DNA from: Apteryx mantelli
Taxonomy: Eukaryota; Chordata; Aves; Apterygiformes; Apterygidae
DNA length: 64,000 nucleotides
Direction: 5' to 3'
NCBI RefSeq assembly: GCF_036417845.1
Contig: NC_089981.1
Location: forward strand, 9,627,501-9,691,500
Shown here: positions 1 through 64,000 of the stretch, one piece after another
How positions within the stretch are numbered: the first letter of the stretch is position 1
Layout: each line of letters begins with the position of its first letter
Translations under genes and position numbers: made by a program
Notes under the pieces: generated by a model
Databases searched by the model: none
Told to the model about the DNA's origin: nothing
Seen by the model: only the letters and a program-made list of their open reading frames with translations

Positions 1-303
1 CTTGTTGTGTCCTACGTCATTATTTTGGTCTCTTTGAGGACACACTCTTCCAAAGGGCGTCTCAAAGCACTCTCTACCTGCACCTCCCTTATCACTGTTG
101 CACTTCTGTTCCTTGGGTCATGCATTTTCATCTATATGCGCCCTTCCACCATCTTCTCAGCAGACAAGAGTAGAACTGAAACTAAATTCAAGGTTTCATG
201 TAGCTCTCATCTTTCTTTGGAAATTGTCAGTCACAAGGATGTGAGCATATTGTCACCAGTCAAACCCGAGCCTTCGGGGTGGTATTGTGGTTTTTACCTT
301 TAG
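1..303 (+). pseudogene. Olfactory receptor, 3' end only (OR4-like, altered C-terminus)
   Basis: This is the C-terminal part of an olfactory receptor whose start lies outside the window. It opens in TM5/ICL3 and shows the OR hallmark of ICL3-TM6 ([10 protein letters not shown]). TM6 follows, then a short extracellular loop. After the loop motif ending FSADKS the sequence stops resembling an OR: the expected TM7 with the PMLNPxIY motif is absent and replaced by about 38 unrelated codons ending at 303. The inverted copy at 46640-47659 carries the same altered tail, so the damage predates the duplication. Loss of TM7 should abolish receptor function, so I call it a pseudogene. Confidence 0.85.
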
Positions 304-3293
304 ACACCTTAGAGCTGTGTAAGTCTCAGGTCTAGGCTTCTCCTGGCATTAAGAGGAACAACTAGGTATTTTGAGAGGTTATGCTTTCCCACTAGCTCCT
401 ACGAGCTTCGGAGAGTGGTGTCTGCTCACGTTTCTACACAAAAAAAGTGATGGTGGTGCTAAGCTTCCAAGAGAAAGCAAATCCTTCAGTGTGGCACAGC
501 ACAAGCAGGTTTCATCTCACATATATTGGTGTGCTGACATGAGGTGCCTCAACTTGAGAGAGCTGCTGAAGACAGCAAGAGACCTTTGAGGGGACTGCGA
601 TTCATTGCATGGTAAAATAGGAGCATGAGAGGAGCAGGATGCTGCACTAGGTGTCTGCCTTACAGTGAAGGGTGACATACACTGTACTAGACTTTCCAAG
701 GCTCCCAGGAACACTGATGGACACAGAGGCCGTTCCCCAATGCCAGGCATTCACTCCGATTTTCATCAAACTGTGCCAGCCTGGTGTCTCTGGGAACGCT
801 TCATTTAAAGGAGCTCTGCTAACACCTTTCCAAGGTCTTGACCTTATGTCATAGCTGAGCTTTATAATCTATCAATATAACCTAATTCCTAGCTGAACAC
901 TGAAAATTTCCCTAAAATTCTTAACAGTACTGTTCTTGATTCATCGAGTTTTCCTCAACTGTTTGCAGCAGGGAAACCCCCAAATGCCCCTACGACCTCC
1001 TGACTCTGGGCAATGATGTTCTACTGCAAACAGACTTACTTTAGCATTGCTGTCATGACAAGTGATTCAAGGCAGGGATTTTCCCAAATCTCCTCCTGCA
1101 ACTGAGATTTGGGGAAGGGAAGAAGAGGAACAGGATTCTGGATGGTGGATCAGAAGGCTTTCTTAGAAAAGCAAACTATAGATTTGAAGAGACAGCAGCT
1201 CTCTAACTTTTTAAATTCCCTAATTTTGTCTGGGTTTCTCGAGGTGGAGACTAAGGCATAGGTGAATGCAGGACTTAGATGAATGCGGGGCTTATGAAAA
1301 TCTGTTCTTTTTGATGATATTTGTCAGAAAGCATATTTGGGTTTGAGATTGTGATTCTTGATTGAAACATGCTGCCGGTTCTGCTGATGCTTAGCTCTAG
1401 ATGGCTTTGACTATCTTAAACATCAGCGCAGAGAGAGGTGTGCAGACATGACTCATTGCTGCGCAGGGAAGCTCTCTGATGACAACCTCCCTATCTTTTT
1501 CTGGAAGAGTAGTAGTGTACATTGCTCTTCCCAGAGACCTGTAAACATACACAGGAAAATAAAATGATGCCTGTGATTTCTTCTCAAGCTATTTCCTTCC
1601 TGTGAGCTGGGAGTCCACTGAAAGAGACAATTTTGGACACCTCAGAAATCTGGTTTAAAAATCTCACTTCTCTGTTCAAGATAAGGACAGCGCAACACTG
1701 ATACATATAAAAACAGTGAACTTCACATATCTGATGATACTTAATGATGAGAAACAAGAGATAAACCTTGAGCTTCAGCCTCTGCAGCAACAGAAAGATG
1801 ACAACTAGCAGCACCAAAAGGCTACATTTTCACATTCTTTTTCCTGCATTTCAGGACCGTCAGGCCAGTGGGATAACAGTGCATATAGTCCAAATGCTTT
1901 TACTACCCGTGCATATTCTAATTTTAGCGTTACTGAGATAAAAGGCTTCTGAGATAGTGATGGCCTTTAATCATCACCACTTGATCAAAATTCAGACTAT
2001 AACATACTGAAGATAAGTTTTCTCCCCAGCCGTGTGTCTTTGGGCAGAAATGATGATGTTTCGCAGTCATATCAGCTCTCTGTAAAATATGCTGGCAGCA
2101 GTTTGAAAGAAAGAGACTTGTAAAATCCTTCTTTAGGGTGCCATAGATGATCACAGGGACACAATCTTTGCTAGAGTTATGCACAGCTTTAAGGAGAGGA
2201 AGTCAGGGGAAATAACAGCCCTAACAGGCTTGCAGTGAAATGCAAAGGGAATCCGCGAGACCTCTTTCCATCCCCCTTTGACTGTAAACCTTATGCAGAG
2301 GCAGGAACTTCTCGCCTGTCTGAGATTAATTCTGTCACTTTCAGCTCAATAAAGATTTCAACTCCTTCTGCCAACTGAGAGACAGCATTTGTAAACTCAG
2401 CCAGAAGGGATGAAGCATCTATTAGCGACAGAACACCTATCCTTAGAGCTAGCTTAGTTGAATTGATAAAAGGATTCCAAAGCCTTTCCCAGCTTTCTCA
2501 TCTCCCAGAAATGATTGGTCATTTATTCTCAAAATCACATTGATGGCAGACATGTAGTTGGTAAGTCACCATCTTATTCCGTCATTCTTTTAAGTGAAAG
2601 AACACTGCAGCTTGATTAACTTTCAGATTATGTCCAATGTCCTTAAAATAACTACCGGTTCACTCAGTTGCCTCAAGTGGATTGCTGATATGTGGAGATG
2701 AAAAGCAGGAACAAGTTCTTGTTACTTCACAATGGTAGCAAAATTAGAAGTCAATCTTTTCTGCATTGCTGTAGTTTTTTCATGTTTCCAGGCAGAAGGG
2801 GAAAAAGGAGGTAGTAATGAGTGACAGAAGAGGGAGATTTAACAGGAGAGGGACAGTTACTTTCCCTAGTGTTTGGGGGGCAAAAACACGGGTGTGTGTT
2901 CTCCAAGATTTCCTTTCCAGAACTTCAGGTTCTGTGTGTTGCACTGGAAGAGGCTACTCCTTTCAAATACTGAAGACGTAGCAGAAATGGCCATAAATTC
3001 AAATCACATTGCTTTTCTCCTCTTGAATATCTCTGAAAGCTTTTTCTCATCTTGATGGACTGGTGGTTTTCCTACATGAGCAAACGTTCCTAAAAGAACA
3101 GAGAACTGAAACTCTGTGCCACGCACTCCTTAGGCAGGAGTCCTGTTTGTGCTTGGAACTTGCAAGTTAAAAGTCAGGATTCCTCCAGCTTTCAGCAGCA
3201 GAGGAACACAGTCTTTCAAGATAGAAGTTGCAGATACAACCAGTTAAAAGTCCACCTAAAATCCCTTCTAACAATTAAGTACCTTTCTGAATC
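304..3293. other. No gene recognised (intergenic DNA of block A)
   Basis: Only short shadow frames are present. The same sequence recurs inverted at about 42930-46639, where a solo LTR (44491-44996) and a 209-bp segment (45860-46068) interrupt it. The uninterrupted positions here are near 1738 and near 873. Confidence 0.7.
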
Positions 3294-4310
3294 TCACCCT
3301 TGGAAGCGGATCAAATCTTCCTTGGAAGTCCTACTCTTTGTACCAAGGTTTTGATAAATTTTCCCCAAACAAAGTTCTCTTTCTAACAAGTCTGCTGAAG
3401 TTTCTCTGATATGACCTAAAACTCTCCTCAGAGCATCCTTCACCTCCTTATTCCTTAGGCTGTAGCTGGTAAGATTCAGCACTGGAGTCACCACTGTAGA
3501 GAACAGAGAGGCCCATTTATCTCAGTCCAATGAGTAGCTGGATGTTGGGCTACTGCACATAAAAATGGTGCTGCCATAAAACAAGAAGAGAGCTCTCAGA
3601 TGGGAAGCACAGGTGGAGAAGGCTTTGCATCTGCCCTTGGAGGAGTGGATCCTCAGGGTGGTGGAGATGAGGTAGGTGCAGGAGATGAGAATTGCCAGAG
3701 ATGTGAAGATGCCACAAAACACACCAAAAATGTGAAGTACCGTCTCTTTGCTATAGGTGTCAGAGCATGAAAGCTGGATCCTCGGGGGATGTCACAGAAA
3801 TAATGACCGATAACACCAAAGTCACAGAAAGAGAATGTGAAGGTGGAGATAGTTTGCGCAAGTGCGTGGACAAAGCCAATGAAACAGGAGATGATTACCA
3901 TCTGTGTACAGGCTTTTGAGGACATGACAGTTGCATAAAGGAGAGGGTTACAGAGAGCCACATGCAGCCATATGTCGTTCCTGCCAGCAGGAGACACACA
4001 GCACTAGCCATGAGGAGACAAGTGAATAGCTGTGCCACACAGGCACTGACTGAAATGGCTCTCCTCACTGCTGAAGAGTTCACCAGCAACCTCGGGGAGC
4101 TAGCTGAGGAGTAACAGAAATCCACAGAAGCCAAGTTACTGAGGGAAAGGTACACAGTGTGTGAAGCCGGGGGATCAACCTTCATCTACATGATCCTTCC
4201 AAGATTCCCTATTAATGTGCTTAAAAAAAGCGGGTTACCTTCACCTCTTGGCTTTCTGTTAGTCCAGAGAGGATAAACTCAATGGCCACACAGTGATTCC
4301 TCTCAGGCAT
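3294..4310 (-). pseudogene. Olfactory receptor pseudogene (OR5/8/9-like), copy A
   Basis: A receptor reading frame runs from an ATG at 4308-4310 but is broken many times. The N-terminus (IEFILSGLTES) is OR-like. TM1 is mostly deleted, and an in-frame stop follows near the start of ICL1. TM2 is recognisable (SLSNLASVDFCYSS). The region that should hold the DRY motif is frameshifted, but CNPLLYATVMS just after it is kept. TM5, the ICL3 hallmark KGRCKAFSTC and the TM7 region ([17 protein letters not shown]) are spread over further frames, with a stop before TM7. The inverted copy at 41912-42928 shares the main lesions, so the gene was dead before duplication. Confidence 0.9.
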
Positions 4311-6030
4311 GTTGCTAGCACACTCATGCTATCTCCCGACAAGAAACTGGTTCAACACCTAGAAGTAATGGGAAACTGGCAACACACAATGGATTGTCTC
4401 AGTAGCCACAAGGAAGTACGGCGCATTTTCATCATAGCTTCTGACTAGACTTCTTTAATTACGCATTGAAATGACTTGTGATACAAGGGAGTACTGTTCC
4501 TATTTTTCAGGTGAGATAAGAAAGCACAGAAAGGTAAAATAATTTATTCGAAAAGCAACAGCAGCACTGTGAAACACAAGTCCTAGTCTGGCACTACAAT
4601 GGTTTTCGTGTGCCCTCTTTTAGTGTGCCTTTTTTAAGGAAAAAAGTCTGCTTTTCTTGAGGACATCTGTGGAGCACTCTTCTCTTCTCACTCGTGGCCA
4701 CGGTTGGGTGTACAGTATCATCCAAATGGCCCACTCCAAGGGCAATGGCCCACTTGTTCCTGAAGATACATGGTCTTGACACTAGTTCAGACATCATTCT
4801 TCCTGTATTGCAATCACCAATACCTTTTTTGCCTATTAGCTAACTCCCCCGGGCATTGGTAGCAGGGTAGTTAGAGCTCAGTATGGGCCACAAAGACCGT
4901 TAAAAGGGCAAAGCAGCCCCTGTTCAGCCTTGCTGAAATAGGAATATAATGGTTAGGCTGCAGCTGTGCCAACTTGCTAAGACCTGCCTTAATTACATGG
5001 ACCTCCACCACCCTGACCTTTGGGACTGCAACTTGTAAACATACAAATAACACATCCACATCCTGGCAGAAGAAAGTAAGAGTTTCCTCTCTTGAATGAA
5101 AGGTGCCAAGCACTAAATGGCAACAGCAGCAGGAAAACTCAGCTTTGCATCTTCCCAAAGAGGAGGAGATACCACAAGATCCTCCAGGTTTGGCTGAGAA
5201 AGGATTTCTCATTTGCTTGCATCCCCGTTGTCAAGGAAAAGTGGCCATCTTCTGCTCAGGAATAAATTGGGAAGAGTCACCAAATGAAATACTTTCCATT
5301 TAGAGGGGGAAAAATCTCATGCTAAAAGGGAAGGAATCCTGAACAAAAAGGGAATCACTCATCCCTGTAAAGGTTCTACCAGCTTCACCTCACATGAATA
5401 ATTATTGTTAATCTACTGGAGGTTACCAGTAACCTGGCTGACGCTCTCAAAGCGGAGTTCTTATCACGTGGGTGACTGAATGGAGGTTTCAATTCTTGCT
5501 GAGGTCTGTTTCTAGCATAGGCTTCAAGGTATTGCATATGTACAAAACTATTCTCTTACTGACCTGTTTCATCCAGAAAGGCAAGAGTAGATACTGTAAA
5601 TACCAAGCCAGTTTATTCCCCCCGTGAGCCAAATCTTCAGAAGTACTTGCCCATTTCAAGAAGCAGACAGCAGGATTAAAACCAGCCTATAATGGTTAGA
5701 TACACAGTTTAAGTGAGCAAAATGCTTACCCTGCTTAGATGCACAAAAGACCAGACTGCCTTTACACACTGAGTTAGCTTTGCATAGCTGGCTGTTGTTT
5801 ATCTCCAACCTACCCAACCTTTTCTGCCCTAAAGCACAGCAACTAGCCCAGTTAATTCTCAGAAAAGGGCTTCAATGAGCTTGCTATCAAGAGGTTGCTC
5901 TCTTCCATGGACTACTTGGGAAACTGAAGGAGGAAATTTCCCTCTCCTGCCCCAACGTGAGTGATCAAACACTGGATTAGGTGCAAATTTGTACAATCTC
6001 CATCTGTGCTGACATTTAAAATTCAGCTGG
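4311..6030. other. No gene recognised (intergenic DNA of block A)
   Basis: Short frames only. The inverted partner lies at about 40194-41911. I see no coding or RNA gene signal. Confidence 0.65.
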
Positions 6031-6136
6031 ATCGGGCCGGAGCAATCTGATCTGACTGAACCTGCTCTGAGGAGGAGGTTGGACTTGATGACCTCCAGAA
6101 ATCCTTCCCAACCTAAATGATTCTATGATTCTATCT
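6031..6136 (+). mobile_element. CR1 LINE 3' end fragment, copy in A
   Basis: The stretch GGTTGGACTTGATGACCT followed by CTTCCCAACC and the terminal repeated ATTCTATG octamers is the characteristic 3' end of avian CR1. It is heavily 5'-truncated. Its counterpart in A' lies on the minus strand at about 40091-40195, so this CR1 predates the duplication, unlike the long CR1 at 37463-39959. Confidence 0.9.
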
Positions 6137-6353
6137 GCAGATTGAAAATGATCTTTTTGATCTCTAAAATGAAGAAATAGGCCTACCTTCCTTGCATGAA
6201 GGTGCGAGATATTTTATGCCGTATTGTTCCCAGAAATAAACTCTTATTTCAAAAGCTACAAACATTTCATGTACCTTCGTAAGAGTGAGTAGCTTCCTTC
6301 TTCACTTCAAAGACATCTTACTGAAACAAATCAGAAGATTTATCTAAATAGAA

Positions 6354-6839
6354 TGTTGGGGCCCTTGCGGTGCTTCAGAACAATAATCTATATGAGATAT
6401 AGAGCATGGAACTAACACTGTTTAGGATTAATTTCTTAGCACAACTTGCTTAGCATTAGTAGCTAAATTTGCTGAAGCCTTAGGCCTCAGGCTATAGCCA
6501 CTGCTACGTGCTTTGAAGTAGTGCACCAAGGACACTGGTGCAGCTGGAAAAGATACATCGTGAGAAAGTACAGATAAACTAGCAGTAGCCAGTGGGAACC
6601 AAGGTTAAGGGTAAGATAGCTTTGCTAAATAAGTAGCAAGGTACAAGGCATGATCGCTGCGTGTGTGATCAGTGCCATGATTGGCTACCTGTGACATAAT
6701 CTGCATGGTGATTGGCCTAGCAAAGTGTACGACTGCACAAACATATATAAGATGGGCAAATTGCCGAATAAAGTTGGAATTGAACCTGCATTCTGTGAAT
6801 GCGTATGATTCTTTCCCGTCACTCCCGTGGACCGCGACA
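6354..6839 (+). repeat. 5' LTR of the provirus (486 bp)
   Basis: It begins TGTTGGGGCCC and ends GACCGCGACA. The 3' two-thirds matches the LTR at 12471-12860 closely, but the first ~170 bp of U3 has no clear match there. The segment just upstream of the TATA box also differs (6710-6740 against about 12728-12775). The TATA box is at 6742-6749 and the AATAAA signal at 6767-6772, an unusually short interval typical of avian retroviral R regions. Confidence 0.9.
6742..6772 (+). promoter_or_regulatory. LTR core promoter and poly(A) signal
   Basis: A TATA-like CATATATAAG at 6742-6751 is followed by AATAAA at 6767-6772. The pair marks the U3/R boundary region of the 5' LTR. Confidence 0.7.
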
Positions 6840-6841
6840 TC

Positions 6842-6859
6842 TGGTGACCCCGACGTGAT
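6842..6859 (+). other. Primer binding site, tRNA-Trp type
   Basis: TGGTGACCCCGACGTGAT starts two bases after the LTR end. It corresponds to the tRNA-Trp primer site used by avian sarcoma-leukosis-type viruses, which is my main reason for calling the element alpharetrovirus-like. Confidence 0.85.
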
Positions 6860-7039
6860 ACTGCGAAGGAGAAGCTGGCTTTGCTAAGAGTTCAAGTAAC
6901 GGGGGTGGATACCGCCCGGGAGGCTCGTGCCTGGGGAAAACGAGCCTGGCCATCCGAAGAAAGACGGAAAAAAGAAAAGTCGTAGCTACGCAACTCTTCT
7001 GACCGGTGAGTCAGGCGCCCTTGTGAGGTGGCGGGTGGT

Positions 7040-9050
7040 ATGGGAAACGCTGTATCAGCGGTAGAAAAGGCCACGTTAGAAAAATTGTTACAAGTGGCAG
7101 CACAAACAGAGCGACAGGTGGAGCGCCAGGCGCTGGTGGACTTGCTGTGGTGGGGAAGGTGGCGCGGTTTGTTACGGGAGTCCAGCCAGGTCTTTAGCGC
7201 GGAAGCCTGGAAGAAGGTTGGGAAGGAACTGTGGGAATCCATCCAGAACGGAGAAAAAGAGGCCAGGCGTCTGGCCAAAACATATCGAGACATGCGGCTC
7301 ATGATCGAACAGCTGCACGGGGAGGCACAGGCGACTGCTGCCATACGGAGGGCGCTGCAGGCGGAGCCCCCTGCGGCGGCACTTTCGCCGGGGAGTGAGG
7401 AGGAGGGAGCGGAGTGCGCGGAGGGAGCGGAGTGCGCGGTGCCCATCTTTGATACACCATCCTCGGGGGGGCCCTCGGTGATAGATGAGCCCTCCCCGCC
7501 ATGTGCGGCATCTCTCTCTAAGCTAGAGCGGGAGGCTTGGGGGACTGGCACAGGATATGAGGACTTGCCACCGTACAAGAAAGGGGACGTTGCTGATGCC
7601 TTTGCCGCCCCCCCTGAGCCGTCCGCTCCCCCTATGGAAGTGGATCCGGCCACTGTGCCTTTACCTGAGGAGAAAAGCGTTGATCTGACTGAATATTCAA
7701 AGAAAATGGAGGAACTGTTGGAGGAAATTAGGAGGTTGGATAGGGGGTCGAAAAAGGCGCATGTGAGGGAGGCGTATAAGAAGGCGCATCAGGCCATTGT
7801 GGACGGCCTGAAAGCGGTTGAGGAACGGTTCTCCGGGGATCCTGCCGGCGGATCCCAGGAGAACCAAGAGATCGCCCCCAGAGACTGGGTGATTACCAAC
7901 GTACTCAAAGGGACGTGGTCCCTTGAGCAGGCGGAGCAGCATCTGCAAGCCTGGAAAAAAAAACCTTTAACACAAAAGGAGTATCGAACGATTTTGGACC
8001 GTTTACCGAGAGCACCGGAGAAAGCCCTGCCACCTAGGGACCCTGACTTTGACATGGCAAAAAGGTGGCGCGGGATCATTCAGAATGCTGAACTGGTTGG
8101 GGACATGCAGTTTTTCCCTATAGTAGCCCCGGTGGTGACCACGGGTCAGGGACAGACGAGGTGGGAGCCTCTGGATTGGCAAGTGGTAACAAAGCTGCAA
8201 CAGCTGGTAATGCAGTACGGGATAAACAACCACCAAGTGCAAGCGCAGCTGAGAGCCCTGGTGAAATATCAAAACTTGGTGCCGAGCGACATTCGCGCCC
8301 TTGCCGAACTGATTTTGGGGCCCACCTCTTTGCTGGTGTTTTTGAATAAGTGGCAGGAACTGCAGAAATTAGTAAAAGAAAGCGGAGTTCAATCTACTCA
8401 TACTATCACATTCCTAGAAGTGCTTTCTACTACGTATATGATGACTCCCTGTGACTGGAAAGCGTTAATGAAAATGGATTTGACTAACACTCAGTATGCT
8501 ACGTGGCTTTCGGACTTTCGAGACAAATGTCCCGCACAGGCGGTTGATAACTTGAATAACGGACAAGGAGTAGGCTATAACCAATTGGCTGGAGAGGGGC
8601 TGCATGCGGATCCGGCAACCCAGATGGAATATAATAGAGAAACATATGAGAGGATTGCAAAGTTCGTTTTACAAGCCTTGCGTGGACTGACAGGTACAAA
8701 CGCCAATTCAAGTTTGTCATTTGCAAAAGTATTACAGGGACCTACAGAACCGTACCCTGCATTTGTTGATTGGTTGTATGCAGCAACTGAGCGGCAGATT
8801 GAGAATGAGGAGGCTCAGGCACTGTTGCTGAGGCAGCTCGCTTTTGAGAATGCGAATGCTGACTGTGCGAGAGCCTTGCAGGCGATTAAGAACCGAGCAA
8901 CTTGCACTCTTGCAGAGATGGTGCGGGCTTGTCAAAATGCAGGCTCTAAACACCACAGCACCGAATCCCTTGCTGCTGCACTGGCAGCTCAGATGTACGA
9001 GCAAGGGGGAACAAAACAAAACAAAAAAAAGAGGATGTTCCCGTTGTGGG
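7040..9050 (+). pseudogene. gag: Endogenous retroviral gag (matrix to nucleocapsid), truncated at the first zinc knuckle
   Basis: The reading frame starts at ATG 7040, with glycine at position 2 suitable for myristoylation; the upstream in-frame GTG at 7028 is unlikely to be used. A basic N-terminal matrix-like region is followed by an acidic, proline-rich linker holding a PSAP late-domain motif at about residues 194-197 and an LPPY nearby. The capsid region includes the major homology region at about residues 566-585 (QGPTEPYPAFVDWLYAATE). The frame is open for about 660 codons. An A-rich run (9011-9030) then shifts frame: the first zinc-knuckle CX2C (9036-9047) is in another frame. Immediately after it the viral sequence is replaced by VAPA-derived DNA. 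The gag frame runs on by chance to a stop at 9257-9259, so its last ~70 codons are not Gag. Confidence 0.92.
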
Positions 9051-9337
9051 GCAGCACCGCGCTGGGGGGGGGCGTGATGCGGCGGCCGCCCCTCAGCGCC
9101 AGCACCAGCACCGAGCCGCTGCCCGGCCTCCCCGCCTCCCCCTCCCGCTCCTCCCCCCCCCACAGTAGCGAGCGAGCGAGATGGCGGCCGCCAGGGCTCT
9201 GGCTAAGCACGAGCAGATCCTGGTGCTCGATCCACCCACCGACCTCAAATTCAAAGTAATGCTACAACCTTTTGACTATGATCCTCAGAGATAATGGCTC
9301 TAATTCTCTTCCTTCACTTCTTGTTGTAATTGCAGCC
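9049..9337 (+). pseudogene. VAPA: Captured VAPA cDNA fragment inside the provirus (5' leader, N-terminus, two internal pieces)
   Basis: A GC-rich leader (9049-9180) unlike the surrounding viral DNA precedes ATG 9181. The encoded start contains AKHEQILVLDPPTDLKFK, the N-terminus of VAPA, the ER membrane-contact-site protein that binds FFAT motifs through its MSP domain. It is followed directly by VMLQPFDYDP, which in VAPA lies about 50 residues further on, at the end of the MSP core. From 9287, in a different frame, comes RDN and then SLPSLLVVIAA, the start of the C-terminal membrane anchor. No intron sequence separates the pieces, so the source was spliced mRNA. The MSP core, the coiled coil and the end of the anchor are missing. 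The frame from 9181 stops at 9292-9294 after 37 codons, out of phase with Gag. No poly(A) tail or target-site duplication surrounds it. Retroviral sequence resumes at about 9339. VAPA rather than VAPB is favoured by both end motifs. Confidence 0.86.
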
Positions 9338-9338
9338 A

Positions 9339-11145
9339 GTCCAACTGCAATTAAACGATATTGTCATGCTTAATGACCTACTAAAAATATTAGGAGCCAT
9401 TAATTGGCTCTGACCAGTGCTAGGACTTTCCACGGGACTGCTACACTCCCTTTTTGAAAAGCTCAAAGGGGACACCTCCCTAACTTCCACTCGAACTTTG
9501 ATACCTGAAGCGAGAAAGGCACTCCAGTTATGTGCCCGTGCTCTGGAGGAATGCCAGAGTTGGCGACATGACTTCTCATTGCCTTTTTATTTAGCTCTGA
9601 TTGCCAACAGCTTCCAGCCTTTTGCAGTATTATTTTGATGGGATACAAAAAGCACAGATCCCTTGCACATTTTGGAATGGATTTTTCTGTAACATACTCC
9701 ACCGAAAACCTTATGGACTCTTACAGAAATGTATTCTAAGCTTATCATTAAGGGCAGGGAGAGACTGCAAACCATGAATGGCTGTGACCCTGAAGTTATT
9801 TATATCCCAGCCACTACAGACAACTTGAACTGGTTAATTTCAGAAGATTGGGGTTTTCAAGTAGCCCTTGCTGATTTCACTGGACAGCTTTCCATCCATT
9901 ATCCTCGGCACAGGTTATGGGCAGAGGCTGGCAGCCTACCCCTAGTCACTGTCGCCCTGTCCCGGTTCCTGGTTTAACTGTCTTCACCGATGCTTCGGGC
10001 AGATTTAAAAGGGCTGCTATCATGTGGCAGGACCCTGTCACGCAACAATGGAGAACAACAGTACGTACACAGGAACGAGGGTCGGTACAGGTATTGGAGA
10101 TGGTGGCCGTCCGTATGGCTTTTGAACTTTGTGCCAATGAACTTGTAAATGTTGTTACTGATTCCTGTTATGCCGCGGGCCTTGTGCAAAGGTTGGAGGC
10201 CTCCTTTCTCCACGAGGTCTCCAATCCATTGCTCTGTGCAGAACTTTATGCTCTTTGGACTCTTATTAATCACAGAAAGCATGACTTTTATGTTTTACAT
10301 GTACGCTCACACACGGACCTGGCCGGACCCATCGCTGAGGGAAATCGACGTGCTGATGCTGCAGCCATGCCAGCGGTGGTACTCAACCTTCTGGAACAAG
10401 CCAGGCTGTCTCACTCCTTCTTTCATCAAAACACCTGCTCGCTGAAGAGGCAGTTTCAGCTACCCATCCGGCAGGCCAGAGACATTATTTTTGTCTTGTT
10501 CAGACTGTCAGTAGTTCGCCCCAATGCCTTCAAAGGAAGGGGCGAACCCTAGAGTTTTAAAGGCTAATGAGTTATGGCAAACAGACGTTACGTATGTTTT
10601 AGAATTTGGTCATCTTAAATATGTACATGTCACAGTCGACACCCATTCTCGATTTTTGTGGGCCACCGCCCACACTGGTGAAAAGGCTAGGGATGTGACT
10701 CGCCATTGGCTTGCCTGCTTTGCGGTCTTGGGGGTGCTAACAACCATCAAAACGGACAACAGCCCAGCCTATTGCTCAGGCTGTGTGCGTCAATTCCTCA
10801 ATACATGGGTCATCTCTCATGTAACAGGCATACCCCACTCCCCAACCGGCCAAGCCATTGTTGAGCAGTCACACCGCAGCCTGAAAGACATGCTACAAAA
10901 ACAAAAAAAAAGGGGGAGACACTGCTCACCCCACAAGAATGACTACACAAAGCGTTATATGTCCTTAATTTTTTGAATTGTGATGAAACAGGTCATAATA
11001 ATTTCGAACGTCAGCAAGCCACAGACATGAGATGAATACAAAAGCCCCCAGTTTTGGTCAAAGACTTGGTTTCCAGCCAATGGGTGGGACCAATGGAACT
11101 GATAACTTGGGGGAGGGGAAATGCTTGTGTTTCTACAGGAACTCG
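9339..11145 (+). pseudogene. pol: Endogenous retroviral pol remnant (RT thumb/connection, RNase H, integrase)
   Basis: Pol resumes in the RT thumb (NDLLKILGAINWL). In that frame (9339-9977) there are stops at 9411, 9636 and about 9690. RNase H follows in another frame (about 9965-10360), with its acidic residues in TDAS, LEMVAV, VTDS and RRADAA. The integrase zinc finger is split: its HX3H (SHSFFH) is in the RNase H frame and its CX2C (10497-10508) in the next. A TAG follows at 10512. The integrase core (to 10976) keeps all three catalytic acids with DD35E spacing: WQTD, KTDNSPAY and IVEQ. A C-terminal DNA-binding-domain remnant, frameshifted, overlaps the start of env. Protease and the RT palm with its YxDD box are absent. 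Inactive. Confidence 0.9.
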
Positions 11146-11151
11146 GTTACG

Positions 11152-12573
11152 ATGGGTGCCATCGCGACGTGTATGACCTTATGTTGCCTCATCCTCGGAG
11201 CAACAAGCACGCCCGTCGGACCAGGCACCTGGAAACGTGGCAACATCTGGGTGACTCTTGCAAATGTAACCAATACGGACACCTTGTTTATCAATGACGA
11301 TGCCATCAGACCCTTTCCACACTTGCTTGACCGGACTTCCTCTTGATATACAGCACATGGGGTCTCTTTACAATGATACTGTGTTAACAAATTGTAGTGC
11401 GCCAGGTACACTTCAGCCCAAATGGCGGTGGTGTGATGCAGAATGGAGACACAGGAGTGGAATATTTCCACATGGTATAACAATATGCTCAATGTACACA
11501 ATTTTCCTGCCTTGCCACTGCAGCCACAAGAACTTGACTTATTGGGAATTACACAGGCTGCAGTCTGCTTTTATCTAAATTATACTGCAAGGGCACCTAC
11601 CAAAGAGGGTGACGTTGATGTATCTCCCTCAGGCATTTATGCCAATACACCTGTATGGTGTAATCACACCACCTCAGGTCAAATAACACCTAGACCACAA
11701 CCCATAGGGTTGGCTGCTAAGATATTCTTAATTTGTGGTCAGAGAGCCTGGAAAGGCGTACCAGGTAAAGCTGTGGGGGGACCATGTATCTTTGGACTTT
11801 TGACGATGTTTCATCCCAAAAAATTCTTAGTTAATGGAACTGTCCACACTCGAACAAAGCGATCCACCCACAGCTTTACGTCAGGTTGCGATAGTAACGT
11901 AGAATTTTGGAATCCAGCAGAACGTATCTTGAGTAGTATTTTTGCAGGAATAGGGACTGCTCATGCTTTATCACAGCTTAACAGATTAGGATGCTGGCTT
12001 GCAAAAGAAGCAAATGCTACTAGTACTGCTTTAAGTGCCTTATTAACAGACGTAGATTCAATTAGATATGCCACCTTACAAAATCAGGATGCAATTGACT
12101 TTTTGCTATTAGCCCAAGGCCATGGCTGTCAGGACTTTGAGGGAATGTGTTGTATGAACCTGAGTGATCATTCTGAGTCAGTACATACAAGCATTGCAAA
12201 ATTGAAGGAGTTAACAAAACAACTGCAAGAAGACGATGGTGAAAACTTGTGGGGACTGTTTGATTGGTTGAATATGCTTGCTATAGGGCCTTGGTTAAAA
12301 CGCATACTGATTCTAGGACTTATTGTAATTTTTATGTTTGTTGCAATACTAATCTGTGTACCATGCTTGTTGAGCTGCATGCGGAGGATGCTTGACCGGA
12401 GTATGAAGCAAGTCATGACCCTGCAGATCCATACAGCCTTAACCCTTCAAGTAGTAAAAGAAGGGGGAGATGTGGAGGGCCATGACAGGGTTAAACTGGT
12501 GGAAAGTTGCAAGCAGCAAGCAACAGGAGTCTCAGACAAACGTACCCAAGGACACTGGTGCAGCTGGAAATGA
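11152..12573 (+). pseudogene. env: Endogenous retroviral env, SU frameshifted, TM subunit open
   Basis: The likely start is ATG 11152, followed by a hydrophobic signal peptide (MTLCCLILGATS). An upstream frame from 11032 is also open and adds a longer leader. A splice-acceptor-like TTTCTACAG lies just upstream. SU stops at 11344-11346, continues in another frame, then returns to the first before 11443, so two roughly compensating frameshifts break it. From 11443 the frame is open for 376 codons. The furin-type site RTKR is at 11851-11862. TM then shows an internal fusion loop lying between two cysteines, heptad-rich helices, a CX6CC motif (12127-12153) and a hydrophobic membrane span (ILILGLIVIFMFVAILI). 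The internal loop plus CX6CC fits alpharetrovirus-type Env. The frame runs through the polypurine tract about 34 codons into the 3' LTR. Confidence 0.9.
12455..12470 (+). other. Polypurine tract
   Basis: AAAAGAAGGGGGAGA runs directly up to the TG that opens the 3' LTR, the expected position of the plus-strand primer. Confidence 0.85.
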
Positions 12574-12860
12574 TACATCCTGAGAAAGTACAGATAAACT
12601 AGCAGAAGCCAGTGGGAACCAAGGTTAAGGGCTAGACAGTTTTGCTAAATAAGTAGCAAGGTACAAGGCATGATCGCTGCGTGCGTGATCGGTGCTATGA
12701 TTGGCTACCTGTGACATAATCTGTATGAACCACCAATCAAGGGCCAAAGCGCCGAATACCTGTACCTATAAAATGGGCAAATTGCTGAATAAAGATGGAA
12801 TTGAACCTGCATTCTGTGAATGCGTATGATTCTTTCCCGTCACTCCCGTGGACCGCGACA
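12471..12860 (+). repeat. 3' LTR of the provirus (390 bp)
   Basis: It begins TGTGGAGGGCC after the polypurine tract and ends GACCGCGACA. It is 96 bp shorter than the 5' LTR. Its U3 has a different 5' part and a different promoter-proximal segment containing ACCAATCAAG (CCAAT-like) and TATAAAA (12777-12783); AATAAA is at 12798-12803. The R/U5 part is nearly identical to the 5' LTR. Confidence 0.9.
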
Positions 12861-13053
12861 AGGGAATCCCTGCTAGTCACAGAGTTTACAATGCCATTCC
12901 AGTCAAAACATGAACTTTCAGCTTCTTCCTAATTACTGCAACAGCTAAAACCAAGCTTTTCTTCAAAAGGGAGCTTTCAGTAAATTTTCCAAAATGGAAT
13001 TATACTGAGAGAGACTTGATTTTCTCAGCTCCTGAGAAAATGTTACCACAGTT

Positions 13054-13989
13054 CTACACCTCACCCTTTTCACTCCAGACTTTTCTATTCCACAGTTTTC
13101 TCATGGCACTTTTCATCTCCTCATTTCTCAGCGTGTAGATGAACGGGTTCAGCATGTGCGTGATGACATTGTAAAACACTGCTACCCTCTTGTCCTCTGA
13201 GAGATTGCTGGATGGGCGTATGTAGGTGAATGTGGATGGCCCAAAGAAGAGAATCACCACAGTAATGTGGGACCCACAGGTGGAGAGGGCTTTGTGCCTC
13301 CCTTCGGACGTTCGCCTTTTCAAGGAAAACAAAATGACAATATAGGACGTGACCAGGATGAAGAAAGTGACCACAGAAATCATTCCACTATTGGCAACAA
13401 CAATGATGCCCGCAACATAGGTGTCTGTACAGGCCAGTTGTAGTAGGGGGTGGACATCACAGAAGTAGTGGTCAATTTTGTTGGGGCCACAAAAAGGGAG
13501 GCTAACGGTTATGAGGGTCTGCACCAGGGAGTGCACAAAGCCCCCCACCCATGAACCCATCACCATCCAGCCACACACATGCCTGGTCATGAGGGTGGTG
13601 TAGTGCAGGGGTCTGCATATGGCAAAGTAGCGATCACAGGCCATCACTGTGAGGATGAAGATCTCAGCGCAGCCAAAGAAATGAAACCCAAATAGCTGTG
13701 CCATGCAACCCCCAAAGGAAATGGTTTTCTTTTCAACAAGGAAGTCAGCAATCATTTTGGGAGCTGTGGCAGAAGAGAAGCAAAGATCTGCAATGGACAG
13801 GTGGCAGAGAAAGAAATACATGGGGGAGTTCAGACGCTGACTGCTAACTACAGTGACAACGATGAGCAGATTTCCTGCCACAGTAACAATATAGAAGAAC
13901 AAAAACACCACAAAACGTATTTTCTGCACCCCTTGGTTCTTTGAAAGGCCCAGAAGAATGAATTCCTTCACACTGCTTACATTCTCCAT
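13054..13989 (-). CDS. Olfactory receptor, OR4-like, full length (copy B)
   Basis: The protein is 311 residues, the normal OR length. I start at the MENVSSVKEF methionine; the longer upstream frame only adds 29 non-OR residues. Seven membrane segments are readable. Hallmarks include the N-terminal FILLGLS, GN in TM1 (AGNLLIVV), SPMYFFL after TM1, the paired extracellular cysteines, KRRTSEGRHKALSTC in ICL3/TM6, and a TM7 with NPFIYTLRNEE. Three deviations stand out: MACDRY instead of MAYDRY at the G-protein motif, THMLNPF instead of TPMLNPL in TM7, and F for the usual L in NPLIY. The paralogue at 51248-52183 has the canonical forms of these. It is possibly functional but weakened, and class II by its sequence. 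Single-exon coding is typical of ORs. Confidence 0.93.
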   Translation of the reverse strand: MENVSSVKEFILLGLSKNQGVQKIRFVVFLFFYIVTVAGNLLIVVTVVSSQRLNSPMYFFLCHLSIADLCFSSATAPKMIADFLVEKKTISFGGCMAQLFGFHFFGCAEIFILTVMACDRYFAICRPLHYTTLMTRHVCGWMVMGSWVGGFVHSLVQTLITVSLPFCGPNKIDHYFCDVHPLLQLACTDTYVAGIIVVANSGMISVVTFFILVTSYIVILFSLKRRTSEGRHKALSTCGSHITVVILFFGPSTFTYIRPSSNLSEDKRVAVFYNVITHMLNPFIYTLRNEEMKSAMRKLWNRKVWSEKGEV

Positions 13990-16900
13990 GTTGGTCAGCT
14001 GGGTGGCAATATGCAATATACAGCTTATACACCTGGGAAAACAGACTGACACATGATTCATCAGCATTTTTTTCATTATTAATAATGAGTTCTATTTCAG
14101 AAGTGGATACAAACCAAGAAAGATATAGCATTAGTATTAAGCTTATGAAGTGTTTAGTTTCTGTCATGTATTTTTTTTTAACGGCTATTTAGTTCTCCAG
14201 AGTACAAAGCTTCTGCCATGGCTTTGGTGGCACAGAGATAGGTGCACTCTGTGATATGTTCCTTAATCCTGGTCCTCCAGGATCTTGAAGGACTGGCTCC
14301 ATGGCTGATAGCCTTCCATGCACTAAGGACAAGGCCAGAGTGTTCACCTTGGGCACTACAAGGCAGATAATGCAGCATGTTTGCCCTCAGGGGAGACAAA
14401 GTCCCTGACAGCAATCTTTGTAAAATGGGTGTCTTTAAGAATACCTGGAAACATTTCTCAGAATGATGATTTGTTTTATAAGTACACATGATCTTTGAAT
14501 TCTTGTTTAGAAGGGAAATGTACCCACAGGCAGAGAAAAGAACTCTCTTGTGTATAGACATTTGGAAACGTAAATATGAAATGTCACAGGCGGAAAAATG
14601 AGTTCTGGGAAGGTTATCTATCATGGAGGGGAAAAAAATTGCACATATGACTTAATGGAGTATTTCACATTGTTCTAAATCTCAGCATTGTTTCTATCAG
14701 AGGAAGGAAGAATGAAAGACTCTTGTGAGATCTTCTGTCCCAGTATTGTACTGATTTTACCTAGTATGATTTTTGATACACTCTGCGTGATCCTTTCAAG
14801 GGTTAACTTAGCTTAATGAAGCTAATCTAACTAAACTCCTTCAACAGCCAGTATAAGTCTCTCTGTAGGCTGATTCAGAATGACTAAATTAGGGTCCTTT
14901 GCAGAACCCTTTTTTCCTCCATTCACTATGAGGAGCTTAAGCAAATTAGCACCACCAGGTTAGAATGACCTTTAGAGAATAATCCCTTTTGGTGCCTGAA
15001 AGTAGCTCAGAGCTTTTTGTATGCCATCTACCTGTTTTAGGTTATGACTGAGCTTCTTGTCCCTAGGCATTTCTACATCCATACAGTTTCTCATTCAAGA
15101 CAAGGTCACATTCCAGCATAAACATGGGACTTCTTTGGTTCACCCTGTATTCCACCTACAACCCATCGAGCATTACGTGTCACTAATAAATGAGTAGCCT
15201 ACATCTTTAGAAAGAGTGTAACGTTTCTAGCTTGCCATTATGCACCCAGACCACCAGAGTTCCTTTGGCAAAGAAGTCTGGGAACCACCAGATTAAACTC
15301 TTCACAGAGAGTTTAAGGTCAGCCAAAAGCAGGCACTCTTTTAATAAAAATATCCACTGTATGGGCTTCCTTCTAGTATCAAAACATTCCCCATCAGCTG
15401 GTGTTAAAATGCACCATTTTAAGTCCTGCAGAATTACATCACAACCAGGTCTTCTCATTTGTCTTGGTGATCTGCGAGCAAATCTGTGGAATGATTCAGT
15501 TAAGCCAAGTTATCTACCAACTACTTCAATCTGCAGCATAATCAGAAACTCTCGTGCAGGCACAAAGTGATGAAGCATCCACAGGAAACACTGAAACTGA
15601 GAAAAGCCAAGATTACTTTCAAACCCCCAAAGTGAAGCCGAGAGAGGAAGTGGGCAAAGTTAGGGACTTTTCCTATGCTTACAGTTGTACTTACACTAGA
15701 TGAAAGTTTTTCAAGCAGAAGGGTAAAATTTACATGGATGGTTCCTTTTCAGATATTTCTACAAGGAAAAGGATCAGTAAGAACAACGGGAGGTCAGTTT
15801 CTCCCTCGTCTTACCAAGTCGTGATCCTTTCTACCCCTCTTCCTTCTACTGAGCAACGACATAGACTTCTCAACAAAATAAATGACAGGGATGAAATGAG
15901 CACACCTTTATGGCTGTGCAGTACCCAGTCCAAAAGAAATAGCTGGGCTCCATCCAAGCCAGAGCATGACTGGAAGCATACCACAGCAATCGCAGGGCCA
16001 TATTTAGGCAGTCAGAAAGGAGTGACCAAGAGAGAAATGGTCAGGGGAAACTATATGCCTGAATACCAGCAGGTGGCAAATTCCTGAGCTAGAAACATGG
16101 TGTGCATCTACAAAAGGACCGATTCACAATTCAGACAGCTCGACTGTGTATCTTGCTTGATAAAGTCCTTTCTATCACCACCAAACTGCATTTAACAAAC
16201 TACCCATCTGTCTGATCTCATCTCATCACCTTAAGTCATGTAGGCACCTGTACCTAAGCTAGGCATATTACACCTGACCAGTCTACTTGTAGATGTGATG
16301 AATCATGTGCTGCAGGTACCCGTTTCTCACTGCTGACTCCAAGAGGATTACTAGAATGACTAATTCAGTAGAGGATTGCCACCAGTTATGGCTTATCTCT
16401 TCAAGTGCCTTTGCAGGGTTAGACCTGAGCTATATGACATAATGCAATCAGCTGCAAAATAAAATGAATCTCATGTGTACTCTTAACATCTCAAAAAGGG
16501 TGAGAAATTGCACCATCTCCTTACTGCATGCATTCTTCCCTAAAATCTCAGGTGGTTATGGGAAACAAAAGAATAATATCGAAGCAATCGAATCTGCGGC
16601 TGTGGAACTAGCTCTGTATATGATTCTAGCCAAAGATAACTAGAGACAGTTGATAACTTCAGTGGAAGTTCCTTTCTGTATTTTCACATTTGTTCAAAAA
16701 GAAAGGAAAGGGAAGAGGAAAGCAAAGCAAAGTGAAGCAAAGCGAGAAGCCAGAGAAGCTGCAAAACTTACCTCGCCTGTGTTTAGAGATCTAATATTTT
16801 GTGTAAGGGCTGTACAACCTTATTTCCTCAACTTCTGTCTCCCCTGGTATGAATGTGTTAGAGCACAGCGCCTTTAAAGAACATAGAATGGCTTCTGGAA

Positions 16901-19900
16901 AGCTTCCAAAACTTGCTTAGGAGGTGGCTGTTAGTGTATAATCCAATCCCATCTAATTTATTACTTGCTTTCGTGTGTCACAAGTGTATCTTGATGTTTC
17001 CTGCCTGTGTGAGAAGTGGTTTAATAGGCTGTGTGGATGATGTGACCTGGGTGTGCTGAATGATGCTTTCATATCCCAGCAGCTGCAAAAAGGGCTGAGA
17101 AGAAAACCATTTAAGTACCAACCTTTAACCCTCTCCCAGGAAATCTTCCACCTGCAGGGCTCTTGGGGCTGGAGGAGGGAGGGGTGGAGGCTTGGTGAAG
17201 GGAAGGCGTGAAAGAAAGGGGCAAAGGAGGAGAATGAGTTCTGTCTTGACTGAAAAGTTTAAGTAAATATATTTTAAAGAAACAGTTGTCAGTCAATGCT
17301 TTTCTAATGATATCACAAAGGCATTTCAGGGTTTCTCCATAAGAAATAACAGTCAAAGGAGTAGCTGAGTATTCAACTGGACAAGCATATGCATGGAACT
17401 ATCCAGTTAACGCTTCTCGGAGTTCTTCCTTACTCCAAGCTGATAGTTGTATGGATTTCCCATGTGTAAAGGGCCATTAGGTCCACTGCTCTGGCTTCCT
17501 AGCATTGTGAATGCTAAAACAGTCCATTTGTAATCTAGATATTTCCTTTCCTTTTTTCACTTCTGTGTATTCCAAAAAACATGTAAAAGAGAAATCCTCA
17601 TTAAAGGAAAAAAAGAAAGAAACCTCAAGCTGTAGGAAGTGTCACCATCCTCCAGGGATGGTCAAGAATTCCTATCACAGGAGTCTTTTAAGGACAGGTT
17701 GGGCTCATTTCTCTCAGGAGTGGTTACGATGAAGTTTTTATAGGGACAGAAGATGTCCTGGGTGACCTCTTGATGACCCTCCAAGTCCTATCTCACCAGA
17801 AATTTCATCACTGGAAATCCAGTGAATAAAGCCTCTTTGCAAGAATTTGCATGTTTTAACAGAGGTCAGTGAATTACCAAGTCAGTCAAAAAAATCCTTC
17901 ATTTACAAATTGGGAAACTGAGGGAGGACGTCACCTATTTAATGCCAATGGACGGCAGCGAATTTAACCCTGACTTAGTCACTCTAGGCTCTTCTGCGCA
18001 AAAAAATGAATGTCTCTGGAGGCAGATGCATCTGATCTACCTCAGAACTGATTTTAGGATGCGATTAGGTGTGAAATGGACATCTAGCTTTTAAACAAAA
18101 TAACTTAGGGCGGACAAATCTCACTGTCATGATGGGCCCCATCTTTCTTAACCTGAGCAGCTGCAGTCAAAGGTGAACCTATGAAATGAAACAAACGAAG
18201 CAAATAGACATGCTGATTTATAGCAGCATATCATCTCAACCAAGGCCCAAGTCAAATTCATCATGGCTCTGAACTCTACTGTGTATTTGTAGCTTATGCC
18301 TCATGGATGTCAGGAAAGGCATTGTCTCAGCTACTGTCCTTTGCTTTGTTTTGCTGAAATTTCTGGAAATGTGGAATGGCCTGATAACAATATAGTTAAT
18401 GTCTCCATCTCCTCTGCACAGAATGCCAGCGATCTCCACAGTGAAAACAGAAATCCTACAGTTAATGAGAATAAATACTGGTAAAGAAATGCCTTGGTGA
18501 AAATAGTCCCCTAACTTAAATGTCCTTTTACTGTCGCCTGGAGTCTTGGGCAGCTTAATGAGGGTTAACAGTAGTCACTACAGGAAACAAGAGTATTGGG
18601 TAAGAAGGTAAACAAAGTCTTACAGTCTTTGGGAAAGGAAGAGGAGCAACAGATGACAGAAGCCAGAGATCAGGCCAATAGTATCTGGCCTGCTAACCTA
18701 GTATGAGTCAGCCTGCCACTTTCTGTACCCAGTGGCACACATGGCAGCAACTTGGCTAGCATCACATTCATGTCCTTTTGTTTCCCTAGCCAAATGGACT
18801 ACCAGAGGTGACTTAATGCACAAGTCCAAATGAAGAATTGCTGCTACCTCCTGCTGCAAAATAATTCCCCGTAGGGGTGTGCTTAGTGCCAGCAAAGGAG
18901 AAAGGTCTTTTCTCCATTTTCATTCCACTTACCTTGGCACCTGGCTCTGGACATCACTATGGCAGCAGGTCATGCTTGGGGAGCTGTGATTTGGACAAGG
19001 AGGGACTGTGCATGGTGAGATGAACGAGGTTTTGCAGCTGGATAGTGAATACTGGCAAGGGGTTTGTTGATAGAGCCATGGTGAATGTGTGTTGTGAATT
19101 TGATGATGGGCACGATGGGGACAAGGCACGGTGTGGAGGGAAGTTGTGAAACTTGAAATGGATGCTACATGGCCAGGGGCTGTCTTCATGGAGTTGGTGA
19201 AATCAGAAGTGCCTGAGGTGTGGTGAGGGACTGTGCTGAAAGACAGTATGAAGTGGCAGGTAATACTGTGGGTGCTAAGCTGTGTTGAAAGACCTTGTGA
19301 CATCAGAAGCGGGCATCATGTATTGAAGGGTAACACTAGGAGAGGTTGCAGAATTGTGGCTGCTGAGGTGTCATAAGGCTGGCTACAGAGTTCAAGGAGA
19401 CCCTACCGTAGAACAGGTTCTGTGAAGTAGTAGGGGACAATGTATGGTGACAGCTTGTGTTGGGAGAGGTTTTGAGGTCAGAAGAGGACACTCGGTAGTG
19501 ATGAATGTGCTAAGGGAGGTTCTGCAGTGACAGTGGACCCTTGGGGAATGAGAAGTTGTGTTGAGGGAGGTTGTGAAATCAGCAGCAGGCATTATGGAAG
19601 AGGACTGACCATTTCTCAATCTGTGTGACCCTGAGCAGCAGTAGGCCATCTTCTGCAAGGTCTGTGAAACTAGAACTATGCTGCTGCTATTTGATGCAGG
19701 CTTTCATTAATTAGTTTCATTAAGGAAGTAGATTCAGGTTTTGAATATGCTTTGGAGACAGGAGACCAATCTTACCAAAGTCTTATAATAGATGTACGAG
19801 AACTGTGAGTGACTTTTTCAGCATGCTTTTGCACTATCTATGGAAGTCATAAGATGGTTACTTGACTTGCATTATATGGAACACAAAGTTTTTGATGATT

Positions 19901-20079
19901 TGGCATATCTCCACAGGGCGTCCATTACAACCAGTATGACAGTACATGACAGTACATATCAATGGCCCAGGCTGATGCTATTTAACATTATGAAATCTGT
20001 TTGAAATGCCTTAGATAGAAAGCTAATCACCTGACATTCCCTGAATGCCCAATGGAGAGAGAGGCACCTCCAGAGGATG
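13990..20079. other. No gene recognised (flank of OR in block B)
   Basis: About 6 kb of low-coding DNA contains only short frames. A purine-rich run (about 16690-16750, AAGCAAAG-type) is present. Frames such as 14178-14624 and 18929-19303 are conserved in B' only because the DNA is duplicated; they lack family features and their lengths differ between copies. Confidence 0.65.
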
Positions 20080-20164
20080 TAAACCACCATTGTAGACCCT
20101 CTCAATCATTGATAGTAAGAGACAAGCATTCTCAGAGGTGCCATCTGCCACGTGTTTGCAATAT

Positions 20165-20600
20165 ATTTCTCGGCACGGCTCGGCTTGGCTCGGCTCGGTG
20201 CGGCGCGGCTCGGCTTGGCTCGGCTCGGTGCGGCGCGGCTCGGCTCGGCTTGGCTTGGCTCGGCGCCCGGGCGGAGAGCTGTGCCGGGAGAGCCGTGCCC
20301 GGCGGCGGAGTGGCTGCCGGGGGCGGTGGCGGGCCGAGAAGGGGGGCCGGGGCCGAGGCGAGCGGCCGAGAGAGCGCGAGCGCCGCTTGCTGCCGAGCGG
20401 GCGGAGGAGAGCTGCTGGGGGCGGCGGGCAGCAGGCAGCGCTGCGGGCTGAGACGTGCCCGGGCGCGGGGCGCCCCGAGCACAGCAAAGTGCCGCTGCCT
20501 GGGGAAGAGTTTTCCTCCCCGACGCTTGCTGCAGCTTTGTTTTCCTTCTCTGAGAAGCCCTGGGGGCGCGAGCAGGTCCGAAGAAGAATGACCTCTGCGC
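20165..20600. promoter_or_regulatory. CpG-rich block, candidate CpG-island promoter
   Basis: A sharply bounded stretch of very high GC with abundant CpG and GGCGGG/GGGGCGGTGG boxes stands in AT-rich surroundings. It starts about 85 bp after the end of block B and lies 490 bp beyond the end of the ATAD2-like gene. All frames stay open because of composition, so the long ORFs here (up to 257 codons) are not evidence of protein. I cannot assign a transcript to it. Confidence 0.6.
20176..20265 (+). repeat. 30-bp GC-rich tandem repeat
   Basis: The unit CGGCTCGGCTTGGCTCGGCT followed by CGGTGCGGCG repeats about twice, with further degenerate CGGCT/TGGCT units. Confidence 0.85.
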
Positions 20601-21088
20601 TGCCTTGCAACGTTGCCTAATAGACAACGGCATAGGCAGTAGCCCAGGCGACGCCAGAAAAACCGCCTGTCACCGTTTGGGCAAAGATGGTCGAGTTTTC
20701 CATTGCTTTCTTTTGAGAGAGGCACTGAGATTACTTGGAAGACGTCCAGATGTGTGTAGGTCAAAGGCACTGACGACCATTGGTCTCCTAAAAATGCCAG
20801 GCACGAGACTTTCAGGCAATGCACATGCGAAAGGAAGGCCAAACACATTGATCTCAACAGATCATGTATACATACGCAATAGGTATGGAACACCAACAGC
20901 AACAAACAGCCAATAAGAAAGCTTAAAAGGATTTATATGAGCTTTATTGGTATAGCCTCGCTATATTTGGATATATATACAAACAGATGTCTTTATATTA
21001 TAACTACAGGCTTTCTTTACTGAATTGTGCACTGAGGACTAGACAGCAAATAATGAAAAAGAATGGCAGAGTAGAAGCACGTTTCCTG
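20601..21088. other. No gene recognised (3' flank of ATAD2-like gene)
   Basis: This probably includes the 3' UTR of the minus-strand gene. An AATAAA-like signal on the minus strand is possible in the AT-rich part (20940-21060), but I could not fix one. Confidence 0.4.
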
Positions 21089-21130
21089 TTACTGAGCACG
21101 GGAGAAGTTTTCAATTTCTTCCTTCATTTC
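21089..21130 (-). CDS. ATAD2-like last coding exon
   Basis: It encodes [13 protein letters not shown] and the TAA stop (21089-21091), with acceptor TTTTTTTAG. It joins the preceding exon in phase 0 and matches the C-terminal end of ATAD2. Confidence 0.85.
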   Translation of the reverse strand, partial: EMKEEIENFSRAQ

Positions 21131-24100
21131 CTAAAAAAAGATAAAAAAAAGATAAAAAAGGAATAATAATTGCCAACTAGACACAGGCAAACTTGCTATA
21201 AGCTGGTATAGAAATGTAAAATCCTGTAGCTAGCTGCTTTGTATAAAATGAAAGTCTGTGTAGATGCCTTCCAGGTGGAAGTCAGCAACTCGTATGTAAC
21301 ACAGACTGCTAAGCAGGAAAGAGAGGAATAGCGAATAAGCAGGATATCCACAGTGCACAAGGAAGAAGTGCAGAACAGTGACAGGAAGTGCTGTGTAACC
21401 AAAGTACCTCTATCAACTGCGTTTTGTCATCGTCTTGCCGATGGCGGTAAACACACTGGCTGAGCACCAGGTGTAGTTTTTCGAGGTGGCGGATGTTGCA
21501 GCCCTTTGTTGCGTCGCCAACGACATTCAGCAGTTGCTGAAGAAAAAAGGGAGACAGTACAAGTTTACGTTAGCACCAGATCATTTGAATGGGCTCTTGA
21601 TGTGTTCAGACACAAAAGAAAATGGTCCCACACAACTCGCATCCTCCTTCCTTGTACGGCTAAAGAAAAAAGGAGTGAAACGTCCAAGACCAGACTAAAT
21701 AGCGCAGCAGATTTCCATGGAGGAAATGAGCTCCTGTGTCTGACTTGCGAGAAAAAGCGAGGCTCCAGTTTCAGCTAGCATTGTGCTGCTCCTCAGGCTA
21801 TCACCTCCATGATCTTAACTGCAAGTGAACTTCTCTGAGAACAGCGGGAACTGCCATGGCCCGTTTTGTACTAAAGGACAGCGGCTGCCACAGCAAAGGC
21901 CCTCTTGCCTTGGATGAGCTTCTGTGGCTGCAATGCAGGGCCCTGCAAAATGCATCTTTTGAAGAGAGGCCACAGAGCCTCCAGAAAGAGGGCTGCCAGC
22001 TGGCAGTGGGAGCCTCCTCAGGTGCTTCTGTCTCACCGTTAGCTGAATGTTGCCCATGCCTGCAGCTCTGCTGGCAGAATGGATAGCTCAAGGGTCGTCA
22101 GCAGAGCAGGAAGCAAAGGTGGATCAGTGAGCTCCAACCTACCCTGAGAGAGATGCTGGTTTCCTTCTCAGCAGGGGGTGAGCATTTCCTCCTCTTCTCT
22201 GCTAGGCTCTCTGAGGGCGATGCGTTCCTCCTTCACTTTTGTCTGCAGGTAGCTGCACAGAGATAGGAGAAAAAGCAAGCCAAAGCATTAGCTAAGCAGT
22301 TCTGTCTGCAAAATCTAGCACCATCGTCTTACTTGGTGCACAAGGGAAATGGTGAGAGGGACTGAAGTACCATTGTGCTGGCTCACTACATGCATGTGTT
22401 GAGGGAGAGAGGGCAGCAAGCAAAGGGGGTCCAATTGTTATTAAAATTAAAAAGCGCAAGAACTAATAGACTATATCATGCATAAAAGAACGCCCTTGAC
22501 GATTTTGTGCACAGAGCAGACTGTAGACCGAAGGCATGAGCACAAAGCAAGGTCATAAGCTCAGGTGGCTTCGTCTCTCATCACAGGAAGTAAAAGAGGT
22601 GAGAAGCAGAAAAGTCTTTGGAGACAAGCTCTCCTTCCCCTGTGTTCCAAAAGCAGAGGTTGCCTAAGCCTCACAGACAGACGACAATGACTTGGTGCGG
22701 GGGTGGCGGGCAGGAAGGCAAGAGGGAGAGGAAGAGAAAAAGGAAGCAAAAGCAAAGGAAAAGTCCTCACTGTTTCCTATCACCATAAGAACTTGTGGAG
22801 TGTTCAGCAACTGCTCTAAACAACATGTTACGTTTGAGGAGTTAGCCGTTGCGGGGCCATCGAGGCCAGTGTTTTACAGTGTGAGCCAAGCTCTGTGGCT
22901 GGGCTTTATTTCATAAGCACGTTGAGTGACTGTCCTGGGGACTGACCTCACATGCTGCACCTAATTTGGAAATGGAATGCCTTTGGCATAAAGCCACCGG
23001 CATCACCAAAAGCAGGTATGCCATGACAAGAGGGAAGATATCAATGTCATTGGCACCTTCTCCAAAAAAGGAAAAAAGAAAAAAAGAAAAAAGGAAGAAA
23101 GGACTTGCCAGTAGAGAGGGGTGTACTGGACTCTGCAGGCACCGCTGGCCATGTCTCGTCCCCTTGCTCCTCGAGCTGCCTCTCTTCCTCCTCTGTCAGC
23201 AGTCGAGGCTCAGGTGGTGATGCCACAGGCAGGAGGACTTCCCGTGCCTGACAAGCTTCAGTCAACCAGAAAAGGTTAGCCAAGTGATGATACTCAGACA
23301 CAAGCAGAGTAAACCTTCGTGCCAGGAAATCTATTACCAAAGCAAATGCCGAATGGCTGCTAAGCTAGAGGTAGCAACGCTGTGTTTGTAGAATAGGCTC
23401 ACCTGCTTTCTTTTGTGGTGCAGCAGGCTTAGCAGCTTGCTGGACAAGCAAGTCCTCAAAAAACTTTCTCCCTTCCTCCTCGCTAGGTGACTGGACATTG
23501 AAAACTTCTCCATAAAGCTCAGAAAATAAAGCTCATACTTGAGGTGGGAGGAGAAAAGACAGCGCAGCCGTAAGGCCCCCCCCCCCAGAATTTGTGTTCT
23601 GCTCCACAAAGATGAATTCCTTTTCCAGTGAAGCTGAGGAATGCTTTGAATAAGGAAGAGACTAGAACAAGTTTGCTTCTTGGCCTTAAAGGCGAGATTG
23701 CAGTGGGTCGGCAGGGCAATGTAGGGCATCTTCTTTAAGGAACACCTCTAGGATTAAAGCTCTGTGAAGCGACCCGAGGTTCCAGTGCTCCAAGGGAGGA
23801 CACTGAGCATCTCCTAGGTTGCCTGTTTTGGATTTACTTGCCTTGCTGCCCTTCATGTTGAAGCCTTGTGGCAACTGCAGAGGGAAGAGATGCCAGCAGG
23901 GTGCCCTAGTAATGCCGGTGTTGAATGGCTTAGGAGAGCACAGTATTTGGGTGCTTAATGGAGTGATAAATTAACATGAGACTGAAAGAAGCCGGGAAGG
24001 CAGTGAGAGAAATACCTCTGGCGGGAGATCTGCATGGCAAGCATCCGACGTAGCGAGCAACAGCACTGGAGCATATGCTGGAATGCCCTCTAGTAATGTT

Positions 24101-27100
24101 GTGAGCGTAGCTGTCAAGGTGAGTCCAGCAGCCTCCCACCAGGCATGGATATGTGGAATAGAAAGGATGCTCGGTGCTGTCCTCTGGGCTTCTCGGATCA
24201 ACTAGTCAAAAGGAAGTTTGGAGAAGACTGTTGAAGCGGGTAGCAGAGGCTGCTGCTGAACAGCAATGGATCAATCAAAATTGCCTGCAAAACGGGAGTG
24301 CACCAAGACAAAGCGTCCAAACAAGCCACCAAGAATAAGGTAACATTGCTGCTTGGACCCAGTTCCTTCAGCCTCTCCACAGCGAGAGGCAGGCCTGAAT
24401 CTCTGCGTGATTTCCAAACTGCTTAGATGTCAGGTAACTCGCCCAGAGCCTCACGCCCGGTGCGAGTGGTGGTGTGCTTGAAAAAACAGGCCCAGCCCTT
24501 CAGCAGGGTCCACATCAGCCTGGGGCCACTGCTACACCGCTCGAATCCAGCAAGTGTGTTCTTGCCTCTTCCCTACGGTATGATGAGAGAAGAGAAACCC
24601 TTTTCTTCCCCCCTCCCAAGCCTGGGTTGCATTTCAGTGTTATAAAGAGGGAGGCTAGAGAAAGGGCATGACGTGCAGTCAGGCTGAGGCAGAGGCGCCT
24701 CCTGGGAGCTACAGAGCCTGAAGAGGCAAGGGAAGCAACTCTGGAGAGCTCACTGTCATGAGCAGCAGCTCTTGCCATGCAGAGGGCTTTATCAGGAGCA
24801 TCTTGGAGCTCCCTGAGCTGCTAGCAACATCCTTACTGTTTAGCCTGGAATGGAAAAGGTGCTCATGCACAACGTCCTTCTGCATTGTTCAGCGTACAAG
24901 AAAAGTGTTCTTTCAGCACGAAATAAACACCACAGGAAGCAGAGGAAAGCCAGGCCACCACCATTAACCGCGGGAGGTCTGCCTGCTTCCCCTGAGTCTA
25001 TTCATCCTGTGAGATTGCGGAGAGAAGAGGTACCTGTGCGCATCTTTCTTCGGGTGAGGTGCTGCTAGCAAAGAGAGCCAGCAGGTCCAGCATGTGAACC
25101 GCAAACCTCTCCAGCGCGTGTATTAGTGCAGGCGCCAAGTGGGAACTTTGCCCGTACCCGGGCTCTCCAGCGATTAAGAACCTGGGCCTGTGACATGCTG
25201 GCTGGCAACAAGCATTGCTAGGAGCGCAACTGCAAAACAAGAAGTTTGCAAAGAAAGTGATCAGTCAAGACACAGATGTTCAAGGTGTCTTTCTTTGTCC
25301 AGCACACGCTGGTCTGGATCTCTTCCCCCCAGCCGCGCGGCTTTTATGTTCAATATGTCTTGACTGAGCAGCCTTGAGGCCTCTGCCTTGGTCAAGTTTA
25401 GGTGCAGGGGGTCCACTGGAAATGGAGAAGGTGGTTGGGAAGGAGCAGAAGAACCTTGTGGGAAAAGAAATGCCGTGGACTCTGAAAGGCCTTAGCTGTA
25501 TCTAACAAAGTGCAAAACATTCCTGTGAGTCCATAGAACTGGAGGATATTTATTAGATCCCTTCATTCAGATGGTTTCATCTTTCCTTGTGTGCTCTCTC
25601 CTAGATTGTAAATACAACTTTCTCGTGGTTTTTGCTCTGTTATCATGGAATACATCTGTGAATAGCACCTTTTTTTTTCTTTTTTTTTGCCCTCCCAGTA
25701 CTGCAAGACCTTTTCTGGCTCAGGCCAAGGAGCCTAGAGACTGGACCAAGTTCTGTGGGTCAGAAGCCTTCCTGAGCAGCACAGTAAGAGAGAGTGAGAA
25801 AAATTACTGATGCAGCTGGGACCCCATAAGCTAACTTCTCCATTGTGGGATTGAATTACTTTCACATTGCAATATCAAAATATGAATGTAAGCATAGTGG
25901 CTTAATGTTCGCAAATGAAGCCCTTTTTTGCAGGGTTTTTATTATGCTCTTTTAGCTGGCCATTCCTCAATTTTCTTCCTACAAAGTGAGTCACTCCTGC
26001 ATTCCCAATCTGGGAAGCTAGGTGACTCCACAAACCCACGTTGCATTTCTTTAGCTAAGAGGAGAGACAACACATTTCTTTGGCCTTGAATCCTTGAAGA
26101 ACAGCATGCATGAAATCAGCATGCCCTAATTGTCTGTGGATGTCTTTGGTGGAGGAAAAGGAGGCTGGCTCCTTCTGGATGATCGGCTGGAGCTACTTGC
26201 TTTCCTACAACTGTAGCACCTAGTTATATCTCCGTGCTTCCTGCTTGCAGTTTTTGATACCAAAGCACCCTGGACTAACTCTTCTGTCCTCCCTCATCTA
26301 ACGCCCCTCCCACTTGCAACGGCCACAACAGCTCGGAAAGCCCCAGCAATCGGAAGAATTTCAATGAAAGGACACAGGCAGTTACCTGTTACAGTTAAGG
26401 AAGGTTTGCTTTTGCTGGCCAGGCCTTGGAGGAAACGGCTCATCTTCAGGACCAGAAGGTGACTCCTCATCACTGTCCATGCAGTCATTTTCTAAGAAAT
26501 GAGTGGTACCATGAGAAGGCAAAAGACGCTTGTTAACTTTCCCAAAGACTCTGCAACCTTCTCTTGCGCTAAGACAGCTTCTAAATGTGAGCTGAAACCC
26601 GGGGCCTTGTATTTCTTTGTCTGAGGGGCATACACTGAATGCCATTTTCCAAAGCCTTCAGTCTCTACAGAGCTCTCCTAAGTGTCTGCATTTACGCAAG
26701 CTATGTTTTGCTAGCGGTGAAAGCTCCTTTTCTCCTTGCAAATGGGAAAGATGATGCTGACAGCCTTCAGAAACTGGATGCTCAAGTGGAGAACATAGAG
26801 TTCTGTACTGTGAAGTGGGAGGAGTTCCCGGCTCTGCCCTCTCTACCATTCAGTTTCACCTCATCCTGACTGAAAGCTTTGTTTCTGTTGCTTGCACAAA
26901 CTAGCAGTGTTTGCTTTGGGAGAGTTTTACGGCAGTGAAGGCAGTGAAGCCCTACCTGGCTGTTGGTCCTGCTGGAGTGCAAGTGCTGCGTGGGGAAATA
27001 CCCTCTGCAGGCCTTTTAGGAGTCTCTGTAGCGTGTTCTGAAGCAGTGGCTTGGAAAGGGGTGGCAGTGGTTGTCCAGGGGAAGCCACAGCCCTCTGTGA

Positions 27101-30100
27101 AGCTGGTGCAGTCTTCTGCATAGCCACAAGAAAATCTGTTGCTGTGATTTCAATGGCAGCAACATCGATGTGCAGCTTGTGACTGCTTGTGTAGATCTGC
27201 GGATAGTGTCGATGCAAAGCACAGAGGGCAGCTTCAGCGCAGAGGGCTTGAACATCGGCCCCGCAGTATCCTGAGCAACAAGAGCAGAATCCAAAGGGAT
27301 GTCAGTCTCAGGCAGCAGAAAGCAGTCAAGGACAGGCTTTGCAGAGGGACACTCGCAAAGTCTTTGCATGTGGCCCAAAGGGGAAGAGTTTCATGGGCAA
27401 TGGCAAAAGAGCTCCTGCACTGCAGAGCAGTGCCCTGATGGGGAGCTTGCATTACGGGAGGCCCAGCGCCCTACAGCCTGTGCTTCGGAAGTAGGCCTCT
27501 GAGCCAACCTTAGCTCCTGAGGAAGACGCCGCCCAGAGCCTTCCATGTTCTCAGAGGCAAGGGAAGGCAAGGAGACAGAAGCAGCTTGGGTACTGCCTGG
27601 CACAAGCTCAGACGCTGTCAGGAGCCAGGCACAGGCAGGAACTCGGTGTGTTTTTTCATCTTACCAACGCATTTTTCAGCAAGCTCCTCAAGCAGTGCGT
27701 CCAGGGCCTTAGGGCTCCAGTCTCTGGTGTGGATCTTGAAAATCTCTTTTCGAGCCTACAAACCAGGTGGTCACACTGTGGTTTGTCTTAAGCCTCTTTC
27801 TCAAAAAGAAAATAAGCAATGCGCAGTCCCCCTCCCCCCGTCACATTCCCGTAATTGCTTGTCTTCCTCTGCTAAAATTAAGAAATGTTTACATTCTAGT
27901 AACACACTGCCTGCTTTTCAAAGCTCAGTACTTTTCAAGTAGATAGGAAGAGTAAGTAGAGTAGTAGGAGCAAGAATTCTGACTCCAGCTGCTGTCCTTG
28001 AACGAGCAAATGTCAAGCTGTGCCTATGTTCATCGCTGCTCTTTGCCAGAGCTTCAGTGAAGTGTTTCCTGTTTCTGTCCAGTATAGTGTGTTGTGCATT
28101 TTTCCTAGCCTTCAATCCAATAACCTTTTTCTCCTTTTCCCCACAAAATGTGAACTAAAGACAAAAGAATCTGGGGTAGCCAGAAGAAAACAAGAAAAAA
28201 GAAAAAGAAAGAGAGCCCGAGCTCCCTGCTAATACCAGTAACAATGTCAGCTCCCTAAATGCTTTTGGGCGGCTCTGAGGATTCCCAGCCCGGCCACACT
28301 CAAGCCCAAGTTTTCCCCCGAGGCTTTCCCAACTGGAGAACTGAGAACAAGGCGGCAACCTCAGAAGGCAAGAGCCTAGGTGGACTCACTAACTAAGCAA
28401 AGAGCAAGCCCTTGGGCAAGGAAGAATGTCCGTGTGCTCCAGGCGGAGTGAAACTCCTGTTTGCAGCCTTCCTGCCAGTTGTGTGTGGGGAACCGGGAGG
28501 TGTGCAGCACGTATGCCACTTGTTTCCTTGCTCGCTCTCGGAGATGCTGTGGTGTAAGCCGGTTTTCTTGTCAAGCAAGGCTTTGTGCCAGTAGCAGGAA
28601 GGTTGCCGAAACAGCCTTACCTCTTTGTTTGGCAAGGTGAAAAGGAACTCCCTGTCAAAGCGTCCAGGCCTTCGTAAAGCAGGATCCAGGGAGTCTGGCC
28701 TGTTGGTGGCTCCAATGACCACGATCTCTCCTCTGCTGTCTAAGCCATCCATAAGCGCCAGGAGCGTTGTGACAATAGAACTACCAAAAAAATGTTGTTT
28801 GGATTCCCTGGGTTAGTAGCTGTTGTTACCTTTGGCATGACTTTCTCCAAAGTCACGTCGCTCAGAAAGGAGAAGCTTTTCTGGATGAGCTGTTGTTAGC
28901 AAAAGGACTCATGGTAAGACAGAAAAAGCGAGGCAAGGTCTCGAGAGAGACCTTGTCCGGACACCAAGCTTAGTGACCTGATTTCAACTCCTGCCTTTAA
29001 ACTGCTGTGAAGCTCTGTGTCATTGTACTCGAGGAGTTCAGAGTGTGGGGGTGGGGGTGTGTCCTATAAAGGGAAGCAGGTGGGTCTTCTTTTCCTAGAG
29101 ATGAAGCAGATGACATGGAGATGGAAGCGAAAGGAAGTACCTGTGAATCTGGTCTTGGCGACTGGAGCGCACAGGAGCGAGACCGTCGATCTCATCAAAG
29201 AAAATAATCGAAGGCCGCATCTCATAGGCCTGGAAGGGAAGTACAGGTGCAGGCATACTGACGTATGTGAAACAGAGCACCACGCAGCGAGAACATGCAG
29301 GATAAACATTATGGCTGCAAAGGCGCTGGCACTGTGCTGGACCCAACATCTGCAAGATTTCCAGCCCCTCAGGCAAAGCAGCACGGCACGGGAAAAGGAA
29401 ACACCGATGTTTCCTTTTCAACAGGAGACACTGCCAAACTGCCCAAGAGGCCAAGTCCTCCTGGAAGACGTCCACCCTGGAAAAGTAGAGGTCCAACTCT
29501 GACCCAACCTACTGCGCATTTCCTCCTTACCTGCCGAAATAATGAGCGCAGCTGTCGCTCGGATTCTCCCACCCACTGACTGAGGCAGTCGTCACCTTTT
29601 CTCATGAAGAATGCTATTCTCTTGTCTCCTTGCCTACATTCATTTGCGAGCGCTCGAGCCACCAGTGTCTTTCCAGTGCCTGGTGGGCCGTAGAACAGAC
29701 AGCCTCTGCAACATGAAAAAAAGAGATGTAGGTAGCTACAACAAAAACATGGAAAAGTGCCCATGACAGCCCCCGTTGTGAAAGCAAAGTGGCCTTCCCT
29801 CCTAACCAAAACACTTCCCGTCTTAGACAGATTTGAGAGCAAAGCCTGTCTTTCTCCCTGCCACAGTTGGAGTCTCTTGGACTGTGCCTCCCAGAATTTG
29901 TTGGAAGCACTGGGGAGGAAGCCTTCAGCTGGGAGGCCAAAAACGGTCTTCTGTGTTTCCACACCCTACTTAAAACATCAGCCAGAAAAGGGAATTCCTG
30001 TGACCAAAGCAGCAAAGCATCTGAAGATTTGCACACTTTTAAAGGTATGGAAAGGGAAGGATTTCAAGTCATATTTCAACATCCAGTGAGTCAAGCTTTG

Positions 30101-30691
30101 TTGGCCAAGAATATATAAAGCTAACCATTATGTCTTGAGATATTGCCCCTCCAAAAAATAAAAAATAAAAAAAAAAGAGGAGAATACTTTTCATGTTGAA
30201 AAGCATATTGCAGCAGTTAGCTCTGTAGTTCGAATGCACTGCCCATTACCTGGGGGGTCGGATTTGGAATCTCTGAAAGAATTCTGGGTAAAGCAGTGGG
30301 AACAGGACCATCTCCTTTAAGGCTGAAATGTGGTGAGAGAGACCCCGCACACCATCAATTACAGAACCTAGACATAGTTTCTGATTGCACTGTGTGTAGC
30401 TACATTTTCGTTTAACATCTTCTATCCCCCTTCTACACGAGAGATTAGCCCTTTCCAGTGGAGCTTGATAGCATACAACAGGCTTCCTTTTTCTCACGCT
30501 ATAGCGTGCCTATAGGGAGCAAAGATACAGGTTCTTTTAGACTGTGGTACACTTTGGAGGAAGTTCTTCTCAGCTGAGCGAAAAGTGCACTGGCATCACT
30601 GTGCTGTGTGAAATCCATTACTTACCGAAAAGGAGTAAGGTAAAGTCATTTTGACTTCTGCAAGGACTCGCTCAGTCTGCCTGAGGTCCAT
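21089..30691 (-). CDS. ATAD2-like AAA+ ATPase gene, multi-exon, no bromodomain found
   Basis: Minus-strand exons spell out the order of ATAD2/ATAD2B, chromatin-bound AAA+ ATPases: an [12 protein letters not shown] region, AAA1 (Walker A GPPGTGKT, Walker [29 protein letters not shown]), AAA2 with a degenerate Walker A (GEPGYGQ), a linker and the conserved C-terminal tail. From the first to the eleventh exon listed here, splice sites and codon phases agree without a stop, arguing against a simple dead copy. Differences from ATAD2 (about 1,390 residues): the long acidic N-terminus is missing, the stretch between the N-terminal region and AAA1 is short, and no bromodomain exon is visible between 21536 and 23109. 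The phase of the exon before that gap does not match the next, so something there is lost or unrecognised. About 690 codons are accounted for. It could be a functional derived paralogue or a decaying one. Confidence 0.85.
21408..21536 (-). CDS. ATAD2-like penultimate exon
   Basis: It encodes QQLLNVV...[16 protein letters not shown] and then DKTQLIE, the conserved ATAD2 tail. The acceptor is TTCTTCAG and the donor GAG|GTACTT. It is 129 nt, phase 0 at both ends. Confidence 0.85.
21537..23108. other. Interval where the bromodomain exons would be expected; none found
   Basis: In ATAD2 the bromodomain and a long linker lie between the two flanking exons. I find no minus-strand sequence resembling the bromodomain ZA loop or its YNP-containing helix. 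A possible small exon at about 22180-22250 (minus; [18 protein letters not shown]) has splice-like edges but no recognisable homology. Confidence 0.5.
23109..23255 (-). CDS. ATAD2-like exon (linker after AAA2), 3' end uncertain
   Basis: It encodes [20 protein letters not shown], matching the ATAD2 segment just before the bromodomain. The acceptor is GACTGAAG. No GT donor fits; a GC donor (CTG|GCAAGT) is the best candidate, and the last ~15 codons no longer resemble ATAD2. Confidence 0.65.
23403..23517 (-). CDS. ATAD2-like exon (AAA2 C-terminal part)
   Basis: It encodes [20 protein letters not shown] and then [11 protein letters not shown]. The donor is GCAG|GTGAGC. About eight residues that ATAD2 has just before this point (after the LPPE of the upstream exon) were not located; a micro-exon may be missed or lost. 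Confidence 0.8.
24016..24201 (-). CDS. ATAD2-like exon (AAA2)
   Basis: It encodes [20 protein letters not shown] and then [19 protein letters not shown]. The acceptor is TTTGACTAG and the donor GAG|GTATTT; 186 nt, phase 0 at both ends. Confidence 0.85.
25034..25229 (-). CDS. ATAD2-like exon (start of AAA2)
   Basis: It encodes [20 protein letters not shown], a Walker A without the lysine as in ATAD2's inactive second domain, and ends TSPEERCAQ. The acceptor is TTTTGCAG and the donor CACAG|GTACC. Confidence 0.87.
26386..26491 (-). CDS. ATAD2-like exon (acidic linker between AAA domains)
   Basis: It encodes [18 protein letters not shown], an acidic linker equivalent in position to the serine/aspartate-rich linker of ATAD2. 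The acceptor is TTTCTTAG and the donor AACAG|GTAACT; the phase fits both neighbours. Confidence 0.75.
26956..27270 (-). CDS. ATAD2-like exon (end of AAA1 and following helix region)
   Basis: It encodes [20 protein letters not shown], then [24 protein letters not shown] and LQRVFPHA, all ATAD2 signatures. It is 315 nt, with acceptor TTGCTCAG and donor CCAG|GTAGGG. Confidence 0.9.
27665..27755 (-). CDS. ATAD2-like exon (AAA1 lid start)
   Basis: It encodes [13 protein letters not shown] and then [10 protein letters not shown]. It is 91 nt, with acceptor GTTTGTAG and donor GTTG|GTAAGA. Confidence 0.9.
28621..28780 (-). CDS. ATAD2-like exon (AAA1 sensor and arginine finger region)
   Basis: It encodes [20 protein letters not shown], then the second-region-of-homology motif [20 protein letters not shown]. 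The acceptor is TTTGGTAG and the donor AAAGAG|GTAAGG. Confidence 0.92.
29141..29229 (-). CDS. ATAD2-like exon (Walker B)
   Basis: It encodes [20 protein letters not shown] and then RSSRQDQIH. The catalytic DE of Walker B is intact. It is 89 nt, with acceptor CCTTCCAG and donor CACAG|GTACTT. Confidence 0.92.
29531..29705 (-). CDS. ATAD2-like exon (Walker A)
   Basis: It encodes [20 protein letters not shown], then [20 protein letters not shown]. The P-loop is intact. It is 175 nt, with acceptor ATGTTGCAG and donor CGGCAG|GTAAGG. Confidence 0.92.
30250..30509 (-). CDS. ATAD2-like exon (pre-AAA region)
   Basis: It encodes [16 protein letters not shown], equivalent to the N-terminal basic motif of ATAD2, and then [20 protein letters not shown] leading into AAA1. 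In ATAD2 well over 60 residues separate these two motifs; here about 30 do, in one exon. The acceptor is CCCTATAG and the donor CCCAG|GTAATG. Confidence 0.85.
30626..30691 (-). CDS. ATAD2-like possible first coding exon
   Basis: An ATG (30689-30691) opens 22 codons ending at TCG|GTAAGT, in phase with the next exon. No ATAD2 homology is evident, so this may be a new start exon or an artefact. The real N-terminus may lie upstream. Confidence 0.45.
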
Positions 30692-32945
30692 TCTTCCTCA
30701 GAACCTGAACTCAAAGACCATATGAACCACAAATGAACTTTTGTAAGCATGGAAGTAAAGCTCTTTACTTTTGCAGAAGTTTCTCAGGCAAAGAAAATTG
30801 CTGAAGACGAAAAGGTAAATCTGCAAGTGAAGCAAGCGTTTGGTTCACAAGAGAATACGTAAATTACTGAGCCCACAGACATGAGGGGCAGAAGTTGGAA
30901 GGTCTGGTTGGAAAGATGATCCAAAACCGAAAACAGCAGCAACAGGGAAATACACAGGAGCTGTCTGCAAATTCTTCAGACATGAAGCACCTTTACAAGT
31001 GCTCCTCTCATGCACCTTCCCAGTGCTCAAAGACTCCAGTAGCCATGACTGTCCACCTCCAAAACACTCCTGTCAAACCAGGTTGGCTCCACAGTGCCAA
31101 GGACCACAGGTGTGACAGCGGCAAAGGAGGAAAGAGTTATTGGAGCGAGGACCAAAGGTCCTATGACCACAGCTGACAAGGAACTAGTAACACGGGGGTG
31201 GACGCACTGCCGGGGAGCAAAGATTCTAAACGTGCAAATTCTGCAGCCCTGACAGCGCCATATTATGGAGGGCTCCCACAGGCAGCAATTCCCAGCAGCA
31301 CCGAGGACTTCCCTAGGGGCACAGCGGGAATTCCCAGCCTACCGAGTTAGTCCAAAGAGCTCTTGTGGCCAGGAAGAAACGCTCCTCTCCAACGACCTGC
31401 TGGGAAGGTCACCAAACAGCGTCTCGCATTGTCCCACCACCTCCTCTCGCCTTCTCCTGCTCGCTGCACAGCAGCTGCTCCAGAGCAGAGCAGGGCAGGG
31501 CAGAGCAGAGTCGTGGCGAGAGCAGCCCCAAGCACCTGGGCTCAGCTCAGGCTCCCAGGGCCATATGGGGAGGGCGCAGCTGTTGCTGCGATGCACTGCG
31601 TGATGCCCCAGGCCATGTCACAGAGGGGCTGCAGGGACCCCTTGACCCCCCAGGTGCTGCCAAGGTGGGCCCTGCAAGGGCAAGGGGAGCTGCCTGGGGC
31701 ACTTTAGGGAGCTGCCCCCACCTCACTGCCCACTCCCCAAGGACAGCAGGGGGCACGGGGAGCCACAGGAGGGGTCCCCCAGGCTGGGGCTCACCTCAGG
31801 CATGCCACTCCCACAATGTCCCCAGATCAGGGTTGCGGGGCTACAACTGCTGGCAGGGAGAGGCTCTGCTCAGGAAGGAAGGCCTAAATGAGCAAGTGGA
31901 TGAATAAAGAGGAAGACTGTGACTGCACTCTCTCAGCCTCTGGGGAGGAAGGGCCAAGTCCTAGCTGTTGCTTCCCTAGGCCACAGGCATGGAGATGGCA
32001 TGGCCTAGTGAAGGAGCAGAGGGGTTTGCTCTCTCACCCTGAAAACTGTATTAAGGCAAATCCACCATGAATGCCTCCAAACGGTGTCAAAGCCTGGGAA
32101 AATCAAAAAAAAAAAAAAAAAAGCGCTTATCGGAAAGGTCATTTCTTTCCCTCGGCACTAAATTCTCTCTGCGTTAGAGATGACGTCTGTGAATCCTGGT
32201 CTTGGGGTGGGTTCTAACTGGGGGGGTTTGAAGATGTGATCCTAACAGGGCAAAACCAAAAGAAGGGTGGCGCCAGGTGGAGATTATCACTGGAGCCCCA
32301 AAAGCCCATTTCCTTTCTAAAGTCACTCGTTTTGCAGAAGAAAAATGTGATGCTCAGATGGAGCCTGCAACACTCGCAGTGCCATCCCACCGCTTGGGTT
32401 CCCAGTGGAGGAGACTGAGAGCAGCTTCCCGTCTACAGCATGACAACGCAGTGTCACACACCCGAACGAGGCACAGGAATAATGGCTGCACGTAGTACAT
32501 TCTGGTGACCCTCTCTGGTTACTTCTCAGTCTGCCCTGAGGGTGGTCCGAGGAGCATCCGAGGGGACCAGAGCATCAGCACATGCATGGAGAAGGGATCT
32601 AAGGTCACACAAAGGAGCCTGGAGTGTGCCAAGGAGGTGATCGAGGAGGTTGCAAGGCACACTACTGCACGCCCCCGGAAAGCAGACAGCGATGCAATGG
32701 CTGCATAGAGCCCATGGCTTTAAGCTGGCAGGAAGGCAGCGCCCTCAGGCTGCCAGCACCTCGGCTCTGCCACACCAGGTCTGGGCTGGTGGCAGCCACA
32801 CTCCCAGCATGCCTTGGGGCATCCCCACGGCATGCTGGGAGCAGGGCTGCTATGGGGCACCATGGCTCAGCCCGGGGAGATGCGGCCCCTGCCCCCATGG
32901 AGCCCCGGCCAGCTCTTTCCCCCTGCCTCACAGCCCCAGCCCAGA
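30692..32945. other. No gene recognised
   Basis: A moderately GC-rich stretch (about 31430-31830) carries long chance frames on both strands. A run of about 18-20 A residues sits at 32105-32123. No homology is recognised. Confidence 0.6.
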
Positions 32946-33302
32946 CCTCCTGCCCCATGGCCCCAGCTGCCACTCACTGCCCCAAGGCCCCAGCTCTGTC
33001 CCGGTGCCCCACAGAGCCCAACACAGAGACCTCCTGCCCCATGGCCCCAGCTGCCACTCACTGCCCCAAGGCCCCAGCTCTGTCCCGGTGCCCCACAGAG
33101 CCCAACACAGAGACCTCCTGCCCCATGGCCCCAGCTGCCACTCACTGCCCCAAGGCCCCAGCTCTGTCCTGGTGCCCCACAGAGCCCAACACAGAGACCT
33201 CCTGCCCCATGGCCCCAGCTGCCACTCACTGCCCCAAGGCCCCAGCTCTGTCCTGGTGCCCCACAGAGCCCAACACAGAGACCTCCTGCCTCATGGCCCC
33301 GG
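32946..33302 (+). repeat. 84-bp minisatellite, about 4.25 copies
   Basis: Units start at 32946, 33030, 33114, 33198 and 33282 (partial), each opening with CCTCCTGCCCCATGGCCCCA. Copies differ only by a few substitutions. The period is a multiple of three, so frames stay open on both strands and spell 28-residue repeats. Nothing else suggests coding. Confidence 0.95.
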
Positions 33303-36300
33303 CTCAAACCTCCACAGCAGGGGCCCACAGGGGCAGTGACTGTGGCAGATTTCGACCACCGTGCACTCTGGCCTCCACACCAGGACTATGTTCCTGGAGT
33401 AATGCCATCAAAGCAATCTGATTTTGACTAATAGTGGGATTAATGAGCTTTGTCAGGTCTTGAGCTGTCCAACTAAGGATGCTCGTTATGAGCCCAGGCC
33501 AATTACAAACTTAGCTGCTGCCTTCAGACATGGGGCTGAGAACGATCCTTTTTTCTTTCATGGCCATTTGTGTTTCAGACATAGAGACAAGATGCTCTGA
33601 GGTAGTTCTGTTGCAAGGGAATAATCCCTCCCTGCAGCTCACATTGCAGGTGGGCTCCATCCTCCCTGCTAGGCTCCCTCAGGATGTTCTTTGTTCTAAA
33701 ATTAAATGAAAAATTGGGTTTCTAAGTAATGGCAGCAAAATTGCCAAGACCCCAACAGAGCAGAATGCTGGAAAATTTCAATGGGGCATAAATGGAGGTG
33801 GTCACTGAAGGAGTGGGGCAGGGAAGGAAGAACAGCCCCCTCCCCAAACTGGCAACTGTGTCTTTTTTTTTTTTTTTTTTTCTCTATCCTTAGCAGCGGG
33901 TAGTGAATTCCAGCTCTTCAGGGCTGTCCCTGCACAACTCTGTGGCACTCAACCTAGCCTCCACAGGTAACGACACATACTGTGAATGCTCGTAATGGCA
34001 GAACTGAGCTGAGGCCAGGGTTTACCTTGTTTCAAGCAATGACAGGCTGTGAGGCGATCAGAAATTGCAAAAAAGTCATTTGTGCATCCTCTGCAGACAT
34101 GTCCCTCGTTTGTAGCTGGCTAACTCTGCTCCTAAATTCACTGTTTCCACCATTCTGTTATTTCTCCCTGAAGTCCAGCTGAGCCCCTTCACTTTTGGGC
34201 CATAGCCACCTGCTGCTATTTCAGTCTGCCCTCACCCCCATGCACATCTGAAGACCTCTTTCCCAAAAGCTGTTCCTGTGAGGTAATTACATACTCAGTT
34301 ATTTCCAGTTGATAAACCTCGTGCGCTTAGAGGTGCATGTGATGGACACGCATGCAGAATTATCACTAACTTAAAAGTCCCAGTATTCCTCCACGCATCC
34401 CACAGTGCTTCTGTCTTCCCACAGGTCCCCTTCCTGCTTCCAGCACAACATCTCCCAAGGAAAAATAAATAAATAAATAAACAAATCATCTCTGTAAGTG
34501 CTCCTATTCCCAGGTTTTTAGCACTTCCTTTTAAACCAACTGCCCAGCTAGTCAGCTGGTATAGTTTGAAATTGATCCATTGTTACATTTCAGGTGGAGA
34601 AGCACTTCCAGTTTCCAAAGCATTTTTCATACCTACTTTCTTGTCTAGCTTCATTTAATTCAAAACACACTCTATTATTACATATTATATGACTGTATTG
34701 CAATGTCTATGGTATACGTTCTGAAATATCTAATAATTTCTTTATTGAAATTAAATTAATCAAAATGATCAAAATGAAGCATTTTGATTTTTCTCAATTG
34801 AAATTTAGCATAATTGACGCAGAAGACATTTCAATGTTTCAACATTGCTCTCTCATGCAAAAGGAAGATTAGAGAAGTAGGAATTCACCATTGAAGAGAA
34901 ACAGTATTTGCCCAAAGATGGGAGATCTTCAGAGAGCAGCCTCCACCAGGAATATCAATGACTCCCCCACTGCTTCTGACCTTCCTTCTCTTTCTGCAGG
35001 TGTGGGAGTGAGGGCAAATTTAAGATAGCATTTAAAATACCAGCAGGAAATGAGTGGAAATGGAAAATATCCCACTTCCCTGTAAGATGAATTTGCAAGA
35101 GATAAATGATGAATTATCTTCTTGAATGGCCTGTCTCCTTCCTTTACTACAAAGGCAGCTTAGACAACTAGATTAGATTCAGTCACCTAACTTTTAAATA
35201 GCTTAACTGCAGGGAGATGAATCCCATCTGCTGTACTGCTGTATAGACATGTGGCATGTGCTCAAGATCCATGATGGGTCTGGATCTACTGCACAGCTCT
35301 GTCCAGGAGATGCATTTCACATTCTCTGAAATATCACACTGAGCTGCACCGTGTGCTGTTCTGACTCTCTTTAAGTGCACGGTAAACTATGCACATCCCG
35401 AAATCTGGGATGCATTGAGCCTAATCCACATGACATGGAGAAAGCATGTGTGAAATTGCACGTGCATGTGTGAAAAAAAAAAACAGCAACAAATTCCTGC
35501 CCTGGAAATCCACCAGCCTTACCCTCCCAAGCCTGCAGTTCTGCGCCATGCCATCACACCATATTTCCATTCCACAGCAATGCAGGAGGCCAGGCTCCAT
35601 GATTACTCTTTCAAATGCTCATAGGTGTGAAACACTTGGGGAAAACATACAGGAAGACTTCCTTGCTGAGCTTTAGCTGTATGCAAGTGACCTATTTAAA
35701 GCTATTCAGGCTTCCTCTGTGTTCATCAGAGAGAAAGAAGTTAGCATCTTCACAGAGCGCTTCTTCCTTAGGGTTGGTTGAATCATCTCCAGGAGCTGCC
35801 TGTCTCTCTCCGTTGAGTCCAGAGGGGGGTTAGATGACTAGATTAGATTCAGACAAAGCTTTTAGGTGCTTCCTGGTAGATGACATGAGCATTTTCACCC
35901 ACAGTCCTCCCTAATTTCTCCCTTTTATCTTTACTGAGAGATCTCAAACCTCCTAGGCACCAGCATGAGGTCCTTCAGTAGGATGCCTGAATTTAGGCGA
36001 GATGAACTGAATCCTAAGAGTCAGTTACTCTAACACAAACAGATAATGTAACTCCCTGTATTTCTCTTGTTGCCAGATGTTGAACTTTTGACGCATTTGG
36101 TGACATAATTAATACGTTCATAATGGATAATTTGCTGAAGGAGCACAGTAACTTAATTCCTGCAAGTTGGAAGTTTCACAGTTATTCAATTCACCTCACA
36201 GAAGAAAATCCTCTTGTCTTCCCTTTACTCTGCTTCCCAAAATACTTGTGCAGCCTCCCCAGATGTGATACTGGATTGTGTCACTTCCTCCTTTACCTAT

Positions 36301-37368
36301 GGATGTCCCCTTGTATGACTTTTCATAATTAACTTGTGCAGGAGAATTATGAGAATTATTAATTGTGTTCAATGATCTTATTCTTTACCATTGAGATCTG
36401 GCTGATAAATCAGGTGCAAAAAAGCAAGGAAGATAGAGATGCCAAGGGGAGAAGAAAGAGAGGCAGTAACAGGAGCAGCAGTGAGTTTGAGGCTGCTGAG
36501 GCTTTCTTTCCACCATGAAATTACTGTGCAGCTATCTTGTACGTCTTATTTCTTACCCTGTCCGTTAGTCTCATGGGCTAGGGAATTACTCATGCCAGGT
36601 GGAACTACTCCTCTTTTACTATAGTTATCTGGAAGTTAATGATCTAAATCCAAGGTACTTGGGCTTTCTGGAGAGTTGATAGGGACAGGCATGACGAGGG
36701 TTCACTGAATTTGCTAGGACACTTATGTCATCAGTTTCACTAGTAAAAAGTAGTAAGGGCAGGGAATGAGACGGGCATGTCCTATAATCAATGACAACAA
36801 AGACACCCTTAGAGGATGATTCCTTCTGCTTATCACACTTATCTTAAGATGGGATGAATTGTCCTTTGAAGGTGATATTGCTTCCTTTGTCTATAGGGGA
36901 GCCTAGAACAGATGTTGACGAGACCCCTAACAAAGGGTAGGGGAAATTAATTCACAGAAAGATTCTTCATTACAGTGCACCTGCTGAGACTCTTAATTAA
37001 GGCCTGGTGTCTTGCAGGAGATCTAATTTACAGACATTGAACTGCATCGAGAGTCATAAATACACCAAGTACTTCAGTAACACCATTTTTCTGAAGAAAG
37101 AATTCCAAAGCTGCAAGCTGAGTGTTAGAATATCACATTTAGAATATCACATTTGATATTGAAGTTGTTTCTCAGCGTGTCACTCCACTAATGTTTCACA
37201 ACGCCCAGGCTGCAGGTGAGCTGCAACATATAGGGAAAAGAATGAGCTGTTGCTCCAAAGGCAGTACTGAATTGCGTAGTTCTGCAAACATCGAAGCAAA
37301 GAACATTTATCTGGGCATTTGTCTGGAGCAGGGAGGGGCTCTACTGCAAGTGTGAAGTCCTAAAGTTT
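33303..37368. other. No gene recognised
   Basis: It contains a run of about 20 T residues (33863-33882) and a short AAAT microsatellite (34463-34482). Otherwise it is AT-rich, non-coding-looking DNA. Confidence 0.6.
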
Positions 37369-37462
37369 TTCTATTTAGATAAATCTTCTGATTTGTTTCA
37401 GTAAGATGTCTTTGTAGTGAAGAAGGAAGCAACTCGCTATTATGAAGGTACACGAAATGTTT

Positions 37463-39959
37463 CACAGAATCACAGAATGGTTGAGGTTGGAAGGGAGCTC
37501 AGGAGATTATCTAGTCCAACCCCCCTGCTCAAGCAGGGTCACCTAGAGCACATTGCACAGGATTGCATCCAGGCGCGTTTTGAATATCTCCAGACAAGTA
37601 GACTCCACAACCTCTCTGGGCAACCTGTTCCAGTGCTCTGTCACCCTCACAGTGAAGAAGTTTTTCCCCATGTTCAGATGGAACTACCTGTGTTTCAGTT
37701 GGTGCCCATTGCCTCGCGTCCTGTTGCTGGGCACCACTGAAAAGAGTCTGGCTCCATCCTCTTGACACCCTCCCTTAAGACACTTGTACACGTTAATAAG
37801 ATCTCCTCTCAGCCTTCTCTTCTCCAAGCTAAACAGGCCAAGCTCTCTCAGCCTTTCCTCATAAGAGAGATGCTCCAGTCCCCTAATCATCTTTGTGGCC
37901 CTTCGCTGGACTTGCTCCAGTAGTGCCACATCCCTCTTGTACTGGGGAGCCCAGAACTGGACGCAGTACTCCAGATGTGGCCTCAGAAGGGCTGAGTAGA
38001 GGGGGAGAATCACCTCCCTCGACCTGCTGGCAACACTCTTTCTGATGCAGCCCAGGATACCATTGGCCTTCTTGGCCACAAGGGCACATTGCTGCCTCAT
38101 GCTTAACTTGGTGTCCACCAGCACTCCCAGGTCCTTCTCAGCAGAGCTGCTTTCCAGCAGGTCAGCCCCAACCTGTCCTGGTGCATGGGGTTATTCCTCC
38201 CTAGGTGCAGGACCCTGCACTTGCCTTTGTTGAACTTCAGGAGGTTCCTCTCCACCCACCTCTCCAGCCTCTCCAGGTCTCTCTGAATGGCAGCACAGCC
38301 CTCTGGCGTATCGGCCACTCCTCCCAGTTTTGTATCGTCAGCAAACTTGCTGAGGGTGCACTCTGTGCCTTCATCCAGGTCATTGATGAAGAAGTTGAAC
38401 AAGACTGGACCCAGTCCTGACCCCTGGGGGACACCACTAGCTACAGGCCTCCAACTAGACTCTGTGCCACTGATCACAAATCTGAGCTCTGCCATTCAGC
38501 CAGTTCTCAATCCGCCTCACTGTCCACTCATCTAACCCACACTTCCTGAGCTTACCTATGAGGATGCTATGGGAGACAGTGTCGAAAGCCTTCCTCAAGT
38601 CAAGGGAGACAACATCCACTGCTCTCCCCTCATCTACCCAGCCAGTCATTCCATCACAGAAGGCTATCAGATTGGTTAAGCAGGATTTCCCCTTGGCGAA
38701 GCCATGCTGGCTACTCCTGATCACTTTCTTGTCCTCCACATGCTTGGAGATGGCCTCCAGGATGAGCTGCTCCATCACCTTTCCAGGGATGCAGGTGAGG
38801 CTGACTGGCCTGTAGTTGCCTGAGTCCTCCTTCTTGCCCTTTTTGAAGACTGGGGTGACACTGGCTTTCTTCCAGTCTTCAGGCACCTCTCCTGTTCTCC
38901 AAGACCTTTCAAAGAGGATGGAGAGTGGCTTAGCAATAATGTCCGCCAGCTCCCTCAGCACTCGTGGGTGCATCCCATTGGGGCCCATGGATTTGTGGGT
39001 GTCAAGTTTGCTTAAAAGATCTCTAACCTGATCCTCCTCCACCAAGGGAAAGTCTTCCTTTCTCCAGACTTTCTCTCTTGCCTCCAGGGTCTGGGGTTCC
39101 TGAGGGCTGGCCTGAGCAGTAAAGACCAAAGCAAAGGCGGCATTCAGTAACTCTGCCTTCTCTGCATCCTTCCTCACCAGGGCACCCTCCCCATTCAGCA
39201 AAGGGCCCACATTTTCCCTAGTCTTCCTCTTGCTACTGATGTCTTTGAAGAAGCCCTTCTTGTTGTCCTTGACATCTCTCACCAGATTTAATTCCAAACG
39301 GGCCTTAGCCTTCCTCGTTGCATCCCTGCATACTCTGACAATGTTCCTATATTCCTCCCAAGTGGCCTGTCTCCCTTTCCACTTTCTGTAGACTTCCTTC
39401 TTCTGGTTGAGTTTTGCCAGGAGCTCCTTGCTCATCCATGCAGGTCTCCTGCCCCCTTTGCTTGACTTCCTACTCATAGGGATGCACTGATCTTGAGCCT
39501 GGAGGAAGTGATGTTTGAATATTAACCAGCTCTCTTGAACACCCCTTCCTTCTAGGGCCCTAACCCATGGCATTCCTCCAAGTAGGTCCCTGAAGAGGCC
39601 AAAGTTTGCTCTCCTCAAGTCCAGGGTTGCGATCCTACTTGGTGCCCTGCTGCCTCCTCGCAGGATCCTGAACTCCACCATCTCATGGTCACTGCAGCCA
39701 AGGCTGCCCCCGACCTTCACATCTTCCACCAGTCCTTCTTTGTCTGTTAGTACGAGGTCCAGCAGCACACCTCTCCTTGTTGGCTCCTCCACCACCTGTG
39801 TCAAGAAGTTGTCACCAATGCTCTGCAGGAACCTCCGGGACTGTTTGTGCCTAGCTGTGTTGTCTTCCCAGCAGATATCGGGGTGGTTGAAGTCCCCCAT
39901 GAGAACCAGGGCCTGGGATCGTGAGGCTACTTCCAGCTGTCTGTAGAAGGCCTCATAAG
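37463..39959 (-). mobile_element. CR1 LINE, 5'-truncated, about 2.5 kb
   Basis: The element runs on the minus strand, with its 3' end at 37463 (the CACAGAATCACAGAATGG typical of CR1) and its truncated 5' end at 39959. The bases TTT flank both sides. The matching place in block A (about 6266-6275) reads straight through without the element, so this is an insertion with a visible empty site. It postdates the A/A' duplication. Confidence 0.96.
37543..39959 (-). pseudogene. CR1 ORF2 (endonuclease C-terminal part and reverse transcriptase), broken
   Basis: It begins inside the endonuclease (LVLMGDFNHPDICW; later GCSDHEMVEF). The reverse transcriptase follows: TPVFKKGKKEDSGNYRPVSL, GFAKGKSCLTN, LDLRKAFDTV, then after a frameshift near 38470 [20 protein letters not shown] and the catalytic FADDTK. 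A second shift near 38115 leads to the LEYCVQFW region. A nonsense codon at 37684-37686 precedes the conserved end (FFTVRVTEHWNRLPREVVES); the ORF ends at 37543. The first ~22 codons of the long frame that reaches 40026 come from flanking DNA, not CR1. Confidence 0.93.
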
Positions 39960-40090
39960 TTTGTAGCTTTTGAAATAAGAGTTTATTTCTGGGAACAATA
40001 TGGCATAAAATATCTCGCACCTTCATGCAAGGAAGGTAGGCCTATTTCTTCATTTTAGAGACCAAAAAGATCATTTTCAATCTGCAGATA

Positions 40091-40195
40091 GAATCATAGA
40101 ATCATTTAGGTTGGGAAGGATTTCTGGAGGTCATCAAGTCCAACCTCCTCCTCAGAGCAGGTTCAGTCAGATCAGATTGCTCCGGCCCAATCCAG
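40091..40195 (-). mobile_element. CR1 LINE 3' end fragment, copy in A'
   Basis: The ATAGAATCATAGAATCATTTAGG start and the AGGTCATCAAGTCCAACCTC core are a CR1 3' end on the minus strand. It is the partner of 6031-6136, so it was present before duplication. Confidence 0.9.
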
Positions 40196-41911
40196 CTGAA
40201 TTTTAAATGTCAGCACAGATGGAGATTCTACAAATTTGCACCTAATCCAGTGTTTGATCACTCACGTTGGGGCAGGAGAGGGAAATTTCCTCCTTCAGTT
40301 TCCCAAGTAGTCCATGGAAGAGAGCAACCTGTTGATAGCAAGCTCATTGAAGCCCTTTTCTGAGAATTAACTGGGCTAGTTGCTGTGTTTTAGGGCAGAA
40401 AAGGTTGGGTAGGTTGGAGATAAACAACAGCCAGCTATGCAAAGCTAACTCAGTGTGTAAAGGCAGTCTGGTCTTTTGTGCATCTAAGCAGGGTAAGCAT
40501 TTTGCTCACTTAAACTGTGTATCTAACCATTATAGGCTGGTTTTAATCCTGCTGTCTGCTTCTTGAAATGGGCAAGTACTTCTGAAGATTTGGCTCAAGC
40601 GGGGAATAAACTGGCTTGGTATTTACAGTATCTACTCTTGCCTTTCTGGATGAAACAGGTCAGTAAGAGAATAGTTTTGTACATATGCAATACCTTGAAG
40701 CCTATGCTAGAAACAGACCTCAGCAAGAATTGAAACCTCCATTCAGTCACCCACGTGATAAGAACTCCGCTTTGAGAGCGTCAGCCAGGTTACTGGTAAC
40801 CTCCAGTAGATTAACAATAATTATTCATGTGAGGTGAAGCTGGTAGAACCTTTACAGGGATGAGTGATTCCCTTTTTGTTCAGGATTCCTTCCCTTTTAG
40901 CATGAGATTTTTCCCCCTCTAAATGGAAAGTATTTCATTTGGTGACTCTTCCCAATTTATTCCTGAGCAGAAGATGGCCACTTTTCCTTGACAACGGGGA
41001 TGCAAGCAAATGAGAAATGCTTTCTCAGGCAAACCTGGAGGATCTTGTGGTATCTCCTCCTCTTTGGGAAGATGCAAAGCTGAGTTTTCCTGCTGCTGTT
41101 GCCATTTAGTGCTTGGCACCTTTCATTCAAGAGAGGAAACTCTTACTTTCTTCTGCCAGGATGTGGATGTGTTATTTGTATGTTTACAAGTTGCAGTCCC
41201 AAAGGTCAGGGTGGTGGAGGTCCATGTAATTAAGGCAGGTCTTAGCAAGTTGGCACAGCTGCAGCCTAACCATTATATTCCTATTTCAGCAAGGCTGAAC
41301 AGGGGCTGCTTTGCCCTTTTAACGGTCTTTGTGGCCCATACTGAGCTCTAACTACCCTGCTACCAATGCCCCGGGGAGTTAGCTAATAGGCAAAAAAGGT
41401 ATTGGTGATTGCAATACAGGAAGAATGATGTCTGAACTAGTGTCAAGACCATGTATCTTCAGGAACAAGTGGGCCATTGCCCTTGGAGTGGGCCATTTGG
41501 ATGATACTGTACACCCAACCGTGGCCACGAGTGAGGGGAGAAGCGTGCTCCATAGATGTCCTCAAGAAAAGCAGACTTTCTTCCTTAAAAAAGGCACACT
41601 AAAAGTGGGCACACTAAAACCATTGTAGTGCCAAACTAGGACTTGTGTTTCACAGTGCTGCTGTTGCTTTTCGAATAAATTATTTTACCTTTCTGTGCTT
41701 TCTTATCTCACCTGAAAAATAGGAACAGTACTCCCTTGTATCACAAGTCATTTCAATGCGTAATTAAAGAAGTCTAGTCAGAAGCTATGATGAAAATGCG
41801 CCGTACTTCCTTGTGGCTACTGAGACAATCCATTGTGTGTTGCCAGTTTCCCATTACTTCTAGGTGTTGAACCAGTTTCTTGTCGGGAGATAGCATGAGT
41901 GTGCTAGCAAC
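40196..41911. other. No gene recognised (block A')
   Basis: Inverted partner of 4311-6030. Paired short frames reflect the duplication only. Confidence 0.65.
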
Positions 41912-42928
41912 ATGCCTGAGAGGAATCACTGTGTGGCCATTGAGTTTATCCTCTCTGGACTAACAGAAAGCCAAGAGGTGAAGGTAACCCGCTTTTTTTA
42001 AGCACATTAATAGGGAATCTTGGAAGGATCATGTAGATGAAGGTTGATCCCCCGGCTTCACACACTGTGTACCTTTCCCTCAGTAACTTGGCTTCTGTGG
42101 ATTTCTGTTACTCCTCAGCTAGCTCCCCGAGGTTGCTGGTGAACTCTTCAGCAGTGAGGAGAGCCATTTCAGTCAGTGCCTGTGTGGCACAGCTATTCAC
42201 TTGTCTCCTCATGGCTAGTGCTGTGTGTCTCCTGCTGGCAGGAACGACATATGGCTGCATGTGGCTCTCTGTAACCCTCTCCTTTATGCAACTGTCATGT
42301 CCTCAAAAGCCTGTACACAGATGGTAATCATCTCCTGTTTCATTGGCTTTGTCCAGGCACTTGCGCAAACTATCTCCACCTTCACATTCTCTTTCTGTGA
42401 CTTTGGTGTTATCGGTCATTATTTCTGTGACATCCCCCTAGGATCCAGCTTTCATGCTCTGACACCTATAGCAAAGAGACGGTACTTCACATTTTTGGTG
42501 TGTTTCGTGGCATCTTCACATCTCTGGCAATTCTCATCTCCTGCACCTACCTCATCTCCACCACCCTGAGGATCCACTCCTCCAAGGGCAGATGCAAAGC
42601 CTTCTCCACCTGTGCTTCCCATCTGAGAGCTCTCTTCTTGTTTTATGGCAGCACCATTTTTATGTGCAGTAGCCCAACATCCAGCTACTCATTGGACTGA
42701 GATAAATGGGCCTCTCTGTTCTCTACAGTGGTGACTCCAGTGCTGAATCTTATCAGCTACAGCCTAAGGAATAAGGAGGTGAAGGATGCTCTGAGGAGAG
42801 TTTTAGGTCATATCAGAGAAACTTCAGCAGACTTGTTAGAAAGAGAACTTTGTTTGGGGAGAATTTATCAAAACCTTGGTACAAAGAGTAGGACTTCCAA
42901 GGAAGATTTGATCCGCTTCCAAGGGTGA
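41912..42928 (+). pseudogene. Olfactory receptor pseudogene (OR5/8/9-like), copy A'
   Basis: The ATG at 41912 opens a 29-codon N-terminus (IEFILSGLTES) that ends at a TAA after TTTTTT. TM1 is largely deleted. TM2 (SLSNLASVDFCYSS), CNPLLYATVMS after the lost DRY motif, TM5, KGRCKAFSTC and [17 protein letters not shown] follow in changing frames with a stop before TM7. The lesions are shared with 3294-4310; a few substitutions differ (for example FRGIF here against FCGIF there). Confidence 0.9.
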
Positions 42929-44486
42929 GATTCAGAAAGGTACTTAATTGTTAGAAGGGATTTTAGGTGGACTTTTAACTGGTTGTATCTGCAACTTCTA
43001 TCTTGAAAGACTGTGTTCCTCTGCTGCTGAAAGCTGGAGGAATCCTGACTCTTAACTTGCAAGTTCCAAGCACAAACAGGACTCCTGCCTGAGGAGTGCG
43101 TGGCACAGAGTTTCAGTTCTCTGTTCTTTTAGGAACGTTTGCTCATGTAGGAAAACCACCAGTCCATCAAGATGAGAAAAAGCTTTCAGAGATATTCAAG
43201 AGGGGAAAAGCAATGTGATTTGAATTTATGGCCATTTCTGCTACGTCTTCAGTATTTGAAAGGAGTAGCCTCTTCCAGTGCAACACACAGAACCTGAAGT
43301 TCTGGAAAGGAAATCTTGGAGAACACACACCCGTGTTTTTGCCCCCCAAACACTAGGGAAAGTAACTGTCCCTCTTCTCTTAAATCTCCCTCTTCTGTCA
43401 CTCATTACTACCTCCTTTTTCCCCTTCTGCCTGGAAACATGAAAAAACTACAGAAATGCAGAAAAGATTGACTTCTAATTTTGCTACCATTGTGAAGTAA
43501 CAAGAACTTGTTCCTGCTTTTCATCTCCACATATCAGCAATCCACTTGAGGCAACTGAGTGAACCGGTAGTTATTTTAAGGACATTGGACATAATCTGAA
43601 AGTTAATCAAGCTGCAGTGTTGTTTCACTTAAAAGAATGACGGAATAAGATGGTGACTTACCAACAACATGTCTGTCATCAATGTGATTTTGAGATTAAA
43701 CGACCAATCATTTCTGGGAGATGAGAAAGCTGGGAAAGGCTTTGGAATCCTTTTATCAATTCAACTAAGCTAGCTCTAAGGATAGGTGTTCTAGCGCTAC
43801 TAGATGTTTCATCCCTTCTGGCTGAGTTTACAAATGCTGTCCCTCAGTTGGCAGAAGGAGTTGAAATCTTTATTGAGCTGAAAGTGACAGAATTAATCTC
43901 AGACAGGCGAGAAGTTCCTGCCTCTGCATAAGGTTTACAGTCAAAGGGGGATGGAAAGAGGTCTCGCAGATTCCCTTTGCATTTCACTGCAAGCCTTTTA
44001 GGGCTGTTATTTCCCCTGACTTCCTCTCCTTAAAGCTGTACATAACTATAGCAAAGATTGTGTCCCTGTGATCATCTATGGCACCCTAAAGAAGGATTTT
44101 ACAAGTCTCTTTCTTTCAAACTGCTGCCAGCATATTTTACAGAGAGCTGATATGACTGCGAAACATCATCATTTCTGCCCAAAGACACACGGCTGGGGAG
44201 AAAACTTATCTTCATATGTTATAGTCTGAATTTTGATCAAGTAGTGATGATTAAAGGCCATCACTATCTCAGAAGCCGTTTATCTCAGTAACGCTAAAAT
44301 TAGAATATGCACGGGGTAGTAAAAGCATTTGGACTATATGCACTATTATCCCACTGGCCTGACAGTCCTAAAATGCAGGAAAAAGAATGTGAAAATATAT
44401 CCTTTTGGTGCTGCTAGTTGTCATCTTTCTGTTGCTGCAGAGGCTGAAGCTCAAGGTTTATCTCTTGTTTCTGATTATTAAATATC
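42929..44486. other. No gene recognised (block A')
   Basis: Inverted partner of about 1740-3293, with no coding signal. Confidence 0.65.
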
Positions 44487-44490
44487 ATCA

Positions 44491-44996
44491 TGTGATATGT
44501 GCTAATTTGTTGCATCAAAGTGAGAAACAGCCTTGGGAACATCTTGTATTGTGGTATGTACTAATTTGTTACATCAGCGAGAAACAGCCTTGGGAACATC
44601 TATGGGAACACCCTGCGGTGGGGGGCATGTACCTCGCCTGAGATAACTGAGTTGAGCTAGCAAAGCGGCAATGTTAGTTTAGATAGCCTAATATGGCGCA
44701 CAATGCAGAGGAAGACTCCAGCCTTCATCCCCACGACCACCAGAGGGCTGAAGAAGAACCCCTAGCAACAGCCGGCACAACCGCACAAGTTACAGGAGGT
44801 GCCCCGTATACCCGGAACTGGAATCGCATATAAGGAGACTGTGAGGGGGGGGTGCGTGCGCTGTTGGTGGAGCAGGAGACTTCCCCGGCCGCCCAACGCT
44901 GTTTTGCTTACTTGTGACTTGCTCAATTATTTTATAAATTGGAATTTATGCAACCCGGCCCGAGTGGTTGTCAATTTGTCACGTTTACCTATAACA
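44491..44996 (+). mobile_element. Solo LTR (506 bp) with 4-bp target-site duplication
   Basis: It begins TGTGATATGTG and ends CTATAACA, flanked by ATCA at 44487-44490 and 44997-45000. The same place in block A (around 1738) has a single ATCA and no insert. A TATA-like CATATAAGG at about 44828 and a GC-rich downstream part orient it on the plus strand. It is unrelated to the LTRs at 6354 and 12471. The 4-bp duplication suggests a gammaretrovirus-like family. Confidence 0.9.
44494..44610 (+). repeat. Two tandem ~58-bp units in the U3 of the solo LTR
   Basis: Two diverged units share CTAATTTGTT, then GAGAAACAGCCTTGGGAACA and TCT. Direct repeats in U3 are typical of retroviral enhancers. Confidence 0.75.
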
Positions 44997-46639
44997 ATCA
45001 GATATGTGAAGATCACTGTTTTTACACATATCAATGTTGCGCTGTCCTTATCTTGAACAGAGAAGTGAGATTTTTAAACAGATTTCTGAGGTGTCCAAAA
45101 TTGTCTCTTTCAGGGGACTCCCAGCTCACAGGAAGGAAATAGCTTGAGAAGAAATCACAGGCATCATTTTATTTTCCTGTGTATGTTTACAGGTCTCTGG
45201 GAAGAGCAATGTACACTACTACTCTTCCAGAGAAAGACAGGTAGGTTGTCAGCAAAGAGCTTCCCTGCACAGCAATGAGTCATGTCTGCACACCTCTCTC
45301 TGCGCTGATGTTTAAGATGATAGTCAAAGCCATCTAGAGCTAAGCATCAGCAGAACCGGCAGCATGTTTCAATCAAGAATCACAATCTCAAACCTAAATA
45401 TGCTTTCTGACAAATATCATCAAAAAGAACAGATTTTCAGAAGCCCCACATTCATCTAAGCCCTGCATTCACCTATCCCTTAGTCTCCACCTCGAGAAAC
45501 CCAGACAAAATTAGGGAATTTAAAAAGTTAAAGAGCTGCTGTCTCTTCAAATCTACAGTTTGCTTTTCTAAGAAAGCCTTCTGATCCAACATCCAGAATC
45601 CTGTTCCTCTTCTTCCCTTCCCCAAATCTCAGTTCCAGGCAGAGATCTGGGAAAATCCCTGCCTTGAATCACTTGTCATGACAGCAATGCTAAAGTAAGT
45701 CCATTTGCAGTAGAACAGCATTGCCCAGAGTCAGGAGGTCCTAGGGGCATTTGGGGGTTTCCCTGCTGCAAACAGTTGAGGAAAACTTGATGAATCAAGA
45801 ACACTACTGTTAAGAACTTTAGGGAAATTTTCAGTGTTCAGCTAGGAATTAGGTTATATCTTATGGAGTATGGAGAGATATTGGATCCCCATATTTCCAC
45901 TGAGACACCTATTCCTTAGATTTTTATAGTGTAAAGCACCAGACGACTGGCCAAAGTATGAAACTTCATCCAGTCTCTAAATAAAGCGGTGAAAAATGTC
46001 CTGACGATTAAACTGGATTGTGGCTCCAACATTGACTATGGTATTTAACCATGCTTGGATTGCTGCTCTGATAGATTATAAAGCTCAGCTGTGACATAAG
46101 GCCAAGGCCTTGGAAAGGTGTTAGCAGAGCTCCTTTAAATGAAGCGTTCCCAGAGACACCAGGTTGGCACAGACTGATGAAAATCGGAGTGAATGCCTGG
46201 CATTGGGAAACGACCTCTGTGTCCATCAGTTTTCCTGGGAGCCTTGGAAAGTCTAGTACGGTGTATGTCACCCTTCACTGTAAGGCAGACACCTAGTGCA
46301 GCATCCTGCTCCTCTCATGCTCCTCTTTTACCATGCAATGAATCGCAGTCCCCTCAAAGGTCTCTTGCTGTCTTCAGCAGCTCTCTCAAGTTGAGGCACC
46401 TCATGTCAGCACACCAATATATGTGAGATGAAACCTGCTTGTGCTGTGCCACACTGAAGGATTTGCTTTCTCTTGGAAGCTTAGCACCACCATCACTTTT
46501 TTTGTGTAGAAACGTGAGCAGACACCACTCTCCGAAGCTCGTAGGAGCTAGTGGGAAAGCATAACCTCTCAAAATACCTAGTTGTTCCTCTTAATGCCAG
46601 GAGAAGCCTAGACCTGAGACTTACACAGCTCTAAGGTGT
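44997..46639. other. No gene recognised (block A')
   Basis: Inverted partner of 304-1737, plus a 209-bp segment (45860-46068) absent from A. No coding signal. Confidence 0.65.
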
Positions 46640-47659
46640 CTAAAGGTAAAAGCCACAATACCACCCCAAAGGCTTGGGTTTGACTGGTGACAATATCCTC
46701 ACATCCTTTTGACTGACAGTTTCCAAAGAAAGATGAGAGCTACATGAAACCTTGAATTTAGTTTCAGTTCTACTCTTGTCTGCTGAGAAGATGGTGGAAG
46801 GGCGCATATAGATGAAAATGCATGACCCAAGGAACAGAAGTGCAACAGTGATATGGGAGGTGCAGGTAGAGAGTGCTTTGAGACGACCTTTGGAAGAGTG
46901 TGTCCTCAAAGAGACCAAAATAATGACACAGGACACAACAAGAACAAGCAAAGAGCCTGAGGAAATCAGACCACTATTGGCAACCATGATGCAACCAGCC
47001 ACGTAGGTGTCAGTGCAGGCCAGCTTCAGCAAAGCGTGTACATCACAGAAGTAGTGGTCGATCTCATTGGGCCCACAAAACAATAGCTGAGCAGTCAGCA
47101 GGGTCTGCACCAGGGAGTGCACACAGCCTCCCACCCACGAAGCTGCCACCAGCCGGCCACACACATGCTTGTTCATAATGCTTGTGTAATGAAGCGGCTT
47201 GCATATAGCAGCGTAACGATCATACGCCATTGCTATGAGGATGAACATCTCCGTGCAGGCAAAGAGATGGACCCCAAAGAGCTGTGCTATGCAGCCCACA
47301 AAAGAGATGGTCTTCTTTTCAGCAAGAAGGTCATAAATGAGTTTGGGAACTGTGACAGTAGAGTAACTGATATCTACAAAGGACAAGCAGCTCAGGAAGA
47401 AGTATGGGGTGGGAGAGTCCAGCTGTTGACTGTTCTGTATAGTGATGATGATAAGCAGGTTTCCAAGAATAATAGTGGCATAGAAGACTAAGAAGAATGT
47501 GAAGCATGCTTTTGCTAATGTATCATCTTGTGTGAGTCCCTGGAAGACAAACTCCATCACATTGTTTTTGTTCTTCACATAGGTCACGTAGACAGGACCT
47601 GAAGCACAGAATAAAGCCACCTGTGATGGCATTAGAAACACAGTGTTATCAGTACACAT
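46640..47659 (-). pseudogene. Olfactory receptor, OR4-like, with TM7 replaced (copy A')
   Basis: A frame of 339 codons is open. TM1 to TM6 are OR4-like: EFVFQGLTQ, GNLLIIITI, MAYDRYAAICKPLHYTSIM, DHYFCDVHALLKLACTDTY and [10 protein letters not shown]. The usual start appears lost (a GTG stands where ATG AAG AAC AAA is expected), so translation would need an upstream ATG at 47657-47659 or the internal one at 47555-47557. TM1-loop has PTPYFFL instead of PMYFFL. After FSADKS the TM7 motif is missing and about 38 unrelated codons finish the frame. The same tail is in the fragment at 1-303. I judge it a pseudogene despite the long frame. Confidence 0.83.
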
Positions 47660-50600
47660 CCATGTTGATCACTGGTATGTTCAATATCAATGTATTCCCT
47701 TTTATGCCTTTTGGGGAAAGTTTCCTTTCAAAGTCAATGCTTCTCTCAAGGAGTGACAGTTGATATCTAACTCAGAATGTATTACTGAAGTGTGTAATAG
47801 GGAGGTCCATTTATTTGCTTGAGGGAGTTGGTGGAAATATCCTCCAGATTCATATTTCTGATCTTTGCCCCTTTTAAAAAGGAAGACTAGTCACTAGGTT
47901 CCCTAAACATCCACTTTTGAAGTGTTGATTTGGAAATGAAAAACTGACTGAGAAGGATAGTGCATGTTACCATTTGAGTCCCAACACATTAGTCATCCCC
48001 TAAGGAATTCTGCTCAAGCAGTGAACGTACCTTCTTTTTCAACCCTCTGAGGGAATTCAACAGAACTAGTCCTTACTATTGCTCTCTGACTCTGGTAGAA
48101 TGTCCATGCATTTCTGTGCAGCCATCAGTATTCACATCATGACACAAGGCAGCTGGCTAATTAACATCACTTCAACTCTCAGTGTAGATCCTTCTGGAGG
48201 AGGTAAAGTGGACACCTACCTCATGTCTGTTTAGCAGAGATGTGCCTTTAGGCACAAACTGTCTTTAAGGTGCCCTAAGTGAAATCAGACCATGTTCAAG
48301 GCATGCCAGGAAACCTGAAGCAGGAGAGTCATTGTCCTATATGTGCTGTACTGGGCTACATCTTGTGTCGATTGGTTCCAGTTATTGCTCATGAGTTTCT
48401 GGGTTGCGACCTCACTCTCCAAAAGAGCAGGCTTGTATTTCCTCAGACCACCTTTCCTACAGCACATGGGTGAATACTGGAGATAATCTGCATTAACGAT
48501 GTGTTAGTAAAGTTTTTGTACACCTCAGCCAAGTTCTGGACTAGGCATGGAAACCCCCATAAACACACCTGTGATGCCCCTGGGGTAATAAATACACCAC
48601 TGCTGAATCTCCTTTACTCACCAACACCCTTGTATTCACCTTTGCTGCACTCTAGTGCAGTACGCAAGTATCACTAGTGTTCAGTTTCTACACTGAAAAG
48701 ATAGATGGCAAGAGTTGCATATCAGTGTCCACAATACTGGCAAGTCCTTTGGGACCTTAATCCTGTTCCACAATCAGTTCTTTCTCACGAGATCTCTGCC
48801 TCTTCCACCCTCCAACTTTAGCAGCAGAGGAAATATTCTTTCGTGTCTCCAGTCCTATCTCCATGCCACTCCGTGGGCAGAGGGAAAGCAGTGTGGGGAG
48901 GCCCAAAGCGTGTGTGTTAAGAGCATTGTTGCCACGATGTGTACAGCTAGAGGGGACAAGTTAAGACTGAGTACATAGGCAGTGCTGCAGCTACCTATTG
49001 ACTCCTTGACTCTGTAACACCAGAAACTTCCTTTTGACAGATATTTCTGGAAATGGCATATAACTGAAAAAATAAGCAAAGAAGACACCAATTAAAACAA
49101 AGGGTAAAAAAAAAATAGAGTTCTTTCTACTTCATAAAATGCACCTCACAAAAGTCACTCAACAGTAATGCCTCTTTTCAAAGGCAGGATTTCATAGTCA
49201 TGCTTGAACAAAGCAAAGAAGCAAGATCAGAAAACTTACACAGTTTATATTTGCTAGTCTCCAACAGTTTGCCTGCTATTCTCCTCTGATGACCTCTCGG
49301 ACCACTTCAGGCAGTTTCATCAAAACCTCTCAGCTCCAAGCTGCTTCTTATGTGTCACGAGAGCAGTCCACATCTCTGCCAGGGCTGAAAACTACAGAGG
49401 ATGAAAGGGACAGCCTGAATGTCTAGCTCCATTTCTCATTCTGCAAAAACAACTTCCAAGAGCATCTGCAAGAACAACTCTCTGTCTCTCTCCAGATGGG
49501 GAAGTTGTGGCAGAAATATTTCAAGTAAATTGCACAGCAGAAGCACAAGCTTACCAGAAGCAATGAGATCGCAGAGGCATGTGAAGTTTTCTTTGTCAGA
49601 AAGAATCAGTGGACGGGGAGCTAAAATATATATTTTGGACAGCTATTAGAGTAATCTCTACAGGGTGACTGTGGAGCGTGATCACCTAGACCATGTCACA
49701 TTATGTGGGGGTTTGCTTGCTATCTTGCTTGCTTTCCAATGCTGTCTAGATAAATGGACTTCTTTTAGTATTAGCAATGTGCTTCTTTTGGAAACATTTC
49801 TATTTAAAATCAATGTCACGGCTGACCATGTGCAAGATTTTGCAAATGCACCGCCTGCATAGAGCAGAGGACATTCGGGGAACCAGAGCATTTGCGACAT
49901 TGTCCCACGGTTTGGTCTGTAGATCTGCCGCTCTCCTGTGCAGGCAACACCTTCTTATCTTGAATCACACTTAAGCCATGTTAAGGTGCAACACAAGTGC
50001 AAGCAAGTGTTTATAGGGAACGTGAAGTGAAGGAAGAAAAAAGAAAGTGCTTTAGTTACTTTCAGAGTGCATTACACAGATGTCTTTCTCCCTCACGCAC
50101 CTGATTTGCTCTTTTCCTCCTGGCAAGGTAGGAGTCAGGGTCCCGTGGCTCCTCGTGGCTCCTTCATCCTTGTGGAGAAGCTTAGCTGCTATAACTAACC
50201 TCCCTGTGGCAGCTGTGACTGGCTCTGAGATGATTTAATCTTCCATCTTCACATTTCTTCTCTTCCCTCCTGCAGGAGTAGCTGTTCCAGCTATTCCCTT
50301 GGAATACATGTTTCTTCCTTTGCCTGGGCCTGTAGATGTGCCCTGTTGGGCTAGGAGTTATCCTGCGTACAGGAATTATTACTGTATAACTCTTTTTTTT
50401 TCATTGACACATAAAATTGTGCCCCCCAATGCTTTCTTTGCCCCCCAATGCTTTCTCTGGTGGTGACAATTTCCTACGGTGAGCAATTTATCTTTCACTT
50501 GGATCTTTGATTCTCTATTAGTCTAAACAGTAAAATGCAAAATCTGAGGCAGAGATGAAGGGCAGAGGGGATGGTTAGGAAGGAGGGCATTAGTGATTGG

Positions 50601-51054
50601 TGAACTACTGCAGAAAGGAAGAGAGTTGCACTGGAATGGGAAGGGGAGAAGCTTCTCCTCATATCATCTGCATCAGCAAATGACCCAGCCAGCATCTAAT
50701 ATCAGCAGTTTAATTGCTAACCCATGGATTCAGCATATGACAATGCAGTACTCCTAAGAAGGCATTTACTCCAATGCAAAGGGGAAGGAAGCCTTTGGTA
50801 CAATTGCTTCCAGCAGCAGGTGACCAACAGCCTTGCAGACACCTTGGGCCATCATTTCCTGGCTGAGTAGATTACAGAGTAGATGGAGTTTGTCTGACGG
50901 AAAGTTTACACCTGGGAGAGCTCGGACTAATGGGATGCTCTGCCTGGAACACATTTTAATATTTTTGACAGCATTCATTTATTTATTTGCTGGTGTCTCA
51001 GCAGTGCTTGGAAGCCCCAGTCCTGGGCCTGTGCTATTCAAAAAGAGAACATAA
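47660..51054. other. No gene recognised (spacer between A' and B')
   Basis: I find no counterpart elsewhere in the window and no family homology. The shared part of A may extend into it, but that comparison would need sequence left of the window. Confidence 0.6.
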
Positions 51055-51247
51055 AGGGAATCCCTGCTAGTCACAGAGTTTACAATGCCATTCCAATCAA
51101 AACATGAACTTTCAGCGTCTTCCTAATTACTGCAACAGCTAAAACCAAGCTTTTCTTCAGAAGGGAGCTTTCAGTAAATTTTCCAAAATGGAATTATACT
51201 GAGAGAGACTTGATTTTCTCAGCTCCTGAGAAAATGTTACCACAGTT

Positions 51248-52183
51248 CTACACCTCACCCTTTTCACGCCAAACTTTTCTATTCCACAGTTTTCTCATGG
51301 CACTTTTTACCTCCTCATTTCTCAGTGTGTAGATGAGTGGGTTCAGCATGGGTGTGATGATATTGAAAAACACAGCTAATCTCTTGTCCTCCGAGAGACT
51401 GCTGGATGGGCATATGTAGGTGAATGTGGATGGCCCAAGGAAGAGAATCACCACAGTAATGTGGGACCCACAGGTGGAGAGGGCTTTGTGCCTCCCTTCA
51501 GATGTTCGCCTTTTCAAGGAAAACAAAATGACAATGTAGGATGTGAGCAGGATGAAGAAAGAGACCAAACAAATCATTCCACCATTGGCAACGACAATGA
51601 TGCCCGCAACATAGGTGTCGGTACAGGCCAGTTGTAGTAGGGGATGGACATCACAACAGTAGTGGTCAATTTTGTTGGGGCCACAAAAAGGGAGGCTAAT
51701 GGTTATGAGGGTCTGCACCAGGGAGTGCACAAAGCCCCCCACCCATGAACCCATCACCATCCAGCCACACACACGCCTGGTCATGAGGGTGGTGTAGTGC
51801 AGGGGTCTGCATATGGCAAAGTAGCGATCATAGGCCATCACTGTGAGGATGAAGATCTCAGCGCCACCGGAGATATGAAACCCAAATAGCTGTGCCATGC
51901 AACCCCCAAAGGAAATGGTTTTCTTCTCAACAAGGAGGTCAGCAATCATTTTGGGAGCTGTGACAGAAGAGTAGCAAATATCTGCAATGGACAGGTGGCA
52001 GAGAAAGAAATACATGGGGGAGTTCAGACGTTGACTGCTAACTACAGTGACAACGATGAGCAGATTTCCTGCCACAATAACAATATAGAAGAACAAAAAC
52101 ACCACAAAACATATTTTCTGCACCCCTTGGTTCTTTGAAAGGCCCAGAAGAATGAATTCCTTCACACTGCTTACGTTCTCCAT
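51248..52183 (-). CDS. Olfactory receptor, OR4-like, full length (copy B')
   Basis: The protein is 311 residues, the close paralogue of the gene at 13054-13989 in the same orientation. It keeps MAYDRYFAICRPLHY, TPMLNPLIYTLRNEE and the ICL3/TM6 hallmark EGRHKALSTCGSH. One conserved position is changed: HYCCDVH where ORs and the sister copy have HYFCDVH, placing an extra cysteine beside a conserved extracellular-loop cysteine. No frameshift or stop. It is the likelier of the two to be functional. Confidence 0.95.
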   Translation of the reverse strand: MENVSSVKEFILLGLSKNQGVQKICFVVFLFFYIVIVAGNLLIVVTVVSSQRLNSPMYFFLCHLSIADICYSSVTAPKMIADLLVEKKTISFGGCMAQLFGFHISGGAEIFILTVMAYDRYFAICRPLHYTTLMTRRVCGWMVMGSWVGGFVHSLVQTLITISLPFCGPNKIDHYCCDVHPLLQLACTDTYVAGIIVVANGGMICLVSFFILLTSYIVILFSLKRRTSEGRHKALSTCGSHITVVILFLGPSTFTYICPSSSLSEDKRLAVFFNIITPMLNPLIYTLRNEEVKSAMRKLWNRKVWREKGEV

Positions 52184-55100
52184 GTTGATCAGTCAGGTGC
52201 CAATATGCAATATACAGCTTATACACCTGGGAAAACAAAGACAGACACATGATTCATCAGCATTTTTTCATTATTAATAATGAATTCTATATCAGAAGTG
52301 GATACAAACCAAGAAAGATATAGCATTAGTATTAAGCTTATGAAGTGTTTAGTTTCTGTCATGTATTTTTTCACAGCTACTTAGTTCTCCACAGTACCAA
52401 GCTTCTACCATGGCTTTGGTGGCATGGAGATAGGTGCACTCTGTGATATGTTCCTTAATCCTGGTGCTCCAGGATTTTGAAGGACTGGCTCCATGGCTGG
52501 TAGCCTTCCATGCACTAAGGACAAGGCCAGAGTGTTCACCTTGGGCACTACAAGGCAGATAATGCAGTATGTTTGCCCTCAGGGGAGACAAAGTCCCTGA
52601 CAGCAATCTTTGTAAAATGGGTGTCTTTAAGAATACCCGGAAATATTGCTCAGAAAGATGATTTGCTTTATAAGTACACATGATCTTTGAATTCTTGTTT
52701 AGAAGGGAAATGTAACCACATGCAGAGAAAAGAACTCTCTTGTGTATATACACTTTGAAACGTAAATATGAAATGTCACAGGCTGAAAAATGAGTTCTGG
52801 GAAGGTTATCTATCATGGAGGGGAAAAAAATTGCACATATGACTTAATGGAGTATTTCACATTGTTCTAAATCTCAGCATTGTTTCTGTCAGAGGAAGGA
52901 AGAATGAAAGACTCTTGTGAGATCTTCTGTCCCAGCACTGTACTGATTTTACCGAGTGTGATTTTTGATACGCTCTGCGTGATGCTTTCAAGGGTTAACT
53001 TAGCTTAATGAAGCTAATCTAACTAAACTGCTTCAACAGCCAGTATAAGTCTGATTCATAGGCTGATTCAGAATGACTAAATTAGGGTCCTTTGCAGAAC
53101 CCTTTTTTCCTCCACTCACTATGAGGAGCTTAAGCAAATTAGCACCACCAGGTTAGAATGACCTTTAGAGAATAATCCCTTTTGGTGCCTGAAAGTAGCT
53201 CAGAGCTTTTTGTAATGCCATCCACCTGTTTTAGGTTATGGCTGAGCTCCTTGTCCCTAGGCATTTCTACATCCATACAGTTTCTCATTCGAGACAAGGT
53301 CACATTCCAGCATAAACATGGGACTTCTTTGGTTCACCCTGTATTCCAGCTACAACCCATCGAGCATTACATGTCACTAATAAATGAGTAGCCTACATCT
53401 TTAGAAAGAGTGTAACGTTTCTAGCTTGCCATTATGCACCCAGACCACCAGAGTTCCTTTGGTCAAAGAAGTCTGGGAACCACCAGATGAAACTCTTCAC
53501 AGAGAGTTTAAGGTCAGCCAAAAGCAGGCACTCTTTTAATAAAAATATCCACTGTATGGGCTTCCTTCTAGCATCAAAACATTCCCCGTCAGCTGGTGTT
53601 AAAATGCACCATTTTAAGTCCTGCAGAATTACATCACAACCAGGTCTTCTCATTTGTCTTGGTGATCTGTGAGCAAATCTGTGGAATGATTCAGTTAAGC
53701 CAAGTTATCTACCAACTACTTCCATCTGCAGCATAATCAGAAATTCTCGTGCAGGCACAAAGTGATGAAGCATCCACAGGAAACACTGAAACTGAGAAAA
53801 CCCAAGATTACTTTCAAACCCACAAAGTGAAGCCGAGAGAGGAAGTGGGCAAAGGTAGGGACTTTTCCTATGCTTACAGTTGTACTTACACTAGATGAAA
53901 GTTTTTCAAGCAGAAGGGTAAACTTTACATGGATGGTTCCCTTTCAGATATTTCTACAAGGAAAAGGATCAGTAAGAACAACGGGAGGTCAGTTTCTCCC
54001 TCGTCTTACCAGGTCGTGATCCTTTCTACCCCTCTTCCTTCTACTGAGCAACGACGTAGACTTCTCAACAGAATAAATGACAGGGATGAAATGAGCACAC
54101 CTTTATGGCTGTGCAGTACCCAGTCGAAAAGAAATAGCTGGGCTCCATCCAAGCCAGAGCATGACTGGAAGCATACCACAGCAATCGCAGGGCCATATTT
54201 AGGCAGTCAGAAAGGAGTGACCAAGAGAGAAATGGTCAGGGGAAACTATATGCCTGAATGCCAGCAGATGGCAAATTCCTGAGCTAAAAACAAGGTGTGC
54301 TTCTACAAAAGGACCGATTCACAATTCAGACAGCTCGGTTATGTACCTTGCTTGATAAGGTCATTTCCATCACCAACAAACTGCATTTAAACAAACTACC
54401 CATCTGTCTGATCTCATCTCATCGCCTTAAGTCCTGTAGGCACCTATACCTACGCTAGGCATATTACACCTGACCAGTCTACTAGTAGATGTGATGAATC
54501 ATGTGCTGCAGGTACCCATTTCTTACTGTTGACTCTAAGAGGATTACTAGAATGACTAATTCAGTAGAGGATTCCCACCAGTTATGGCTTATCTCTTCAA
54601 GTGCCTTTGCAGGGATAGACCTGAGCTATATGACATAATGCAATCAGCTGCAAAATAAAATGAATCTCATGTGTACTCTTAACATCTCAAAAAGGGTGAG
54701 AAATTGCACCATCTCCTTACTGCATGCATTCTTCCCTAAAATCTCCGGTGGTTATGGGAAACAAAAGAATAATATCGAAGCAATCTAATCTGCGGCTGTA
54801 GAACTAGCTCTGTGTATGATTCTAGCCAAAGATAACTAGAGACAGTTGATAACTTCAGTGGAAGTTCCTTTCTGCATTTTCACATTTGTTCAAGAAGAAA
54901 GGAAAAGGAAGAGGAAAGAAAAGCGAGCAAAGCAAAGCAAAGCGAGAAGCCAGAGAAGCTGCAAAACTTACCTCGCCTGTGTTTAGAGATCTAATTTTTT
55001 GTGTAAGGGCTGTACAACCTTATTTCCTCAACTTCTCTCTCCCCTGGTATGAATGTGTTAGAGCACAGCGCCTTTAAAGAACATAGAATGGCTTCTGGAA

Positions 55101-58100
55101 AGCTTCCAAAACTTGCTTAGGAGGTGGCTGTTAGTGTATAATCCAATCCCATCTAATTTATTACTTGCTTTCGTGTGTCACAAGTGTATCTTGATGTTTC
55201 CTGCCTGTGTGAGAAGTGGTTTAATAGGCTGTGTGGATGATGTGACCTGGGTGTGCTGAATGATGCTTTCATATCCCAGGGCTGAGAAGAAAACCATTTA
55301 AGCACCAACCTTTAACCCTCGCCCAGGAAATCTTCCACCTGAAGGGCTCTTGGGGCTGGAGGAGGGAGGGGTGGAGGCTTCGTGAAGGGAAGGCGTGAAA
55401 GAAAGGGGCAAAGGAGGAGAATGAGTTCTGTCTTGACTGAAAAGTTTAAGTAAATATATTTTAAAGAAACAGTTGTCAGTCAATGCTTTTCTAATGATAT
55501 CACAAAGGCATTTCAGGGTTTCTCCATAAGAAATAACAGTCAAAGGAGTAGCTGAGTATTCAGCTGGACAAGCATATGCATGGAACTATCCAGTTAACAC
55601 TTCTCGGAGTTCTTCCTTACTCCAAGCTGATAGTTTTATGGATTTCCCATGTGTAAAGGGCCATTAGGTCCACTGCTCTGGCTTCCTAGCATTGTGAATG
55701 CTAAAACAGTCCATTTGTAATCTAGATATTTTCTCTCCTTTTTTCACTTCTGTGTATTCCAAAAAACATGTAAAAGAGAAATCCTCATTAAAGGAAACAA
55801 AGAAAGAAACCTCAAGCTGTAGGAAGAGTCACCATCCTCCAGGGATGGTCAAGAATTCCTATCACAGGAGTCTTTTAAGGACAGGTTGGGCTCATTTCTC
55901 TCAGGAGTGGTACAATTAAGCTTTTATAGGGACAGAAGATGTCCTGGGTGATCTCTTGATGACCCTCCAAGTCCTATCTCACCAGAAATTTCATCACTGG
56001 AAATCCAGTGAATAAAGCCTCTTTGCAAGAATTTGCATGTTTTAACAGAGGTCAGTGAATTACCAAGTCAGTCAAAAAAATCCTTCATTTACGAATTGGG
56101 AAACTGAGGGAGGACGTCACCTATTTAATGCCGATGGAAGCCGGCAAGTTTAACCCTGACTTAGTCACTCTAGGCTCTTCTGCAGAAAAAAATGAATGTC
56201 TCTGGAGGCAGATGCATCTGATCTACCTCAGAACTGATTTTAGGATGCGATTAGGTGTGAAATAGACATCTAGCTTTTAAACAAAATAACTTAGGGTGGA
56301 CAAATCTCACTGTCACGATGGGCCCCATCTTTCTTAACCTGAGCAGCTGCAGTCAAAGGTGAACCTATGAAATGAAACAAACGAAGCAAATAGACATGCT
56401 GATTTATAGCAGCATATCATCTCAACCAAGGCCCAAGTCAAATTCATCGTTTCTCTCAACTCTACTGTGTATTTGTAGCTTATGCCTCACGGATGTCAGC
56501 AAAGACATTGTCTCAGCTACTGTCCTTTCCTTTGTTTTGCTGAAATTTCTGGAAATGTGGAATGGCCTGATAGCAACATAGTTAATGTCTCCATCTCCTC
56601 TGCACAGAATGCCAGCGATCTCCACAGTGAAAACAGAAATCCTACAGTTAATGAGAATAAATACTGGTAAAGAAATGCCTTGGTGAAAATAGTCCCCTAA
56701 CTTAAATATACTTTTATTGTCACCTGGAGTCTTGGGCAGCTTAATGAGGGTTATCAGCAGTCACTGCAGGAAACAAGAGTATTGGGTAAGAAGGTAAACA
56801 AAGTCTTACAGTCTTTGGGAAAGGAAGAGGAGCAACAGATGACAGAAGCCAGAGATGAGGCCAATAGCATCTGGCCTGCTAACCTAGTATGAACCAGCCT
56901 GCCACTTTCTGTACCCAGTGGCACACATGGCAGCAACTTGGCTAGCATCACATTCATGTCCTTTTGTTTCCCTAGCCAAATGGACTACCAGAGGTGACTT
57001 AATGCACAAGTCCAAATGAAGAATTGCTGCTACCTCCTGCTGCAAAATAATTCCCCGTTGGGGTGCGCTTAGTGCCAGCAAAGGAGAAAGGTCTTTTCTC
57101 CATTTTCATTCCACTTACCTTGGCACCTGGCTCTGGACATCACTATGGCAGCAGGTCATGCTCAGGGGAGCTGTGATTTGGACAAGGAGGGACTGTGCAT
57201 GGTGAGATGAACGAGGTTTTGCAGCTGGATAGTGAATACTGGCAAGGGGTTTGTTGATAGAGCCATGGTGAATGTGTGTTGTGAATTTGATGATGAGCAG
57301 GATGGGGACAAGGCACGGTGTGGAGGGAAGTTGTGAAACTTGAAATGGATGCTACATGGCCAGGGGCTGTCTTCATGGAGTTTGTGAAATCAGAAGTGCC
57401 TGAGGTGTGGTGAGGGACTGTGCTGAAAGACAGTATGAAGTGGCAGGTAATACTGTGGGTGCTAAGCTGTGTTGAAAGACCTTGTGACATCAGAAGCGGG
57501 CATCGTGTTTTGAAGGGTAACACTAGGAGAGGTTGCAAAATTGTGGCTGCTGAGGTGTCATAAGGCTGGCTAGAGAGTTCAAGGAGACCCTACCGTAGAA
57601 CAGGTAATGTGAAGTAGTAGGGGACAATGTATGGTGACAGCTTGTGTTGGGAGAGGTTTTGAGGTCAGAATAGGACACTCGGTAGTGATGAATGTGCTAA
57701 GGGAGGTTCTGCAGTGACAGTGGACCCTTGGGGAATGAGAAGTTGTGTTGAGGGAGGTTGTGAAATCAGCAGCAGGCATTATGGAAGAGGACTGACAACT
57801 TCTCAATCTGTGTGACCCTGAGCAGCAGTAGGCCATCTTCTGCAAGGTCTGTGAAACTAGAGCTGCTCATGGATGCATCTGGGAAGCAAAGCATCAGTGC
57901 AAGAGTCAAGCTATAACTTTGGACAGACAGTTCTTGAGTTCTTTATATCGCGAGACTGTCTGAAGAAGGGAGAAGTAGTGAAAAAGCATTTCCTAAGCCA
58001 TGACAGTGACAGATTCTGTGCTGGGAGGGAAGGGGGAAGTGGTTGGAATCTAAGTGACCACATACAACAAACTAGATCCTTCCTCAAGAGAGTGATTGGC

Positions 58101-59200
58101 TGTTTCTCCAGACGTCACATTGAAATGACCATGGCTTTTTTAACAGTGTCTAAATAGCCCAGCACCAGGATTTGATTTTACAGCACAAGGATTTTGTCTG
58201 GACCATCAGTCACAGAATTCAGGTGACAATTTTCACCAGCAGATCCACACCAGGCAGTTGCTGCAAATAGTCCCTGAAATACCAAGGAACCCACAAGAAG
58301 GTGAGAATGTCCTGGATGGCTGCAACGATCTTTGCCATTGCCCTCTGTCTCTTGCTTTCTGCCATGATTTTGGAGAGATGGTGAGGGGAAGGGAGGAGAA
58401 AAAAGAACTGGGGGAAAGGAGCCCCAATATTTTCCTTTCCTGTGGGTTAGAAATTGGCTATAGCTACACAATTGTCTTGATCATCTTCAAGATAAGGAGA
58501 TCTTCATTCTAGGGATCTTTTTTCCAAGAACAAATGCTATTGCATTGCCCTAACTGCCCATCTGTCATAGAAGGTGGCATTCTTCAGAGATCAAACACTA
58601 GCAGTTTTGGTCTTAGATGATCAATTAAGATCAGCTGAGAAAGCACAACAGCATAACTCTGTGTCCAGAGAATGAGATGTCTTTGTGGTGTCAAGTTTGT
58701 TCAGACTAACAGCTGCCACAAGAACTATACTGTGCTCAGCATGTAAACCACAGGAAGGATGTTTAATCTCAAGGGAAAGAAAGACCAGCTAGACTGCTGC
58801 TGTTTGATGCAGGCTTTCATTAATTAGTTTCATTAAGGAAGTAGACTCAGGTTTTGAATATGCTTTGGAGGCAGGAGTCTTACCAAAGGAGTCTACCAAA
58901 GTCTTATAAGAGCTATACGAGAACTGTGAGTGACTTTTTCAGCATGCTTTTACATGGTCTATGGAAGTCATAGGATGGTTACTTCACTTGCATTATATGG
59001 AATGCAAAGTTTTTGATGATTCGGCATATCTCCACAGGGCGTCCATTACAACCAGTATGACAGTACATGACAGTACATATCAATGGCCCAGGCTGATGCT
59101 ATTTAGCATTATGAAATCTGATTGAAATGCCTTAGCTAGAAACGTAATCACCTGATGTTCCCTAAATGGCCAATGGAGAGAGAGGCACCTCCAGAGGATG
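52184..59200. other. No gene recognised (flank of OR in block B')
   Basis: Duplicate of 13990-20079 plus the 932-bp extra segment. Short frames only. Confidence 0.65.
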
Positions 59201-61627
59201 ACCCACATTTCAGGTGCGGTGAATTGCCTTGTGGAGATGATGGCAGCAGGGAGGTAAAACAACCACTTTCTTAATGTGAGCACCTGGTCAGAAGGTTGGA
59301 GTGGGCAAAGGCAGAGGTAGGTGCCACTCAAATAGTTGCGTCCTCTTTAAATCGGTTGGCAAATTGCTTCAGGTCACACAGAGAGGTTGTGGCAGAGGAG
59401 TGTGCTGCAACTGGATTCTCCAAAGGGTGGGTAACCACTAACCATCGGGTCTTCCTTTCTCCTCACAGCATACTTGGTTCACAGAATTAGCGGCTACTTC
59501 AGGTACTTTCTACTGTGGATCAGGGTCTGATAATTTTTCATTGTGGGAGATCTGCTGCGACCCCACAACCAGATGGAGAGGAAGTGGACGCAGTCATAAG
59601 GTCATATATTTTCAATGGGCTTGCTACAGATGTTCAGGGAGGAGGTAGCCTTGTGAGTGCTGTTAGGCAAGCAGTAAGCTACTCTACTAAGATAAAGAAA
59701 CAGAAGGTGAGTTTGGACTCAGATGTTACATGCAGCACTTACCTGCCTGTTCTGAAACAAACTGTGCTACAACAGACATTCCTTGCTTTCTGAAAGAGAC
59801 AATGCTTTTTATTTCCCTTAGTCCGTTTCAGAAGTACATACTTAAATTCTTTCTTGGATCTAACAGGCTCTAAAGGCTTGATGTTAGAAACACTCGAGGT
59901 CTCATAATGGCTGAGGATGGAATCTTCTAGCTCCCTACAAAAGAGTATGCTGCAGTGCCAGAAGTTCCCTGGGTTCAGTCAACCCTAAAAGACACATCCT
60001 GCAAGCTGTGGTGATGACATTAAGGGTGCAATTCACCTCACCTGCCTTCAGCCATCCAGATGTTAAGCCTCTAGATGAAGCTAGCACCAAGGGATGTGTC
60101 TGCAGTCAGCAGAGAAAGACAGGCAGCTGACTGTGCACACCTAAGACACCTATCTTAGGGCCAAAATATTACCCTTGCAGGTGCTCCTAAACCTCCATTA
60201 ATTCTAATGGTAGCTTTAAAAGCTAAGTGCAATGAGACGTTTGTATTCTTAATGGATAAAGTTAGGTGCAATGGTTCCACTTGGATTCCCAACCAAGCAC
60301 TGCCGGTGTATATGCCTGTCGCAGACTCATGCGGCAAAATTATCCCCACTGCCCCAGCTATCAGCTGGACGAGGAGATTACCTGCATAATTTTTCCGTGT
60401 AGCACTGGAGACAGGGTGGGCTGTGCAGACGAAACAATAATGTTTCAATTTGTCACATTTCACCCGTTCAGGTAGTCTGTCTCCCCACTTGCTGTGGCAT
60501 TTGACAAAGGGGTAAGGAACTATTCATGTCGGTTAGATTATCCCATGATTCACCTCTTCACCACTGTCCTTATTTTGACTTGTTTCTCTCTTCTTTTTGA
60601 CTATCTCCTGCTGTCTTTCATGGCACTTCTCTATCTTGTCATGTCCAAACTAACAGCTGGCAGGGCGAGTAGGAAAGAGTCACACAGTTTGACCTCATGG
60701 GACAAAAATGGAGTGAATTTTATTTCTGGACCTTTGGTTTTGGAGGTTTTTTGGGGGGCAATATTCTCATTCAAATCCCAGTATCATGGGGAGAGAGCAG
60801 GGTGAATTGACAGAACGGTGTGAAACAGTTATTTAAGCCATAATTCCAATGTCATGTGAGGGTCAGACACTTTCTCTTACACATGCTTCTTAAAACTTCT
60901 AAGAAATTAGTAAGGCCTGACTCTGTCAGACTGAATTATTATCTATACATAAGGCTCCAGAGGCCAAACCAATCACATTAAACTACATTTCATTAAAATA
61001 GAAATCAGTCATCAACATAAAAATCTACCAGCTATTATGACTACTCGACGATGTTTTCTGGGAGTATGGATAGGAAAAACTCGGTCTGATTTAATGCTAC
61101 CTTAATTTGTATGTTGATTGTCTACAATTTTTATACACTTTTGACAATATACATCTCACCTAATCCTAGCTATGTGAAGCAAAGACAATTATATCTGAGC
61201 TAATATCCCTGGGTTCCCTCTTTATTAAGACAGGAAAATGAGGAACTTTTTGGGTATGATCAATCTGAGCTAACATTGCTTTATTTTAACGTACTTGTTC
61301 CCACCACTGGCTGTAAAAGGATCCTCAAGAAATAAGTTCAAAAAGAGACACATACGTTGTAATTTAGCTTTTCCTACATGCCACACACAATTTGGCCTCA
61401 GATACGGTGTTTTAAATGACACATAAAAGCTCTGGGCTCCAAGTCCAAACACAGCAATCCTTTCCTGAATCTACCTCTGGCTACAAAGAGCTGGAAAGGC
61501 ATTGCAAACACCACCAGATGATCACGAGAGAAAGTCACACGAGCTACCACCTCTGTGCTCTCTGCTTAGAGGTCTGTTTGAAATCAGAGACAGTGACAGA
61601 TCAGTACTTCACAGTGAAGCCCTCATT
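59201..61627. other. No gene recognised
   Basis: AT-rich DNA with short frames. It may include 5' untranslated exons of the receptor gene downstream, but I cannot place one. Confidence 0.5.
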
Positions 61628-62581
61628 ATGAGTGCTAAAACTACATCAACCTTCCTTCCAAATACAACCAGCCTGGCTCATGGAGCTAATTACAGTGGGA
61701 CTGTGCAAAAGGCAGGGCCGTCATATGCTCTCCTCAAGTTCATGGAGAGCTTCTGCCTCATCAGCTCTGCCTGTGGCATGGTGGGAAATGGCACGGTCCT
61801 GTGGTACCTCGGCTTCCGCATCCGGAGGAACCGCTTCACTGTCTACATCCTGAACCTGGCTGCCGCTGACTTTGGCTACCTGCTCTGCATTGCCATCGAA
61901 ACAGTTCAGTACCTGATGCACTTTAATGTGGGAGTGCAGTTTGGGATATTCCTCTTCCTGGATCTTTTCACGTACGGGACTGGCTTGTATCTCCTGACAG
62001 CCATCAGCATTGAGAGGTGCCTGTCTGTCCTCTGTCCCCCCTGGTGCCGAAGCCATCGCCCAAAGCACTTGTCCGGCATCATCTCCGGCCTGCTCTGGAG
62101 CCTCTCGCTGCTGCTGAACATGCTGGGGTACATTTCTTGCACTGTTCGCCCCTCTAGCAACTGCCACATACTCCTCATCATCCTTGGAGTCCTGGACTTC
62201 CTCTTCTGCACGCCCCTCATGCTGGTATTCAGCCTCACTCTCTTCCTCAAAGTCAAGTGCAGCTCCCAGCACCTCCAAACAGGCAGGCTCTTCACCCTGA
62301 TTATGCTCACCATCCTCTTCTTCCTCATTTTTGCTGTTCCGCTGAGCATCCTGATCCTCTTTGACTTCTGGGGCTATAAATTTCTCTACTCCCCAGAGAT
62401 TGGTTTTGTGCTGTCCTGCATCAATAGCAGCATCAGTCCAGCTCTTTACTTCATCATGGGCAGCTACAGGGATCGGAGGATTCAGCTCACCCTCAGGCTG
62501 GCCTTCCAGAGGGCCTTTGAAGATTCAGCAGATGACAAAGATGAATGGGAAAGCCACAAAACAATAACTATGGCCTCTTAA
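61628..62581 (+). CDS. Mas-related G-protein-coupled receptor (MRGPR/MAS1-like), 317 residues
   Basis: I start at MSAKTTSTF; the frame is open further upstream but without an ATG. The N-terminus has N-glycosylation sites (NTTS, NYSG). Seven hydrophobic segments follow. Family signatures: GMVGNGTVLWYLGFRIRRN (TM1 and first loop), FTVYILNLAAADFGYLLC (TM2), TAISIERCLSVLCPPWCRSH (TM3 end, with the ER variant of DRY), RPKHLSGIISGLLWSLSLLL (TM4) and NSSISPALYFIMGSYRDRR (TM7, with SPALYF for NPxxY). Mas-related receptors are peptide or small-molecule sensors of class A on sensory neurons and immune cells. Length and motifs are complete, with no stop. The exact orthologue (MAS1, MRGPRH or a bird-specific copy) is open. 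Confidence 0.94.
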   Translation: MSAKTTSTFLPNTTSLAHGANYSGTVQKAGPSYALLKFMESFCLISSACGMVGNGTVLWYLGFRIRRNRFTVYILNLAAADFGYLLCIAIETVQYLMHFNVGVQFGIFLFLDLFTYGTGLYLLTAISIERCLSVLCPPWCRSHRPKHLSGIISGLLWSLSLLLNMLGYISCTVRPSSNCHILLIILGVLDFLFCTPLMLVFSLTLFLKVKCSSQHLQTGRLFTLIMLTILFFLIFAVPLSILILFDFWGYKFLYSPEIGFVLSCINSSISPALYFIMGSYRDRRIQLTLRLAFQRAFEDSADDKDEWESHKTITMAS

Positions 62582-64000
62582 ATTCATCCCTTCTTTTGCC
62601 TGAACCCCTTCTGCACTGGAGACAAAAGGAAAGAGAGAGGAAGACTATGAAGATTCCTTTAAACCATTGGACTCTAGAAATCGGGGCGGGGGGGGGGGGG
62701 AGTGAATATAAGGCTTTAATTTAGGGTTATCCCAAGCCATGTTGCTAGTCTGCTACATTAAGCCCATATTCAAATGCCCTTTGTTCATTTAGACTCCTGC
62801 ACAATATGGCATGAGAAGCAGGCTGCATAGCTTTCTAACTCTGCTTACTGTCACTGTCCTTGGGTGCGAAATTTATTAAACACCATCTGGAAATGTGTCA
62901 GCTTGGTCTTTGTTTGCTTCTTGCTTTCAACCTTCACGTTAACTGAAAGCAAAAATCTCAGCTCCTTCTCCATCAATTTTCTTGCTCCTAAAGCCATTGC
63001 ATAGACCACATATTGTCAAAAGTGTCTGGTCAAAAATATTTTCAAAAACAATTATTTTGGCAATAAACCATACAAGGGATCTCTCCCCGCCCCTCAACAT
63101 TCTTTTTTGGGAAAAAAAGAAGGTTTTCTAAAAGAAATGTGGTAGGAAGCATGACCGCAATGTATTGAAGGAAGGGAGAGCTATATGGGGATGTATGTTC
63201 TCCTCTGCTTGAGTGCTTTTCCCCAGGTGTCTGCCTGGATGCTGTCCCTGCTTACCAGAAGGAACAGGCCAACCTCCCTCCAGCCACAAACTGAAAGCTC
63301 TCCCTGAAAAAGGAAGAGTTTCAGGGTGAGGCAGGGTGCAGGTTGTGAGAATACAAATGAAAAAAGGGATGTGAGTGTGTCAGAGTTCAAAGGAAGGAAT
63401 CCTAAGGGAATAACGAAGAGAGTCCCCCTGCTGCCACAAAACTCCCACCATCTGTGGGGCACAGGACGGTGTAGGAAGTTCCTCAGGGCAGAGAGAAGGG
63501 AAGACTGACAAATTCCCATCCCAAAGAAGCCACTAGAGGTAGGAGAGAACTTGGCTAGCCCTGACCTTGCAAAGGAGGTAGCAGGAGGTGCAGTGGGTCG
63601 ACCACCTGATTTGCTGGCAAAGGTTGCTGGGTAGAGCCAAGCCCCCTTGCAGGCCAGAAGCACTCCTGTAAAACAGCAGCAAGCTGGGGAGGCAGTGAGG
63701 CTCTATCAGACACACAAGAGCCTGCGGGGGCAGCGAAGGAAGGCACACAGCAGGCGGTCCCCTTTCTCCTGGAGTCTGCTCCAAAGACCCGCGAGGGCCC
63801 TGTGAAAACCTGGCCAGAAGTAATCCAGAACATCTTCTGGAGGATCACAGGGAGAATACAGGCAGGATCGACCTGTCAAGGACATCATCTCACTCTGAGC
63901 ATGACTCTCAAGTAGTGTGACACATCCCTGCAGTGAAACGGGCTGATAGGGTTAATGCAAGAAATTCAGCCAAATAGAGAGCTGGGGCCAAAGCTGACTG
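62582..64000. other. 3' flank of the Mas-related receptor; no further gene recognised
   Basis: It includes a poly-G run (62684-62700) and an AATAAA at about 63062 that could end the transcript. No other homology. Confidence 0.5.

Follow-up and report, generated by a model that had tools for sequence, protein, structure and literature searches.

The window, the whole 64,000-nucleotide stretch of the Apteryx mantelli contig NC_089981.1 that was analysed, contains a broken provirus bounded by two LTR copies at about 6526–12860 and adjoined by an olfactory receptor gene on the minus strand (13054–14091). Its order is 5′ LTR, primer site, gag with two capsid matches, VAPA, RT thumb and RNase H, followed by integrase, env pieces, purine tract and 3′ LTR. 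The primer site is the one we take to belong to tRNA-Trp. The individual features are as follows.

6526–6839, plus strand: 5′ LTR in its present extent, ending in CGCGACA (LTR–LTR BLAST)
6842–6859, plus strand: primer binding site, tRNA-Trp-like (sequence just after the LTR end)
7040–8344, plus strand: 5′ gag with MA, spacer and the start of a first capsid, alpha-like (Gag identity, PDB, Gag_p24 profile)
8345–9022, plus strand: second capsid, with a restarted NTD and a CTD, beta/ERV-K-like, frame unchanged (Gag_p24, Gag_p24_C, PDB)
9031–9052, plus strand: putative remnant of the first NC zinc knuckle, CSRCG, truncated (sequence, frames)
9053–9126, plus strand: GC-rich stretch, perhaps more VAPA 5′UTR (the UTR test failed here)
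9127–9180, plus strand: VAPA 5′UTR (upstream extensions of P0070 and P0076; tblastn 71.2 bits including exon 1)
9181–9255, plus strand: coding part of VAPA exon 1, MAAARALAKHEQILVLDPPTDLKFK, with one change relative to bird VAPA (tblastn)
9256–9285, plus strand: start of VAPA exon 3, VMLQPFDYDP, fused straight to exon 1, exon 2 being absent (tblastn, exon-boundary evidence)
9284–9337, plus strand: 3′ coding part of VAPA, LRDNGSNSLPSLLVVIAA, the start of the membrane anchor, in a different frame (tblastn)
9330–9338, plus strand: possible overlap of VAPA and RT thumb, TTGCAGCCA (thumb profile; the final A is taken from the next codon of VAPA, Ile)
9339–10976, plus strand: remaining pol, with RT thumb/connection, RNase H and integrase core (ORFs, Pfam)
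11002–12573, plus strand: env in pieces with shifting frames, an avian gp85-like SU end and a gamma-type TM (ORFs, Pfam)
12471–12860, plus strand: 3′ LTR, with the purine tract before it and AGGGAA after it (LTR BLAST, flank comparison)

The bird VAPA protein P0067 (VAPA of Excalfactoria chinensis, 249 residues) served as the reference for tblastn over the window at E ≤ 1, and the whole protein gives exactly three matches. Residues 1–25 match 9181–9255 with 24 of 25 positions identical (49.7 bits, E 1.6e-9), residues 66–86 match 9223–9285 with 12 of 21 identical (32.0 bits), the true part being only VMLQPFDYDP at 9256–9285, and residues 218–237 match 9278–9337 with 18 of 20 identical (37.4 bits, E 1.5e-5). 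A chance match was rejected: with 500 shuffles of the VAPA protein, the best score anywhere in the window was 30.0 bits, short of the 32.0 bits of the weakest piece. A phmmer search of the PDB with 9181–9291 returned nine sequences, comprising four of VAPA and five of VAPB or VAPB/C, with a best E of 5.2e-13. When searched separately in the window, VAPA residues 26–71 gave chance-level matches only (best E 0.11) and residues 87–217 gave none at E ≤ 1. The last piece reads RDNGSNSLPSLLVVIAA, identical to all nine bird proteins inspected (eight species); the same residues are RENGSNP in both turtles and RDNVTSP in one human entry, a comparison that covers 12 of the 120 proteins of the VAPA set, and RDNGSNP is found in other entries of the set. 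Together with the Gag homologues, these residues point to a bird as host. The segment is VAPA, its pieces follow the order of the gene and lack introns, and a stretch of the virus is missing in its place. The earlier note, which had reported VAPA peptides in order and without introns at this position, is thereby borne out by the tblastn matches and shuffles, with the limits of the pieces refined. The intronless host-exon homology is flanked on both sides by retroviral sequence inside the LTR pair, with a Gag_p24 match upstream and RVT_thumb, RNase_H, rve and env matches downstream.

The VAPA ORF comprises only 37 codons (9181–9291) because the frame changes at the joint between exon 3 and the 3′ part, and it matches no Pfam family, so that the captured ORF does not encode a recognisable protein domain. 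No poly(A), stop codon or VAPA 3′ end is present at the insertion. The scraps are a passenger rather than working cargo, and no VAPA protein is encoded. The proposal that the virus carried functional VAPA fails on the two internal deletions, the frame change at the last piece and the 37-codon ORF.

At least 54 bases of VAPA 5′UTR precede the ATG. The alignment of 9127–9180 to the upstream extension of the predicted bird VAPA P0070 was equalled by none of 2000 shuffles, and that to P0076 is less clear, with 98 of 2000 shuffles as good. For 9049–9126 the homology fails: 797 of 2000 (P0070) and 136 of 2000 (P0076) shuffles equalled it, and in the frame control P0070 scored 41 in a wrong frame and 31 in the right one, and P0076 scored 35 and 40. 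The GC-rich leader described earlier as VAPA 5′UTR thus holds for 9127–9180 and is not upheld for 9049–9126, where both the shuffle and the frame controls failed.

The joints were placed by protein and profile comparison rather than against bird VAPA DNA. At the first joint within VAPA, LKFK is followed directly by VMLQPF. Of the 117 proteins in the VAPA set that have PFTDVV, 29 carry residues other than LKF(K) directly before this motif, which suggests the 5′ boundary of exon 2 at this point; such variants are what alternative first exons, or gene models starting at PFTDVV and perhaps in part incomplete, would give. The 3′ boundary is suggested by a 12-residue insert that lies exactly between VS and VMLQ in three of 120 VAPA proteins, all of one ground squirrel. 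VMLQ begins at residue 71 of VAPB (7x14_A), and the splice form of this paralogue, VAPC, is described as sharing with VAPB exactly the first 70 residues (PMC3398895). Exon 2 so bounded comprises P0067 residues 26–76, which is 51 codons, and skipping it therefore preserves the frame. The exon-1/exon-3 join occurs in none of the 120 VAPA proteins, and the exon-2-less form is for this reason one that we infer. Overall, these comparisons support a first joint at exon boundaries, with exon 2 skipped, and hence a spliced RNA as the probable source. The second joint, from exon 3 to the 3′ part, lies within exon 3 and shifts the frame; judged from the codons, one to three bases (CCT, 9283–9285) may be shared there.

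At the 3′ viral joint, addition of 9330–9335 raised the RT thumb profile score from 22.9 to 25.9 bits, aligning these bases to profile positions 1–2, although for a piece of this length both scores fall short of the 27.6-bit cut-off, and the 3-bit gain is modest and has no control. The thumb piece 9414–9635 exceeds the cut-off with 35.8 bits, and the thumb noted earlier is confirmed by the Pfam profile from 9330. TTGCAG together with the following CC(A) gives TTGCAGCCA, which may be read in either way, as VAPA or as the beginning of the RT thumb, a possible overlap of 6–9 bases. The 5′ joint between virus and host is uncertain and is placed near 9050, after CSRCG, within about 10 bases. The CSRCG remnant (about 9036–9050) is in a different frame from the gag ORF; its earlier assignment as the first zinc knuckle is plausible, although no Pfam family matched 8832–9074. 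Downstream, pol (9339–10976) has in-frame stops ending at 9413, 9638 and 9692, and its open frame shifts two or more times.

The viral sequence around the insert is of mosaic make-up. Within one open frame, 7964–8344 matches positions 1–61 of the Gag_p24 profile and 8345–9022 matches positions 11–125; the latter piece also matches Gag_p24_C. Among 7996 candidates scored, four Gag homologues were found, from one contig and three passerines, and three of these four (P0001, P0002 and P0003) were scanned and have one Gag_p24 match each. The first capsid (8030–8344) is 50–56% identical to the four related Gags and the second 22–26%. Direct comparison of the two copies is weak, being equalled or bettered by 20 of 1000 shuffles, and the duplication rests on the profile match. 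All six PDB matches of the first capsid are capsid or Gag entries, one of them named Rous sarcoma virus and the rest presumably from the same virus. For the second capsid, a Gag-Pro-Pol entry and named HERV-K Gags lead among the best 60 of 139 matches. The restart looks like an in-frame non-homologous recombination in which an alpha-like copy is followed by a beta/ERV-K-like one, as judged from these alignments.

A similar mixture is found downstream. The best four PDB rows for the integrase score 160–163 bits, and we take them to be mouse mammary tumour virus; the next rows score at most 83 bits and include RSV/avian sarcoma virus, both among the best 60 of 125 matches. Against NCBIfam the integrase piece gave transposase-type matches below the cut-off only. 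The RNase H piece has five matches, of which the best is named Polymerase (44.1 bits) and one other XMRV; we assume that the former is HERV-K and that the unnamed ones are gammaretroviral. Env combines an avian gp85-type domain (PF03708, E 7.1e-12) with a gamma-type TM (PF00429, E 1.3e-11). Among the marks of an alpharetrovirus, the gp85-type env is present and an alpha-type integrase is not, and Gag has an alpha-like first capsid beside a beta/ERV-K-like second one. A plain alpharetrovirus does not agree with the HERV-K-like second capsid, an integrase nearer to the beta type and an RNase H whose best match we assume to be HERV-K. In the viral contig collection, queries with Gag, VAPA, env, integrase and the exact 3′ joint found no relatives.

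Over 271 aligned bases the two LTRs show 13 differences, excluding an unlike block near the TATA box (6703–6749 compared with 12723–12770), and elsewhere they are 94–97% identical. Roughly the first 75 U3 bases of the 3′ LTR are missing from the 5′ LTR, and the U3 starts differ. The unlike block and the differing U3 starts suggest gene conversion or recombination between proviruses. The right flank (12861–19677) has a paralogue at 51055–57864 that is 96.8% identical over 6798 aligned bases and begins with AGGGAA; at 51055 it represents the unoccupied site, the provirus being absent exactly from the point that corresponds to the LTR end. On the other side, the flank 1–6263 is an inverted copy of 39959–46942 in three pieces. 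AGGGAA matching the right end is absent from 6001–6700, so either rearrangement on the left followed integration or two proviruses recombined to give the present one.

The segmental duplication surrounds olfactory receptor genes. Elsewhere in the window, a proline-rich open frame at 32909–33304 contains direct repeats, each unit about 84 bases long. A minus-strand frame of 528 codons at 38455–40041, located at the edge of the inverted duplication, appears by eye to be a LINE (CR1-type) endonuclease/reverse transcriptase, and an open frame at 61625–62578 resembles by eye a rhodopsin-type receptor of the MAS-related type.

We consider it probable that template switching brought VAPA mRNA into the virus and that most of NC, the protease and the RT fingers and palm were lost in the process. 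A class II avian retrovirus would have packaged a spliced, exon-2-less VAPA mRNA beside its genomic RNA. During minus-strand synthesis the switch away from the viral template would have taken place where the RT thumb begins, at a stretch of up to nine bases (TTGCAGCCA) that may be common to virus and VAPA. From there the reverse transcriptase would have copied VAPA toward its 5′ end, jumping once more, out of the membrane-anchor region and into exon 3, before it re-entered the viral RNA at the first gag zinc knuckle. Most of NC, the protease and the RT fingers and palm would thereby have given way to host RNA, at most about 290 bases of it. The direction and order of these jumps are those that we infer. 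As the product has no protease and lacks most of RT, the enzymes of a helper virus would have been needed for completion and integration. Template switching between co-packaged RNAs fits the spliced template, the replacement of viral sequence, the lack of the VAPA 3′ end and a stretch that may be shared at a viral joint, and the exon-boundary joint and the 3′ overlap are both supported. The view that VAPA from spliced RNA replaces rather than interrupts NC-PR-RT stands, and the viral stretch is absent; as to recombination during reverse transcription, the 3′ joint shows a possible overlap typical of template switching, with the gain in profile score modest and without a control.

The possible 3′ overlap is also what repair after integration might leave, if a break had deleted NC to the RT palm in a resident provirus and been filled with reverse-transcribed VAPA RNA. 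No target-site duplication was noticed around the segment, and the internal jump and the single known copy of the VAPA-bearing provirus would agree with such a filler. However, a rare event would have had to strike a provirus, and one that already bears another recombinant joint of the reverse-transcription type, the in-frame capsid restart being a further non-homologous joint in this element. We regard repair of this kind as unlikely. Some other late rearrangement is conceivable as well, given that the left side of the provirus is rearranged.

DNA-based transduction is well known for src-type viruses, and on that precedent a provirus upstream of VAPA could have suffered a deletion fusing gag to the VAPA promoter or leader, after which the read-through RNA would have been spliced and packaged and pol regained by a 3′ jump. 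This would account for a spliced segment that starts upstream of the VAPA ATG. Splicing leaves the internal jump in exon 3 unexplained, however, and no VAPA promoter or intron DNA was recognised by protein and profile comparison; this route as a whole appears quite improbable to us. A LINE-made processed pseudogene of VAPA inserted in the provirus would likewise be intronless and could include 5′UTR, but it is disfavoured by the absence of the VAPA 3′ end and of poly(A), the segment stopping inside the membrane-anchor part, and by viral sequence that was lost rather than interrupted, so that we give it very little credence. An assembly or library chimera, for which the segmentally duplicated and partly inverted surroundings might speak, is scarcely credible given the biological-looking joints (exon boundary, shared-sequence overlap) and the absence of any N in the window.

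From the ATG at 7040, gag reads through 739 codons before it meets the stop at 9257–9259; it leaves the zinc-knuckle frame after an A run and continues through the VAPA 5′UTR and exon 1. Pol and env, by contrast, are broken. Under neutral decay the chance of the first 1980 bases from 7040 remaining open is about 0.01 (0.0004–0.09, the range of the divergences tried). This estimate was made post hoc, using how far the LTRs have diverged and how often indels occur in the paralogous flank, and it assumes LTRs equal at integration, an assumption that the unlike LTR block calls into question. A very doubtful reading of this is that the VAPA leader now forms the tail of a preserved Gag, with MA-CA, no NC and a host-derived tail in an alternative frame, domesticated as a particle-interfering factor. 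If so, capture of a host mRNA would have produced an NC-less Gag that was kept during the decay of pol and env.

The VAPA provirus is probably a case of retroviral capture of host mRNA. Known captures tend, in our view, to have been noticed because their cargo was useful and retained. A useless VAPA scrap whose joints can still be read, as an exon skip, an internal jump and a possible overlap at the viral joint, displays the capture process before selection. The provirus around it also holds a capsid that starts anew, of another retroviral type. Should further copies have identical joints, a recombining lineage of bird viruses would become datable and traceable.

In the acute transforming alpharetroviruses (src, erb, myc), intronless host sequence mostly replaces viral genes through recombination with host RNA, most of these viruses need a helper, and their cargoes are growth genes expressed as proteins. 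The VAPA provirus shares the intronless host sequence in a viral genome; unlike them, its VAPA could be expressed at most as a 37-codon ORF, and its backbone is alpharetroviral only in part. In retrocopies that LTR elements make through template switching, a segment derived from mRNA lies between LTRs and its joints show short overlaps. The VAPA provirus resembles them in the first respect and possibly in the second, but here the segment is a small patch within an otherwise recognisable provirus. The nearest published case that we found is that of the crocodilian CrocERV29 and CrocERV31, described as having captured KIT-ligand and nectin3 host mRNA, respectively (Chong et al. 2014, PMC4299795). 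In that account, deletion of a viral coding domain is the usual outcome of mRNA capture, env is replaced by nectin3 in CrocERV31, and both captures are multi-copy, retain long ORFs and are reported to be under purifying selection (PMC4299795). Measured against these descriptions, the VAPA provirus is likewise an endogenous retrovirus with a captured host mRNA, whereas it is known from one copy with three scraps and no usable ORF, and it lost NC-PR-RT where CrocERV31 lost env.
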